Below, piece by piece: positions 1-49,140 of a DNA stretch of 49,140 bases (its first letter is position 1; the number at the start of each line of letters is the position of its first letter). Location: NCBI GenBank assembly GCA_016845345.1, contig JAERSV010000059.1, positions 1 to 49,140 on the forward strand, given 5' to 3'. A program made the translations under genes and the position numbers. This DNA is from Methanobacteriota archaeon. Lineage in GTDB: Archaea; Thermoplasmatota; Poseidoniia; Poseidoniales; Thalassarchaeaceae. The notes below the pieces were generated by a model that saw only the letters and a list, made by a program, of their open reading frames with translations, had not been told where the DNA came from and made no database searches.

Positions 1-1183
1 TTGCACCCTGTGCATCCAAGCCGTCATCAGTTTCGTTGGTTCCATTAGGATTCCAATCCCACCAGGCGTGAAGTGCAACTATGTCAAGCCCGGTTTGTAG
101 GCCATCCTCAACATTTGAACGCCCACCCGCAAGTGTGTTAATCGTCGTTACTGTATCTGTTTGAGCGTGTTTAGGAGTTTGCTCACAAGTATCTCCTTCT
201 TCGAAAATATACTGATGCTGACCTCTGATCCAAGTTGCAGTGTGGCCCGCCATAATGAAATTGTAATGGTCTGAATTTCCTTTAGTGTCATCAATTACAC
301 TTACCCAAGGCTCTGGATGACTGAGATTCTCATTAATATCCTTAAGTCGCTTTTGGAACCACTCTGCATTTGATTGCATTTCTTCTGTGACTTCAAGACC
401 CCTATCCTCATAATACGACCAATCATCAACTGGAGAAGTAAACTGATAGAGAGTCCAATAATCCTCATCACATCCTAAGGATGAAAAAGTCGGCACCGGC
501 CAGTTTAGGGCAAACATGTCGAGATTGACATAAGTTACGTTTGTCCCATTAGGAATTTGCTCCTCGACGAAGTGTAGGCTTCCTTTGCCACCACCCTCGC
601 TAGAGCCTGAACCTTGCCACTCTTCGTAGTCCCACCATCCTAACTTCCACGTGTGAGTAGGAGTGCCATTCCATTCGCTGAATGCGCGTGCTAATTCAAG
701 GAGTGAACCACTGCCAGTTCCATCATCATATGCGCCTTGACTTGAACAACCGGGATAAGTTGCACCTCCAATTCCAGGGACTGGAGGAAGATAGCAAATC
801 GCGTCGTGGTGAGCACCCACAACATACCAATCATCCTCCAATGTTCCATTGATTGTGACCACAACATTCTGACAGTTATTGCACTCATCTGTTGTGAAAT
901 TTTGAAGTTCTACTTCGTAACCCATTACCTCTAACTCTTCAGCGATCCAATTTCGAGCATTCTCATTGGCGACGGTGTCGATTCTACGGTAGCCAAAGTT
1001 AGCCATCGACACCATGTTGTCATACGCCGTTGAACCCTCGGGCCATGCCTCTGGAATCTCATCGTCAACCCCGTTGAAATTATCCTGTTGTTCCATAGGG
1101 GCCCCAAGTGATGCGGCTGAAATTGCTGACAATGCAAACAGCACTACAAGCAGTGTTGCCAACCGACTACGCCTAACCATCAT
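1..1183 (-). CDS. Exported M28-family zinc peptidase, C-terminus beyond window edge
   Basis: This frame starts at ATG 1183 and stays open to the left edge, so the C-terminus is missing. The N-terminus (MMVRRSRLATLLVVLFALSA) is a signal peptide, so the enzyme acts outside the cell. Motifs expected of the two-zinc M28 aminopeptidase/carboxypeptidase family are visible in order: VGAHHDA (first metal His and Asp), GAYDDGTGSGSLLELAR (bridging Asp), DYEEWQGSGS (the Glu-Glu pair), NLDMF (metal Asp) and PKHAQTDT (last metal His). The whole catalytic core therefore seems present. It reads divergently from the metallo-hydrolase at 1308. The family assignment is secure, but the substrate is not visible. 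A role in digesting external peptides is inferred from family and export. Confidence 0.88.
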   Translation of the reverse strand, partial: MMVRRSRLATLLVVLFALSAISAASLGAPMEQQDNFNGVDDEIPEAWPEGSTAYDNMVSMANFGYRRIDTVANENARNWIAEELEVMGYEVELQNFTTDECNNCQNVVVTINGTLEDDWYVVGAHHDAICYLPPVPGIGGATYPGCSSQGAYDDGTGSGSLLELARAFSEWNGTPTHTWKLGWWDYEEWQGSGSSEGGGKGSLHFVEEQIPNGTNVTYVNLDMFALNWPVPTFSSLGCDEDYWTLYQFTSPVDDWSYYEDRGLEVTEEMQSNAEWFQKRLKDINENLSHPEPWVSVIDDTKGNSDHYNFIMAGHTATWIRGQHQYIFEEGDTCEQTPKHAQTDTVTTINTLAGGRSNVEDGLQTGLDIVALHAWWDWNPNGTNETDDGLDAQGA

Positions 1184-1307
1184 GTGCGACACATCGCGTA
1201 TTTGTCTTGAGGCTTTACCCAATTTGATGAAAAGTGAATAAGCAAGAGGATTCGCATGATAATACTCCAACGACTTTGTTCGGGGAATCACTCATCTATG
1301 AAGTGGT

Positions 1308-2198
1308 GTGCCACTGCATCTTATGGGACAGGGATGGGTAGTACCCGAGCACAGAACAGTACCCGATATGGCAGGAGAAGAACTACGCCAAGCAATAGAG
1401 GAAACCACTGTTGAAAGAGGCGAGGTTGCAATCTGTTGGCTTACCCAAGCATCATGGCTCGTGAAGTTCCGAACATGCACAGTTCTCATCGACCCATGGT
1501 GGCGCGATTTGGAGGCTGGGGACCAGTGGGGGAAATTGCTCGGAGAATTTCCCTTAGCTCCTGATGAATTTCCTCACATTGACTACATTTTTTGCACTCA
1601 TTGGCATGATGACCACATCTGCCCAACCACTCTGCCAAAATTAGCAGACAGATTTCCGGCCGCGAAATTTGTAGTACCTCTACGAAGCAGAAAAATGATT
1701 ATTGACATGGGGATTCCGCGGGGCAGAATCCACTCTATGCATGGAAATGACTCTGGTCAATTGAACAATGGACTAACTTTCTTTTCAATTCCTGCTGCCC
1801 ACGAAGAATTAGATGTTGATGACCGTGGTGCGCACACATATCTAGGATTTCTAATCCGTTGTGATGGCACCACCGTTTTTCACATGGGTGATTCTCGACC
1901 ATATCCAAACTGGGTTTCCAACATTCAAAGAGCTGCACGCTTACTTTGTGTTGAGGGTGCAGGAGAAGCACCGATCGATGTCGCCATGTTGTGCATTAAT
2001 GGCAATGATAACCTAAGACATGACGAGGCTTGCAATTTAGCTGAAATCCTCAATGTTGGTTTGGCAATTCCTATGCATTATGGAATGGACCCGGGTAATA
2101 CGGTTGACCCGCAAATATTTGTTGATGAAGTTGAAGCAAGGGGTGACAAAATCCCATACATGATTGCAACACCTGGTGAAATCGTCATATTAGACTGA
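1308..2198 (+). CDS. UlaG-like metallo-beta-lactamase-fold hydrolase
   Basis: A 296-residue cytoplasmic protein with the metal site of the metallo-beta-lactamase fold. HWHDDH lies at residues 98-103 (HxHxDH), followed by FHMGDS (bridging Asp) and PMHYGM (last His). The opening strand WLTQASWLVKF and the sheet VLIDPWW resemble the UlaG branch (L-ascorbate-6-phosphate lactonase and relatives), as does the short beta-lactamase-like layout. The start is GTG at 1308. ATG at 1323 or 1368 is also possible, since the conserved part begins near residue 38. Nothing beside it points to ascorbate use, so I call the family and not the substrate. Other members are nucleases or N-acyl-phosphatidylethanolamine hydrolases. 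Confidence 0.85.
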   Translation: MPLHLMGQGWVVPEHRTVPDMAGEELRQAIEETTVERGEVAICWLTQASWLVKFRTCTVLIDPWWRDLEAGDQWGKLLGEFPLAPDEFPHIDYIFCTHWHDDHICPTTLPKLADRFPAAKFVVPLRSRKMIIDMGIPRGRIHSMHGNDSGQLNNGLTFFSIPAAHEELDVDDRGAHTYLGFLIRCDGTTVFHMGDSRPYPNWVSNIQRAARLLCVEGAGEAPIDVAMLCINGNDNLRHDEACNLAEILNVGLAIPMHYGMDPGNTVDPQIFVDEVEARGDKIPYMIATPGEIVILD

Positions 2199-2243
2199 AA
2201 TGAGCGTAGGTTTCATCATTACAAGTCAACCTCACTAAATTAG

Positions 2244-3251
2244 ATGAGAGCGAGAGCACTGTCACTGGCCCTTTTGGTGTTGTTATCGTCATTCGTTGGT
2301 TGCCTTGGATTTGACTGGTTTGATGATTCAGATAATGAAGAGGAAACTAAAACTCCATTGAGGATAAACCATGTTCAGATGAAAGGTACTCATAATTCGT
2401 ATCATGTTAAGCCGTTTGGACCTACAACTAGAGCATATGATTACACACATGAGCCTCTTGATATCCAAGCAGAAGAGTTTGACGTACGGCAATTTGAGAT
2501 TGACGTTTGGTGGAGTGTGGGTCAACAGTTACGGGTTTACCACAACCAATACGACAGGGGAACAACCTGCGAAACACTACAACTGTGTCTGGGTGTTTTA
2601 CTAGAATGGAGTAATACTTCGTCTAATCATGTACCACTAATGATCTGGATAGAGCCAAAAGAATGGACATGGGAAGCAACTGACACAACAACGGTGCTAG
2701 ATGCACAGGGCATACTTGAAAAAATTGAGGAGCACATCAACGTAGTTTGGCCTGAGGATAAAATTATCACACCAGATGATGTTAGGGGTGAGCATCAAAA
2801 CTTGTCAACAGCCGTCACAACTTCGGGATGGCCTCTTCTTGATGAGTCCCGAGGAAAGGCGATTTTTGTGTTGCTTGGGGGTGGGGATTTACGTGATAAG
2901 TACCATTCACAATTTCCAAACCTAGAGGGCGCTACACTGTTCACGATGTCGGTTGCTAATACCTCAGAAGCGGCTATTTTCTCTAACACAAATCCTGTTG
3001 GTGATGGCGATGAAATCCGAACCTTGGTTGAAGCGGGATACATTGTCAGAAGCCGCGCAGATAATGCTCTTGATGGTGAGGCAGATAATAACGACACCAC
3101 TCGCAGGGATGCGGCTATCGAAATTGGAGCGCACACGATCGCAACTGATTATCCATCTCAAGTTGATGGGATTGAATACTGGGTTGATTTGAGTGTTAGA
3201 TGTAATCCGGTTTCTGCACCGAAGGATTGTTCGGATGAAGATATCGAGTAA
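2244..3251 (+). CDS. Lipoprotein, Ca2+-dependent phosphoinositide phospholipase C-like
   Basis: A 335-residue protein with a lipoprotein signal: a hydrophobic stretch ends in SSFVGC, putting the lipidated Cys at residue 20, followed by an acidic linker. The body matches the TIM-barrel PI-PLC family (Ca2+-dependent C1 type). GTHNSYH places the first catalytic His at about residue 50. The sheet FEIDVWW carries an acidic pair, and RVYHNQYD places the second His at about 100. CETLQLCL, WIEPKEW and the late DYPS segment also match. The predicted reaction is cleavage of a phosphodiester in a lipid head group outside the cell. Archaeal lipids do contain phosphoinositol, but whether the substrate is self or foreign lipid cannot be read here. 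It is convergent with the nucleotidyltransferase at 3268, with a 16-base gap. Confidence 0.8.
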   Translation: MRARALSLALLVLLSSFVGCLGFDWFDDSDNEEETKTPLRINHVQMKGTHNSYHVKPFGPTTRAYDYTHEPLDIQAEEFDVRQFEIDVWWSVGQQLRVYHNQYDRGTTCETLQLCLGVLLEWSNTSSNHVPLMIWIEPKEWTWEATDTTTVLDAQGILEKIEEHINVVWPEDKIITPDDVRGEHQNLSTAVTTSGWPLLDESRGKAIFVLLGGGDLRDKYHSQFPNLEGATLFTMSVANTSEAAIFSNTNPVGDGDEIRTLVEAGYIVRSRADNALDGEADNNDTTRRDAAIEIGAHTIATDYPSQVDGIEYWVDLSVRCNPVSAPKDCSDEDIE

Positions 3252-3267
3252 TTCGGTTGGGATTTAT

Positions 3268-4005
3268 TCACTCACCATAATGCTCCCGAGCATAGGCCAA
3301 GCCGGTTGGAATCCCGATGTCAATATAATCGGCATCTAACTCAGCGGCCAACAACCGACCCTGACTAGCGAGTGCACCTAATTTCTCAACATCATCTAAG
3401 CCTGTTTGCCACCAAAATTCGGTTGTTACAATCATTCTCCCCGTACATCTCCAGCGTGGAGGAACTGTAAGTGGAAAGGGTTTGGTTTTCCTCTTTTCAA
3501 GAATACCGCTCAAGGAACGGTGCTCTGAACTTTTAGAATTGTAAAGGGAATCAACTCGCCCAGTATCACCCAACATTTCACCCCAAGGACTGACCACGGG
3601 CACCACGCCAATCACACATCTCTGAGATGACCCATGAACTCGCAAAAGTTCGAAAGCCGGACAAGGATGACGGATGTAGAGATTGTCCGGCGTTGCTACG
3701 AGCATATTTTCTCCACAAATTGGAATTGCTTGTGTAATTGCATCTACTAACCCATTTGGTTCGGCTTGTTCAACAAATTTGATGTCACCTCGCATCAATT
3801 CACCAGATTCCTCTAGACTGGTTTTGATTGCAGGCTTGTTTGGTGAAGTGACAATGACGATTCCATCAACTTCTGCCGCACGTAATTCGTCAATTGTGCG
3901 TTGTAGCATAGTGCGGCCATTGATTTCAATCAATTCCTTGCATCCGTTGACATGGTCATCTACGACTCTACTACCGCGACCAGCGGCTGGAATCACTCCC
4001 CACAT
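3268..4005 (-). CDS. Sugar-phosphate nucleotidyltransferase
   Basis: A 245-residue enzyme with the Rossmann-like nucleotidyltransferase fold. The N-terminal signature IPAAGRGSRV binds the NTP phosphates. KELIEINGRTMLQRTID follows with the usual Lys, ATPDNLYI supplies a metal-binding Asp, and DADYIDIGIPTGLAYARE is the C-terminal metal Asp motif typical of RmlA/GlmU/GalU-type enzymes. It transfers NMP from an NTP to a sugar 1-phosphate, making a nucleotide sugar. It lacks the left-handed beta-helix of GlmU-type proteins. The sugar is not visible. The GHMP kinases at 7451 and 11016 make sugar 1-phosphates in their best-known relatives, so it could use their products, but that link is inference. 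Confidence 0.85.
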   Translation of the reverse strand: MWGVIPAAGRGSRVVDDHVNGCKELIEINGRTMLQRTIDELRAAEVDGIVIVTSPNKPAIKTSLEESGELMRGDIKFVEQAEPNGLVDAITQAIPICGENMLVATPDNLYIRHPCPAFELLRVHGSSQRCVIGVVPVVSPWGEMLGDTGRVDSLYNSKSSEHRSLSGILEKRKTKPFPLTVPPRWRCTGRMIVTTEFWWQTGLDDVEKLGALASQGRLLAAELDADYIDIGIPTGLAYAREHYGE

Positions 4006-4072
4006 CAGATGATTCGGCCAACTATTCCATTGATTGCTTTACCCCTGGCCTGACTGTGTTCAGAATTGCTAA

Positions 4073-4102
4073 CTTCCGCCCGTAAAGGAGAACGGGCGGA
4101 AG
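4073..4102 (-). terminator. Perfect 11-bp stem-loop after the lectin-protein gene
   Basis: CTTCCGCCCGT at 4073-4083 pairs perfectly with ACGGGCGGAAG at 4092-4102 around an 8-base loop. It lies 20 bases past the stop codon of the minus-strand gene ending at 4122. On the plus strand it is followed by six T (4108-4113), but no plus-strand gene ends here. A 3' end or transcript-stabilising structure for the minus-strand gene is most likely. Confidence 0.6.
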
Positions 4103-4121
4103 CAGCGTTTTTTCGTCTAAT

Positions 4122-7031
4122 TTATTCTAGCCGACTTCCAACTCTACGGCCAGCAATCGCAAGTGCTCCGACAATCGAGAGAAGTGCTAAGCCACCTGAA
4201 AATCCAGGAACAAAGTTGCCAACTAAAATTCCATTCTGCTCACCATCAACAGCAATATTCATGGTGACTTCACCAGAATAACTGGTAGATTCCCATTCAA
4301 TTCCAATCGTAACATTTCCGCTGAGGTCAGATGGCACTTCGAAATCAACGTAACCCTCAGCTTCAGTAGCAGAGAATGTACCAACCTCAACTCCATCAAT
4401 AGAAACCGTCACATCAACGATGTCACCATTTGGGTCGTGACAATAGACGTAAAGAGCATAATTACCAACGCCAAGAATCAAATCCATAGAGACTGAAGGC
4501 TCAATCACAATAGTCTGCCCTTCCATTTCCATCATTTCTGTCTCTAGTGACCAAGCCACCTCGCATTGTGGGGCTAAGTCCTCCATCTCTTCGGGTGTTT
4601 CCTCTTCTTGGTTAATGTCCATCAAAGTGAGCACATAGGTCCCATGATTGCCAAAGTGGTCTGCCTCCCAAAGTTCACTATCTACCTGTTCAAAGTGGAC
4701 TCCAGATTGATCTGCATGTATGTCGTAAACGTCAACAAGTTGCCAGCCATTATCTGCTGCATCTTCGCCAAGTTCAGCAAAAATCATACCGTCGTTGCTA
4801 TTGTTTTCATCATAATCTTCAACTTCAATTACGACTTCAACCATGTCAGTAAATTCAAACTCATCAACATAATAGAACCAACATTCGAGTTCAGCAACTT
4901 GCATAAAATTAAGAGCATCCATCTCTTCATCTAAGAGATATATTTCACAATCTGCATCCTCCAAATTCGTCAACAACACGTCGTTGACATAGATTGGTGG
5001 CATATCGTTTGTATCCAATTGACTGCTTGCATATTGTTCTGCTAAATCGATTTCAGCATCTGTAATTTCTCCGTCACTATCACTATCTAGTGAAGCAAAT
5101 TGAACAGCATCGAGGTATTTGATAACCATCAACTCGACTTCAACTTCGCTATCTAAGACATTCACCCAGGCCCCGTAATCAGCATGTTCATGGTCATCTT
5201 CATCATAGTCAGAAGAGTTGCCGGTCTGCTCAAGTTCAATCACAATTGTGCCAAACATACCATGGTGCTCTCCACCCCAATAATCATGGTAGTATTGATC
5301 TAAGTAAATCTCTGAGAGTTCCTCATTAATATCGTATGCATCAGTGATTTCATAACCATCTGAAACCGCATTCCAGCCAAGTCCAATTGACAGCCATCCA
5401 GCCTCATCTTCAACATCATATTCTTCGACTTCAACGGTTAAAGTCAAAGCAGCATCATATGCGATTTGCTGCAAATAAATCCACTTGCATTCGAGAGAAG
5501 CCCATTCGGATTCTCCTTCAACAACAGTGCCATCTGCGTTGGTTGTTTGATGGAATACGATGTCACAGGAATATGAATCAAGAGAATCGTAAACTTCACC
5601 CTCAATTACCATATCGGGCAGATCAGTCAAATTCATTTCATTGGTAGCCATCTGCTCGAGAACTGCAATTTCAGTAGTTGAGAGAATGCCATCACCGTCA
5701 GAATCACCCCACTGCAATAATTGAGAGACTTCAATAGATTCCGAAGCTGAAATCACAACCTCAATTTCATCACCGACCATATCCATCCAAAGTGAATAGT
5801 CAATCCAGTCAATGTTTTGCCAATCCCACCAATCTTCCTGGTCTTCACAAGAGACTTCAAATTGGCCTCCAAACAGCTGATATTCACTAGTACCATCAGC
5901 CAAATAATACTCAATCAGCACAGGTAATCGCGCATGCTCATCAATGTCGTTCAAACCACTCCATGGCCATAGTTCGACAAGGTCTTCCCCTCCATTTGGT
6001 GAGTTAGATCCCCAGTCATTTGGTTCACCATATGCCCAGAGTGAGGAATTTAGGACAGTACCGTCTAGGTTTGTCCAACCTCCGTTTGGTTCCATTACCC
6101 CAGTTGTTGTGTCTAGGTTTTGACTCGCGCCCACCCAAGTACCATTGTGCCCCAAAAGTTCTGAGACGAGTTCAAGTTCTTCAGCATCATTAATCATCAC
6201 TATTGTTGCTTGAACTGCAGCAGTTGACTGATTTTGTGCCAATTCTAAGGCCTCATCCCATGAGTAGCCATCCATATCGTAGCAGACATCATATTCTTCA
6301 TAATCGATGTCGAAAGAAAGAGAGAATTCACCTTGTAATCCGCCGACAATTTGCATCCAGTAATTTTGGCCGTCGTCGGATGCGTTGAAGTTGATGACTG
6401 TACCATCTAATTGTGTATTCATCACATTGTAGAGGTTGAGACCGTGCCATGAATTTGCATATACATTGCCGGTGACATTGAGTTCGTCGCCTGTGGAATT
6501 GATTGTGAGTGTTGATGTTGAAGAATTGAATTCTTCTACCAACAACATAAATTCACAGTGTTGCCGAGGCTGCATTTCTGACATATTGACAGTTGTATCC
6601 CAATTATTGTATTGAACAAGGTCATCAAAATGACACCAACTTCCAATCATTCTTGTGACGGGAATACCATCTAATTTCACTTCTGGTAAGTCAGAAGAAT
6701 TGAATTCCATATTTTGGTTCATCATATCATTTACTGAATTCACATCAGACCAATCAACAACTCCGTCGTTGTTTAGGTCAAAGGCTTGACGAGCTGATGG
6801 CTCATACATTTTTGTTGAACTCAACCGGATTTCTAAATCCGAACCATAAAGGTCAACATTAACCTGATAGTCAACCTGTTCTATTGTATAGTTAGCCAAC
6901 CAATTTTCATTCAAACTGCCTTGTTGAGAACTGCCCCCATTGTTCGCCGCTCCTGAAAAAGCAACAAATGGGGTTAGCAAAAGACAGAACATTACTCCAA
7001 TGCTCTTTATTCGGATACTTGCACACCGCAT
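4122..7031 (-). CDS. Large secreted C-type-lectin/EF-hand repeat surface protein with PGF-CTERM-like tail
   Basis: I place the start at ATG 7031 (969 residues). It gives a proper signal peptide (SIGVMFCLLLTPFVAFSGA), while the open frame further upstream covers low-complexity, hairpin-forming DNA. Three modules follow, each with a Ca2+-binding EF-hand or dockerin-like loop (DLNNDGVVDWSD, GDSDGDGILSTTE, DSDSDGEITDAE) and then a DLP segment. A C-type-lectin-like domain is inserted between the first two (WVGASQ, WAYGEPNDWGS, GGEDLVEL, GLNDI, with a Cys before it). The C-terminus has VPGF, a hydrophobic helix and then RR. This is the layout of the archaeal PGF-CTERM signal, which an archaeosortase removes when anchoring the protein to lipid. 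The protein is very acidic. Likely role: glycan binding on the cell surface. No catalytic domain is seen. Confidence 0.75.
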   Translation of the reverse strand: MRCASIRIKSIGVMFCLLLTPFVAFSGAANNGGSSQQGSLNENWLANYTIEQVDYQVNVDLYGSDLEIRLSSTKMYEPSARQAFDLNNDGVVDWSDVNSVNDMMNQNMEFNSSDLPEVKLDGIPVTRMIGSWCHFDDLVQYNNWDTTVNMSEMQPRQHCEFMLLVEEFNSSTSTLTINSTGDELNVTGNVYANSWHGLNLYNVMNTQLDGTVINFNASDDGQNYWMQIVGGLQGEFSLSFDIDYEEYDVCYDMDGYSWDEALELAQNQSTAAVQATIVMINDAEELELVSELLGHNGTWVGASQNLDTTTGVMEPNGGWTNLDGTVLNSSLWAYGEPNDWGSNSPNGGEDLVELWPWSGLNDIDEHARLPVLIEYYLADGTSEYQLFGGQFEVSCEDQEDWWDWQNIDWIDYSLWMDMVGDEIEVVISASESIEVSQLLQWGDSDGDGILSTTEIAVLEQMATNEMNLTDLPDMVIEGEVYDSLDSYSCDIVFHQTTNADGTVVEGESEWASLECKWIYLQQIAYDAALTLTVEVEEYDVEDEAGWLSIGLGWNAVSDGYEITDAYDINEELSEIYLDQYYHDYWGGEHHGMFGTIVIELEQTGNSSDYDEDDHEHADYGAWVNVLDSEVEVELMVIKYLDAVQFASLDSDSDGEITDAEIDLAEQYASSQLDTNDMPPIYVNDVLLTNLEDADCEIYLLDEEMDALNFMQVAELECWFYYVDEFEFTDMVEVVIEVEDYDENNSNDGMIFAELGEDAADNGWQLVDVYDIHADQSGVHFEQVDSELWEADHFGNHGTYVLTLMDINQEEETPEEMEDLAPQCEVAWSLETEMMEMEGQTIVIEPSVSMDLILGVGNYALYVYCHDPNGDIVDVTVSIDGVEVGTFSATEAEGYVDFEVPSDLSGNVTIGIEWESTSYSGEVTMNIAVDGEQNGILVGNFVPGFSGGLALLSIVGALAIAGRRVGSRLE

Positions 7032-7083
7032 ACAACCAATTAACTCCCCGTTAGTATATGAATGGGAAATGGGATGTCCCAAC

Positions 7084-7120
7084 TGACGGGGGCTGTCGCC
7101 TGACGGGGGCTGTCGCCCCC
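7084..7120. repeat. 17-bp tandem repeat with GC hairpin
   Basis: TGACGGGGGCTGTCGCC occurs twice head to tail at 7084-7100 and 7101-7117. The second copy runs into CCC, so that GGGGGC (7105-7110) and GCCCCC (7115-7120) form a perfect 6-bp stem over a TGTC tetraloop. It is GC-rich against an otherwise A+T-rich spacer. Confidence 0.75.
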
Positions 7121-7206
7121 CATCAAGTCCCCCATGCCGCTTGAATTCTAATAACAACTAACGCGGTGATTTTCTGCTCAAAGTAATCGGCGTCCTCTAG
7201 GCCGCC

Positions 7207-7256
7207 GACATTCTTTCAGTGGAAGATTTGAAGCAGGGGACAAGCCCCTGCCGCCA
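7207..7256. repeat. Hairpin element, copy A of a shared intergenic motif
   Basis: GACATTC, then GAAGATTTG, then a nested hairpin: GCAGGGG (7233-7239) pairs with CCCCTGC (7245-7251) over ACAAG, flanked by GATTTG and CAAATC arms that extend the stem. The same order of blocks, with a shorter loop, recurs at 23160-23197. Confidence 0.5.
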
Positions 7257-7450
7257 AATCAATGAAACATTAATCTCATTTTGATGAAATCGCAAAAAAT
7301 CTTGCTCTGACTAATGGCCCTTCGGGTAATCCGAACACTTGATGTGAACTTGCTATGTGGCCTTTTTCGAAAAGTAGGCTGAGAAAAATTAGAAAGTTGT
7401 GCAATTTTATGAATTTGAAAATCAGTAGGAATATGCGGGCATGATTTCAT

Positions 7451-8425
7451 TTGATTGAACCCCTACCCAAAGTTGTGAGCAAGAAGATATCTGCAACTGT
7501 GCCAGCCCGCATCGGCTTGCTGGGAAATCCATCTGACGGATATTTTGGTGCCTGCATTTCACTACCAATTTGGAATTGGCAAGCCACGGTTACTCTCTCG
7601 CCACCGGATTTGGATGGCTCCGCACCCGCCCTTCCCGAAGACCCAGGCTTGAGGCGAATCATGCAAGCCACTCTCACGGTTTTTGAGAATCGCTTTGGAA
7701 GATCTCCTCGCTCACTCCGCGCTGAGGTTTCAACTACTATCCCACGCCAAGTTGGACTTTCTGGCTCGTCGGCAATTGAAACTGCATTTATGCTAAGTTT
7801 AATGGCTTATCATGACTTGGAATTGGACTCAATTTCGGCCCGCGAATTGGCAGAACTTGTTTTGAAAATTGAGACCGAAGAACTCGGCATGGTTGCAGGG
7901 TTACAAGACCGGTTACCACAGTCTTATGGATGCATGTTACACATGGATTTTGATGAAAAATTGATGATAAATCGGGGTTATGGAGATTACACCGAACTCG
8001 ACACTGGAATTTTACCTAGCCTTTGGGTTGCTCACGCGCAAAGTGGAGAAGACTCTGGAAAAACACATGCAAATATCGCCAAACGCTGGCAAGAAAAAGA
8101 CTCACAAATGATTGAGATAATCGGGCACCTCCGAGATTGTGCTAACCAAGGGAGAAAAGCAATTGAGTCAGAAAATTTGGCACAACTCGCTTCACTTATT
8201 GACACTAATTTTGATTTGCGCCAAGAATTGTTTGGTGAAGAGGCTCTTGGCGAAACTCTTACTGCAGTCAAATTGGCTCGTTCACTTGGCTCATGTGCCA
8301 AGCAGTGTGGTTCAGGCGGCTCAATTTTCGGTATAATTCCCGATGCTGATTTCGCCGAGATTGCAGCCGCCGCATTCTCTGAAATCGGCTGGAGTTTTTG
8401 TGATGATATTGAGGTGGGCTTGTGA
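7451..8425 (+). CDS. GHMP-family kinase, glucuronokinase-like
   Basis: A 324-residue GHMP kinase. The N-terminal PARIGLLGNPSDGYFG is close to plant-type glucuronokinases and their relatives. The ATP loop PRQVGLSGSSAIE (motif 2) and the C-terminal CGSGGSIFGI (motif 3) are intact. Glucuronokinases phosphorylate D-glucuronate at C1 and feed UDP-glucuronate synthesis. That substrate is plausible here because the next gene, overlapping by four bases, looks like a glycoside hydrolase of the alpha-glucuronidase kind. The start is TTG at 7451; GTG at 7475 is an alternative, and there is no in-frame ATG. The GHMP fold is certain, and the sugar is a homology-based guess. It is the first gene of a three-gene plus-strand run. 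Confidence 0.85.
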   Translation: MIEPLPKVVSKKISATVPARIGLLGNPSDGYFGACISLPIWNWQATVTLSPPDLDGSAPALPEDPGLRRIMQATLTVFENRFGRSPRSLRAEVSTTIPRQVGLSGSSAIETAFMLSLMAYHDLELDSISARELAELVLKIETEELGMVAGLQDRLPQSYGCMLHMDFDEKLMINRGYGDYTELDTGILPSLWVAHAQSGEDSGKTHANIAKRWQEKDSQMIEIIGHLRDCANQGRKAIESENLAQLASLIDTNFDLRQELFGEEALGETLTAVKLARSLGSCAKQCGSGGSIFGIIPDADFAEIAAAAFSEIGWSFCDDIEVGL

Positions 8426-9999
8426 GTGGCCAAACGGAAGGTGAAGATTTCACAGCGTTTGCTAAGCCCTTTACCCTTGAACACAAGCGCATGAAGTTAG
8501 CGTATGTGCACGATATTCCTGAGCATGGTGAAATTGAGACGCGTTGGCGAAATCCAGAATTTTTGGCTAGCCGTGGTTTTACTGATTTAGTAGTGGCTGA
8601 CCAACTCTTTGGTTGCCTCTCACTAGTCATGGAAAACGCCCCAACATCTGACGTCTCACAACGACTTTCAGAACTAGATGAGCGCATCAAAGCGACATTG
8701 GAAGCGCGCCTTGATGCTTGGGTAATGGAAGACCTGTTTACCTTAACAAAAAAAGATGTCAACACTGGTGTAGCCTGCCCACATGATGATGAAAATTGGG
8801 GAGGAATGAACCGTGATCTACACTCTCTTTTCTCTCGTTACCCAGACCTAAAAGGAATCATTTTTCGCTTTGGCGAAGCCTTCGCAACTGATGCGTGGGC
8901 GAGCCGTTCTAATCCATTCTCTTGCGAGTGTGAAGTCTGTGAAAGACTCGGTAAAATCGGGGCATTGCAACGGATTATCTCTGAACTAGAGTCAGCAGTT
9001 TGTGACCTATTAGGAATGTATTGCATCATCAGAATGTGGGATTTAGGCGATGACGGATTTCATGCAGATTTAGAACAACAATCTGCCGCTTTAGCCGTTT
9101 GGAATGAAAACCCAAGATTAGTAGTATCAGTTAAGCATACAGCAACAGACTACTGGCGCTACCAGCCATGGAATAATTCCATCGAACTTGAAGGCCCACC
9201 GCGCTTGATCGAATTTCAATGTGAACGCGAATACGAATTTCTAGGCCTAATTCCAAACTGGCTCGGACACTCACTGGCTCAAGGATTCCCCGAAATTGAT
9301 TCACCAAAAACCGCCGGCCTTGCCAACTCAACACCATCAAACTGGGCCGGCTCTTACATCATTCCACGAGGCGGTGGTTGGTCAGCCGACCACGCCACCG
9401 ACGACTTCTGGTCAGAGATGAACACCCACGCAGTGATTGCTCTGACTGACGACCCAAATACGGACCCAGACCAAATCTTGGATGAGTTTCTAATACAAAC
9501 TGGATTTAATGATGATGATGGTCGCTTCTCGGTTGCAATGCTTATCAAAATGAGCAGTGACCTTCTCCTACATTTGAGATATCTACCAACCTACCAAGAT
9601 TTGACAAAGCAAATCTGGATGCCATCAGAAAACTGGTTTCGGGATGATACTTTCGTGCCCGGAGCCTGCGCCCACATAACCAACAAGGTCGCTCAGGCAG
9701 GCCTTTCAGACAAGCTCCGTGCAGACCGTGAATTCGCATCAATAGTCGCCCGCACACAACTCACCCGCGCAGAAGCGCTGTTCGATGGCGGCATCTTCAC
9801 AACCCACACAAAAGCGGAATTTATCCTCGATTCATACCGCTTCGCTGCCAACTTCGCAAACCTCACTGAATCAATCTGGAATGACTTGATAGATGCTGCA
9901 AATCAGGGCTCAACCCCCCTCTCAAGACCCATAGCAAAGCAGGTTATTTTGGCCAACCTTGCGCGCACACCCCTACCTCCGTTAAGATGCCTCGATTAG
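8422..9999 (+). CDS. Putative TIM-barrel glycoside hydrolase, GH67/DUF4838-like
   Basis: A 525-residue cytoplasmic protein starting at GTG 8422 inside the stop of the kinase gene (GTGA overlap), so the two are translationally coupled. The segment IIFRFGEAFATD, followed by a Cys cluster at residues 168, 170 and 173 (SCECEVCERL), recalls GH67-like and DUF4838 hydrolases, where a similar CxCxxC follows a catalytic barrel strand. RLIEFQCEREYEFLG and NWLGHSLAQGFPEI look like later barrel strands, and Glu152 and Glu231-233 are candidate acids. The second half is helical. There is no signal peptide, so it would act on imported oligosaccharide. With the kinase before it, release of a uronic acid that is then phosphorylated is a sensible hypothesis. 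Family assignment is tentative. Confidence 0.5.
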   Translation: MSGQTEGEDFTAFAKPFTLEHKRMKLAYVHDIPEHGEIETRWRNPEFLASRGFTDLVVADQLFGCLSLVMENAPTSDVSQRLSELDERIKATLEARLDAWVMEDLFTLTKKDVNTGVACPHDDENWGGMNRDLHSLFSRYPDLKGIIFRFGEAFATDAWASRSNPFSCECEVCERLGKIGALQRIISELESAVCDLLGMYCIIRMWDLGDDGFHADLEQQSAALAVWNENPRLVVSVKHTATDYWRYQPWNNSIELEGPPRLIEFQCEREYEFLGLIPNWLGHSLAQGFPEIDSPKTAGLANSTPSNWAGSYIIPRGGGWSADHATDDFWSEMNTHAVIALTDDPNTDPDQILDEFLIQTGFNDDDGRFSVAMLIKMSSDLLLHLRYLPTYQDLTKQIWMPSENWFRDDTFVPGACAHITNKVAQAGLSDKLRADREFASIVARTQLTRAEALFDGGIFTTHTKAEFILDSYRFAANFANLTESIWNDLIDAANQGSTPLSRPIAKQVILANLARTPLPPLRCLD

Positions 10000-10035
10000 G
10001 CGCATCGCTATCAGTGAGCAACCCCTCCGCCACCC

Positions 10036-10950
10036 ATGCAAGAGGCACTTTTCCGCCGCCTTTGGCAAGAACTTGACTTTGACGACCACCCCTACCCGGG
10101 AAGCCACGCAACCACCCCACAAGGAGAACTAAAATTCACCACCCACAAGGGTGCAGTGTCACTTTCAGATGACAGGATTAGCTTCCGCTTGGGAACCGGA
10201 AATGATGGCGAAACAAGCATTCACCGCTGGACTACTGAGCCAACAAAAATGAATGAGGGCCCAGAAAGGTTGGGAGAACACCGCTGGTCAATTTGTCCCA
10301 AAGACATCGGACTGAATTTGAGCGCATTCTTGGCCGTTAAAATTGGCCCACCAACTGTCGGCGATGGCGAGTCAGTTCTGCAAGAAAGAGTATTACTAGG
10401 GCAAATTCGTAACTCACTCTCACCTCACTTGAAAGATTGGACTTGGCACTTAGAAGTCGACAATAAGCAAGACAGAACGGGTTGGTATATTCGCGCCCCT
10501 GAATCTTGGCAGAGCCTATTCACAATTTTTGCTGGACTTGGTTGGCACCCTGATACACCTGACAATAAACACGGATTCCTGCTCTTTGAAAGGGCCCCGC
10601 CCGGAGAACTTGACCGCCCTGACGAGGATGAGCCAAACAAATTAGATGCCTTGAGAACCGTTGCTCTTTGCAACTCCCAACGTGGCGCCTTGACACAATT
10701 AGCAAGTGACCCAATTTGGTCGCATGAAGCAAAGCCACATCAAATCAAATTACCTGGAGATGTGCAGTTATGGCCACCTTCAATGGATAGATGGCCGCTG
10801 TTGGTGGCCCGCCAAACTGGTGAAATAGGAATTGAAAATCCACTCGGAAATCCAAAAGAAGTTGCCGAGTGGATGAGCGAAATTGTGACTGCTTTGGGAC
10901 CAACTATCTCGACGCTTTCAACCAAAATTGATGGCCTCAGTTGGCAATAA
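10036..10950 (+). CDS. Protein of unknown function, third gene of the uronate-like operon
   Basis: A 304-residue soluble protein starting at ATG 10036, 36 bases after the putative hydrolase and in the same direction, so probably co-transcribed. I do not recognise a family. It has no signal peptide or membrane segment and is rich in Trp (WTWHLEV, TGWYIRAPESWQSLF, GLGWHPD, MDRWPLLV). The conserved-looking pieces GWYIRAPESW and HGFLLFERAPPGE suggest a compact alpha/beta protein. A metal-dependent or carbohydrate-binding role is possible, but no catalytic motif stands out. The gene is real by length and operon position. It is followed by a T-rich convergent spacer against the GHMP kinase at 11016. 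Confidence 0.75.
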   Translation: MQEALFRRLWQELDFDDHPYPGSHATTPQGELKFTTHKGAVSLSDDRISFRLGTGNDGETSIHRWTTEPTKMNEGPERLGEHRWSICPKDIGLNLSAFLAVKIGPPTVGDGESVLQERVLLGQIRNSLSPHLKDWTWHLEVDNKQDRTGWYIRAPESWQSLFTIFAGLGWHPDTPDNKHGFLLFERAPPGELDRPDEDEPNKLDALRTVALCNSQRGALTQLASDPIWSHEAKPHQIKLPGDVQLWPPSMDRWPLLVARQTGEIGIENPLGNPKEVAEWMSEIVTALGPTISTLSTKIDGLSWQ

Positions 10951-11015
10951 TTTTTCGATAAAGACTGACCTAAATCCTCACAAAATTGGATTTTCTCAAA
11001 TGAAAAATTCAATAT

Positions 11016-11900
11016 TTACTCAATTTTGACTTGCAATCCTTGAACATCTGGCGCCCATTCAACAAGACTCCAGCCAGCCGCCTCACAAGCCGCTTCAACC
11101 GCTTCTCTGCGGCCAAGATTGCACAACAGCATAGCACAACCGCCGCCACCAGCACCCAGCGCTTTCCAAGCCAAGACATCCTTGCTAGCAAGTAGCGGGT
11201 CAACCACACCCCGGAACGGTTCGTGTAGTTCTTTGTCAAGCAGGTCAACCCCTCGACAGACCTCGTGAAGCGCCTGAATTACCTCATCACGCCTATCCTG
11301 TTGAACACCCCTCGCCATGCCACGTGCCGCCAAACGAATCGCCATCAAACCCTCTTTGACTTCCTCGTCACCTTTCCCATATCTCTCCCAGATATTCTTG
11401 TGTAAATCGCCCGAAACATGAGCAATATTTGAGTTGACGACAATCAATTGTCTCTGTAACCATTTTGTTGCTGATGCTAATGGAACAAGCGGCATTTCCT
11501 CAACATCATCCTGCATGAACATCAGATGATTCCAGCCGCCGTGTGAAGCCGCCCATTGGTCTTGGCGGCCACCTTTATTTCCTAATATTGACTCAAATTG
11601 GAATGCCTGTTCTGCTAACACTTTGCGCCCTGCATCATCGGTTTCCATCGCATTGATTGCAGCCATCAGTGCAACATTGATTGCACCCGTCGTCCCCAAG
11701 CCCGAGCCCACCGGTACCTCACAAGTGTAAGAGACTGAGAGTATCCCCTCATCGTCAACTTCTAGCGTGGCAGTAGCGTATTTATTGATGGCCAAATTGA
11801 CCACCTCACCGCCCACATCGTGTGTGTACGGAGAAACATCTGTCCACCCCCCTGCAAAGTCCAATCGCACTGGGGCCCGAGCCACTACCTTGCGCGCCAT
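11016..11900 (-). CDS. GHMP-family sugar kinase, heptose-7-phosphate kinase/fucokinase type
   Basis: I choose ATG 11900 (294 residues), which has GGGTGG just upstream. A TTG at 11951 would add 17 residues. Motif 1 (APVRLDFAGGWTDVSPY), motif 2 (PVGSGLGTTGAINVAL) and motif 3 (GAGGGGCAMLL) are intact. GGRQDQWAASHGGWN is a signature of the HddA/fucokinase branch, which phosphorylates D-glycero-D-manno-heptose 7-phosphate or L-fucose at C1. The product would be a substrate for a nucleotidyltransferase. The gene lies downstream of the three-gene surface operon on the same strand, so it might be read through from it, but its higher GC content and metabolic role suggest a separate history. Fold certain, sugar unknown. 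Confidence 0.85.
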   Translation of the reverse strand: MARKVVARAPVRLDFAGGWTDVSPYTHDVGGEVVNLAINKYATATLEVDDEGILSVSYTCEVPVGSGLGTTGAINVALMAAINAMETDDAGRKVLAEQAFQFESILGNKGGRQDQWAASHGGWNHLMFMQDDVEEMPLVPLASATKWLQRQLIVVNSNIAHVSGDLHKNIWERYGKGDEEVKEGLMAIRLAARGMARGVQQDRRDEVIQALHEVCRGVDLLDKELHEPFRGVVDPLLASKDVLAWKALGAGGGGCAMLLCNLGRREAVEAACEAAGWSLVEWAPDVQGLQVKIE

Positions 11901-11964
11901 GTCCACCCGGTAACGCCGTATCCCATCAACCCGACCCTCGAAATAGTCCAAATGCTGCCACTAA

Positions 11965-12693
11965 TTATTGAGTGCTGGCTGTCTCAGAACCGGTCTCTTG
12001 ATTTGCCAATATATCAAAAAGGGAGGAATTAATGATTGTCCTTCCTTTTAATGTCAATTCTATTGAGGAAATCTCCTCTGACACGGGTGTTGATGAAATT
12101 AAACCCAGCTCTAACAATCGTGAGAACGATCTACTTATTGTTGGTTGACTTAAACCCAAACTATTCGCAATATCCTCTTGATTTCCACAGAATGTATCTG
12201 AATTTTTGAAGTAGTTTATCACCTGTAAATCACTCGGCTGCAACTGATGATGAATCTCCTCGAAGTTCCGGCTTTCTTGATCATTACCTGAGACCTTCAA
12301 CATGAAGTAACACTTCCTTTTTCCAAATTTCTCAGATCTGATTATACCATCCGACTCCAATCGATTTAGGTGATGGGTGGTCTGTCCTACTCCCATGCCT
12401 AACATCTTGATGATTTGGCTCAAATATACTCCAGGATTACCGGATACCAAATTGACAATTTCTTTCCTCCTTGAATCACCCCTTTTAGTCCCCATTCTGG
12501 TGAAGGCGCCTATGATTGGGTACTTACTCAATCTGCTGAGCGACCATAATCTAGAGGGTTGGTATCCAAATATTGCCAACGGAACCATCAGCGTCACACC
12601 TGAAACCAAGGTAATAAAATATTTTTCATCCAACCAACTTTTCTCTGAGTTTACTGAATGCTCTCCACTCATCTCTGTACTATGAGCATTCAT
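11965..12693 (-). CDS. Membrane-anchored transcription regulator with two winged-helix domains
   Basis: A 242-residue protein. One transmembrane segment lies at about residues 26-44 (YFITLVSGVTLMVPLAIFGY), followed by basic residues. Two winged helix-turn-helix domains come next. The first is at about 75-135, with a recognition-helix-like GMGVGQTTHHLNRLESDGII (ArsR/MarR style). The second is at about 150-215, with GLSQPTISRSFSRLLELGLI. The N-terminus is short, so any sensing must happen in the membrane or through a partner. It is the last gene of a three-gene operon, 24 bases after the second exported protein. Likely role: DNA-binding regulator held at the membrane, probably controlling its own operon. 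The class is known in Euryarchaeota; this particular arrangement I do not recognise. Confidence 0.8.
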   Translation of the reverse strand: MNAHSTEMSGEHSVNSEKSWLDEKYFITLVSGVTLMVPLAIFGYQPSRLWSLSRLSKYPIIGAFTRMGTKRGDSRRKEIVNLVSGNPGVYLSQIIKMLGMGVGQTTHHLNRLESDGIIRSEKFGKRKCYFMLKVSGNDQESRNFEEIHHQLQPSDLQVINYFKNSDTFCGNQEDIANSLGLSQPTISRSFSRLLELGLISSTPVSEEISSIELTLKGRTIINSSLFDILANQETGSETASTQ

Positions 12694-12717
12694 TGATTCT
12701 GCCGTCTCATTAACCTT

Positions 12718-13578
12718 TCACCAGAGTAGAAAGGGAGGGAGAGAACCGTGGTAATTATGGAGTTTAAAGGATAAATTTTCATTTGAATATTGATATTTGA
12801 CTGAGTGATTAAGATTATCACTGATCAATATTTCACCCATACTTGCTTGAAATTCACCTATGGTACCCTTATCATTGTCCACTGAATAGTGAGAACTATC
12901 CCTATGCTGATATTCAAAGTAAAAACCCACCTGTTCAGTTGATGAAGGAAAATTGAAATATCCATCATTAGCGATACATGAAGTTGTGTGACGAGTCCAA
13001 GAATAATTTCCTTTGCCATCATTTGATGTGAAATCAAACAATTCCATATTCAACTTTGCTACTTTCACCCAACCTGTTGTCAAATTTTTAGGTTCAACTG
13101 TTATGCCACCTGAAGTCATGACTTCAATACAATAATCACCATACGATGGCAGAAGCCATGGTGAGTATTGATAATTCTCAAAGGGGTCGCCCAAGTTATT
13201 GGTTCTCTCTTTATAATATTGAATCTTACCGTTTGAAATTACTTGCTCTTGAAAAGAGTTAGAACCTAAAACAGAACTACTCGCCCCTTTTCCACTCATC
13301 TCCGATGCTGAAAGGTTGTTATTAATGAGATACGAATTAGAATAGGAAACAAGTGAATATGATTCCCTTGTGAAGCCCCAAGTGAATACATCTACCTTTT
13401 CTGGTCTCACTTCATCCCATTCGAAACACCGTTGGAATATACCCTCTCTAAGGATACCATCTTCATGGTCTAAACCGGTATAAACTTCGTAATCCGGAGG
13501 CATTATGGCAGAGTAAATGAAATAGCCACCAATTGATGCTACTCCTAGAACTCCAATTATTATCCAAACTTTTTTCAT
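12718..13578 (-). CDS. Exported membrane-anchored protein of unknown function, second gene of surface operon
   Basis: A 286-residue protein with an N-terminal hydrophobic helix (WIIIGVLGVASIGGYFIYSA) after MKK and no clear cleavage site. It is probably a signal anchor, with the remaining 260 residues outside the cell. The exterior part is rich in Ser, Asn, Tyr and aromatic residues and looks all-beta. Cys residues in QRCFEW, DYCIEV and TSCIAND could form disulphides. Its start overlaps the stop of the 485-residue gene by four bases (ATGA), so the two are coupled. The gene is A+T-rich. I do not recognise a family. It may be the membrane partner that presents the secreted protein or relays a signal to the regulator encoded next. 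Confidence 0.75.
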   Translation of the reverse strand: MKKVWIIIGVLGVASIGGYFIYSAIMPPDYEVYTGLDHEDGILREGIFQRCFEWDEVRPEKVDVFTWGFTRESYSLVSYSNSYLINNNLSASEMSGKGASSSVLGSNSFQEQVISNGKIQYYKERTNNLGDPFENYQYSPWLLPSYGDYCIEVMTSGGITVEPKNLTTGWVKVAKLNMELFDFTSNDGKGNYSWTRHTTSCIANDGYFNFPSSTEQVGFYFEYQHRDSSHYSVDNDKGTIGEFQASMGEILISDNLNHSVKYQYSNENLSFKLHNYHGSLPPFLLW

Positions 13579-15032
13579 AAGACCATAACCTCAGCTGAAA
13601 TTGAAGATTGTTGCTGATCCAAAGTCACAACAGAACCGGTTACCGGATACTGCTGTTTCAGATATATATCAACTGTCAACATAACCTCATAGACTGGTAC
13701 GCCACCAGATGAAAAAGGTATCATTGAACTGCCCTGCCCTGTGTTTGGATGTGGCCCACCACCCAATATAATCATGGGTTCAGTGACTAGGCAAGGTGTA
13801 GAAAGATATCTACAGGTGTGGGTGTTTGTGTTCGTATAAATCTGAGTGAAACCTGAACCATCAAATATAGAAATATCCCAACTCACATCTATATCGATGT
13901 ATTTGAACTGTACAGCACAGAGGCTTGAACTTACTGTTTGAACATACAACTGTATTTCGCCGTTGTAGTTTGAAAATGATACTGTACTCGGTTCTTTGCC
14001 TCTCAGAATGGAATAATCAAAAGAATCAGCAACAAATATTGAATTTAATGACGTACATAAAAAATCAGTCGAATCCAATATCTGGACTGTGTCCAAACTC
14101 TGTGTGCCCATATATGTTAACGGGGCTGAATTGGGGAGAATTCCCATGTCATTCAAAGGAGCTCGGTCCATGAACACGAATTGATAAAAATCCGAGTACC
14201 AATTGACCCCATCATAATAATCGGAGGTCATGGTGGCTTTCTGCCATCTACCGACTTCACCATAAGGAGAAAGAGAAACTGGATTAGAATCCCATTCTAC
14301 AGAGTAGGGTGTGGACCCTGTATCGTCTCCAATCCCATCATTATTTTTGTCTGAAAAATATTTTAATGAACTCAATCCAGAACTGCCATATCCATAACCC
14401 AACACTTCGAAATCTGTGTTCCACTCCTCCCAACACCCCGTCCCACCAAATGGAGAGTAACAGGTTGTGTCAATCCAATCATGCCTCCAGTCAACAAACC
14501 ATGGGGTTGAGATATCAAACCCATCATAGATGGGAGCGAAACAATATGTACCCCAAGCCGGTGAAATGTATGAAGAAGTAGACAAACTATTCGTCACTTG
14601 AATACGAGCTGGGTCTGAGCCAATACATGTTCCAGTATTACCCGGAGAGTGAACTGTATTCACACCAAATGGGGTTGAACAGTATAACTCGGCATGTTCT
14701 TTCAGAGCAAAACCAGGGCAAACCCTTAGATTCAGATTTGAATCACTGAAATGAATTGGTTGATTAATATCAAGATTGGAAATTACACCCCCCGAATCGG
14801 TAGATATCAGAATTAGTGCTTGATAATCAACTATCTGAGATTGACACTGTGATACTGAAAAATACACGCCATTCGTATCAACTTCATAACTAATCATCAA
14901 TCGGGGATGGCCGTCACAATCGGTCAGAATCACGTTCGATGATTGTTCAGCTTCTACAGTAATTGATGATGTTGAAATTATCAAGACTACCAGTAAAAGA
15001 ATCATCAGACCTAGTTTGACTAATTTAAACAT
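13575..15032 (-). CDS. Secreted surface protein of unknown function, first gene of surface operon
   Basis: A 485-residue protein with a clear signal peptide (KLGLMILLLVVLIISTSS, then VEAEQ). The mature part is rich in Ser, Thr, Tyr and Gly with scattered Cys. A Ca2+-loop-like DKNNDGIGDDTG follows a GYGYGSSGLSSLKYF segment, as in thrombospondin-type-3 repeats. No membrane helix is seen at the C-terminus, so the protein is either released or held by its partner. It is the promoter-proximal gene of the operon with a strong TATA box at 15087-15096. Base composition is markedly A+T-rich relative to the flanking enzymes. Function unknown; an adhesin or ligand-binding role is a guess from composition. 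Confidence 0.75.
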   Translation of the reverse strand: MFKLVKLGLMILLLVVLIISTSSITVEAEQSSNVILTDCDGHPRLMISYEVDTNGVYFSVSQCQSQIVDYQALILISTDSGGVISNLDINQPIHFSDSNLNLRVCPGFALKEHAELYCSTPFGVNTVHSPGNTGTCIGSDPARIQVTNSLSTSSYISPAWGTYCFAPIYDGFDISTPWFVDWRHDWIDTTCYSPFGGTGCWEEWNTDFEVLGYGYGSSGLSSLKYFSDKNNDGIGDDTGSTPYSVEWDSNPVSLSPYGEVGRWQKATMTSDYYDGVNWYSDFYQFVFMDRAPLNDMGILPNSAPLTYMGTQSLDTVQILDSTDFLCTSLNSIFVADSFDYSILRGKEPSTVSFSNYNGEIQLYVQTVSSSLCAVQFKYIDIDVSWDISIFDGSGFTQIYTNTNTHTCRYLSTPCLVTEPMIILGGGPHPNTGQGSSMIPFSSGGVPVYEVMLTVDIYLKQQYPVTGSVVTLDQQQSSISAEVMVL

Positions 15033-15061
15033 GAACTTGCCATAGAGATTTGACTTATAGA

Positions 15062-15077
15062 TAAATTGGTAAATTGG
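15062..15077 (-). promoter_or_regulatory. Tandem 8-bp operator-like repeat
   Basis: TAAATTGG is repeated head to tail at 15062-15069 and 15070-15077 (CCAATTTA twice on the transcribed strand). It sits 10-25 bases downstream of the TATA box, where transcription should start. That is a classic position for an archaeal repressor site. The operon's own winged-helix regulator is the natural candidate to bind it (inference). Confidence 0.5.
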
Positions 15078-15086
15078 TGAATACGG

Positions 15087-15096
15087 TTTATATAAG
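15087..15096 (-). promoter_or_regulatory. TATA box of the three-gene surface operon
   Basis: Minus strand reads CTTATATAAA, a near-ideal archaeal TATA element, 55-64 bases upstream of ATG 15032. This is the clearest promoter in the window. Confidence 0.65.
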
Positions 15097-15114
15097 AATT
15101 AACTGAGTTTACAA

Positions 15115-15140
15115 CCTTTGAAACAAATCTACTTCAAAGG
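15115..15140 (-). terminator. 8-bp stem-loop at the end of the M14-like peptidase gene
   Basis: CCTTTGAA (15115-15122) pairs perfectly with TTCAAAGG (15133-15140) over a 10-base loop. It straddles the stop codon of the minus-strand gene ending at 15134, and lies just upstream of the surface-operon promoter. It probably separates the two transcription units. Confidence 0.5.
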
Positions 15141-16234
15141 TCAGCAAGAGCATCATCAATCAGCGCTTGACCTCTAGCCATAATCATGGCTTTCCATTTG
15201 TCAGAATTAGGGCTAAACACCTCCACCAATCTTAGGCGCTCTGTTGAGTGCAGTTTCTCGCGCTTCCCAAAATTTGACCATTGGGTCATTCTATTCTCAG
15301 CGCGTAATGTCTTGATCACCTTGACTGGTTTGTAAGTTCCAAACTCTTGGGTAATCAATGTCCAATCAATATCTGTAAATCGTGCTGAAATTCCTTCGAG
15401 CATACCTCCGCGTATGCGGTAAGCAACACCAGCGTCTGGGTCTAAAGGCTGAATCCTTGGGCCATAACGTGCCCTAAGAGATGTGAAAGACTCCTCACCT
15501 ATTTCATTTGATACAAGCAAGGAATCCACGCCAAATGGCCCCAATCCGGTGTGAAAATCAATCCAGACTGCCCGCTTAACACTCGGTAGCACACCTGACA
15601 AATATTCTAACCAAAGTTTCGGCCCCTCATACATTTGGTGACCGCCGTAATTCATCGACTTAGGCCTTTCGAACTGACCCTCGGCAATGGTTTGTTTTGC
15701 AACATTGAATCCCATCTTTAGCATCACCAAGGCTGCTCTCAGTGTGAACATATCAAATGTTGATTTGTAAGAACGTGGATTTAGGAAGTCATCCAATTCA
15801 TGATACCTTTGAGGCTCGCCGACATAAGCCTCGCCGGGTGGTAGGAAATTTCGATTCAAGTCAGCATTATCCTCGTTTACTCTTCTTAACCAAGCAAATC
15901 CGTAAGGATTGATTGTATGTGCTATTACCAAACCCGTATCATCAGGGAATTGTAATTCACCTGCTGACAAACGCTCTAACATTCTAATCTGATTGGCACT
16001 TCCAGGAAACCCTTCAACCCCATGAACCCCACTTGTGTGTATCAGCATTCGCGTTGGTTTATCTCCTCCAATATAAGCGATATCTATTGTAAGGTTTTCA
16101 TCAGAAGGGCCGCGTACTGAAATTGGCAGGGATGTGATTTTTGCTCCTGCCTTCTCAGCAGCGTCAAGGAAACGCTGACGGGCAGTTACGTAATCAGGTG
16201 AAAAATATCGCCATAACTCATCCTTTGCCACCAT
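15134..16234 (-). CDS. M14-like zinc metallopeptidase, DUF2817 family
   Basis: A 366-residue cytoplasmic protein matching DUF2817, a branch of the M14 carboxypeptidase fold. The zinc motif HxxE is at residues 71-74 (SGVHGVEGFPGS), and the third ligand His sits in WIDFHTGLGPFG. DLNRNFLP supplies the usual substrate-binding Asn-Arg. The late Glu is probably in TLITQEFGTYKP. It starts nine bases after the GH38 gene, with a GAGG ribosome site overlapping the end of that gene, so the two are co-transcribed. Likely job: trimming a peptide or amide from glycopeptides whose sugars the mannosidase handles (inference from context). Substrates of this family are poorly known. Confidence 0.85.
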   Translation of the reverse strand: MVAKDELWRYFSPDYVTARQRFLDAAEKAGAKITSLPISVRGPSDENLTIDIAYIGGDKPTRMLIHTSGVHGVEGFPGSANQIRMLERLSAGELQFPDDTGLVIAHTINPYGFAWLRRVNEDNADLNRNFLPPGEAYVGEPQRYHELDDFLNPRSYKSTFDMFTLRAALVMLKMGFNVAKQTIAEGQFERPKSMNYGGHQMYEGPKLWLEYLSGVLPSVKRAVWIDFHTGLGPFGVDSLLVSNEIGEESFTSLRARYGPRIQPLDPDAGVAYRIRGGMLEGISARFTDIDWTLITQEFGTYKPVKVIKTLRAENRMTQWSNFGKREKLHSTERLRLVEVFSPNSDKWKAMIMARGQALIDDALADL

Positions 16235-16243
16235 GTTGCAACC

Positions 16244-19200
16244 TCACTTGAAGCGGAAAGTTACAATTTTCTTTGAACCAATGGTAACTTCCCAGCCTTG
16301 GTCAGTGATGTCTACAGCCTTGCCAGAGTTTTCCATCATGTCGCATTCATTACATTCAAACAGCGGCAAGTCAGTCTCAATTCTACCAGTCCAATCATGT
16401 TTGGTTGGATTGTAAATCCTAATTACTGTACCATCACCATCTTCGGCTGGCTTACAAGCTGACAACAAAGGTCGCGGCCCTTCGCCAACAAATCGTACCG
16501 GAGCGGCCGAGCGACCACGAATTCCCTTAGAAAGCGGGTCATCAAAGAATCCGTTTAGTTGCGGCTTCCCATGTGCTGGTAACAGGGTTGCCTGAGCGGC
16601 AAATTTCTCAGCCGATTCATGCACACCAGCCTGTGCCCACATTCCTTCGTAAGGCAGAATTCCCCAGCGCATCCAAAATTGACCTTGGCACTGAGCCCCT
16701 GGTGCTGGATAACAAGGACCAGCGCGGTTTCGCCGACTAGCAAATCCATCTCGGCTCAACCAACCTGTAGCGCGTAGCATGGTAATTCGTAAATCAAGTC
16801 CGTCTTTTCCTTTTGTTTTGGCAACTTCATATTCGTTTGAACCGGGCACAATTGCCGCCAAGCCACCAACTCGGTCTTGCATTGCCACGAACTGACTGAA
16901 ATGCTGAGTAGGTACAGATGGTTGTTCCCAATCACTCTCGTGAGGGATACTGGTCAACCTTGAGAGAACGTCGTAAACCCCTCCGCTCCACACCTTTTTG
17001 GGGTTCAACCCAGTTGGTAAACAGACCCTTAATCGGTGGTCCTCACAAGTATTGTTGATCATCGTTTCAATCTCAACTAATCTTGAACCTGAGCGTAAAG
17101 TAATGTAATGCTCTACTGTTACCCAGTCCTCTTCATCTGAGCGCTTTTGAGTTGAATCATTGAACGAAGATGGTAGCGACCAATGAACTTGCACAAGTAC
17201 TGTTGTCAACCATTCATTTTCCATCATTAAAGTGACTGAAGTTGAGCGTTTGTCCGCATCATCCAAGTCACAAATTCTTGTATCAACTGCTTCCACTCTC
17301 TTTTCCATCTTCGATCCGCGACCTGTTCCTACTTCCACAGGATGTCCTCCAGCAGACCAATCGTAGGAATCCCCAGCATCTTCTGAATTCTCTAATCTTC
17401 CCAAGCCTGTGTAAGTTCGCTTGCTTCCTGAATCAATTACATCAAAACGACCATCCTTACCAAATTGAACTCGAACAAGGCCGTTTTCCATCCAATCGGT
17501 GCGTCCTTGCCTACCACCTGTCTTGACTGGCTTTGCCGGCAAGTTTTGCGGTCCATGACCGGGTAAAATATGGGCAACATGAATTCCTGGTGGAAGATTG
17601 TGCACTAGCACCGCACCTTGTATTCGCGGCAGTTCAACATTGATTGCTCTGTCAGCGTGAACGTGTAATCCAAATTGTGGCTCTGTTAGAGCCGCCATTG
17701 TCTGTATGATGCAACCATCTGCTGGTTTTGATAACTCAACTTTTAGCGGTGTACCGGCTTGCAAATAACAACGATATGCCGGCAATGCCAAATCAACAGG
17801 AAGTGTTCCTGACCAAGCCACAGGTAGCGGATTGTGTAATAAAATTGGCACCGCATCACGGTCAACATGGTGCAAATTGAAAGCGGCACTCAACTCGTCT
17901 GTCGCATCATCTACTAACATCGTTGAAATCTCAGATGCGTGTTTGAACATCACTTCATTATCATCATGCACGGCGTCAACTGAACAACCACACACATCGT
18001 CATGTGGATGAGCCCTCAAAACCTCTCGCCATGCTAGGTTAAGACGCTCTTGTCTATTTCTCCCACCGTACGCCCGTGAGGCCGCGCTAAGTGGTTCAAC
18101 CCTGTCAGTTAAGGCGCGCATAGTTTGGTCATTAAGACGCTTCAAGTAGAGCCTTGCACTAAACACACCTGATAGGATGTTACGGTCCCAACCATCGTGT
18201 AACTCGCCTTGATATCGATGAATTTTCTTGCGTCCTATCCATGCTTTCAAGTCACTTGTAAATTGGGAAAAAGATGAATGTTTGAATTGAATTTTTTTGC
18301 CGAAATGGTCGTTAGCAGCAGTGATTAATTTCGGCAAGGTTGTTTGGGGTGCTGTATGGTCACTACCTTGTCCAAACAACAAGTCTTCTGGTCGCCAGTT
18401 GTAGGTTTTTTTAGCCATATCAAGCAATCTTTCCATTTTTGCCATTGCTGTATCTATGTTGATATTAGGTGAGTTTTTAGGGTCAAGCGGCCTATCTTCA
18501 AAGCCCCATGCCATCAAATTTGGATAGTCTGGAATCTGCTTGATTGCCAAGACTTCGGTTTCACCATCAGCAGCTTGCCAATAGAAGATCCCTTTGGCTT
18601 CTTCTGCGACCCAAGGCCCAGCACCCCGAGTGAAAATGAAAGTGTCAAGCCCGCATCCTTGAAGGATTGCAGGTAATTGCCCTACATGTCCAAATGGGTC
18701 GGGAACATAACCAACATCTGAGCATCCACCATGAGCCAATGCTACGCGCTTACCAGCGATCAGATTGCGAACAAGTCCTTCACCACCAACAATGTATTCG
18801 TCAGGTAAAACATACCAAGGGCCGATTGATAATCGGCCCGATTCAACAAGTGAAGTCAGCCTTTCACGATTTTCAGGCCGGACTTCCAAATAATCTTCAA
18901 TGACTACTGTTTGACCATCCAACTCAAAAGTGGGGAATGATTCTGGATTCGTCTCCATTAAATCAAGAAGGTCATCAACTAATTCAACCAATTTGTATCT
19001 GAACTGCTGGAAAGGAAGATACCAAGCCCTATCCCAATGTGTGTGGGGTACGATGTGACCAACTAACTTTGAGTCACCCATCTCACTCGCCGCTTCCAAA
19101 ACGGGAGTTTCTAACACAGGTTCTGCAAGAGGTGGGGCCGCGTTCCGCAAGGGTTTACGGAGTGGAGAGAGTTCACCGATTTCGACAACTTCAACCTCAA

Positions 19201-20050
19201 CTTCGTCACGTGGGTCTGCTTCTTTGTGTTCAACCGTAGGTCCGGATGATTCCGGTTCTGAGGAGGGTTCTTCCTCGGGTTCAGGTTCTTCCTCAGGTTC
19301 GGATGATTCTTCGGGTTCCGCGTCATCAGCAGGAGTTTCATCTTCTGTTGAGGTGTTATCTTCATCTACAGGAGTCATCCCAATAGCCCCGAAAGCAGCA
19401 GCCATGTCGAGGGCTTGAGGAGGACCGTCTGGACCAGCCGGAGAGGAAGGGGGGCCTGATGGTGGGCCTGATGGTGGCCCACTTGGCGGGCCCATCGGCG
19501 GCAACGAAGGTGAATCCGATGGGCTTGTTGAACTCACCATTGCTAATGCATCATCCATTTCAATGGATTCTGCGCTATCCTCTGCCCTATCTTCGTCGCT
19601 ATCGTCAGCATCTGAATCCAATTCATCCTCATCCACTGATTCATCGGATTCATCTGCAAATTGAGACGGTTCCTCTTGACTTTCTTCTTCAGCGTTGAAA
19701 TCTTCTTCTTCTGGCTCAATTGGAACTGTGCTTGTTGGAGGATCCACTGGCGGCATTGATGGTGGTCCACCACTCATTGGGGGCCCCGAACTTGAAGGAC
19801 CACTCGGACCTGAACCTGGAGGACCCACTGGCGGCATTGAAGGTGGTCCACCACTCATCGGTGGACCTGAACTTAGAGGACCACTCGGACCTGAACTTGG
19901 AGGGCCCCGCGACGAGCCTGGAGGACCTCGAGAAGAACCACTTGGAGGGCCTCTTTGAGGAGGACCTGATTTGCGGCTCGGTGGACCTGAGGGTGGTCCA
20001 CTTGGAGGGCCGGCCGGCCCGTTCTTCTTCACCCGTCTCTTCCTCGCCAT
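16244..20050 (-). CDS. GH38 alpha-mannosidase with long disordered N-terminal extension
   Basis: A 1268-residue protein. Residues 1-110 are Gly/Pro/Ser-rich, 111-165 very acidic, 180-212 again Gly-Pro-Pro-Ser, and 228-290 Glu/Pro-rich, so about 330 residues precede the enzyme. From about 330 the GH38 catalytic domain begins. Zinc ligands are in PHTHWDRAW (His338, Asp340), the nucleophile is Asp451 in VPDPFGHVGQ, and the last His is in AHPHDDVCGCSVD. GPWYVLPDEYIVGGEGLVRN is typical of bacterial/archaeal members such as mannosylglycerate hydrolase. It hydrolyses alpha-mannosides with retention. There is no signal peptide. The basic start MARKRRVKK followed by disorder might tether it to a surface or partner. 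It lies between the fusion enzyme and the DUF2817 peptidase in one operon. Confidence 0.88.
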   Translation of the reverse strand: MARKRRVKKNGPAGPPSGPPSGPPSRKSGPPQRGPPSGSSRGPPGSSRGPPSSGPSGPLSSGPPMSGGPPSMPPVGPPGSGPSGPSSSGPPMSGGPPSMPPVDPPTSTVPIEPEEEDFNAEEESQEEPSQFADESDESVDEDELDSDADDSDEDRAEDSAESIEMDDALAMVSSTSPSDSPSLPPMGPPSGPPSGPPSGPPSSPAGPDGPPQALDMAAAFGAIGMTPVDEDNTSTEDETPADDAEPEESSEPEEEPEPEEEPSSEPESSGPTVEHKEADPRDEVEVEVVEIGELSPLRKPLRNAAPPLAEPVLETPVLEAASEMGDSKLVGHIVPHTHWDRAWYLPFQQFRYKLVELVDDLLDLMETNPESFPTFELDGQTVVIEDYLEVRPENRERLTSLVESGRLSIGPWYVLPDEYIVGGEGLVRNLIAGKRVALAHGGCSDVGYVPDPFGHVGQLPAILQGCGLDTFIFTRGAGPWVAEEAKGIFYWQAADGETEVLAIKQIPDYPNLMAWGFEDRPLDPKNSPNINIDTAMAKMERLLDMAKKTYNWRPEDLLFGQGSDHTAPQTTLPKLITAANDHFGKKIQFKHSSFSQFTSDLKAWIGRKKIHRYQGELHDGWDRNILSGVFSARLYLKRLNDQTMRALTDRVEPLSAASRAYGGRNRQERLNLAWREVLRAHPHDDVCGCSVDAVHDDNEVMFKHASEISTMLVDDATDELSAAFNLHHVDRDAVPILLHNPLPVAWSGTLPVDLALPAYRCYLQAGTPLKVELSKPADGCIIQTMAALTEPQFGLHVHADRAINVELPRIQGAVLVHNLPPGIHVAHILPGHGPQNLPAKPVKTGGRQGRTDWMENGLVRVQFGKDGRFDVIDSGSKRTYTGLGRLENSEDAGDSYDWSAGGHPVEVGTGRGSKMEKRVEAVDTRICDLDDADKRSTSVTLMMENEWLTTVLVQVHWSLPSSFNDSTQKRSDEEDWVTVEHYITLRSGSRLVEIETMINNTCEDHRLRVCLPTGLNPKKVWSGGVYDVLSRLTSIPHESDWEQPSVPTQHFSQFVAMQDRVGGLAAIVPGSNEYEVAKTKGKDGLDLRITMLRATGWLSRDGFASRRNRAGPCYPAPGAQCQGQFWMRWGILPYEGMWAQAGVHESAEKFAAQATLLPAHGKPQLNGFFDDPLSKGIRGRSAAPVRFVGEGPRPLLSACKPAEDGDGTVIRIYNPTKHDWTGRIETDLPLFECNECDMMENSGKAVDITDQGWEVTIGSKKIVTFRFK
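19740..19901 (-). repeat. 81-bp tandem duplication inside the GH38 extension
   Basis: Two copies at 19740-19820 and 19821-19901, nearly identical, encode the repeated peptide GPPMSGGPPSMPPV (residues 62-75 and 89-102) with its linker. The Gly-Pro-rich tract around it shows further degenerate copies. Recent slippage or unequal exchange is likely. Confidence 0.75.
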
Positions 20051-20106
20051 GTCGCTCGTTTAACCGGTCTGCCTATCAATTCTATTGAGTAAATCCGTAA
20101 AAATCA

Positions 20107-22194
20107 CTAACCAAGGTAATTGGCAAGGGATTCATTGACTCCATGCGCGATGGTTTGTAGCGCTCCCCAAGTACCAAATTCATCTACAAATGTGCTCAAT
20201 TGTATCGCCGCCAAATCGCTTGAATCTCTGTATGTAAGAGCGCTCTTCATTGTTTGAACTAAGGCATCGTGTGGTAATCCATGTTTGAGACACAAATGCA
20301 GTGGTCCTAAAATTCGGTCATGCAAACCCAATTTTCGAATCGGGTCGCGAGCATTTCTTTCAATCGGGTCACGAATGGTTACATCCTGATATTTGGCTAA
20401 AGCACGATTTGACCAATCCCTCTGTTCACCCTCATCAAATCCAAATTCTGCAATCAAAGCAGCCGATGATTCAACTCCAACTTGGCTTGCTAAATCGGCG
20501 ATTTCTGAATCATTTGCGGCATCACTCAGCCAAACATATCCTCTTTCTGCTCCGAGATAACACACTGCTGCATTGATTGCATTATAGGTATACAATTTTC
20601 TTGTTAATTCCACAGCAAAATTCGGTTTGGCTTCAAATCCAGAAACACTTGAGACTAATTCGGCCCGTGTCAGTGCATCAGCATCAAGGGGTAATGTCCA
20701 ATGATCTTGAACTTGTACTGTTAAAGGACCATAATTTGCAATCTGCTCTTCCGTTGGCTCAATACAGGAACGAAGAACCTGTGCTTGAGCAACTCCAACC
20801 TTTGTACTGCTGATATGCTCTCTCACAAGTTTAGCAGGTGCAGGGTGGTTTTCCGCCAAAATGATGTCAATATCGCGGTCTAAATCAGAAATAGATTGCG
20901 CCCAATTTGCTAATCCATTAGCACCTAATGATGTCATAATGAGAGATGCGTCATGCAGACGCCACTCATCAGCAGAAACAGTATAGTCAGAAATAACTTC
21001 AATTTCACCAGTTGCTAAATTACTAATTGCGTAGGTTCCATCCTCAAGTGCATTTACCAAGTCTAAATTAGAATCTACAAAGTGAATTCGCCAACCAGCG
21101 CGCAACAATAGTTGACCGAGGAAACCTCTCCCCACTTTTCCTGCACCAAAAATCACCGCCAAAGGACGTTGGGCTAGTTTAGCCACACCCAAAACACTGA
21201 CCTCTTGTCCAGCCCGAAGTATTGCCCCTCTTGTTTCAACAATTTGTGGGATTAATGCCAGACCACCACCTATCAACATCTGATTGTTTGGGAACATTGT
21301 TCGAACCTCATCTATTGGCTGATTTAGTTCTCTAATCGCCTCCCATGCTGGACCATTGACATCATTACTATTTCCGCTGTTTTTTTCATTTTCCAATTGG
21401 GAAATGAACTTTTTTACCGCTTCTTCACTCGGTTGAACATTGATTTTTTTTGCAAGAGTTCCCCCCCCTGTTGATGTTGATAAATAGCAAAGCGCTGGTA
21501 ATTTTCCGATTGGCGGTAACCAACTGAACCCTGCCATCGGCTGGCTTCCGACTAATCCAATATGTTCACTAGTATTTGCGAGATTAAACAAATCTCCTTG
21601 GTTGGGATTTAAGCCTATCACGCCGGCAGTTAAATCATCACAACCACAAATCACCTCAGCACCAATACAGATTCCAGAAATTTCTGAGCCGGCGTTATTG
21701 ACTAACCCAATTACCTCATCAGGGTGGAAAAAATTGCCCTCCCCGAAATACCCACGCATTGAGCGAGTATCACGACCAATCACCCCGGTTAATTGCCAGT
21801 TCAGGAGGTCTTTGAGTTGCACAGGAACACCATCACCTATTGGACCATTTTCTTTTTCCCATTGGGCTAAACGAGATGGAACCCACGCTCTATTTTTTGT
21901 CAGAATGTGGTCATTTTCAATTTCACGCTCACAACCCTCTTGGGTCTCATCAAACCATGAAATTTTGGAACCGATAACCTCTCCATCCCGAATTACAATC
22001 GCAGATGGGCCGTGTCCTGTAATACCAACTCTGACGATGGATTTACCGCGCCCGTCAAGCCAATGCAGAAGATTATCCCAAAGACTCCCAGAAGTTGGCC
22101 AAGAATCCATTACCCATTCATTTGAATTGTCTAGCAGTAGCACTTTTGTAGCACTTGTACCTACATCAATTCCGAGTGTCAATGGGCCTTTCAT
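20107..22194 (-). CDS. Bifunctional FGGY carbohydrate kinase / mannitol-1-phosphate dehydrogenase-like fusion
   Basis: A 695-residue fusion. Residues 1-342 are a compact FGGY kinase. LGIDVGTSATKVLLLD binds phosphate, GITGHGPSAIV and SWFDETQEG contact substrate, the catalytic Asp is likely at 186-187 (CGCDDLTAGV), and GGGLALIPQIVETRG leads into VLGVAKLA, the adenosine motif. Residues 345-695 match mannitol-1-phosphate 5-dehydrogenase (MtlD). They show the NAD loop FGAGKVGRGFLGQLL, AENHPAP at the ENM position, RKLYTYNAIN, IRKLGLHDRILGP and HGLPHDALV. In MtlD the active site reads KxxxxNxxH; here the His is Asn541 (K533, N538). A polyol could be phosphorylated and then oxidised to a ketose phosphate by one chain. 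FGGY enzymes are usually about 490 residues, so this kinase half is short. The join is in frame with no stop. Confidence 0.85.
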   Translation of the reverse strand: MKGPLTLGIDVGTSATKVLLLDNSNEWVMDSWPTSGSLWDNLLHWLDGRGKSIVRVGITGHGPSAIVIRDGEVIGSKISWFDETQEGCEREIENDHILTKNRAWVPSRLAQWEKENGPIGDGVPVQLKDLLNWQLTGVIGRDTRSMRGYFGEGNFFHPDEVIGLVNNAGSEISGICIGAEVICGCDDLTAGVIGLNPNQGDLFNLANTSEHIGLVGSQPMAGFSWLPPIGKLPALCYLSTSTGGGTLAKKINVQPSEEAVKKFISQLENEKNSGNSNDVNGPAWEAIRELNQPIDEVRTMFPNNQMLIGGGLALIPQIVETRGAILRAGQEVSVLGVAKLAQRPLAVIFGAGKVGRGFLGQLLLRAGWRIHFVDSNLDLVNALEDGTYAISNLATGEIEVISDYTVSADEWRLHDASLIMTSLGANGLANWAQSISDLDRDIDIILAENHPAPAKLVREHISSTKVGVAQAQVLRSCIEPTEEQIANYGPLTVQVQDHWTLPLDADALTRAELVSSVSGFEAKPNFAVELTRKLYTYNAINAAVCYLGAERGYVWLSDAANDSEIADLASQVGVESSAALIAEFGFDEGEQRDWSNRALAKYQDVTIRDPIERNARDPIRKLGLHDRILGPLHLCLKHGLPHDALVQTMKSALTYRDSSDLAAIQLSTFVDEFGTWGALQTIAHGVNESLANYLG

Positions 22195-22218
22195 AATCTC
22201 ACCAAAATAGCTGCGATT

Positions 22219-23049
22219 TCATCGAAGATTCTCCGGCTCACTTGGCCATTCTATCGGACTCCAACCAAGAGCCGAAATACCAGGTTCTAGGTCAATGAAC
22301 CTAGCTGGCGAATCGGATTGAGCTGCGGTCAAAAGATATCCCGAAATGTTAGGATGACCTTCGCAAGATTGTGAATCCCAAGAAGAGAAATCTGCAACTA
22401 CTGCTTTGCCAAAGAAGTTGGCAACGTCTGCTTGTAAAAATGCGGTTGCTTGTAACCTGCCACCTCGTTCCCAATGCTCTGATTCATTGGGAATTACCGT
22501 CCCAATTCTTACGACTATACATTCCATCCCATACCCCCGTGAGTAATACTGACCGAGTCGTTCGACGAATACCTTAGTCTCGCCATAGGTGCTAGTCGTA
22601 GAAGTTCCGTGGCTCACCCCCAAAAGTTGCCCTTCAAGAAAACCTCCGGGCAAGAGTTCAGCCTCAAGACCAACTTGAGTAAGACCGGAGGAAGATAACA
22701 CCACTCTGCGCACGCCACATATCTTGGCATTACGCATGAAATTAGTGGTTACCAAAATGTTGTTTCTCAACATACTCTCATCGCTATTTGAGGGGTTTGC
22801 ATCTGCCGCTAAATGGACTACTACTTCGCAATCTGCAAGCATCAATTGCCATTCTGAATCAGTTGCTTCTGCTAAATCAAAGTGATGAGTTACGCGGCTT
22901 GGAGCGCTTGCATCATCGGTATTCCTACCCGCTTCCATCCAATCTTCATGTGGCCGATCAATCCCAATGACTTCGTGGCCTTTAGCAACTAGCCTGTCAT
23001 AGACCACTCCGCCGATTAATCCGGCCGCTCCCGTTACTGCCACACGCAT
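22219..23049 (-). CDS. NAD-dependent epimerase/dehydratase-type SDR, possibly uronate dehydrogenase-like
   Basis: A 276-residue extended short-chain dehydrogenase. GAAGLIGG near the start binds NAD(P), DLAE and VVHLAADANP follow, and the catalytic pair is in STYGETKVFVERL (YxxxK) with the Ser in VVLSSSG. VRIGTVIPNESEHW after it resembles the VRIG segment of uronate dehydrogenases, which oxidise glucuronate or galacturonate to the lactone. An epimerase is the alternative. It is the first gene of the operon leading into the kinase-dehydrogenase fusion (24-base gap), the GH38 mannosidase and the M14-like peptidase, so it acts on a sugar released by that set. Family secure, reaction not. Confidence 0.8.
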   Translation of the reverse strand: MRVAVTGAAGLIGGVVYDRLVAKGHEVIGIDRPHEDWMEAGRNTDDASAPSRVTHHFDLAEATDSEWQLMLADCEVVVHLAADANPSNSDESMLRNNILVTTNFMRNAKICGVRRVVLSSSGLTQVGLEAELLPGGFLEGQLLGVSHGTSTTSTYGETKVFVERLGQYYSRGYGMECIVVRIGTVIPNESEHWERGGRLQATAFLQADVANFFGKAVVADFSSWDSQSCEGHPNISGYLLTAAQSDSPARFIDLEPGISALGWSPIEWPSEPENLR

Positions 23050-23138
23050 CTTTCGTCAATGTCCGATACGGCGACATCATATTGACCTAATCACTATCTC
23101 GGATAGGACATAATCGCGACAATCATTGAATTCATTCA

Positions 23139-23162
23139 GTCCGAGACGTTAACGCCTCGGAC
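23139..23162. repeat. 24-bp near-perfect palindrome
   Basis: GTCCGAG (23139-23145) and CTCGGAC (23156-23162) flank a central CGTTAACG palindrome, with one mismatched pair between arm and centre. It lies 90-113 bases upstream of the SDR start. It could be an operator for the sugar operon or the end of the upstream transcript. Confidence 0.5.
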
Positions 23163-23197
23163 ATTCGTTTTAGCAGAAGATTTGGCCAAGCCAAATC
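23160..23197. repeat. Hairpin element, copy B of a shared intergenic motif
   Basis: GACATTC, GAAGATTTGG and then GATTTGGC (23179-23186) pairing perfectly with GCCAAATC (23190-23197) over CAA. Block order and sequence parallel the element at 7207-7256. Confidence 0.5.
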
Positions 23198-23367
23198 GAT
23201 TTCTAATATTCTCACTTAAATGAAAACCTCAATGATAGTCACTTAGATTGGAACTCTTCGGTAATCATCCAATTTAAAGTGAATGGCTACATTATTGTAA
23301 GAAATATTGCACCCGATACAAGGTCTTGATATTTCATCCCCAACGTTGATGGGTTATCAAAACTTAG

Positions 23368-25290
23368 TTAAATCTGTAATTTTTTCAGAAATAAGACAAG
23401 TAGAATGAATGTCGCGACAAAGCCTACTCCAGCTAGAACTGCTTTCCTCTCATCAATCTGATAGACATCAATAGATGAGGTGGATTCCCCATCCTCGTTT
23501 ACTGGTGCTTCATCCCCATCTAAGCCGCTAGAGTTTCCGTTATTGCAGTCATTAGGATATGCAAAGTCGTTGGAATCATCGTCTGGGCAGTCGGCCGCAT
23601 CGCTCGATTCTATTGATGTTGGATCATTCTCATCTGTCCCGTTTCCGATTGGTTCTGAATTATTCCCAGCCTCAGAGGTTTGATACTCTTCATCACTAGT
23701 CGATGAGTTATTTCCATCTGCTGAAAGATTATCTGAATTGTTGTTTTCCGAATTTGACTGGTTTTCGGTTGGAATAGGTGGTGAATCAAATTCTATCTGT
23801 TGAGTAGGAATTTCAGAATAATTTCGTAACTCAAAAAACACCGATGGGGCAGTAAAATTGAATGAATAGCCAGTATAAGGGACCAAAACATTCGCCTGAA
23901 TTTCAATTCTACCAGAGTTTGCTTCATACCATGAAACATTGTGTCTACCCACGGAATATACGGTACCATCACCGTCGATTATTGAGACCCTTAGAAACCC
24001 CGAGTAACATTCAGTTAATTGAATGCCTTGTTCAATAGAACTCGGTCTTCCCAATTCAACTCGCACATTCACTAACGGATTAAAATGAATTGAACGGTTT
24101 TCTTCGTCTATCGCGACGAAAATAATGCTGTGATTAAATTCTTTACTATAAGGCCTAACTCCCTCTCTCCTATCATCAGATACAGCTAATATGAACGATG
24201 AACCGTCGTTCAAAGCACAGCCTTTCACTACGCTACGCATGCCGGGTAATGTGACATTACCTATCCTTTTGAGTTCACTTCGATTCTCCAATCGACCAAT
24301 CGTTAATGTCAGTTCATCATCTCCACTATCCGGGTTGATTATATTCCTACCTTCAAAGACTGTGACCCGGTTGCTATCATCAACAGTGATTACTGATTGA
24401 TGTTTAATTGGGATTGGTTGAATACAAGGGTCCTCATCTGCTGAATTTAGGATTACTAAAGCTCTATCAGAGTATGATAACCCACAATAATAACGAATAT
24501 TTCCCGGATTGACTGTGATATGGTCTAGAATCAAGATGTCATCTTCTGAAAGTAATAAATTAGATCTGCTTGAGAACAAATATGAAGAGATATTAGTTTC
24601 GAGGAAGGATTCATTCTCCCCGACTCTACCAACAGAAATATTTCCAGGATTAAATGGGTCTTCTGTTGTATTAGAATAATACGAACCCGTTAAGCCCCAA
24701 ATTGCCCCACCGTCAGCGGTTTGAAGTAAGGTTGGGCGCATCGGATAGGTTTTGATCTCAACAAGTTCCCCTGATTGATTGAACAGAATAATCGCGCCGC
24801 AAAATTCCTGGCCTAAGTGACAAATAGTTTTTTCACCCTCAATCCAAAAATATCTCTGAAACGACATAGAAACTGCTATCATATCGTGATGCCAGACGAA
24901 TGAGGCAGAGTCTGTGCTAAACCAGATTCTAAAACCGCGTATGTGAATTTTTGTTACATTTGAATAATTATCCGCATCATAGAAGTGGATTTCTCCAGTG
25001 AGAGATGTAAAGTTTGAAGTTTCTCCACTCTCATCCACATCATACCGATTTTCCGCAAGAAATGTGCCGTCGAGTAGGGTAACCAGCACTTGATCGTTTG
25101 ATATCGAGCCGATAACTCCTGAATGATTCTCTTCTACAGAAATTATTGAAAGGTCAGTCAAAAATGTTGAATTTTCGCTATCATTTACATCATTGGTAAA
25201 AGTGTGATATGATTCACCTATCTCACTACCACCGAAGGTCAAGGAGGAACTGATTAGAATGAATAATAAGAGGAAATCCCTCAACTTCAT
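23368..25290 (-). CDS. Exported C-terminally membrane-anchored surface protein, unknown function
   Basis: A 640-residue protein: signal peptide (FLLLFILISSSLTFGG), a roughly 500-residue all-beta exterior rich in Asn-X-Ser/Thr sequons, a Ser/Asn/Asp/Glu-rich low-complexity stalk at about residues 510-610, and a C-terminal membrane helix (AVLAGVGFVATFILLVLFL) ending in KKLQI. This is the layout of a stalked archaeal surface protein. Short recurring strands such as RVTVFEGRN and TVYSVGRHNVSW suggest beta-propeller-like repeats, but I cannot assign a family. It starts two bases after the stop of the gene at 25293, so the two form an operon. The DNA is A+T-rich. Function unknown. Confidence 0.75.
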   Translation of the reverse strand: MKLRDFLLLFILISSSLTFGGSEIGESYHTFTNDVNDSENSTFLTDLSIISVEENHSGVIGSISNDQVLVTLLDGTFLAENRYDVDESGETSNFTSLTGEIHFYDADNYSNVTKIHIRGFRIWFSTDSASFVWHHDMIAVSMSFQRYFWIEGEKTICHLGQEFCGAIILFNQSGELVEIKTYPMRPTLLQTADGGAIWGLTGSYYSNTTEDPFNPGNISVGRVGENESFLETNISSYLFSSRSNLLLSEDDILILDHITVNPGNIRYYCGLSYSDRALVILNSADEDPCIQPIPIKHQSVITVDDSNRVTVFEGRNIINPDSGDDELTLTIGRLENRSELKRIGNVTLPGMRSVVKGCALNDGSSFILAVSDDRREGVRPYSKEFNHSIIFVAIDEENRSIHFNPLVNVRVELGRPSSIEQGIQLTECYSGFLRVSIIDGDGTVYSVGRHNVSWYEANSGRIEIQANVLVPYTGYSFNFTAPSVFFELRNYSEIPTQQIEFDSPPIPTENQSNSENNNSDNLSADGNNSSTSDEEYQTSEAGNNSEPIGNGTDENDPTSIESSDAADCPDDDSNDFAYPNDCNNGNSSGLDGDEAPVNEDGESTSSIDVYQIDERKAVLAGVGFVATFILLVLFLKKLQI

Positions 25291-25292
25291 AA

Positions 25293-26964
25293 TTAGTACA
25301 CCACCATATTACTCACCAACGGGTCAAAGGAACGATTTCCTCCGGAATTTACTCCATCACACCGGACAATTAACAGTGCTTCAATTGGCGGTCCTGTCAG
25401 GCTCGCCTGACTATGATAAGTTTGATTGCCAACCGTTTGGATATAGAGGTTATTTGGAAACAGGCGTTGTTGCCAAATGGTATTTGAACCTTGGTAATTA
25501 GTAGTAAAAAATGAATCTACACAGATACTGTGATCTACCGATGACTCACCTCCCATCGTATCGTTGAAGCTTGCCGTAAAATTATAATGATATGTGTTCG
25601 GTTTAACCACCTTGACTGACACCCAACCTTGAAATGATTTCTGCTGTCCGTTCACATCGATGTACTGGCAACCGAAATCCTGAGTATTATTGTTAATAAT
25701 ACTAGAAGATATCATCACATTATTTACCATTCCTAATGGACATTTTGAATCAAATTGCTCAGTGAACCAGAGCAATCTAGATGAACGATTATCTCTGTGA
25801 TATTGAACCGGATTGATATTTAATAACGAAAGGGCATTGTGAACTCCATAGTAATCCAATAATGTTAGATTTTTGTTGCTATAATCTTCGGGAAAATACC
25901 CGATATAGCTAATATGTTGAGTTTTATTATGTAAAGATGTTGCAATACCAGCTAACATGATTCGTTTTGCATCCCGATCATGAATGGGAACAATTTTCGT
26001 TAATGCTATCCCCTCATTTGATAGAGAAGTAGAGTAAGTCCAATTTGTACCATTATATTCATTTGAGATGAATACTGCAATTCCTTTCGGCGGAGAACAA
26101 TGACGGCCCGAACTAGTTGACGAGTCAAGACAGGAAGTTCCGCCAATCGAAAGTGCTAAATTGGAATTGTTGAAGAAATCATCATCAGAATTTGAGATGT
26201 TGATTATCATGAAAGATGACACTAATAATGGTTCAACCATCACACTATCATTATACTCACATAATTTTCCACCAAGTTGGCCAGTGTAATTAAGAAAACC
26301 TATCGAGCCACAATCGGATGCCTCTCTATCTGCCAAGAAAAATACTGTCTTTTCTGGTGGGTATGGATGATGATAGATACCAGACCCTGAATAAGAAGCA
26401 GTAACATAAGAAATACTTGGACTGACACTAGAAAACGAATCATTGGCGCCGGCGATTAGAACATGAGTCAAGTTGTCATCAATTTTGAATGACTTAAAAT
26501 GTGTACCTTCTGAATAGGAGGCATATCTCGCAGTGCCAATATGATTCCAGTTGGTCTTGTTGGTGATTAATGGGTCCACATTTGCATAAAACAATTCAAC
26601 ACCAGCCGAATCATTTTCCCCACAGAATTGAGATGGACAACTAAAATGATCAAGCCAACCACGTAAATTTACATCATGTCGATGAATGCTGGAATTATAT
26701 TCCAATATCACCCACGAATTGATAAAAACCCCTGAATCTGACTCTTGACAGATTCCTTGACTCGTAGCATTTGGAGTAGCAATAAAGTCATCGGAAACCG
26801 AACCCGAGAAGTTGTCTTGTGGGCAGCGTGAAATGTTAACAATCCCCGAGAGACGATGAGGGAATCTAACCGGCGGCAACCGAATTTGGCAAAAATGAGA
26901 ACATTGAAGATGGAATAATTGATAAAAGGATAAAAAAAGCAACGAAGGTCACTCGTTTTAACAT
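25293..26964 (-). CDS. Exported surface protein, probably frameshifted just after the signal peptide
   Basis: The long frame (about 549 codons ending at 25293) begins with no sensible signal peptide. ATG 26964 in the neighbouring frame encodes a textbook one (MLKRVTFVAFFILL, then SVAAG) and hits TAG at 26868-26866. Removing one base between about 26895 and 26868 would join that signal to the long frame just before RFPHRLSGIVNISRC. The exterior part has many Asn-X-Ser/Thr sites, several Cys, and segments such as IMLAGIATSL and HVLIAGANDSF that repeat in style, suggesting a propeller. No C-terminal anchor is seen. Whether this is a sequencing error, phase-variable switch or decaying gene cannot be told from one sequence. 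Partner: the 640-residue gene two bases downstream. Confidence 0.65.
26866..26964 (-). other. Out-of-frame signal peptide fragment of the surface protein
   Basis: A 32-codon frame: Met-Leu-Lys-Arg, a hydrophobic core (VTFVAFFILLSII), then a polar end (PNSVAAG) fitting signal peptidase. A TATA-like CTTTTATTAATT on the plus strand at 26986-26997 lies 22-33 bases upstream, consistent with a nearly leaderless transcript starting at this ATG. Confidence 0.55.
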
Positions 26965-27083
26965 CAATTGATACTAAAAGTTCCTCTTTTATTAATTCTC
27001 TCGCGGATCAATTGGTTCTTAATTCGTCAAAATTTGAATGTTAATACAAAATATAGTGAAGAGTTCTGTGGAAAATTTCGAGC

Positions 27084-27107
27084 AGGTAAACGATATCGTA
27101 TTTACCT
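27084..27107 (+). promoter_or_regulatory. Dyad upstream of the M60 peptidase gene
   Basis: AGGTAAA (27084-27090) and TTTACCT (27101-27107) flank the inner palindrome ACGATATCGT, with a one-base bulge. It ends 20 bases before ATG 27128 and lies in the divergent spacer shared with the frameshifted surface gene. It is an operator candidate. Confidence 0.5.
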
Positions 27108-27127
27108 AACAGCATTTCGCAATTACA

Positions 27128-30100
27128 ATGATTAGTAAAGAAGCGTTGGCGATTGCCGTTGCCGCCTTATTTTTCCTAGTCAGTTTAGGCGGTGCTGGAT
27201 TCTATATCGCCACTCAAAGTCCAGAAACCCCATCAGTCGATTCAGGTGTGGACACAAACTCAACAGAACCTGTTTCTGAGCCGCCTCCAATCATTTGTCT
27301 TGACCATCAGCGAAACATATTGGACGAGAATAACTCTAGAGTAATCGGGTGTGACAATATCATCCCACCAAATAATGCGTCGTTTGAAACCGGCTCAATT
27401 CAAGTAACTCGTGGCTCAGTTACCGGAATCAACTGGACGATTGATGGCGACGGCGGCTTTGGAACAAAGGCAAATTGCTCCAACTCTTTTGCCCGTTTGG
27501 GAACTGGGCCAAGCCAAGGTCAAAATTCAGAATATGATTGGATTATCATAGCCAACGAAATTGGAATCACGTTGTGCGATGTGGAAGTCACCAACCAAGG
27601 TGGTTCAACAAATCTCTCCCTAGAGATTATTGTGACAGATATGGCGCCTTCTTCTTTGAACTATCAACCATCAACCCACATCCTAACCAAAGGTGACCCA
27701 TTCACTATTTTCGCTAATTATGAACAGGGTGAGCCGACCTCTTGGGAATCAAGCCCTGCAATGCCTCCTGGACTTGAATTGCGTGATGACGGGGCAATTA
27801 TTGGTGCACCTACTACCCTCATGCCAGCCACGACTTACACCATTACGGCAAGTAACGATGGAGGAAGTGATACAACCGAGATTACAATCACTGTTCACGA
27901 CCAAGCACCAAATTCAATCTCCTATCTTGATGAAGATTTGATTCTCACCCTTGGAGAGCAAATGAATGACATGGCCCCTAGTCACAATGGGGGAGATGTC
28001 TTGAGTTGGGAAGTTGACCCACCGCTTCCATCTGGCCTGAATATTTCACGTGTCACGGGACGAATCTATGGGACCCCAGATGTTCTTTATGAGCGCTCAT
28101 CACACCTGATTTACGCGAATAATTCAGGAGGTACTGCGGCGATAGTTTTGCAAATAACAGTCAATGACAAAATAGTTGAATCGATTGATTATGGTAGTCA
28201 AGATTTTGACTTAATTTTTGGTGTATCAACGCTAAATATCACACCAACAACAAGTGGCGGCACTGCTGTTTCTTGGAGCATTCAACCCCCACTTCCATCT
28301 GGACTCCAACTCAATACCCAAAACGGAGCACTAACAGGCAGTGCTGACGAAATAACGCCATGGATTAACTACACTGTTTGGGCTAACAATTCGGGTGGCT
28401 CTTTCGAGGCTTGGTTAAACATCAGAATCGCCAACATGACACCCGATAACATCTCATGGGAAGGGGGATTAGAACAGATTCTAGCGGCAAATAAATCCGT
28501 TTCAATTTCAGCAATCAATAACGGACCAACAATTGACAGTTGGGAAATCGCACCAAAACTTCCTGATGGGCTATACCTATCTCGAACCAACGGCACAATC
28601 TTTGGTTCACCGAATGGGAGAGACGGAGTCAACTTTTCTCGCCATGCTTGGACAACACACACTATTTGGGCAAACAATTCCGGGGGAGAACTTGCACTGA
28701 ACCTTACTTTTGCAATCCATGATTTAGCACAAGATCACAATGAGTTAACCAAGCGGCCGATCGGTACTGTGGATTACGGTGGCGCTTGGCCTTCACTTAT
28801 TCTACCAATTGGAGAATGGTCGTTTAGTCTTGGAATTGACTGGGATAACCGGCCCATTTCTGCTGCTTCGCACGCCGGAAAAGGAAGAATTGTTGGCTAT
28901 GGGCACGAAACAATGGTTGCAAGAACAGGGAGCGATCGTCGAGCAAATCTTAGCCTCAATGCTTTGGATTGGGTTTGTGATGGTAACGGTAAAACTGTTG
29001 GATTAGAATCTTCATTCAATGGCTGGCAGAATACACTTCTTTCAGAAGGCTATGCCGTCGTAACTAGTGCAACACCTGCAGACTTAGTAAACTTGGATTG
29101 TTTTGTGACTGAATTCTGGAACTCATATTCTGACAGCGATAACCTCGCCATTACTAACTGGTTAGAAGATGGTGGAGGGTTAATTATGGGTGGACACGCA
29201 TGGTATTGGTCGTACTCAAATAGTGATGCAGCACACAATTATCCCGGCAATAAAATTGCTAAATCAACTGGTCTATTTATTTCTACATCTTCAGGCTCTG
29301 CCACCTTTGCAGTGAATGCCAATGAATGGGGTGACCTCTATCGCTTACATGGCGCACTTCCTCTAATCGTTGACCATGTAGATGGAACACAGATGATGAC
29401 CCAAAATGATGCTACTATCGGCTCTAAAACCGTCTCGCTGTGTGTCTCAAATCTGCCCCTTGATTACACCGGTGTCTGGGATTCACTACGCAAGATGAGT
29501 AATGACGCCGGATGGATTCATATTGATTCAAATAACCAATACACAATGAATGCTGATGAAGTTGATGATTTAATTCTCAATATTCAAGAACAATTGATGC
29601 TAAAATTACCAGCAGATGAACTTGAACCCCATCCTTCGCACAGTTCATTCCCGGGTTCAGTAAATCCTACAGCCCCAAGGCCATTGAGAAATGTCTCAAT
29701 TAACGGGTCTTTTGCTGGTCTGCCAAGCCAATTTGGGTATGCAAATGCGAGGTCAGCAGGGTGGATGACAACGGGAATGTATGCCCCTGCTGGAGAAGTA
29801 ATCAATATCACAATCCCACAATCTATGGTGAATCAGGGTGCATCAATTCTGATTGGGTCTCACTCAGATTCACTGTGGGGAAAATCAACCCTTAACAGGC
29901 ATCCAAAAATCACTCGGGCTTGGTCAATTAAGAACTCGTCTTTACAAGTTGGTAACTCGTTTGGTGGGCCGATTTATGTGACGATTCCAGCCGGATCTAC
30001 ATTCGGAGACTTCAATATCACCATCGAAAATGCTGTCGACATGCCACGTTATATTCATGGCGTAACCAATGTTCACCAGTGGAATATGGTTACGCGAAAT

Positions 30101-31186
30101 TCGCCTGCACCAATTGCTGAATTGGAATCAGATTGGTTTATTCTTACCGTACCATCTTCTTACATCAGAAATCTTGACCGCCCTAACGAAACCATGGATT
30201 TCTGGGATGAAGCCCTACAAATGGAACACAACCTCAGTGGATTCACCCCTTGGCCGCGGGTTGAAAGAGCAGTATTTGATGTGCAAATCTCAGCGGGTTG
30301 GATGCATTCTGGATATCCTTTCATGGCCCACACAGCAAGTGTCAGTGGCGTGGTGAACGGTAGTTACATGCGAACTAATGGCGATTGGGGAATGTTCCAC
30401 GAATTGGGGCATAATCATCAGTGGATGTCCTCTACTCTTCCGGGAACTACTGAAACAACTTGCAATCTCTACTCAGTAAAACTGATGACAGATTTAGTTG
30501 GAAAAGACCTCAGGGCAGGCCATGGTGCGTTAAACACCCAGAGCATGATAACCCGCGTCGAAACCTATTTTTCAGGTGGTTCACAAATTTCCCAATGGAG
30601 TGTCTGGACCGCGTTAGAAACCTATCTTCAAATCTACGAAGAATTTGGCTGGGAACCGATAACTGCAGCCTATCAGGAATACTATTACAATCTTACAAGT
30701 CAGCCTTCTGGAGACTCTGCAGAATTCAATGAATATGCCAAATGGATTTCAATAAAAACTGGTTACAACATGACTTCATTCCTTTCTGCATGGGGGTTCC
30801 CGATTACCGAACCTACACAAAATGCTGTTGACCATCTGCCTGTATGGTCTACTGACCCGTTGCGCGGGTGGGTGAATGAGTATAACCCTGAAACGAGATT
30901 TGAGGTGACGAGTAATATCACTTCTACCAAGGCTGACGTTGAGTGGATGATTTATGACAATGGCACAAACACCACTTGGAAGGTGTGTTGGGGTCTTGCA
31001 GATGGTGGAGTCGTGCGTGGTAATTGGGACTTCTGTGACTCAATTGGAAGCAATTTGAGCGTCGGTGGAAATAGTCATCCATTGAATGGATTATTTCCGT
31101 CAACAGATTACTATTGGCGGCTAACTGCAGAAAACGGAAATGGACAATGGTGGGATGATTCTACTCGCCAATTTACCACGCCCTAA
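27128..31186 (+). CDS. Giant exported M60-family metallopeptidase with Ig-like repeats and a glutaminase-like domain
   Basis: A 1352-residue protein. An N-terminal signal anchor (ALAIAVAALFFLVSLGGAGF) is followed by a Pro/Ser/Thr linker, then about four putative-Ig (He_PIG) repeats at 150-540, each with a WEVDPPLPSGL-like strand and a YTITASNDGG-like end. A class-I-glutaminase-like/ThuA-like domain spans about 560-760 (GKGRIVGYGHET, DGGGLIMGGHAWYW). The Peptidase_M60 domain lies at about 890-1250 (GWMTTGMYAPAGEVINI, VFDVQISAGWMHSGYPF, zinc site HELGH at 1091-1095, then ETTCNLYS with the third ligand Glu). A fibronectin-III-like end follows. M60 enzymes cut O-glycosylated mucin-type proteins. 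The glutaminase-like domain next to M60 resembles the TCAF layout. It starts a two-gene plus-strand stretch of surface proteins. Confidence 0.88.
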   Translation: MISKEALAIAVAALFFLVSLGGAGFYIATQSPETPSVDSGVDTNSTEPVSEPPPIICLDHQRNILDENNSRVIGCDNIIPPNNASFETGSIQVTRGSVTGINWTIDGDGGFGTKANCSNSFARLGTGPSQGQNSEYDWIIIANEIGITLCDVEVTNQGGSTNLSLEIIVTDMAPSSLNYQPSTHILTKGDPFTIFANYEQGEPTSWESSPAMPPGLELRDDGAIIGAPTTLMPATTYTITASNDGGSDTTEITITVHDQAPNSISYLDEDLILTLGEQMNDMAPSHNGGDVLSWEVDPPLPSGLNISRVTGRIYGTPDVLYERSSHLIYANNSGGTAAIVLQITVNDKIVESIDYGSQDFDLIFGVSTLNITPTTSGGTAVSWSIQPPLPSGLQLNTQNGALTGSADEITPWINYTVWANNSGGSFEAWLNIRIANMTPDNISWEGGLEQILAANKSVSISAINNGPTIDSWEIAPKLPDGLYLSRTNGTIFGSPNGRDGVNFSRHAWTTHTIWANNSGGELALNLTFAIHDLAQDHNELTKRPIGTVDYGGAWPSLILPIGEWSFSLGIDWDNRPISAASHAGKGRIVGYGHETMVARTGSDRRANLSLNALDWVCDGNGKTVGLESSFNGWQNTLLSEGYAVVTSATPADLVNLDCFVTEFWNSYSDSDNLAITNWLEDGGGLIMGGHAWYWSYSNSDAAHNYPGNKIAKSTGLFISTSSGSATFAVNANEWGDLYRLHGALPLIVDHVDGTQMMTQNDATIGSKTVSLCVSNLPLDYTGVWDSLRKMSNDAGWIHIDSNNQYTMNADEVDDLILNIQEQLMLKLPADELEPHPSHSSFPGSVNPTAPRPLRNVSINGSFAGLPSQFGYANARSAGWMTTGMYAPAGEVINITIPQSMVNQGASILIGSHSDSLWGKSTLNRHPKITRAWSIKNSSLQVGNSFGGPIYVTIPAGSTFGDFNITIENAVDMPRYIHGVTNVHQWNMVTRNSPAPIAELESDWFILTVPSSYIRNLDRPNETMDFWDEALQMEHNLSGFTPWPRVERAVFDVQISAGWMHSGYPFMAHTASVSGVVNGSYMRTNGDWGMFHELGHNHQWMSSTLPGTTETTCNLYSVKLMTDLVGKDLRAGHGALNTQSMITRVETYFSGGSQISQWSVWTALETYLQIYEEFGWEPITAAYQEYYYNLTSQPSGDSAEFNEYAKWISIKTGYNMTSFLSAWGFPITEPTQNAVDHLPVWSTDPLRGWVNEYNPETRFEVTSNITSTKADVEWMIYDNGTNTTWKVCWGLADGGVVRGNWDFCDSIGSNLSVGGNSHPLNGLFPSTDYYWRLTAENGNGQWWDDSTRQFTTP

Positions 31187-31216
31187 CTCAAAAATGATTG
31201 CTGGATTAGGCAGAAG

Positions 31217-31241
31217 GTGAATTGGCCGTAGGCCTATTCAC
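31217..31241 (+). terminator. Stem-loop after the M60 peptidase gene
   Basis: GTGAATTGGCC (31217-31227) pairs with GGCCTATTCAC (31231-31241) with a single T-T mismatch over GTA. It lies 31 bases past the stop at 31186. It may end the M60 transcript or regulate the next gene at 31295. Confidence 0.5.
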
Positions 31242-31294
31242 GATGATAACAACCTTCATCACCGCTCTATGTTGACGGCTTTTGAGGTGAGGCA

Positions 31295-34200
31295 TTGAGT
31301 GGCACTCGGATTTCAACCCTCGTGGGGGCGCTTTTCCTTTCGCTAATGTTGTTGAGTAATATTCAATCCCCAACTGCTCAAAACAACAATGAAGATGGTT
31401 TTGAAATCGAATTTGATGAAAACAATTTACATGAAACCAGTTTAACTTCTGGAAGAAGTAGCCCTGACCTAATTATTGATTCTATCTCGGCAAGTTGGTC
31501 AAGTGCTGATGCTGGTGATAGCAAGAGTGTTACAGTACGATTGAAGAACGATGGCACATCATCATCGGGTTCATTTTATTGGGGGATTTATCTCTCAACG
31601 GATACCACCATAACGACAAACGACATTGAATTAGATACTTGGTACAAATCTTCAATTTCATCGGGTTCAACGAGCACACAATACAAAACAGTCACAATTC
31701 CAACATCAATAACTGGAGGATACTACTACGTTGGAGCCATTGTTGACATTAATTCACAAGTTAGTGAGAGTGATGAAAACAACAACGACGATTACGACTC
31801 AGGTCGTGTTCATCTTTACGAATTGGCCGATTTAGTGCCGCGTACCACATCTTCATCTTGTTCAACTCCTTCTACAGGAACTGTTGGAGATTATCTAGAT
31901 TCATCGATTTCAATTCAGTATGAGAATGATGTTTCAAGTAGCCATGGACAATCAACCGGCTCATTTGATTGGGCTATGTATCTCTCTACAGATTCATCGA
32001 TTACAACAAGTGATACTCAGGTTGGTAGCGACCAATACTCTTCGAGTTTGTCATCGGGTAGCTATCGTACAGATTCACTTTCATCTACCAACCGGATTCC
32101 TTCATCCATGAACGCTGGAACATATTATTGGGGTTACATTCTAGATGTTAATACGGATGTGGATGAAAGCAGTGAAACCAATAATGCAAGAACTTGTGGG
32201 CAAGTCACAATTCAAGATGACCTACCTGATATTGTGGCAGATGATATCGATACATCTTCATCCTCTGCTGTGATGGGCGACACAATCACGGTCAACTATC
32301 GAATTGATAATGATGGAACTGATTACACCGGTTCATTCTATTGGGAACTTTATCTATCTACAGATAGGACTATCACAACTAACGATATTTACGTTGATGA
32401 ATTCTCCCGCTCCAGCATATCACCTGGTTCCTATGCTTCAGGATATCAGTATAGTGTGATGATTCCTACTGGGATTAATCCCGGCTACTATTACCTTGGA
32501 ATGATTGCTGACAGCCGTTCTAGTGTAACTGAACTCGATGAAACGAACAATGTAGTTGCAGACTCTTACCGAATAAATATTGAGGAACCTGCAGATTTGG
32601 TTGTTGATAGTGCATCTGGGCCAACCTCAGCAAATACCGGACAACAGGCTAGTCTTAATTGGAGAATTGATAATGATGGTGATGATTCTTCAGGTTGGTT
32701 CTATTGGAAGGCTTACCTCTCAACAGATAGGACAATTACCAGCAGTGATACACAATTTGGTTCAACCCAACAAGCATCTAGTATCAATGGTGGGTCATAT
32801 CGTTCGGGCACTCTTACTGCAAACATTCCTACCGGATTATCGGGTGGAACCTATTATTGGGGAATTATTGTAGATACCACAGATAGGGTAGACGAGGGTG
32901 ATGAAAATAATAACGCCGAAGATGGGAATTCAATTTCAATTACCGTTGCTACTCCTGACTTACGCGCAGACTCTATTTCGGTTGATTCGTCCACCTCCAC
33001 AATCTGTACAGAAGAATTAGTAACAGTCAATGTAGGAGTTTCAAACCAAGGAAATGTCAATGCTGGTTCACATTATTATGAAGTGCTCTTCTCACAAACT
33101 GGTGCCTCCAATTCATGGATAAGTGTGGGCCATGCTAGCGGTAGTAGTAGTGTTTCTTCTTACAATTTACAAGTTAGTGGTGCTATTCCTGCATCGATGA
33201 CTGCAGGCAATTATTACGCTGCGGTTTTTGTTGACTCAATGTATCAAATTTCTGAATCTAATGAGAACAACAATGTCTACGATACCTCATCTCAAGAATT
33301 GACTGTGCTTGACTGCACACCAGAACTCACGCCAACATCGCTAAGCGGTCCGGCATCAGTACTACCCGGACAAACAGTGACCCTTTCTTTTTCATTTGAG
33401 AATTCAGGAATGGGTGAAGCGGAAAAAATACCTATTGATTTGTTCCTTTCTTCGAATCCGACAATTGACACAACTGACACTCACCTTGGGGCTGTGACTA
33501 TCAATAATATTGGTGCAAGTTCAACCATCAGTGACACATTGAGTGTGACCATCCCATCTAACATCGGTTCTGGTTGCTGGTATTACGGAATCATTGTTGA
33601 CATGAATGATGTTGTAGTTGAATTAAATGAAAATGACAACTCCCTTGCAGCATCTAATCAAGTTTGTATTTTACAGCCAAATTTACGGATTATTTCTGTT
33701 AGTAACCCCGGTCCATCAATGCTTGGCCAATCGGTAGAAATCTCAGTAGTGATTGAGAACGATGGCGGAGCCAACGCCGGCAGGCATCAATTAGCACTGT
33801 TCGCTGAAATCTTAGATCCTGCTGGCCAACCTGATTACTTGCTAGAAACGGTGAATATCACCTCTCTTGCATCCGGTTCTACTGTTGAAATCATTAGAAC
33901 TGTGCAACTTCCACCCTCTCCATCTGGTTCATATCGATTTTTTGCAGTTGTAGACTATGCAAGTGCGCTATCTGAGTCTGATGAGACTGACAATGAAGGA
34001 TTCGGAACTTCTTTTGAGGTAACGAATCCGACTAACGATTTGTTGGCAAAATGGATTACAGGACCGACCTCTGCTGAGCCCGGACAAACAGTTACCTTGC
34101 AATGGGAGATTCAAAACTTAGGTGTGGAAGAAGCAAGTTTTGACGTTGAAATTTGGCTATCACAAAACAATATTTGGGATAGCAGTGACCGTCTTATTAC

Positions 34201-35932
34201 ATCATATTCAATAAGCAACCTTGACGCAGGAGTATCGACTCAAGACGATACTCAAGTCCAACTTTCAGAGGATGACGATGGCACTTGGTGGGCCATTGTA
34301 AAAGTCGATACTAGCGACCTTCATCAAGAAGATGAAGAGAGTAATAACATCGCCATCTCAGCCAATCCTTTGGTTGTAAGCGAAGATGCACCAGACCCAA
34401 TTGATGAAACTACGGGAGGTTGCTTAAACCCAGCAACAGATGGCAATGGAACCACTGATGCTGCTGCTGCCCGCGCATCTGCGACTCAACTTGGTGTTGA
34501 TATTGAATCCATGACTATTGAAGGATGTCTAATGGATGGAGACAATCAGGATTGGTTCGCAGTCATGCTCCATGGCGGAAAACGCTTAGGTGTTTCAATT
34601 GAAAATGACGGCCAACCCTTAACGATTGAATTGTTAAATGGCACAAATACAGAAGATAATGGAACTTTAAATTCAGGGGTCTCATGGTTTAACCTACAAC
34701 TCACCAATGATGATTTGAGTAACACCTCTCGAATATACCACATCCGTATTTCAAAGTTAGTGACCGAATCTGGAGGACCATACACCCTCAAAATTGTCAC
34801 AGTAAACGCAAGTGAAGTACCTGACTTAGAAGCACCAGAAAAACCAATCTTCGCACAATTAACCGAATGGGTAGGTGAGTCAGAAGTCGTAGTCAATTGG
34901 AGTGAAGTAACTGATAATGGTGGCTCTGGATTTTCTCATTATCAAATCCGCTGGGCTGGAGGATTGTGGTCTGATATCAGCACAACATCAACGTCTCTGA
35001 ATGTTTCATCACTCACTGATGGTCGCCATTCTATTGAAGTCAGGGCGATAGATGTTGCAGGAAATCCATCGGATGCAGATGCAATGTGGGTGAAAATCGA
35101 TAGAACTGCTCCCACGCTTTCAATTACGCAATTGAGTGTTCAATATGCTGGCCCGCCTGTGTTAGAAGTAAGTTTACAGATGAATGATGGAGAGGGCGGT
35201 GGAATTTCAACCATTGAATGGTCTTGGGATAATTTGAGTTGGCAAGAATATCCCGCTAACGGCGCAATTATTTGGTCAAACTGGAGTGAGGTTGACCTCT
35301 ATGTCAGGGTAACTGATAATGTTGGATTGCAAACCATTAGCAATCTGACGATTGAACCACCCGCAAATCCACACTCTCAGGATGGCGATGATAATACATC
35401 TTCAACCTCTGTCAACTCAGGCGGAGCGAGCACTGCCGGAGTTGCAATGATTGTCCTCTTCGCTCTACTTCTTGCAAGCCTTGCAGCAATAGGGCTCTAT
35501 CTAATGTTCAAGTCAAATGTTCCTGGGGAAGATGATGAATTTGAAAATGAAGAAACCGACGAACAAAACGTCACTGAAACCGACGAACAAAACTTCACAG
35601 AAAATGACCAACATAACGCCACAGAAAATGACCAACAAAACGCCACAGAAAATGACCAACATAACGTCACAGAAACAGAAATAGGTGATTCTCGGTCACC
35701 TTCAACCGCTGAAATTGGGGCTGAAATTGAGCAAGTGCCGACTATAACCCATGTAACAAATCACGAACAACTGCCAAGCGGAGGTACTTACGACACCTCA
35801 ACAGGAGTGACATGGTATTTCCTTCTAGATGGTAGTAGATGGTGGATGCAAGCCGATGGCTCATTCCTGTTAGACATGGGCCATGAAAACACGGCCCAGC
35901 ACTTCGAGGAATCCACTAGTGAAATTAAGTGA
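31295..35932 (+). CDS. Giant surface protein with eight CARDB domains, membrane helix and cytoplasmic tail
   Basis: A 1545-residue protein starting at TTG 31295, with a signal peptide (TLVGALFLSLMLLSNIQS). Eight CARDB-type domains follow, each opening DLxxDSIS-like, with FYWxxYLSTDxTITTxD in the middle and a closing SDENNN-like turn. After them come a PPC-like segment (DNQDWFAVMLHGGKRLGV), a fibronectin-III-like segment (APEKPIFAQLTEW), an Ig-like segment, one membrane helix (GVAMIVLFALLLASLAAIGL), and a cytoplasmic tail with a five-fold acidic repeat and a Trp-rich end (VTWYFLLDGSRWWMQADGSFLL). CARDB domains are adhesion modules. The conserved Trp-rich intracellular end after a repeat spacer suggests inside coupling. 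A stem-loop separates it from the M60 gene. Confidence 0.85.
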   Translation: MSGTRISTLVGALFLSLMLLSNIQSPTAQNNNEDGFEIEFDENNLHETSLTSGRSSPDLIIDSISASWSSADAGDSKSVTVRLKNDGTSSSGSFYWGIYLSTDTTITTNDIELDTWYKSSISSGSTSTQYKTVTIPTSITGGYYYVGAIVDINSQVSESDENNNDDYDSGRVHLYELADLVPRTTSSSCSTPSTGTVGDYLDSSISIQYENDVSSSHGQSTGSFDWAMYLSTDSSITTSDTQVGSDQYSSSLSSGSYRTDSLSSTNRIPSSMNAGTYYWGYILDVNTDVDESSETNNARTCGQVTIQDDLPDIVADDIDTSSSSAVMGDTITVNYRIDNDGTDYTGSFYWELYLSTDRTITTNDIYVDEFSRSSISPGSYASGYQYSVMIPTGINPGYYYLGMIADSRSSVTELDETNNVVADSYRINIEEPADLVVDSASGPTSANTGQQASLNWRIDNDGDDSSGWFYWKAYLSTDRTITSSDTQFGSTQQASSINGGSYRSGTLTANIPTGLSGGTYYWGIIVDTTDRVDEGDENNNAEDGNSISITVATPDLRADSISVDSSTSTICTEELVTVNVGVSNQGNVNAGSHYYEVLFSQTGASNSWISVGHASGSSSVSSYNLQVSGAIPASMTAGNYYAAVFVDSMYQISESNENNNVYDTSSQELTVLDCTPELTPTSLSGPASVLPGQTVTLSFSFENSGMGEAEKIPIDLFLSSNPTIDTTDTHLGAVTINNIGASSTISDTLSVTIPSNIGSGCWYYGIIVDMNDVVVELNENDNSLAASNQVCILQPNLRIISVSNPGPSMLGQSVEISVVIENDGGANAGRHQLALFAEILDPAGQPDYLLETVNITSLASGSTVEIIRTVQLPPSPSGSYRFFAVVDYASALSESDETDNEGFGTSFEVTNPTNDLLAKWITGPTSAEPGQTVTLQWEIQNLGVEEASFDVEIWLSQNNIWDSSDRLITSYSISNLDAGVSTQDDTQVQLSEDDDGTWWAIVKVDTSDLHQEDEESNNIAISANPLVVSEDAPDPIDETTGGCLNPATDGNGTTDAAAARASATQLGVDIESMTIEGCLMDGDNQDWFAVMLHGGKRLGVSIENDGQPLTIELLNGTNTEDNGTLNSGVSWFNLQLTNDDLSNTSRIYHIRISKLVTESGGPYTLKIVTVNASEVPDLEAPEKPIFAQLTEWVGESEVVVNWSEVTDNGGSGFSHYQIRWAGGLWSDISTTSTSLNVSSLTDGRHSIEVRAIDVAGNPSDADAMWVKIDRTAPTLSITQLSVQYAGPPVLEVSLQMNDGEGGGISTIEWSWDNLSWQEYPANGAIIWSNWSEVDLYVRVTDNVGLQTISNLTIEPPANPHSQDGDDNTSSTSVNSGGASTAGVAMIVLFALLLASLAAIGLYLMFKSNVPGEDDEFENEETDEQNVTETDEQNFTENDQHNATENDQQNATENDQHNVTETEIGDSRSPSTAEIGAEIEQVPTITHVTNHEQLPSGGTYDTSTGVTWYFLLDGSRWWMQADGSFLLDMGHENTAQHFEESTSEIK
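35552..35671 (+). repeat. Five 24-bp tandem repeats encoding the acidic tail
   Basis: Five in-frame 24-bp units. The first two read GAAACCGACGAACAAAAC, then six more bases. The last three read GAAAATGACCAACAAAAC-like, then GCCACA-like ends. The encoded octapeptide is ENDQQNAT-like. In-frame units allow copy-number change without breaking the gene. Confidence 0.85.
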
Positions 35933-35969
35933 TGCCCTCAAATTTTATTGAATTTTCAAACAAGCATTG

Positions 35970-36260
35970 ATGAAGGTCGGGCATTCGCTTGATATTATGC
36001 CAGTCAATAGAATACTCAAGCGAAGTAAAAACGATTTTGTCATGTTCACCTCAAGTTGGTGCCCATATTGTACAAAGGCGAAGAATTTACTCGGTGCAAA
36101 AAAACTCTCATTTGAAGAGCACAATGTAGAAAATAACCCCAACTTACAGGTGACTGTTGTGGAAATGACTGGCCACCGCACCGTTCCTGCAATTTGGGAT
36201 GTGCGGGGCGATGAACCTGTGTTTGTCGGCGGAGCAGATCAACTTCAAGGATACCTTTGA
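35970..36260 (+). CDS. Glutaredoxin-like thiol-disulphide oxidoreductase
   Basis: A 96-residue protein from ATG 35970; ATG 35997 would also serve, since the thioredoxin fold starts at about residue 22. It shows CPYC at 31-34 after FVMFTSSW, the cis-Pro motif TVPAIW and the glutathione-binding-like FVGGADQLQGYL end. It reduces disulphides or glutathionylated sites in the cytoplasm, or handles [2Fe-2S] clusters. It is convergent with the esterase at 36267, with a six-base gap. Confidence 0.9.
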   Translation: MKVGHSLDIMPVNRILKRSKNDFVMFTSSWCPYCTKAKNLLGAKKLSFEEHNVENNPNLQVTVVEMTGHRTVPAIWDVRGDEPVFVGGADQLQGYL

Positions 36261-36266
36261 AGAAAG

Positions 36267-36851
36267 TCATTCAACCGTTTCTCTCAACCAATTGTGAAGT
36301 TCATCTTCACTATTTAGGTCGACCATGTGGCCTTTTTGATGCCTAACTCTTGTGACATCCCAGCCTGCTTCTTCGTACAGTCTAACATACTCATCCGCTT
36401 GCTCCATAGGCACAATTGCATCTCGCTCCCCATGCATTGAGAACATTCTTTGTGATGGTAATTCACATAATTTTTCAAGTAAAATAAGTGGTCTTGCTGC
36501 CTTGCTTCCAAGCACTAAAACTCCAACGATACTTTCGGCGGCTTCGGTCAATAACAATTCTTGGGCAACTGCGCCGCCTTGTGAAAAACCTCCAACAATT
36601 AATGGACCATCTGCTGGCAGATTGTCTACAACAAAATCAACAGAGGATTGTAACTGAGATATCGTCTCATTATCGAGATATTCTGTTGTAGGTGCATCTC
36701 TAACCCACCATGCAAAACCCCCGCGTGGGTGTGTAAATGGAGCATCGAGAACTAAGACCTCCCAACCCTGAGGACAGAATTTTTCAGCCAGCGGTCTCAT
36801 CTTTTCCGCTGAACCTGTCATACCGTGTAGCATCACGAAATGCCCTGTCAT
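36267..36851 (-). CDS. Alpha/beta-hydrolase, carboxylesterase/phospholipase-like
   Basis: I choose ATG 36851 (194 residues), which is preceded by AGGTGG. A TTG at 36872 would overlap the upstream gene. The fold is the small alpha/beta hydrolase. HFVMLHGMTGS is the oxyanion strand, GGFSQGGAVAQ holds the nucleophile Ser, MHGERDAIVP the acid, and RHQKGHMVDL the His. This is the layout of the phospholipase/carboxylesterase (YpfH/Est) family. It cleaves short esters in the cytoplasm. It is eight bases downstream of the lipoprotein gene and co-transcribed with it. Confidence 0.85.
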   Translation of the reverse strand: MTGHFVMLHGMTGSAEKMRPLAEKFCPQGWEVLVLDAPFTHPRGGFAWWVRDAPTTEYLDNETISQLQSSVDFVVDNLPADGPLIVGGFSQGGAVAQELLLTEAAESIVGVLVLGSKAARPLILLEKLCELPSQRMFSMHGERDAIVPMEQADEYVRLYEEAGWDVTRVRHQKGHMVDLNSEDELHNWLRETVE

Positions 36852-36859
36852 GGAACCAC

Positions 36860-37861
36860 CTAGAGCGTCCAAGAAAAGGAAATTGCACCAGCAACAATTA
36901 GAGAAATGTCAGAATTACCGCTTTGAGTTATTGTCAGTGTGTACTCGCCACTTGGGTAGGGAATAGTCCCTAGTTGACCTTCATCCTCTGCTCCCGGCCC
37001 CCACTCTCGAAATAGCACACTAGCCGAAAAATGGTCCCTTAGGCTGAGAGTCCCAGAAGAGGTACCTGACCCCATACGTGCATTGAGCCAGTAAATCATC
37101 TCATCCCAATCCTCTCCACTTGGGTGGTTAGAAACAAAAAATGAGTCTTCAACATCAGCGTCTGCACCGCCATTCAAAGTGTAATCCTTGGAAAATAAAT
37201 CGCCTCCACGAATGAACCAGACTTCACCTTCGTGCCCTGAACCAAAGGTTGCTAACTGAATATTGAGTTGTTCAATCCCGCTAGAATCAGTCCAAATGAG
37301 TGTGCGGAGGAATCCTGCGCTTTCATCAAAGATGTAGGCGAGGGTTGAACCGTCGTCACCGGATGCTGTGATGACCGCGATTCTATTGCGGGTGGCACCG
37401 TTATTCTCTAGATGAACCTCAATTACTTGAGCGGTCCATTCTGTATCAAATAGTGTAAACTGCCAACTATCATGCTTTTGAAATGGGAATTTGAAAACAT
37501 CTCTGGGCTCACCGTCCTCAAAGGCACTCAAATTATCATGAGTAATTCTGCCAAGAAATGGATTATGATTCAAGACGGCATGACGGCGGGCTTCAATACG
37601 GTTTGAGATTGTTAACATGTAGGCAGTTCCATCTTCAGCATCATCTTCTGCAACAACTAATCTAGTTGTATCATCACTAAATTCAGGCGTCGAAAATGTG
37701 TACAACCACCAATCTGCAATATTCCATGTTGGAACGTTGAACGGGTCATCTTCTCCCAACATATCAGAGGAGTCGTCCCCCCCACCTAAGCAACCGGATA
37801 GAGATGTCAACAAAAGGAGAAGGGCGAAACCGAGTGCTGACCTCTGAGCCATCTTCTTCAT
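36860..37861 (-). CDS. Lipoprotein of unknown function
   Basis: A 333-residue protein with a lipoprotein signal: FALLLLLTSLSGC puts the lipidated Cys at residue 24, then a Gly/Asp/Ser linker. The mature part is all-beta, with strands such as WWLYTFSTP and IRGGDLFSKDY and a final YTLTITQSGNSDISLIVAGA that resembles a PPC or secreted beta-sandwich end. No catalytic motif is seen. It is coupled to the esterase downstream. I do not recognise a family beyond archaeal exported lipoproteins. Confidence 0.8.
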   Translation of the reverse strand: MKKMAQRSALGFALLLLLTSLSGCLGGGDDSSDMLGEDDPFNVPTWNIADWWLYTFSTPEFSDDTTRLVVAEDDAEDGTAYMLTISNRIEARRHAVLNHNPFLGRITHDNLSAFEDGEPRDVFKFPFQKHDSWQFTLFDTEWTAQVIEVHLENNGATRNRIAVITASGDDGSTLAYIFDESAGFLRTLIWTDSSGIEQLNIQLATFGSGHEGEVWFIRGGDLFSKDYTLNGGADADVEDSFFVSNHPSGEDWDEMIYWLNARMGSGTSSGTLSLRDHFSASVLFREWGPGAEDEGQLGTIPYPSGEYTLTITQSGNSDISLIVAGAISFSWTL

Positions 37862-37898
37862 TCTCTCGTATTAGTCCCTCTTTCAATAGACCACCGGC

Positions 37899-37935
37899 AG
37901 TTCACGCTCAGCCAAATTACTGTTAAGCGTGAACT
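37899..37935 (-). terminator. Perfect 10-bp stem-loop after the pyrophosphatase gene
   Basis: AGTTCACGCT (37899-37908) and AGCGTGAACT (37926-37935) pair perfectly over a 17-base loop, 18 bases past the hppA stop on the minus strand. It lies 38 bases before the lipoprotein start, so it could also serve as an operator there. Confidence 0.5.
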
Positions 37936-37953
37936 ATATGTTTCTGATTCATC

Positions 37954-40038
37954 TTAGAATAAGCCGTTCAGCCAGCCGCTTCCAAGCATTCCAGCGATAA
38001 CAACCGAAACGATTGACATCAACTTGATTAGAATGTTTAGGGAAGGTCCGCTTGTGTCCTTGAATGGGTCGCCGATTGTGTCACCGACTACTGCTGCATT
38101 GTGAGCATCATCGCCCTTCTTTGCACCATCAATTTCGCCTTGCTCGATTGCTTTCTTTGCGTTGTCCCATGCACCACCAGCGTTAGCCATGAAGAGCGCC
38201 ATTAGTACACCAGTTGCTGTTGCACCTGCTAGCATTCCTCCAAGTGCTGATGCACCGAGTATGAATCCAACGATAACTGGGCTAGCAATTGCTACGACTC
38301 CCGGAGCGACCATCTCTCGTAGAGCAGCCTTGGTTGAGATGTCGACACAAGTTGCGCTGTCAGGCTCAACACCTTCCTTACCCTCAAGAAGGCCGTCGAT
38401 TTCTCTGAATTGTCGGCGGATTTCAGTAATCATCTCTTCAGCAGCGCGGCCGACTGACTTCATGGTCATCGAAGCAACCACGAATGGAAGCGCACCGCCA
38501 ACCAATAGGCCAATCACGACCATTGGTTCTGAGAGTGAGAGGTCTGCAGGAGTCAATCCAGCACTGGTCTGGAAAGCAGCGAAGAGTGCTAATGCAGTCA
38601 GAGCTGCACTACCAATTGCGAATCCTTTGCCAATCGCTGCAGTTGTGTTTCCGATTGAGTCAAGCCCATCGGTGATGTCACGGACATCTTTGCCAAGACC
38701 CGACATTTCCGAGATTCCACCTGCATTGTCTGCAACTGGTCCATATGCATCAACTGTCATTGTCACGCCAACTGTACCTAGCATTCCCATAGCAGCCATT
38801 GCGATTCCGTAAAGTCCTGCATCTCCACCACCCATCACTTGGTTAGCACCGAATATTCCAACGGCCATCAACAAGACTGGCACGAATACAGATTGCATTC
38901 CCACAGCCAAACCAGCAATTGCGTTTGTTGCACTGCCTGTCTTTGATGCTTCACCGATGTAAGGGATTGCCTTCACATCAATTCCGAAGACAGGCTCTAT
39001 TCCTGTGTAGTACTCCGTTACAAGTCCAATCATGATTCCAACGAGAGAACCAATTGCAACTGCCCAAATCGGTGTTGTTGGTAGATTGAGATAATCTAGA
39101 GTGAAATATCCGCCTACTAAGAAGAGTATAGCAGCGATAAAAGTCGTATTGCGGAGAGCTGCTGCTGCATCCATATTTTTCATGGCTGACATTGAAAATA
39201 CACCGATTATTGATGCAATGTAACCAACTGCGGCTAGAGCAATTGGAATCATTAGGTAATCAGCACCAAGAGTATCGCTTGCTGCGGCAGCAATTACCAT
39301 GGCGGCAATGATTGAGCCCACAAATGACTCAAAGATGTCTGCACCCATTCCGGCAACATCACCAACATTGTCACCAACATTGTCAGCAATGACACCAGGG
39401 TTCCTTGGGTCATCCTCAGGAATTCCGGCTTCGACCTTTCCGACAAGGTCTGCACCTACGTCAGCGGCTTTAGTGTATATTCCACCACCCACACGGGCGA
39501 AGAGAGCGATGCTTGAAGCACCCATTCCGAAGCCAGCAATATTGCCAACTGTGAGGAAATTTGTTTCTGTGAAGTAGTACATCAATGAAATTCCTGCAAG
39601 TCCAAGACCTCCGACTGCAAGCCCCATCACAGCGCCACCGTTGTAGGATGTCTGTAGAGCAGCAGCCTGTCCACCGTCAGCCGCTGCTTGTGCAGTCCTA
39701 CCGTTAGCAGATGTTGCCGATTTCATTCCGCTGAAACCAGCAGCGACACTACATAGAGCGCCGATGATGAATGCAATCATCGTATTCATTCCCAAATCAT
39801 CGTTCACTGATCCGCCAGCATACAGTAGTATTGCCACTACAACAATGAACACCGATAACATACGGTATTCTGCAAACAAGAAGGCCATTGCTCCATCTTG
39901 AATACGTTGAGTGATTTTTGCTACTGTTTCGTTCTCAATTTTGATTGAGTCAACCTTTTTGTACAGCATTGCTGCAATCAGTAAACCAACTATTCCAGCG
40001 CCTATTCCAATTAATCCTACTTGTGTTCCATCCATCAT
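37954..40038 (-). CDS. hppA: Membrane-bound ion-pumping inorganic pyrophosphatase, K+-dependent type
   Basis: I choose ATG 40038 (about 694 residues), because AGGTGAT lies just upstream. About sixteen membrane segments are visible. The substrate site motif [13 protein letters not shown], then DNVGDNVGD, is intact, as are [14 protein letters not shown] and the C-terminal DNAKKAIE with [17 protein letters not shown]. It couples PPi hydrolysis to H+ or Na+ export across the cytoplasmic membrane. [16 protein letters not shown] carries Ala where K+-independent enzymes have Lys, so the enzyme should need K+. K+-dependent forms pump either ion, and I cannot decide which here. A TATA box and a dyad precede it. 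Confidence 0.95.
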
Positions 40039-40061
40039 ATCACCTGATTGATTGGCCCGCC

Positions 40062-40082
40062 GACCTGAGGTCACCATATAAG
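40062..40082 (-). promoter_or_regulatory. hppA promoter: TATA box with adjoining dyad
   Basis: Minus strand reads CTTATATGG (TATA box, about 40075-40083), 37-44 bases before ATG 40038. Just downstream lies GACCT-C-AGGTC (40062-40072), a perfect 5+1+5 dyad at the place where a regulator could block initiation. Confidence 0.5.
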
Positions 40083-40107
40083 CGATATCCACTCAATTCA
40101 ACTCTGA

Positions 40108-40124
40108 CAGTCTCTTAGAGACTG
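40108..40124 (-). terminator. 7-bp stem-loop after the amidotransferase gene
   Basis: CAGTCTC (40108-40114) and GAGACTG (40118-40124) pair perfectly over TTA, 25 bases past the stop of the minus-strand gene ending at 40149. Confidence 0.5.
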
Positions 40125-40148
40125 CGAATCCTAAGCCGATTTTACCAA

Positions 40149-41066
40149 TTATGTGTGATTTTTAGCCACTATTGAGGCAAAATTGGAAAGAATTGCAGCA
40201 CCATCATGCTCTCGTTCAAACGCGGTTGCTTCCTTGGCCGAAATATGGCCGAGACTAACCGAACGTTCTATTCGATTCTTTGCGGCCTCGGGGTGAAATT
40301 GTAAACCCCAAATAAGAAGATTCTCACTTTGTTCATCTAGAATTCTCACACTTGCTGAAGAATTGTGGTTTGTAGAGCCAAGAACTACAGCCTTTTCCGG
40401 GAGTTTTACCACATGGTCTTGGTGCGTGAAAAGGCAAACTGGGTTGCTCAACCCAGCAAAAATCTCGTCTTCGACCCCGGCATCGGTTAACCGTAATTCA
40501 ACTACTGAATCTGTTCGAGATTGTGCTCTAACCACATCGCCTCCAAGGGCGCGACAAAGAAGTTGGTGACCAAAACAGATTCCCAGTGTTGGCAATTTCA
40601 AAGCCACTACTGCGCGCAATAAACTGGCTGCACCTTCCATCCATGGCTCCCACATCGATACATTTCTTCTGCTCCCTGTACAAATGACAACATCCACTGA
40701 ATTAACTGTGAGCCATCGTTTCACAGTGTCGGTATCAGCAGGCGGTAAAGCAACTCTCTGCATCGTCACTTCACCAGAACACGCCTGCTGAAGGTCAGAA
40801 TCTGTTGGAGACGCAACGAACGGGAAAGCCTCGTCCCAAGTTGGAACATCGGATTTGACCAGTTCAATTAATTCAGTGTCAGCATTTTGTTTTGCGCGTT
40901 CATCAATATCGGCAGACTGAAATTGAGGGGTTAGTAACAATACCTCCAATGTTGAAAATTTTTCTGCAAGTGGAAAAAGTATCTCCATATTGCCTCCATG
41001 TCCAAATTCGGCACGTTCAACGAGAAGATCAAGGAGTGCAACCCTAAGACCTCTAGCCATGTACAT
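40149..41066 (-). CDS. Class I glutamine amidotransferase-like protein
   Basis: A 305-residue protein with a complete class I glutaminase site: nucleophile Cys164 in LGICFGHQLL and His258-Glu260 in LQFHPEA. The N-terminal 100 residues (ALLDLLVERAEFGHGG) form the flavodoxin-like start. Related free-standing proteins include GuaA-like glutaminases and gamma-glutamyl hydrolases such as PuuD and YfeJ. No synthetase partner lies beside it. It transfers ammonia from glutamine or hydrolyses a gamma-glutamyl bond. The start is ATG 41066; a second ATG follows two codons later. Confidence 0.85.
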   Translation of the reverse strand: MYMARGLRVALLDLLVERAEFGHGGNMEILFPLAEKFSTLEVLLLTPQFQSADIDERAKQNADTELIELVKSDVPTWDEAFPFVASPTDSDLQQACSGEVTMQRVALPPADTDTVKRWLTVNSVDVVICTGSRRNVSMWEPWMEGAASLLRAVVALKLPTLGICFGHQLLCRALGGDVVRAQSRTDSVVELRLTDAGVEDEIFAGLSNPVCLFTHQDHVVKLPEKAVVLGSTNHNSSASVRILDEQSENLLIWGLQFHPEAAKNRIERSVSLGHISAKEATAFEREHDGAAILSNFASIVAKNHT

Positions 41067-41198
41067 TCGTAGAGCATGAATGCCATCAATGATTGCTAAG
41101 GAATCTAAGCCATGGAATCACCAATTGTTGCATTTGAAAGCCCGAACCTACCGATGGTTGAAAGAGGGCGGGCCCTGTGGACTAAGTGAGGCGAATAG

Positions 41199-41483
41199 AT
41201 GGCTGAAATAGACCGAGCGAAAATTCTTGCATCTGTGGGGCCGATTCAAGCGGTATTAGATGCCCATGAAGGCGAGGTAAATGTTGTTTCAACTACTGAT
41301 GGAATAATTTCAATATCCCTTGAAGGAGGATGCACAGGGTGTTCCGCAACACCCACTACTGCAATGCAAATTTACTATTCTTTAATGAAACTTGAAGAAG
41401 TTATTGATGTCATTTTCCTCAATGGCGAATTACCTGAATATATGCGGGCATTCATTGATGACAAATTAAAGATTGAACCTTGA
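41199..41483 (+). CDS. NifU C-terminal-domain (Nfu-type) iron-sulphur scaffold
   Basis: A 94-residue protein that is one NifU C-terminal domain. It has the usual pattern IISISLEGGCTGCSATPTTAMQ with the CxxC cluster site, and helices before and after. It carries and hands over 4Fe-4S clusters in the cytoplasm. GTGAGG lies about nine bases before ATG 41199. It is transcribed away from the amidotransferase. A client in this window could be endonuclease III (inference). Confidence 0.9.
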   Translation: MAEIDRAKILASVGPIQAVLDAHEGEVNVVSTTDGIISISLEGGCTGCSATPTTAMQIYYSLMKLEEVIDVIFLNGELPEYMRAFIDDKLKIEP

Positions 41484-41548
41484 ATTTGCTTTCCACTCAC
41501 CAGAATTGGGTGCGGTGTTAATCGTTTAACTAAGTAATAGATTGTTGA

Positions 41549-43024
41549 ATGAAAGTAAAACGACTACGGCGAGGCTTGATAGAGGAAATAGGCTGGCCTC
41601 GCAATATGCGAAGCGGCACTGTTACCATTCTGATGGCAACGGTTTTGCTTATTTCTCTACTCTCGTTTACATCACCACCAGCACTTGCCGCTGAAGATGA
41701 TGACTGTCCTGGAATTAACGGAGATTCCACCAACGATAGAAAAGGATGTCCCGATACAGATGGTGATGGATGGTCCGACCCCGACGAGGATTGGGGTACT
41801 GCTCAGGGAGCCGATGCTTTTCCAAATGAGAAAACCCAGTGGGCTGACCGAGACGGTGATGGTTTTGGTGATACAAATTCATTTGATGCCGTTTTGATTG
41901 ACCATTTTCCCGACGATAAGAATCTACACAGAGCCGTCCTTTCCGTAGGATGTAATCCACCTGACCATACATTGGCAATAGGAAAATCAAGTTACTTCAT
42001 ATGCACAGTGAAAAATGAGGGTCTTGTTCCAATCAGATTAACCGCAGAATGGGATGCAAAAAAAGGCATATCAATTGGTGAATTACCAACAAAAATTGAC
42101 CTAGAAGAACATGGAATGGGTGGGGACCAGAGCGAGTTGAGATTAGATTTCACCGCTGAATCCGCAGGTGTAGGCGGTGGCTTGTTGTACTTCAATGAAA
42201 GTAGCGACCCAGAACCAATATTCTCAGTTGCATTAGGGGTTCTTGTTGAGACTTCAACTCCTCAGGCAAGTAGTTCTGATGCCACTCCAACTTTGGACCC
42301 ATTGCGGGATAAAGCGAACTCCTTAGCATCATGGATGAGTGACAAAAGCGGTCACAATTTTAATGTTCAAACAGTGCTTGCACTGCTAGTTATTGCGCCA
42401 TTTATTTTGTTTGTAATTGGCAGAAAAACCCAATCTTCCTTGCACAATCGTAAACTCGAGCGTGAGGCATTGGAACAGGAATCGGCCAATGAAGAGGAAC
42501 GTGAAAAGGAAGTTGAACCTGAACCAGAAGAACTCTCCTTAGAGGATATGGCAAGCGACCCGAACGTTAGCGTAAAAAAGCCAAAACGTGGCGTGAAGGG
42601 AGCCGAGGGACGAATTCTTGCTGATGGAATGGTAGAAGTGATGGTTGGAGAAATCGACATGCCAACATCACCAGATGATGCATTCAATGTACTCTCTGAA
42701 AACTTAGATGAATCTGAGATAGACGGTGATGAGTGGGATTCTTCTCTTGATGATGAAGAAGATGATGAGACTGATTTCAAAGTCGCCGCAAAACACAGGG
42801 CTAGCAAAGCCGAGGTGGATGAGGCGATTGATGACGAGTCTAAAACCACTAAAAGAAAAAGCAAGAAAGCTGAGGAAAAACAAGTAGATACTGCTGAAAC
42901 GAAGGCAGACTCAAATCCTGTTAAACCGGTTAGTAAATCGGTTAAGAAACAAAAGAAGGGCGGTAAAAAACGGCCACCCGGAAAAGTAGGGCATACTAGG
43001 GGACCTGGTGTTGACCTAAAGTGA
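41549..43024 (+). CDS. Membrane surface protein with thrombospondin-type Ca2+ repeats and long charged tail
   Basis: A 491-residue protein with a long basic N-terminus, signal peptide (TVTILMATVLLISLLSFTS) and ALAAED. Two or three Ca2+-binding loops of the thrombospondin-3 type follow (CPDTDGDGWSDPDEDWG, ADRDGDGFGDTNSF). A beta-rich exterior of about 150 residues has SVGCNPPDHTLAIG and TCTVKNEG-like strands, as in an immunoglobulin or CARDB-like domain. There is one membrane helix near residue 275 (TVLALLVIAPFILFVIG). The cytoplasmic part of about 210 residues is Glu/Asp-rich and then Lys-rich (KKQKKGGKKRPPGKVGH). The tail might bind nucleic acid or a protein partner. Convergent with the small membrane gene at 43030. 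Confidence 0.75.
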   Translation: MKVKRLRRGLIEEIGWPRNMRSGTVTILMATVLLISLLSFTSPPALAAEDDDCPGINGDSTNDRKGCPDTDGDGWSDPDEDWGTAQGADAFPNEKTQWADRDGDGFGDTNSFDAVLIDHFPDDKNLHRAVLSVGCNPPDHTLAIGKSSYFICTVKNEGLVPIRLTAEWDAKKGISIGELPTKIDLEEHGMGGDQSELRLDFTAESAGVGGGLLYFNESSDPEPIFSVALGVLVETSTPQASSSDATPTLDPLRDKANSLASWMSDKSGHNFNVQTVLALLVIAPFILFVIGRKTQSSLHNRKLEREALEQESANEEEREKEVEPEPEELSLEDMASDPNVSVKKPKRGVKGAEGRILADGMVEVMVGEIDMPTSPDDAFNVLSENLDESEIDGDEWDSSLDDEEDDETDFKVAAKHRASKAEVDEAIDDESKTTKRKSKKAEEKQVDTAETKADSNPVKPVSKSVKKQKKGGKKRPPGKVGHTRGPGVDLK

Positions 43025-43029
43025 GAAAG

Positions 43030-43371
43030 TTACTCTTTTTCTTCTGACTCACGGCGCATTTTCATCAAATCGTGTGGATTGGATTCACCTTGGATATCTT
43101 CTCCTTTGATATTCATGCCAGCGCTTACTCCAACAGCGATACAAACCACTGCTAACACCCTTGCAAAATTTGCTGAGCCGAACAGATTGCCGCCAGCGAA
43201 ATAAAGTCCGAAAAGTGAGATTGCTGCGCTAAAACAGAGAATTGTCATAATCTTTTGAGCGATTTTTTCTGATTTGTCTGTTCTTGAAAGAGTCCCGATA
43301 CTCATCCAAATTAGGAATGATCCTGAGCAAGTCAACGCTGATAGCGACTCAAGAAGGCCGACCAACTCCAT
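43030..43371 (-). CDS. Small membrane protein of unknown function
   Basis: I choose ATG 43371 (113 residues), as the upstream codons MKCCLVFATT are atypical. About three hydrophobic helices are seen (LTCSGSFLIWMSIG, TILCFSAAISLFGLYFAGG, VLAVVCIAVGVSAGM), then a charged C-terminus. No family is recognised. It is head to head with polX, 80 bases apart, and a 6-bp dyad (43417-43432) lies in between. Confidence 0.6.
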   Translation of the reverse strand: MELVGLLESLSALTCSGSFLIWMSIGTLSRTDKSEKIAQKIMTILCFSAAISLFGLYFAGGNLFGSANFARVLAVVCIAVGVSAGMNIKGEDIQGESNPHDLMKMRRESEEKE

Positions 43372-43416
43372 TGTTGTGGCGAAGACGAGACAGCACTTCA
43401 ACCGCGCGAGGGTTCA

Positions 43417-43432
43417 AGCAGGGTGACCTGCT
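43417..43432. promoter_or_regulatory. Dyad in the divergent polX promoter
   Basis: AGCAGG (43417-43422) and CCTGCT (43427-43432) around GTGA. It lies 20 bases before ATG 43452 and 46 bases from the divergent start at 43371. Operator or RNA hairpin; weak evidence. Confidence 0.35.
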
Positions 43433-43451
43433 CAACGAGAGTGGGGAGAAC

Positions 43452-45398
43452 ATGGTTTCAATGAAGTCGTGGACATTGCCAAAGAGTAGGCGGGATGACC
43501 CTCCACATTATTCCAAAGCACAAGTTGCTACTGTGCTAGAACAAGTCGCCACTCTACTCAAGTTAACGGATGCCAATCCTTTTCGAATACGAGCATACGA
43601 AAATGGCAGCCGAACGATTGCATCTCTTGAACAAGATTTGTGGGAATTAAGCACATCAGGAAAAATGACTGAGGTAAAAGGAATTGGCAAAGGAATTGCC
43701 TCACTGATTGGAGAAGCCCTCGGTGAAGGCACTTGGGGGGACCTACAGAAATTGTATGATGATACACCTGCAGGAATGATTGAGATGCTAGCAATCCCTG
43801 GACTTGGGCCAAAACGAATCAAACAACTTCATGATGAATTGGGTGTTGATTCCATCGCTGAACTTTCTACCATTTGCCACGAAGGTGGCGTTGAGAAACT
43901 AGATGGTTTTGGTGCAAAGAGCCAGCAAAAAATCTTGGATGGAATCGATTTGCTGGCTCGATTCCAAGGCCGCCGCCGCCTAAATGTCGGGCTACTTTAT
44001 GGTGAAGCATTTGAGGCAATAGTAGCCCGAATCAAAGGAGTTGAGCACGCTCAACTCGCTGGTAGCGCTAGGCGACGTCGAGAAACAATTGGAGACTTGG
44101 ATATCGTGGCCGCGGTGCTGCCAGAAAATGTTGATACAGTCACAAAAGCAATTCTCAACACTCCAAACATTGCCGAAGTCAAAGGCGCAGGTGACAGTAA
44201 AGTGAGTGTCATTTTAGAAGCCAGTATTCTTGAACAACACATGGATCTCGGCACACTTGATAGTGGAGTATTTTCAGCAATTGGTGGAGATGATTACTCA
44301 AGTATGGAATCAGCTGGAACAATTGACGCTCAAGTTAGAATGGTGCCACCAGAAGTTTTTGCCTTCACATTAGCATATTTCACCGGCAGTAAGGAGCACA
44401 ACATTCTTCTTCGACAAAGAGCAATCAGTATGGGCTTACGGCTCAACGAATTTGGGTTAATTCCTGAGGAAAAAGCCGGTGATTTGAAAGGGTTAGAAGC
44501 GGCGAAATTCTCACTACCCGCCACGAATGAAGAAGAAATTTACGAACACTTGGGTCTTGCGTGGGTTCCTCCAGAACTACGTGAAGATATGGGAGAGGTT
44601 GATGCGGCTGAAACAAATACACTTCCTAGGCTAGTGATGCCTACTGACTTGAAAGGATGTTTCCACAATCACACGACTCTGTCTGATGGAGTTGCTACTC
44701 TTGAGCAAATGGCTGGCGCGGCGATGGATATGGACTGGCAATTCTTGGGGATTGCAGACCATTCACAAATTCTCAATATTGGAGGCAGACAAATTGGTGC
44801 TGATGCCGAAGATATGCTGGCTCAAGGTGAAGCGATAAGAGCACTCAATGAGGTTTGGGCTGATGGGGGTAAGGATTTCCGATTATTGCATGGGGCTGAG
44901 TGTGATATTCTCCCAGATGGTTCACTAGATTACGACGAAGAGACCCGCCGGCAACTTAGCCATGTAGTCGCCTCAGTACATCAGTTACCTACTTGGAGAA
45001 GTCGGGATGAAGTGGCAAATACTGAGGCTTTAATTACAGCAATTGAGGACCCAACTTGTACAATTCTTGGTCATCCTACTGGCCGAATTTTACAAGGACG
45101 AGATGGATTTGATGTGGATTTACATGCTGTTTTACGCCGTATGGGTGAATTGAATGCTGAAGGTGAGTTGAAATCCGTTGAGATTAATGCTAGCCCATAT
45201 CGACTTGATTTAGATTGGCGGTTTTTGCGATTTGCAAGAGACCAGGGCGTCCCAATCTGCATCAATCCCGATGCGCACGACACATCAGGTCTGAGAGATG
45301 TGTGGTTTGGAGTGCAAATCGCTCGCAAAGGTTGGCTTGAACCTCAACACTTGCTGAACTGTAAAACTGGCGAAGAAATTGAAGCAATGTTGTCTTGA
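43452..45398 (+). CDS. polX: Family X DNA polymerase with PHP domain
   Basis: I choose ATG 43452 (648 residues), with GGGGAG upstream; the open frame to the left overlaps the opposite-strand gene. Residues 20-170 hold helix-hairpin-helix segments (VKGIGKGIASLIGEAL, IPGLGPKRIKQLHDELG, LDGFGAKSQQKIL). The nucleotidyltransferase core has GSARRRRETIGDLDIV at 204-219, with two of the catalytic Asp. The third is normally in VDLRVV-type text. Here the aligned piece is AQVRMVPPE, preceded by an insert of about 30 residues. The PHP domain follows (FHNHTTLSDG, GIADHSQ, GAECDILPDGSLDYD, SVHQ, GHPTGR, NPDAHD) with all metal ligands. It would repair DNA: gap filling and 3' end or AP-site processing. polX, a small gene and nth are in a row. 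Confidence 0.92.
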   Translation: MVSMKSWTLPKSRRDDPPHYSKAQVATVLEQVATLLKLTDANPFRIRAYENGSRTIASLEQDLWELSTSGKMTEVKGIGKGIASLIGEALGEGTWGDLQKLYDDTPAGMIEMLAIPGLGPKRIKQLHDELGVDSIAELSTICHEGGVEKLDGFGAKSQQKILDGIDLLARFQGRRRLNVGLLYGEAFEAIVARIKGVEHAQLAGSARRRRETIGDLDIVAAVLPENVDTVTKAILNTPNIAEVKGAGDSKVSVILEASILEQHMDLGTLDSGVFSAIGGDDYSSMESAGTIDAQVRMVPPEVFAFTLAYFTGSKEHNILLRQRAISMGLRLNEFGLIPEEKAGDLKGLEAAKFSLPATNEEEIYEHLGLAWVPPELREDMGEVDAAETNTLPRLVMPTDLKGCFHNHTTLSDGVATLEQMAGAAMDMDWQFLGIADHSQILNIGGRQIGADAEDMLAQGEAIRALNEVWADGGKDFRLLHGAECDILPDGSLDYDEETRRQLSHVVASVHQLPTWRSRDEVANTEALITAIEDPTCTILGHPTGRILQGRDGFDVDLHAVLRRMGELNAEGELKSVEINASPYRLDLDWRFLRFARDQGVPICINPDAHDTSGLRDVWFGVQIARKGWLEPQHLLNCKTGEEIEAMLS

Positions 45399-45443
45399 TG
45401 CTCAAGCCTAAAGTTCATTCAATCCGGCTACCGCCCAAGAATT

Positions 45444-45650
45444 ATGGGAGCGGCAAGAGCGGTGGTCTTTGGTGGAGTTATGATTCTCCCTGCTCTTCTG
45501 ATTGGCGTGGTTCTATTCCTTATATTGGGAGGAGCCAATGAAGATTGGGCGGATTGGATGTGGTTTCCATGTTACATACTTCCAGCCGCTATCATTCTCT
45601 CTGCTAGCATCTACGGCTGGAAAACCGATATCCCTGTTGAACTGGAGTGA
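45444..45650 (+). CDS. Small two-helix membrane protein
   Basis: A 68-residue protein with two hydrophobic helices (AVVFGGVMILPALLIGVVLFLIL and WFPCYILPAAIILSASIYG). It ends within a GTG/TGA overlap with the endonuclease III frame. No family is recognised. It is set between polX and nth on the same strand, so it is in a repair operon by position only. Confidence 0.6.
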   Translation: MGAARAVVFGGVMILPALLIGVVLFLILGGANEDWADWMWFPCYILPAAIILSASIYGWKTDIPVELE

Positions 45651-45661
45651 TTCTGGTGAAA

Positions 45662-46270
45662 ATGGGTCAAAACGTATCTGCTATTGGCACCATTCTTGAT
45701 GAGTTATACCCTGAACAACCAATCCCTCTTGACCACCGTGACCCATACACCTTCCTTGTGGCTGTGATGCTATCAGCACAAACAACCGATAAGAAGGTCA
45801 ACCAAGTTACTCCATCCCTCTTTGATAGGGCAGACACCCCGGAAAAAATGGCTAACCTAGAAGTTGATGAAATACGTGAAATTATTCGCGAGATTGGACT
45901 AGCACCAACCAAGGCAAAAAACCTCAAAAAAATGGCTGAACAACTAATTGATTTACACTCAGGTGTGGTTCCACGCACATTTGAGGAACTTGAAGAATTA
46001 GCAGGAGTCGGCCATAAAACTGCAAGCGTAGTGATGGTACAGGCGTTTGGAGTCCCTGCTTTTCCTGTTGATACACATATTCACAGATTAGCCAAGCGTT
46101 GGGGCTTGAGCGAAGGTAGGAATGTTGTGCAAGTTGAGCGTGATTTGAAAGCATTATTTCCCGAAGATGAGTGGAAACGTAGGCACTTACAAATCATCTT
46201 TTTTGGCAGAGAATATTGCCCAGCAAGAGGGCATAATCTAGAGGAGTGCCCTATTTGTTCTTTGATCTAA
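45662..46270 (+). CDS. nth: Endonuclease III, DNA glycosylase/AP lyase
   Basis: I choose ATG 45662 (202 residues), with GGTGA just upstream; GTG 45647 is an alternative overlapping the previous gene. The fold is complete. The helix-hairpin-helix ELAGVGHKTASVV holds the catalytic Lys119, and VDTHIHRLAKRWG holds Asp137, numbered like E. coli (120 and 138). LLSAQTTD-like text opens it (MLSAQTTD). It removes oxidised pyrimidines and nicks the strand. The iron-sulphur loop is unusual: Cys at 186, 196 and 199 only, then the chain ends at SLI, so the fourth ligand of the usual C-x6-C-x2-C-x5-C cluster is absent. Confidence 0.93.
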   Translation: MGQNVSAIGTILDELYPEQPIPLDHRDPYTFLVAVMLSAQTTDKKVNQVTPSLFDRADTPEKMANLEVDEIREIIREIGLAPTKAKNLKKMAEQLIDLHSGVVPRTFEELEELAGVGHKTASVVMVQAFGVPAFPVDTHIHRLAKRWGLSEGRNVVQVERDLKALFPEDEWKRRHLQIIFFGREYCPARGHNLEECPICSLI

Positions 46271-46324
46271 AAATGTTTTAGATTTGATGCATCAGTATTA
46301 GTATGACATCCCTGACCACAGGTC

Positions 46325-46795
46325 ATGAAAACCGAATTGAGCAAGGGTGATATCGCTCCTGACTTCACCGCTATATTGACTGATGGAAGTGAAGTAATAC
46401 TTTCTGAAATGCTAAAGGAAAGTGGAGTGATTCTGTATTTCTACCCACGTGATAGCACTCCAGGTTGCACCACTCAAGCATGTGATTTCCGTGACAATTT
46501 TGATTCTTTGAAAGAGGCTGGTTGGAGAGTAATAGGAGTCTCTAAGGATTCAGCAAAAAGCCATACTAAATTCATTGATAAATATGGGCTTCCTTTCGAT
46601 TTGATAGTTGATAGTGAAACCGAATTACATCAACTATACGGCACATGGGCTGAGAAGAAACTCTACGGACGGGTATTTCTTGGTAGTCTCCGCTCTACAT
46701 TTGCTATCAATCAAGATGGGACTTTGGCCTGGGTTGGATACAAAGTAAAGGCCAAGGGCCATGTTGAAAGAATCATGAATGACCTAAATTCCTAG
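46325..46795 (+). CDS. bcp: Peroxiredoxin, PrxQ/Bcp type
   Basis: A 156-residue thioredoxin-fold peroxidase. STPGCTTQACDFRDNF carries the peroxidatic Cys48 and the resolving Cys53, five residues apart as in the 2-Cys atypical PrxQ form. GVSKDSAKSHTKFIDKYGLPFDL and STFAINQDGTLAWV are typical of the family. It reduces hydrogen peroxide and organic hydroperoxides in the cytoplasm using thioredoxin or the glutaredoxin type of donor. Confidence 0.95.
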   Translation: MKTELSKGDIAPDFTAILTDGSEVILSEMLKESGVILYFYPRDSTPGCTTQACDFRDNFDSLKEAGWRVIGVSKDSAKSHTKFIDKYGLPFDLIVDSETELHQLYGTWAEKKLYGRVFLGSLRSTFAINQDGTLAWVGYKVKAKGHVERIMNDLNS

Positions 46796-46846
46796 ATTTA
46801 TACCTTTCAAAATGATTGTTTTAGCCACATTGTTCAAACGCAATGC

Positions 46847-47386
46847 TTGAATCAAGAGACTGTAAGCAGTAAGTCAGGTGATAGTGTGAGTGCGGACAAT
46901 GAGGATTTGAGCGGTAAACGCCATGACCTAGGCAACGGTTCAGTAGCTTGGGGACCTTGCCACATTGGAAATGAGGCTGTTATTGGCTCTGATTGTTCAG
47001 TTGGCGCCCTAGCCCATGTTGGAAGTGAAGCGATATTGGGTGACCGCGTAAGAATCCAGGGAGGAGCGTATGTTGCATCTATCTGTGAATTAGGTGATGA
47101 TGTTTTTATCGGGCCAAATGCAACGCTTCTAAACGACCGCCACCCACCAAGTCAAGACCGCAGAAAGTGGCTCCCTGTAATTGTCAAGGATGGAGCAGTT
47201 ATTGGCGGAGGGGCAACCCTGTTACCCGGAATTACAATCGGTGAAAGGTCAGTTATTGCCGCTGGATCGGTTGCTACAAAGGATGTGCCAACAGGTCAAG
47301 TATGGGCTGGAAATCCTGCACGTTATATGATGAGTAGAGATGAATACGAAGCAAGTAGAATAATAATTGAAGGAGATGAGAATTGA
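46847..47386 (+). CDS. Hexapeptide-repeat acetyltransferase, WbpD/WlbB-like
   Basis: A 179-residue left-handed beta-helix acyltransferase. Hexapeptide turns run from GNEAVIGSDCSVGALAHVG to IVKDGAVIGGGATLLPGITI and GERSVIAAGSVATKDVP. The ending TGQVWAGNPARYM is typical of sugar acetyltransferases. The LLNDRHPPSQDRRKW loop carries the likely catalytic His. It resembles WbpD/WlbB, which N-acetylate UDP-amino-sugar uronates for surface glycans. Starts: TTG 46847 or GTG 46886 (preceded by AGGTGAT). The small gene at 47386 overlaps its stop by one base. Confidence 0.85.
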   Translation: MNQETVSSKSGDSVSADNEDLSGKRHDLGNGSVAWGPCHIGNEAVIGSDCSVGALAHVGSEAILGDRVRIQGGAYVASICELGDDVFIGPNATLLNDRHPPSQDRRKWLPVIVKDGAVIGGGATLLPGITIGERSVIAAGSVATKDVPTGQVWAGNPARYMMSRDEYEASRIIIEGDEN

Positions 47387-47604
47387 TGAGCGAAAAAGAA
47401 TTGAATGAACAACAGAAAAAAGACGCTGTTGCTGATTTCCTACGTCGTTGTATTGAATACGCTGATGAAACCATTGCCAAAAAGACTCAATCCGCTGATG
47501 ACCCTGAGGGGCTAGAAAAGTGGCTCGCTTACAGAGATTATACAGATTATGCCTTGAAAGAGGTTGAAGCAGGAGACCTCAACCATTGGTTCACACCAAA
47601 TTAG
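47386..47604 (+). CDS. Small acidic helical protein, unknown function
   Basis: A 72-residue protein starting at ATG 47386 inside the stop of the acetyltransferase (TGATG), with GGAGATGAG before it, so translationally coupled. It is charged, mostly helical (EQQKKDAVADFLRRCIEY, then EKWLAYRDYTDYALKEVEAG) and ends FTPN. No family is recognised. An acetyltransferase accessory role is suggested by coupling alone. Convergent, with a three-base gap, to the SepF-like gene. Confidence 0.7.
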   Translation: MSEKELNEQQKKDAVADFLRRCIEYADETIAKKTQSADDPEGLEKWLAYRDYTDYALKEVEAGDLNHWFTPN

Positions 47605-47607
47605 GAA

Positions 47608-48177
47608 TCAATCATCGATACCAAGGTGATGAGAAGTAGTATCAACAATAGAACCTGCACCAGGTACAAGCAGGAGTGTTTCGGTGCTATCAAGGGAAAA
47701 CACAGCAGCCCCAAGCCGTTCTGACATTCCTCCAAGTTCTCTCCTGCAAGCATCTTGTTGAGCAGTCATATGTTTGAGATCACGCAAATCTACCACAACC
47801 ATGTCTCCTGAAACCAAGCGTTGAGAAATTCCGTGTACAGGAAGGCGATGTAACTCATCTGGCTCAATATAACGAATCGCACGATTGGCTCTTCGTAATT
47901 TGCTATGTGTCCATAATTGCCACTTTTTTTCACCTAAGTCGTGGAACTTACCACCTGTGAGAACCTCGACTTCGGATGTATCCATACTCGGTATTTCCTC
48001 TATTTCTCGGTCAGCCAATTCATTTGCATTCCCCTCACTCTCGTTAGGGTCGGGTAGACCAAAAAATGAGTAAATGTTTGACAATTCCGTCACCAAATCC
48101 GGTTGCTTCCATAATCGCTCCACCCTCACACCCTTTGAGGGTGATGCAAAATCATAGGGCTGAAGAATGGTTTTCAT
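47608..48177 (-). CDS. sepF: SepF-like cell-division protein
   Basis: A 189-residue protein. The N-terminal 95 residues look disordered and acidic. The C-terminal domain (about 105-185) reads RLVSGDMVVVDLRDLKHM, a helix, then LGAAVFSLDSTETLLLVPG. This is the SepF pattern of a GD-VVV-L strand, a helix, and a strand ending in a P-G before the last helix. SepF anchors FtsZ to the membrane; archaeal SepF does so via an N-terminal amphipathic helix. Here the start (MKTILQPYDFASPSKG) is not clearly amphipathic. Its start overlaps the stop of the membrane PKD gene by four bases (ATGA). Fold similarity from memory, so medium confidence. Confidence 0.6.
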   Translation of the reverse strand: MKTILQPYDFASPSKGVRVERLWKQPDLVTELSNIYSFFGLPDPNESEGNANELADREIEEIPSMDTSEVEVLTGGKFHDLGEKKWQLWTHSKLRRANRAIRYIEPDELHRLPVHGISQRLVSGDMVVVDLRDLKHMTAQQDACRRELGGMSERLGAAVFSLDSTETLLLVPGAGSIVDTTSHHLGIDD

Positions 48178-49140
48178 TCTTCTTCTGATTCTGCGGAATC
48201 TGATTCTGAAGTATCGCCTTCAAAGAAGTTGATTTCATCTTCACCGCCTTTCTTTGCCATAGTCACGCCGACAGCGACCATTGCCACAATAACGATGATC
48301 AGTACAACCAACATATTACTGACTCCAGCAGTTTCACCCATCATACCTAGGAAACCCGAGTTACCTTCAGTCACGTAAATTATGATGTCTTTGGTGGAAC
48401 TTTGTTCCTCATCATTAACAGTCAGGCGTATGTGTTTCTCACCAGGTGTGTCAAAAGTATGGCGCAACGGGCTAGTTGCTGAAGTAAAAGTGTCCATATC
48501 ATTGGCAGGGTCTCCGTCTCCATTAGAATCGGTATTAATATCCAAATCCCAAATAAACATCAGTAAAGACATATCAGATTCGGTGTCACTTGTCTCTGTA
48601 GTCCAAATGACTACTTCCTCACCAACTAATACTGAAGTTTTCTCAGCCTCTAATGCTGCTTTCGGACGCAGATTTACCACATTCACATCAACTAATGATT
48701 CAGCAACATCACCATCATCATCGGTAACATGGAATCGAATTGTATAGACACCTGCTTCTGGCCATGAATGGCTGATTGAATCGCCTGTATAATCGCAATC
48801 ATCGTTGTTGACTAGATTATCGTCTGCATCGTTTTCAAGGTCAATATCCCAACAAACTTGCAGACTATCAACATCAGATGGAGTATCGGAGTAAAATCCT
48901 GTGAGATTAAACAAACGGTCCTCGCCCACAGGGAATTGAGCGCTGAATGGCTCGGATGTAGGCGGTACATTGTTTACCATCACAGAACCTAGAATCATAT
49001 CACTGGTCAAACCATCGTCATCTACAATTTGTAAGTTGATTGTGTGACTTCCCGATTCAGTCCATAATACTTGAATCTCTGAATTACTACCTACTGTTGA
49101 TTCTGTCCATGTAGCATTGTTGTTACTACTTGGATTCCAA
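48174..49140 (-). CDS. PKD-repeat surface protein, N-terminus beyond window edge
   Basis: The frame is open to the right edge, so only the last 322 residues are seen. Two or three PKD-type domains are visible. A partial one ends in HTINLQIVDDDGLTSD, the next has VCWDIDLENDAD, VYTIRFHVTDDDGDVAESLVDVNVV, and the last has LMFIWDLDINTDSNGDGD, HIRLTVNDEEQSSTKDIIIYV. One membrane helix follows (MLVVLIIVIVAMVAVGVTM), then a short acidic tail (FFEGDTSESDSAESEEE). Such proteins are cell-surface or S-layer-associated. It is translationally coupled to the SepF-like gene downstream. Confidence 0.85.
   Translation of the reverse strand, partial: WNPSSNNNATWTESTVGSNSEIQVLWTESGSHTINLQIVDDDGLTSDMILGSVMVNNVPPTSEPFSAQFPVGEDRLFNLTGFYSDTPSDVDSLQVCWDIDLENDADDNLVNNDDCDYTGDSISHSWPEAGVYTIRFHVTDDDGDVAESLVDVNVVNLRPKAALEAEKTSVLVGEEVVIWTTETSDTESDMSLLMFIWDLDINTDSNGDGDPANDMDTFTSATSPLRHTFDTPGEKHIRLTVNDEEQSSTKDIIIYVTEGNSGFLGMMGETAGVSNMLVVLIIVIVAMVAVGVTMAKKGGEDEINFFEGDTSESDSAESEEE

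Follow-up and report, generated by a model that had tools for sequence, protein, structure and literature searches.

What Marine Group II archaea eat has been argued mostly from annotation. According to the examined part of PMC6461757, these archaea are uncultured and very abundant, and a gene counted in them is mannitol-1-phosphate 5-dehydrogenase; JGI gives the same name to some whole proteins of the type described here. The window, by which we mean the complete stretch of 49,140 nucleotides that was analysed, encodes one such protein. An earlier note had read it as an FGGY sugar kinase and a mannitol-1-phosphate-dehydrogenase-like enzyme in one chain, arranged for a two-step route from a polyol to a ketose phosphate. 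The kinase half makes the label "mannitol metabolism" a question about a single protein: what does it act on, and in which direction? The note knew of no described fusion of this kind and we met none in the searched literature either. Neither the kinase half nor the fusion is described in the examined text of PMC6461757 or elsewhere in that literature, and term counts over the main text of the FGGY family paper PMC3245297 gave no occurrence of polyol, mannitol or fusion. Within the searched literature, the dehydrogenase is already known from these archaea, and the kinase half, the pairing and the altered active site are new.

The gene is a single ORF, as had been claimed; it lies on the minus strand, and we regard the architecture of a kinase half followed by a dehydrogenase half in one chain as near certain (Table 1). 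The note had proposed a structure model as a check, and neither half turned out to be incomplete, as both are modelled as full folds. The catalytic residues are kept in both halves, and the proposed logic of the kinase-then-dehydrogenase order is supported as well. Both halves are probably active.

Table 1. Position of the fusion gene, its key residues and the neighbouring genes in the window.
Feature	Position	Strand	Remark
FGGY-fold kinase / MtlD-like dehydrogenase fusion, 695 aa	20107..22194	-	single ORF
Kinase half, residues 1-342	21169..22194	-	
Dehydrogenase half, residues 346-695	20110..21159	-	Pfam, PDB, hhalign to E. coli MtlD E=4.7e-47
Kinase Asp10, Asp of the DxGT loop	22165..22167	-	108/108; aligned with XylB Asp
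Kinase Asp187	21634..21636	-	108/108; aligned with XylB Asp233
Kinase Gly309-Gly311 (GGG)	21262..21270	-	108/108; aligned with XylB GGG
Dehydrogenase Glu448-Asn449 = S. aureus Glu118-Asn119	20848..20853	-	PDB alignment
Glu479 in SCIEP motif	20758..20760	-	accompanies Asn/Ser at 541
Lys533 = S. aureus Lys200, general base position	20596..20598	-	PDB alignment
Asn538 = S. aureus Asn205	20581..20583	-	PDB alignment
Asn541 replacing His (S. aureus His208)	20572..20574	-	PDB alignment
Arg613, Arg616, Arg620, Lys621, Arg627 = S. aureus Arg280, Arg283, Arg287, Lys288, Arg294	20314..20358	-	
SDR, sugar-dehydrogenase/epimerase type	22219..23049	-	first gene of predicted operon; 24-nt gap to fusion
GH38 alpha-mannosidase	16244..20050	-	56 nt downstream of fusion
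DUF2817 protein	15134..16234	-	
GHMP sugar kinase	11016..11951	-	closes the operon elsewhere; three inserted ORFs precede it in the window

A protein search scored 7991 candidates and returned 302 matches, of which the best 120 were taken. Among these 120, 108 homologues (own copy included) were full-length with at least 640 aa, and these were aligned across both halves. Genome searches identified 16 of 59 relatives and 31 of 292 genomes of the class as carriers, the latter including the window's own genome. Both halves lie in one open frame in 28 of the 31 carriers, where a fused call means the same contig and the same frame length and some carriers are cut by contig ends; in the other three (G019, G116 and G141) they are two side-by-side genes. 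The kinase and dehydrogenase genes of the G019 type, seen in L084, overlap by one base of stop and start codon (TGATG), whereas those of the G116 type, seen in L092, are 47 nt apart. The note had named a joining of the halves in this assembly alone as damaging to its reading, and this is not what we found. An assembly or annotation artefact has practically no chance, given a stop-free single frame in many separate assemblies and nothing in its favour. When 292 genomes of the phylum were searched at 1e-8, ten had Mannitol_dh_C, nine being these archaea and the tenth G442, whose protein is divergent and, judged by eye, keeps KxxxxNxxH. Our scan of the genome collection gave 38 loci, namely 37 archaeal ones and an Erysipelothrix fragment with 34% identity, which we left out of the locus counts. 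The archaeal loci, to which two assemblies contribute two pieces each, come from bins named Thalassarchaeaceae, Poseidoniales, Marine Group II, Thermoplasmata or Euryarchaeota.

Regarding the kinase half, the predicted structure has a two-domain actin-like kinase fold. It shares with the FGGY kinases (E. coli XylB, glycerol kinase, SePSK 5htn) this fold, the DxGT loop, the KD pair, the catalytic Asp and the GGG. Asp10, which we take to be the phosphate-loop Asp of FGGY kinases, and Asp187, presumably the catalytic base like XylB Asp233, are invariant in the full-length alignment; Gly309-Gly311 would be the ATP site. The half is shorter than its relatives. Kinases of this type measure 463-476 residues as separate genes and 306 in the shortest fused form, for which a full kinase fold is still predicted; the window copy falls about 120-130 residues below its separate relatives, and 31 of 40 fused forms measured have 306-398 residues compared with 484 for XylB. 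The FGGY_C signature stretch (GERxP...), around XylB 'FLPYLSGERTPHNNP', is deleted in the window kinase and retained as GxRG in longer relatives. The claim that the shortened kinase of about 342 residues keeps all its motifs therefore holds for the ATP and catalytic residues, but not for this stretch. The window copy also misses the Pfam FGGY_N cut-off (13.1 versus 28.8), and the FGGY_N label is found on 18 and absent from 90 of the 108 full-length homologues. Across 17 genomes, FGGY_N matches above the cut-off occur in four, all at the fusion locus, although such a scan would miss FGGY kinases as diverged as the window's. Purifying selection acts on both halves, with dN/dS of 0.10-0.17 for the kinase. 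A pseudogene or decaying kinase is not supported, considering these values, the invariant catalytic residues and the fold at 306 residues.

The dehydrogenase half has the Rossmann and Mannitol_dh_C domains of the polyol-specific long-chain dehydrogenases (PSLDR), with Pfam scores of 27.5 for PF01232 (cut-off 27) and 68.9 for PF08125 (cut-off 30.7). The word "mannitol" rests on NCBIfam equivalogs, and the protein stays far below the cut-offs of all nine MtlD models (best 137.5 versus 356 bits). Searches of plasmids with the dehydrogenase gave 26, 26 and 28 records, with 36.7% as the best identity among the matches listed; the annotated ones among these are named mannitol-1-phosphate 5-dehydrogenase, and the kinase query had no plasmid match.

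To characterise the active site, we mapped the residues of S. aureus M1PDH, whose roles are given in the consulted part of PMC6623548, by a phmmer alignment to the S. aureus PDB sequence that was gapless over the mapped stretch. That source assigns Asn119 to the oxyanion hole and Arg280, Arg283, Arg287, Lys288 and Arg294 to substrate and phosphate binding. Glu448-Asn449, Lys533, Asn538, Arg613, Arg616, Arg620, Lys621 and Arg627 match S. aureus and are invariant (108/108), so that both the catalytic Lys and two Asn of PSLDR (Lys533, Asn449, Asn538) and the phosphate-binding Arg283, Arg287 and Arg294 (here Arg616, Arg620 and Arg627) are retained. The kept arginines suggest that the substrate carries a phosphate.

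The signature itself is changed. All 108 proteins read KxxxxNxxN instead of KxxxxNxxH, whereas PMC4022671, in the part consulted, gives KxxxxNxxH as a signature shared by every PSLDR member and MVDRITP as their most conserved stretch. In 69 further proteins (P0125-P0193), some of them fragments or archaeal copies that are unfused or cut, position 541 is Asn in 54, Ser in nine, His in four and a gap in two. Glu479 is present in 61 of the 63 with Asn or Ser at this position (one Gln, one gap) and in none of the four with His, and all 40 fused rows of that alignment combine Asn541, Glu479 and His450. A few of the unfused proteins bear the source names Anaerolineales, Bryobacteraceae and Burkholderiaceae. 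The note had seen the residues correctly (Asn541 for His, with Lys533 and Asn538 kept), but what looked like an oddity of one copy is a mark of the clade together with Glu479. Asn541 as a private mutation was rejected, as it is the rule of the whole dehydrogenase clade, also unfused in bacteria. Compared with MtlD (S. aureus 5jnm, Shigella 3h2z), His208 has become Asn541 and the DRIVP stretch SCIEP with Glu479. Both hhalign and MAFFT place Glu479 on a Val of E. coli MtlD and phmmer places it on S. aureus Asp150, not Val153; the phmmer register is 2-3 residues off in this region, and a change "Val to Glu" therefore holds for some of these alignments only. Whichever alignment is chosen, Glu479 and Asn541 remain linked. 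The clade, also found in bacteria, lacks both KxxxxNxxH and MVDRITP and so departs from a signature described as universal among polyol-specific long-chain dehydrogenases. The changed residues 541 and 479 suggest that the sugar end or the proton relay differs from the usual one, which argues against a plain mannitol-1-phosphate label.

Why would such a dehydrogenase carry a kinase? According to the consulted part of PMC11784389, many bacteria obtain the substrate of MtlD through the PTS. PTS_EIIC, the sole PTS family searched, was found in none of 17 genomes (13 carriers and four non-carriers, 77-96% complete) and in seven of 14 control genomes. A plain MtlD reading leaves the phosphate source unexplained where no PTS is found; an ATP kinase ahead of MtlD would be what such a cell needs, and the kinase half would close the gap. 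This combination is our main argument for the polyol reading, an argument and not a proof. In this reading, to which we give a probability of roughly one half, the kinase half would use ATP to phosphorylate a free polyol, probably a hexitol, thereby replacing the PTS step of bacterial uptake, and the dehydrogenase half would then oxidise the resulting polyol phosphate to a ketose phosphate in an NAD-linked step. Asp374 suggests NAD rather than NADP as the cofactor. The activity of each half, the catabolic direction and the passing of the product from one half to the other are predictions of this reading. Mannitol itself as the substrate seems rather doubtful.

Several observations weigh against the polyol reading: the kinase is shortened and has lost its FGGY_C stretch, the nine equivalog cut-offs are missed and the PSLDR His is absent. 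No polyol transporter was identified, and the large membrane protein c8 has no Pfam match. FGGY kinases act more often on ketoses than on hexitols. In addition, a sugar-acid route in the same island has no evident need for a polyol.

Known systems offer partial parallels. The Acinetobacter phosphatase-MtlD (7ocn) likewise has a second catalytic domain ahead of an MtlD-type dehydrogenase in one chain, but that domain is a HAD phosphatase and not an FGGY-fold kinase, which would make mannitol synthesis there the mirror image of the breakdown predicted here. In our protein we found no HAD phosphatase, and the bifunctional MtlD dehydrogenase/phosphatase model scored 33.1 bits versus 800. Haloarcula, as far as the consulted part of PMC11519228 goes, also uses archaeal cytosolic enzymes, with an ABC transporter, for mannitol and sorbitol breakdown; there oxidation is followed by ketohexokinase, whereas phosphorylation is predicted to come first here. 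The brown-algal mannitol-2-dehydrogenase SjM2DH (668 aa) is a PSLDR with an N-terminal extension, but according to the consulted part of PMC4022671 the extension has about 150 aa, KxxxxNxxH is kept, and free mannitol and fructose are the substrates. We also considered whether mannose might be routed via mannitol to make up for a missing isomerase. None of the 17 genomes had a match to PF01238, the type I phosphomannose isomerase; the idea was dropped because the PGI/PMI-type domain PF10432 is present in 15 of them.

The gene neighbourhood was analysed in 38 loci (37 archaeal and the window) with mechanically called ORFs. The SDR is the next same-strand upstream ORF in 32 of 33 loci with any upstream ORF, and GH38 lies downstream in 30 of 32 loci with a downstream ORF. 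DUF2817 follows in 21 of 24 loci with two or more downstream ORFs, and all 22 loci with at least three have a GHMP kinase. This conserved row supports the glycan-linked operon proposed from the SDR and mannosidase, and the SDR, fusion and GH38 genes are probably co-transcribed. Profile matches of the SDR in PDB are epimerases and uronate dehydrogenases; its best NCBIfam model, an Azf-type glucose-6-phosphate dehydrogenase, stays far under the cut-off. The closest PDB entries to GH38 are 3lvt and 2wyh, presumably the Enterococcus and Streptococcus enzymes, and the GHMP kinase is closest to heptose kinases and fucokinase. The DUF2817 protein had no PDB match by sequence, Rfam gave nothing at gathering score in 14000-28000, and promoter and terminator scans stayed at chance level.

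The catabolic look of this mannosidase-containing row bears on the opposite direction of use. The substrate of the kinase would then be a ketose, namely fructose, tagatose or a pentulose, and the ketose phosphate would be reduced by the dehydrogenase to a polyol phosphate, as in osmolyte or redox metabolism. Such a role would suit the usual ketose preference of FGGY enzymes. S. aureus MtlD runs both ways depending on pH (PMC6623548, in the part consulted), and legends in the MGII genome paper speak of "mannitol synthesis" in one figure and of mannitol degradation in another (PMC6461757, in the part consulted). Besides the gene row, the lack of a recognised phosphatase among the Pfam-matched neighbours counts against it, though several neighbours gave no match. 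We consider the reverse direction unlikely.

A PfkB kinase, a KDPG-type aldolase and a dehydratase occur in the same region as the fusion. The set adjoins the SDR in L073, two genomes of the window's genus have it 14-15 kb away from the fusion, and it is on other contigs in G003 and in the window's own genome, where galactonate-dehydratase-like and KDPG-aldolase genes are situated at a contig end (G000:C54:1621-3422, L119). Two of three tested dehydratases exceed the NCBIfam galactonate dehydratase cut-off of 311, with 314.4 in the window's genus and 315.3, and that of L092 scores 290.8; the PfkB kinase and the aldolase are under all NCBIfam cut-offs. These neighbours suggest that the fusion belongs to a sugar-scavenging island, likely with at least one oxidative sugar-acid route beside the predicted polyol route, and leave room for a substrate other than a polyol. 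The kinase might thus act on a (keto)aldonate and the dehydrogenase at C2 of a 6-phospho-aldonate, feeding a galactonate/KDG route. The genes of the set and the changed site (Asn541/Glu479) would agree with this, and among chosen genomes the dehydratase is present in 10 of 13 carriers and none of four non-carriers. However, the carriers G010, G020 and G030 have no dehydratase at E 1e-20, an acidic Glu479 would be unfavourable next to a carboxylate substrate, and the nearest characterised kin use polyol phosphates. We find this variant quite improbable.

The two halves appear to have separate histories. We built quick trees of 73 rows for the dehydrogenase and 45 rows for the kinase, using 40 of the 108 fused proteins. 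The 28 short-kinase proteins group on the kinase tree with support 100 but not on the dehydrogenase tree, where forcing them together was rejected (28 rows versus 16, p-AU 1.8e-8). Conversely, the dehydrogenase tree has a clade of 20 rows with support 84, and forcing this clade on the kinase tree was rejected (44 rows, p-AU 1.2e-11). Since the groups were chosen with the trees already in view, and long branches play a part, an exchange of kinase cassettes is likely but not proven.

Such partner swapping, together with the shrinkage from separate to shortest fused kinase, would fit halves that work on unrelated substrates, or a kinase reduced to a regulatory or scaffolding domain. This is very improbable in view of the invariant catalytic residues, the low kinase dN/dS, the full fold of the shortest form and the adjacency of the two genes where they are unfused. 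Returning to the polyol reading, one may tentatively, and with the odds somewhat against it, go further and picture a PTS-free one-protein polyol-burning module of Marine Group II archaea with the smallest FGGY-type kinase domain on record (down to 306 residues) and a re-wired dehydrogenase site (Asn541/Glu479), in which recombination at the junction has given the cassettes new partners on more than one occasion.

In L084:3707-6213, and alike in L085, a separate long kinase gene precedes a dehydrogenase whose tree neighbour P0013 (support 100) is a short-kinase fusion; a cassette swap or a fission is the likely origin of this layout. At four loci (L064:3996, L078:7024, L090:12676 and L092:12802) a large protein stands between the fusion, or the split genes, and GH38; the one at L092 has a CD36 match and was the sole one of the four tested.

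Further features were noticed around the operon in the window. The first ~300 residues of the GH38 ORF (1268 aa; 16244-20050) are Pro/Gly/Ser- and Glu-rich low complexity; uncut GH38 ORFs elsewhere have ~943 to 1260 aa, and the N-terminal extension seems variable. Three ORFs at 11965-15032, of which one encodes an HTH regulator with a pair of HTH stretches and the others have 286 aa and 485 aa, separate DUF2817 from the GHMP kinase, a separation seen only in the window among loci holding both. The proteins at 8422-9999 and 10036-10950, adjoining a second GHMP kinase, have no Pfam or NCBIfam match and are conserved (clusters in 14 and 21 loci). Divergent from the operon, a large M60 (enhancin-type) peptidase with Ig-like repeats is encoded at 27128-31186, and its cluster c6 is present in 14 mapped loci, window included.
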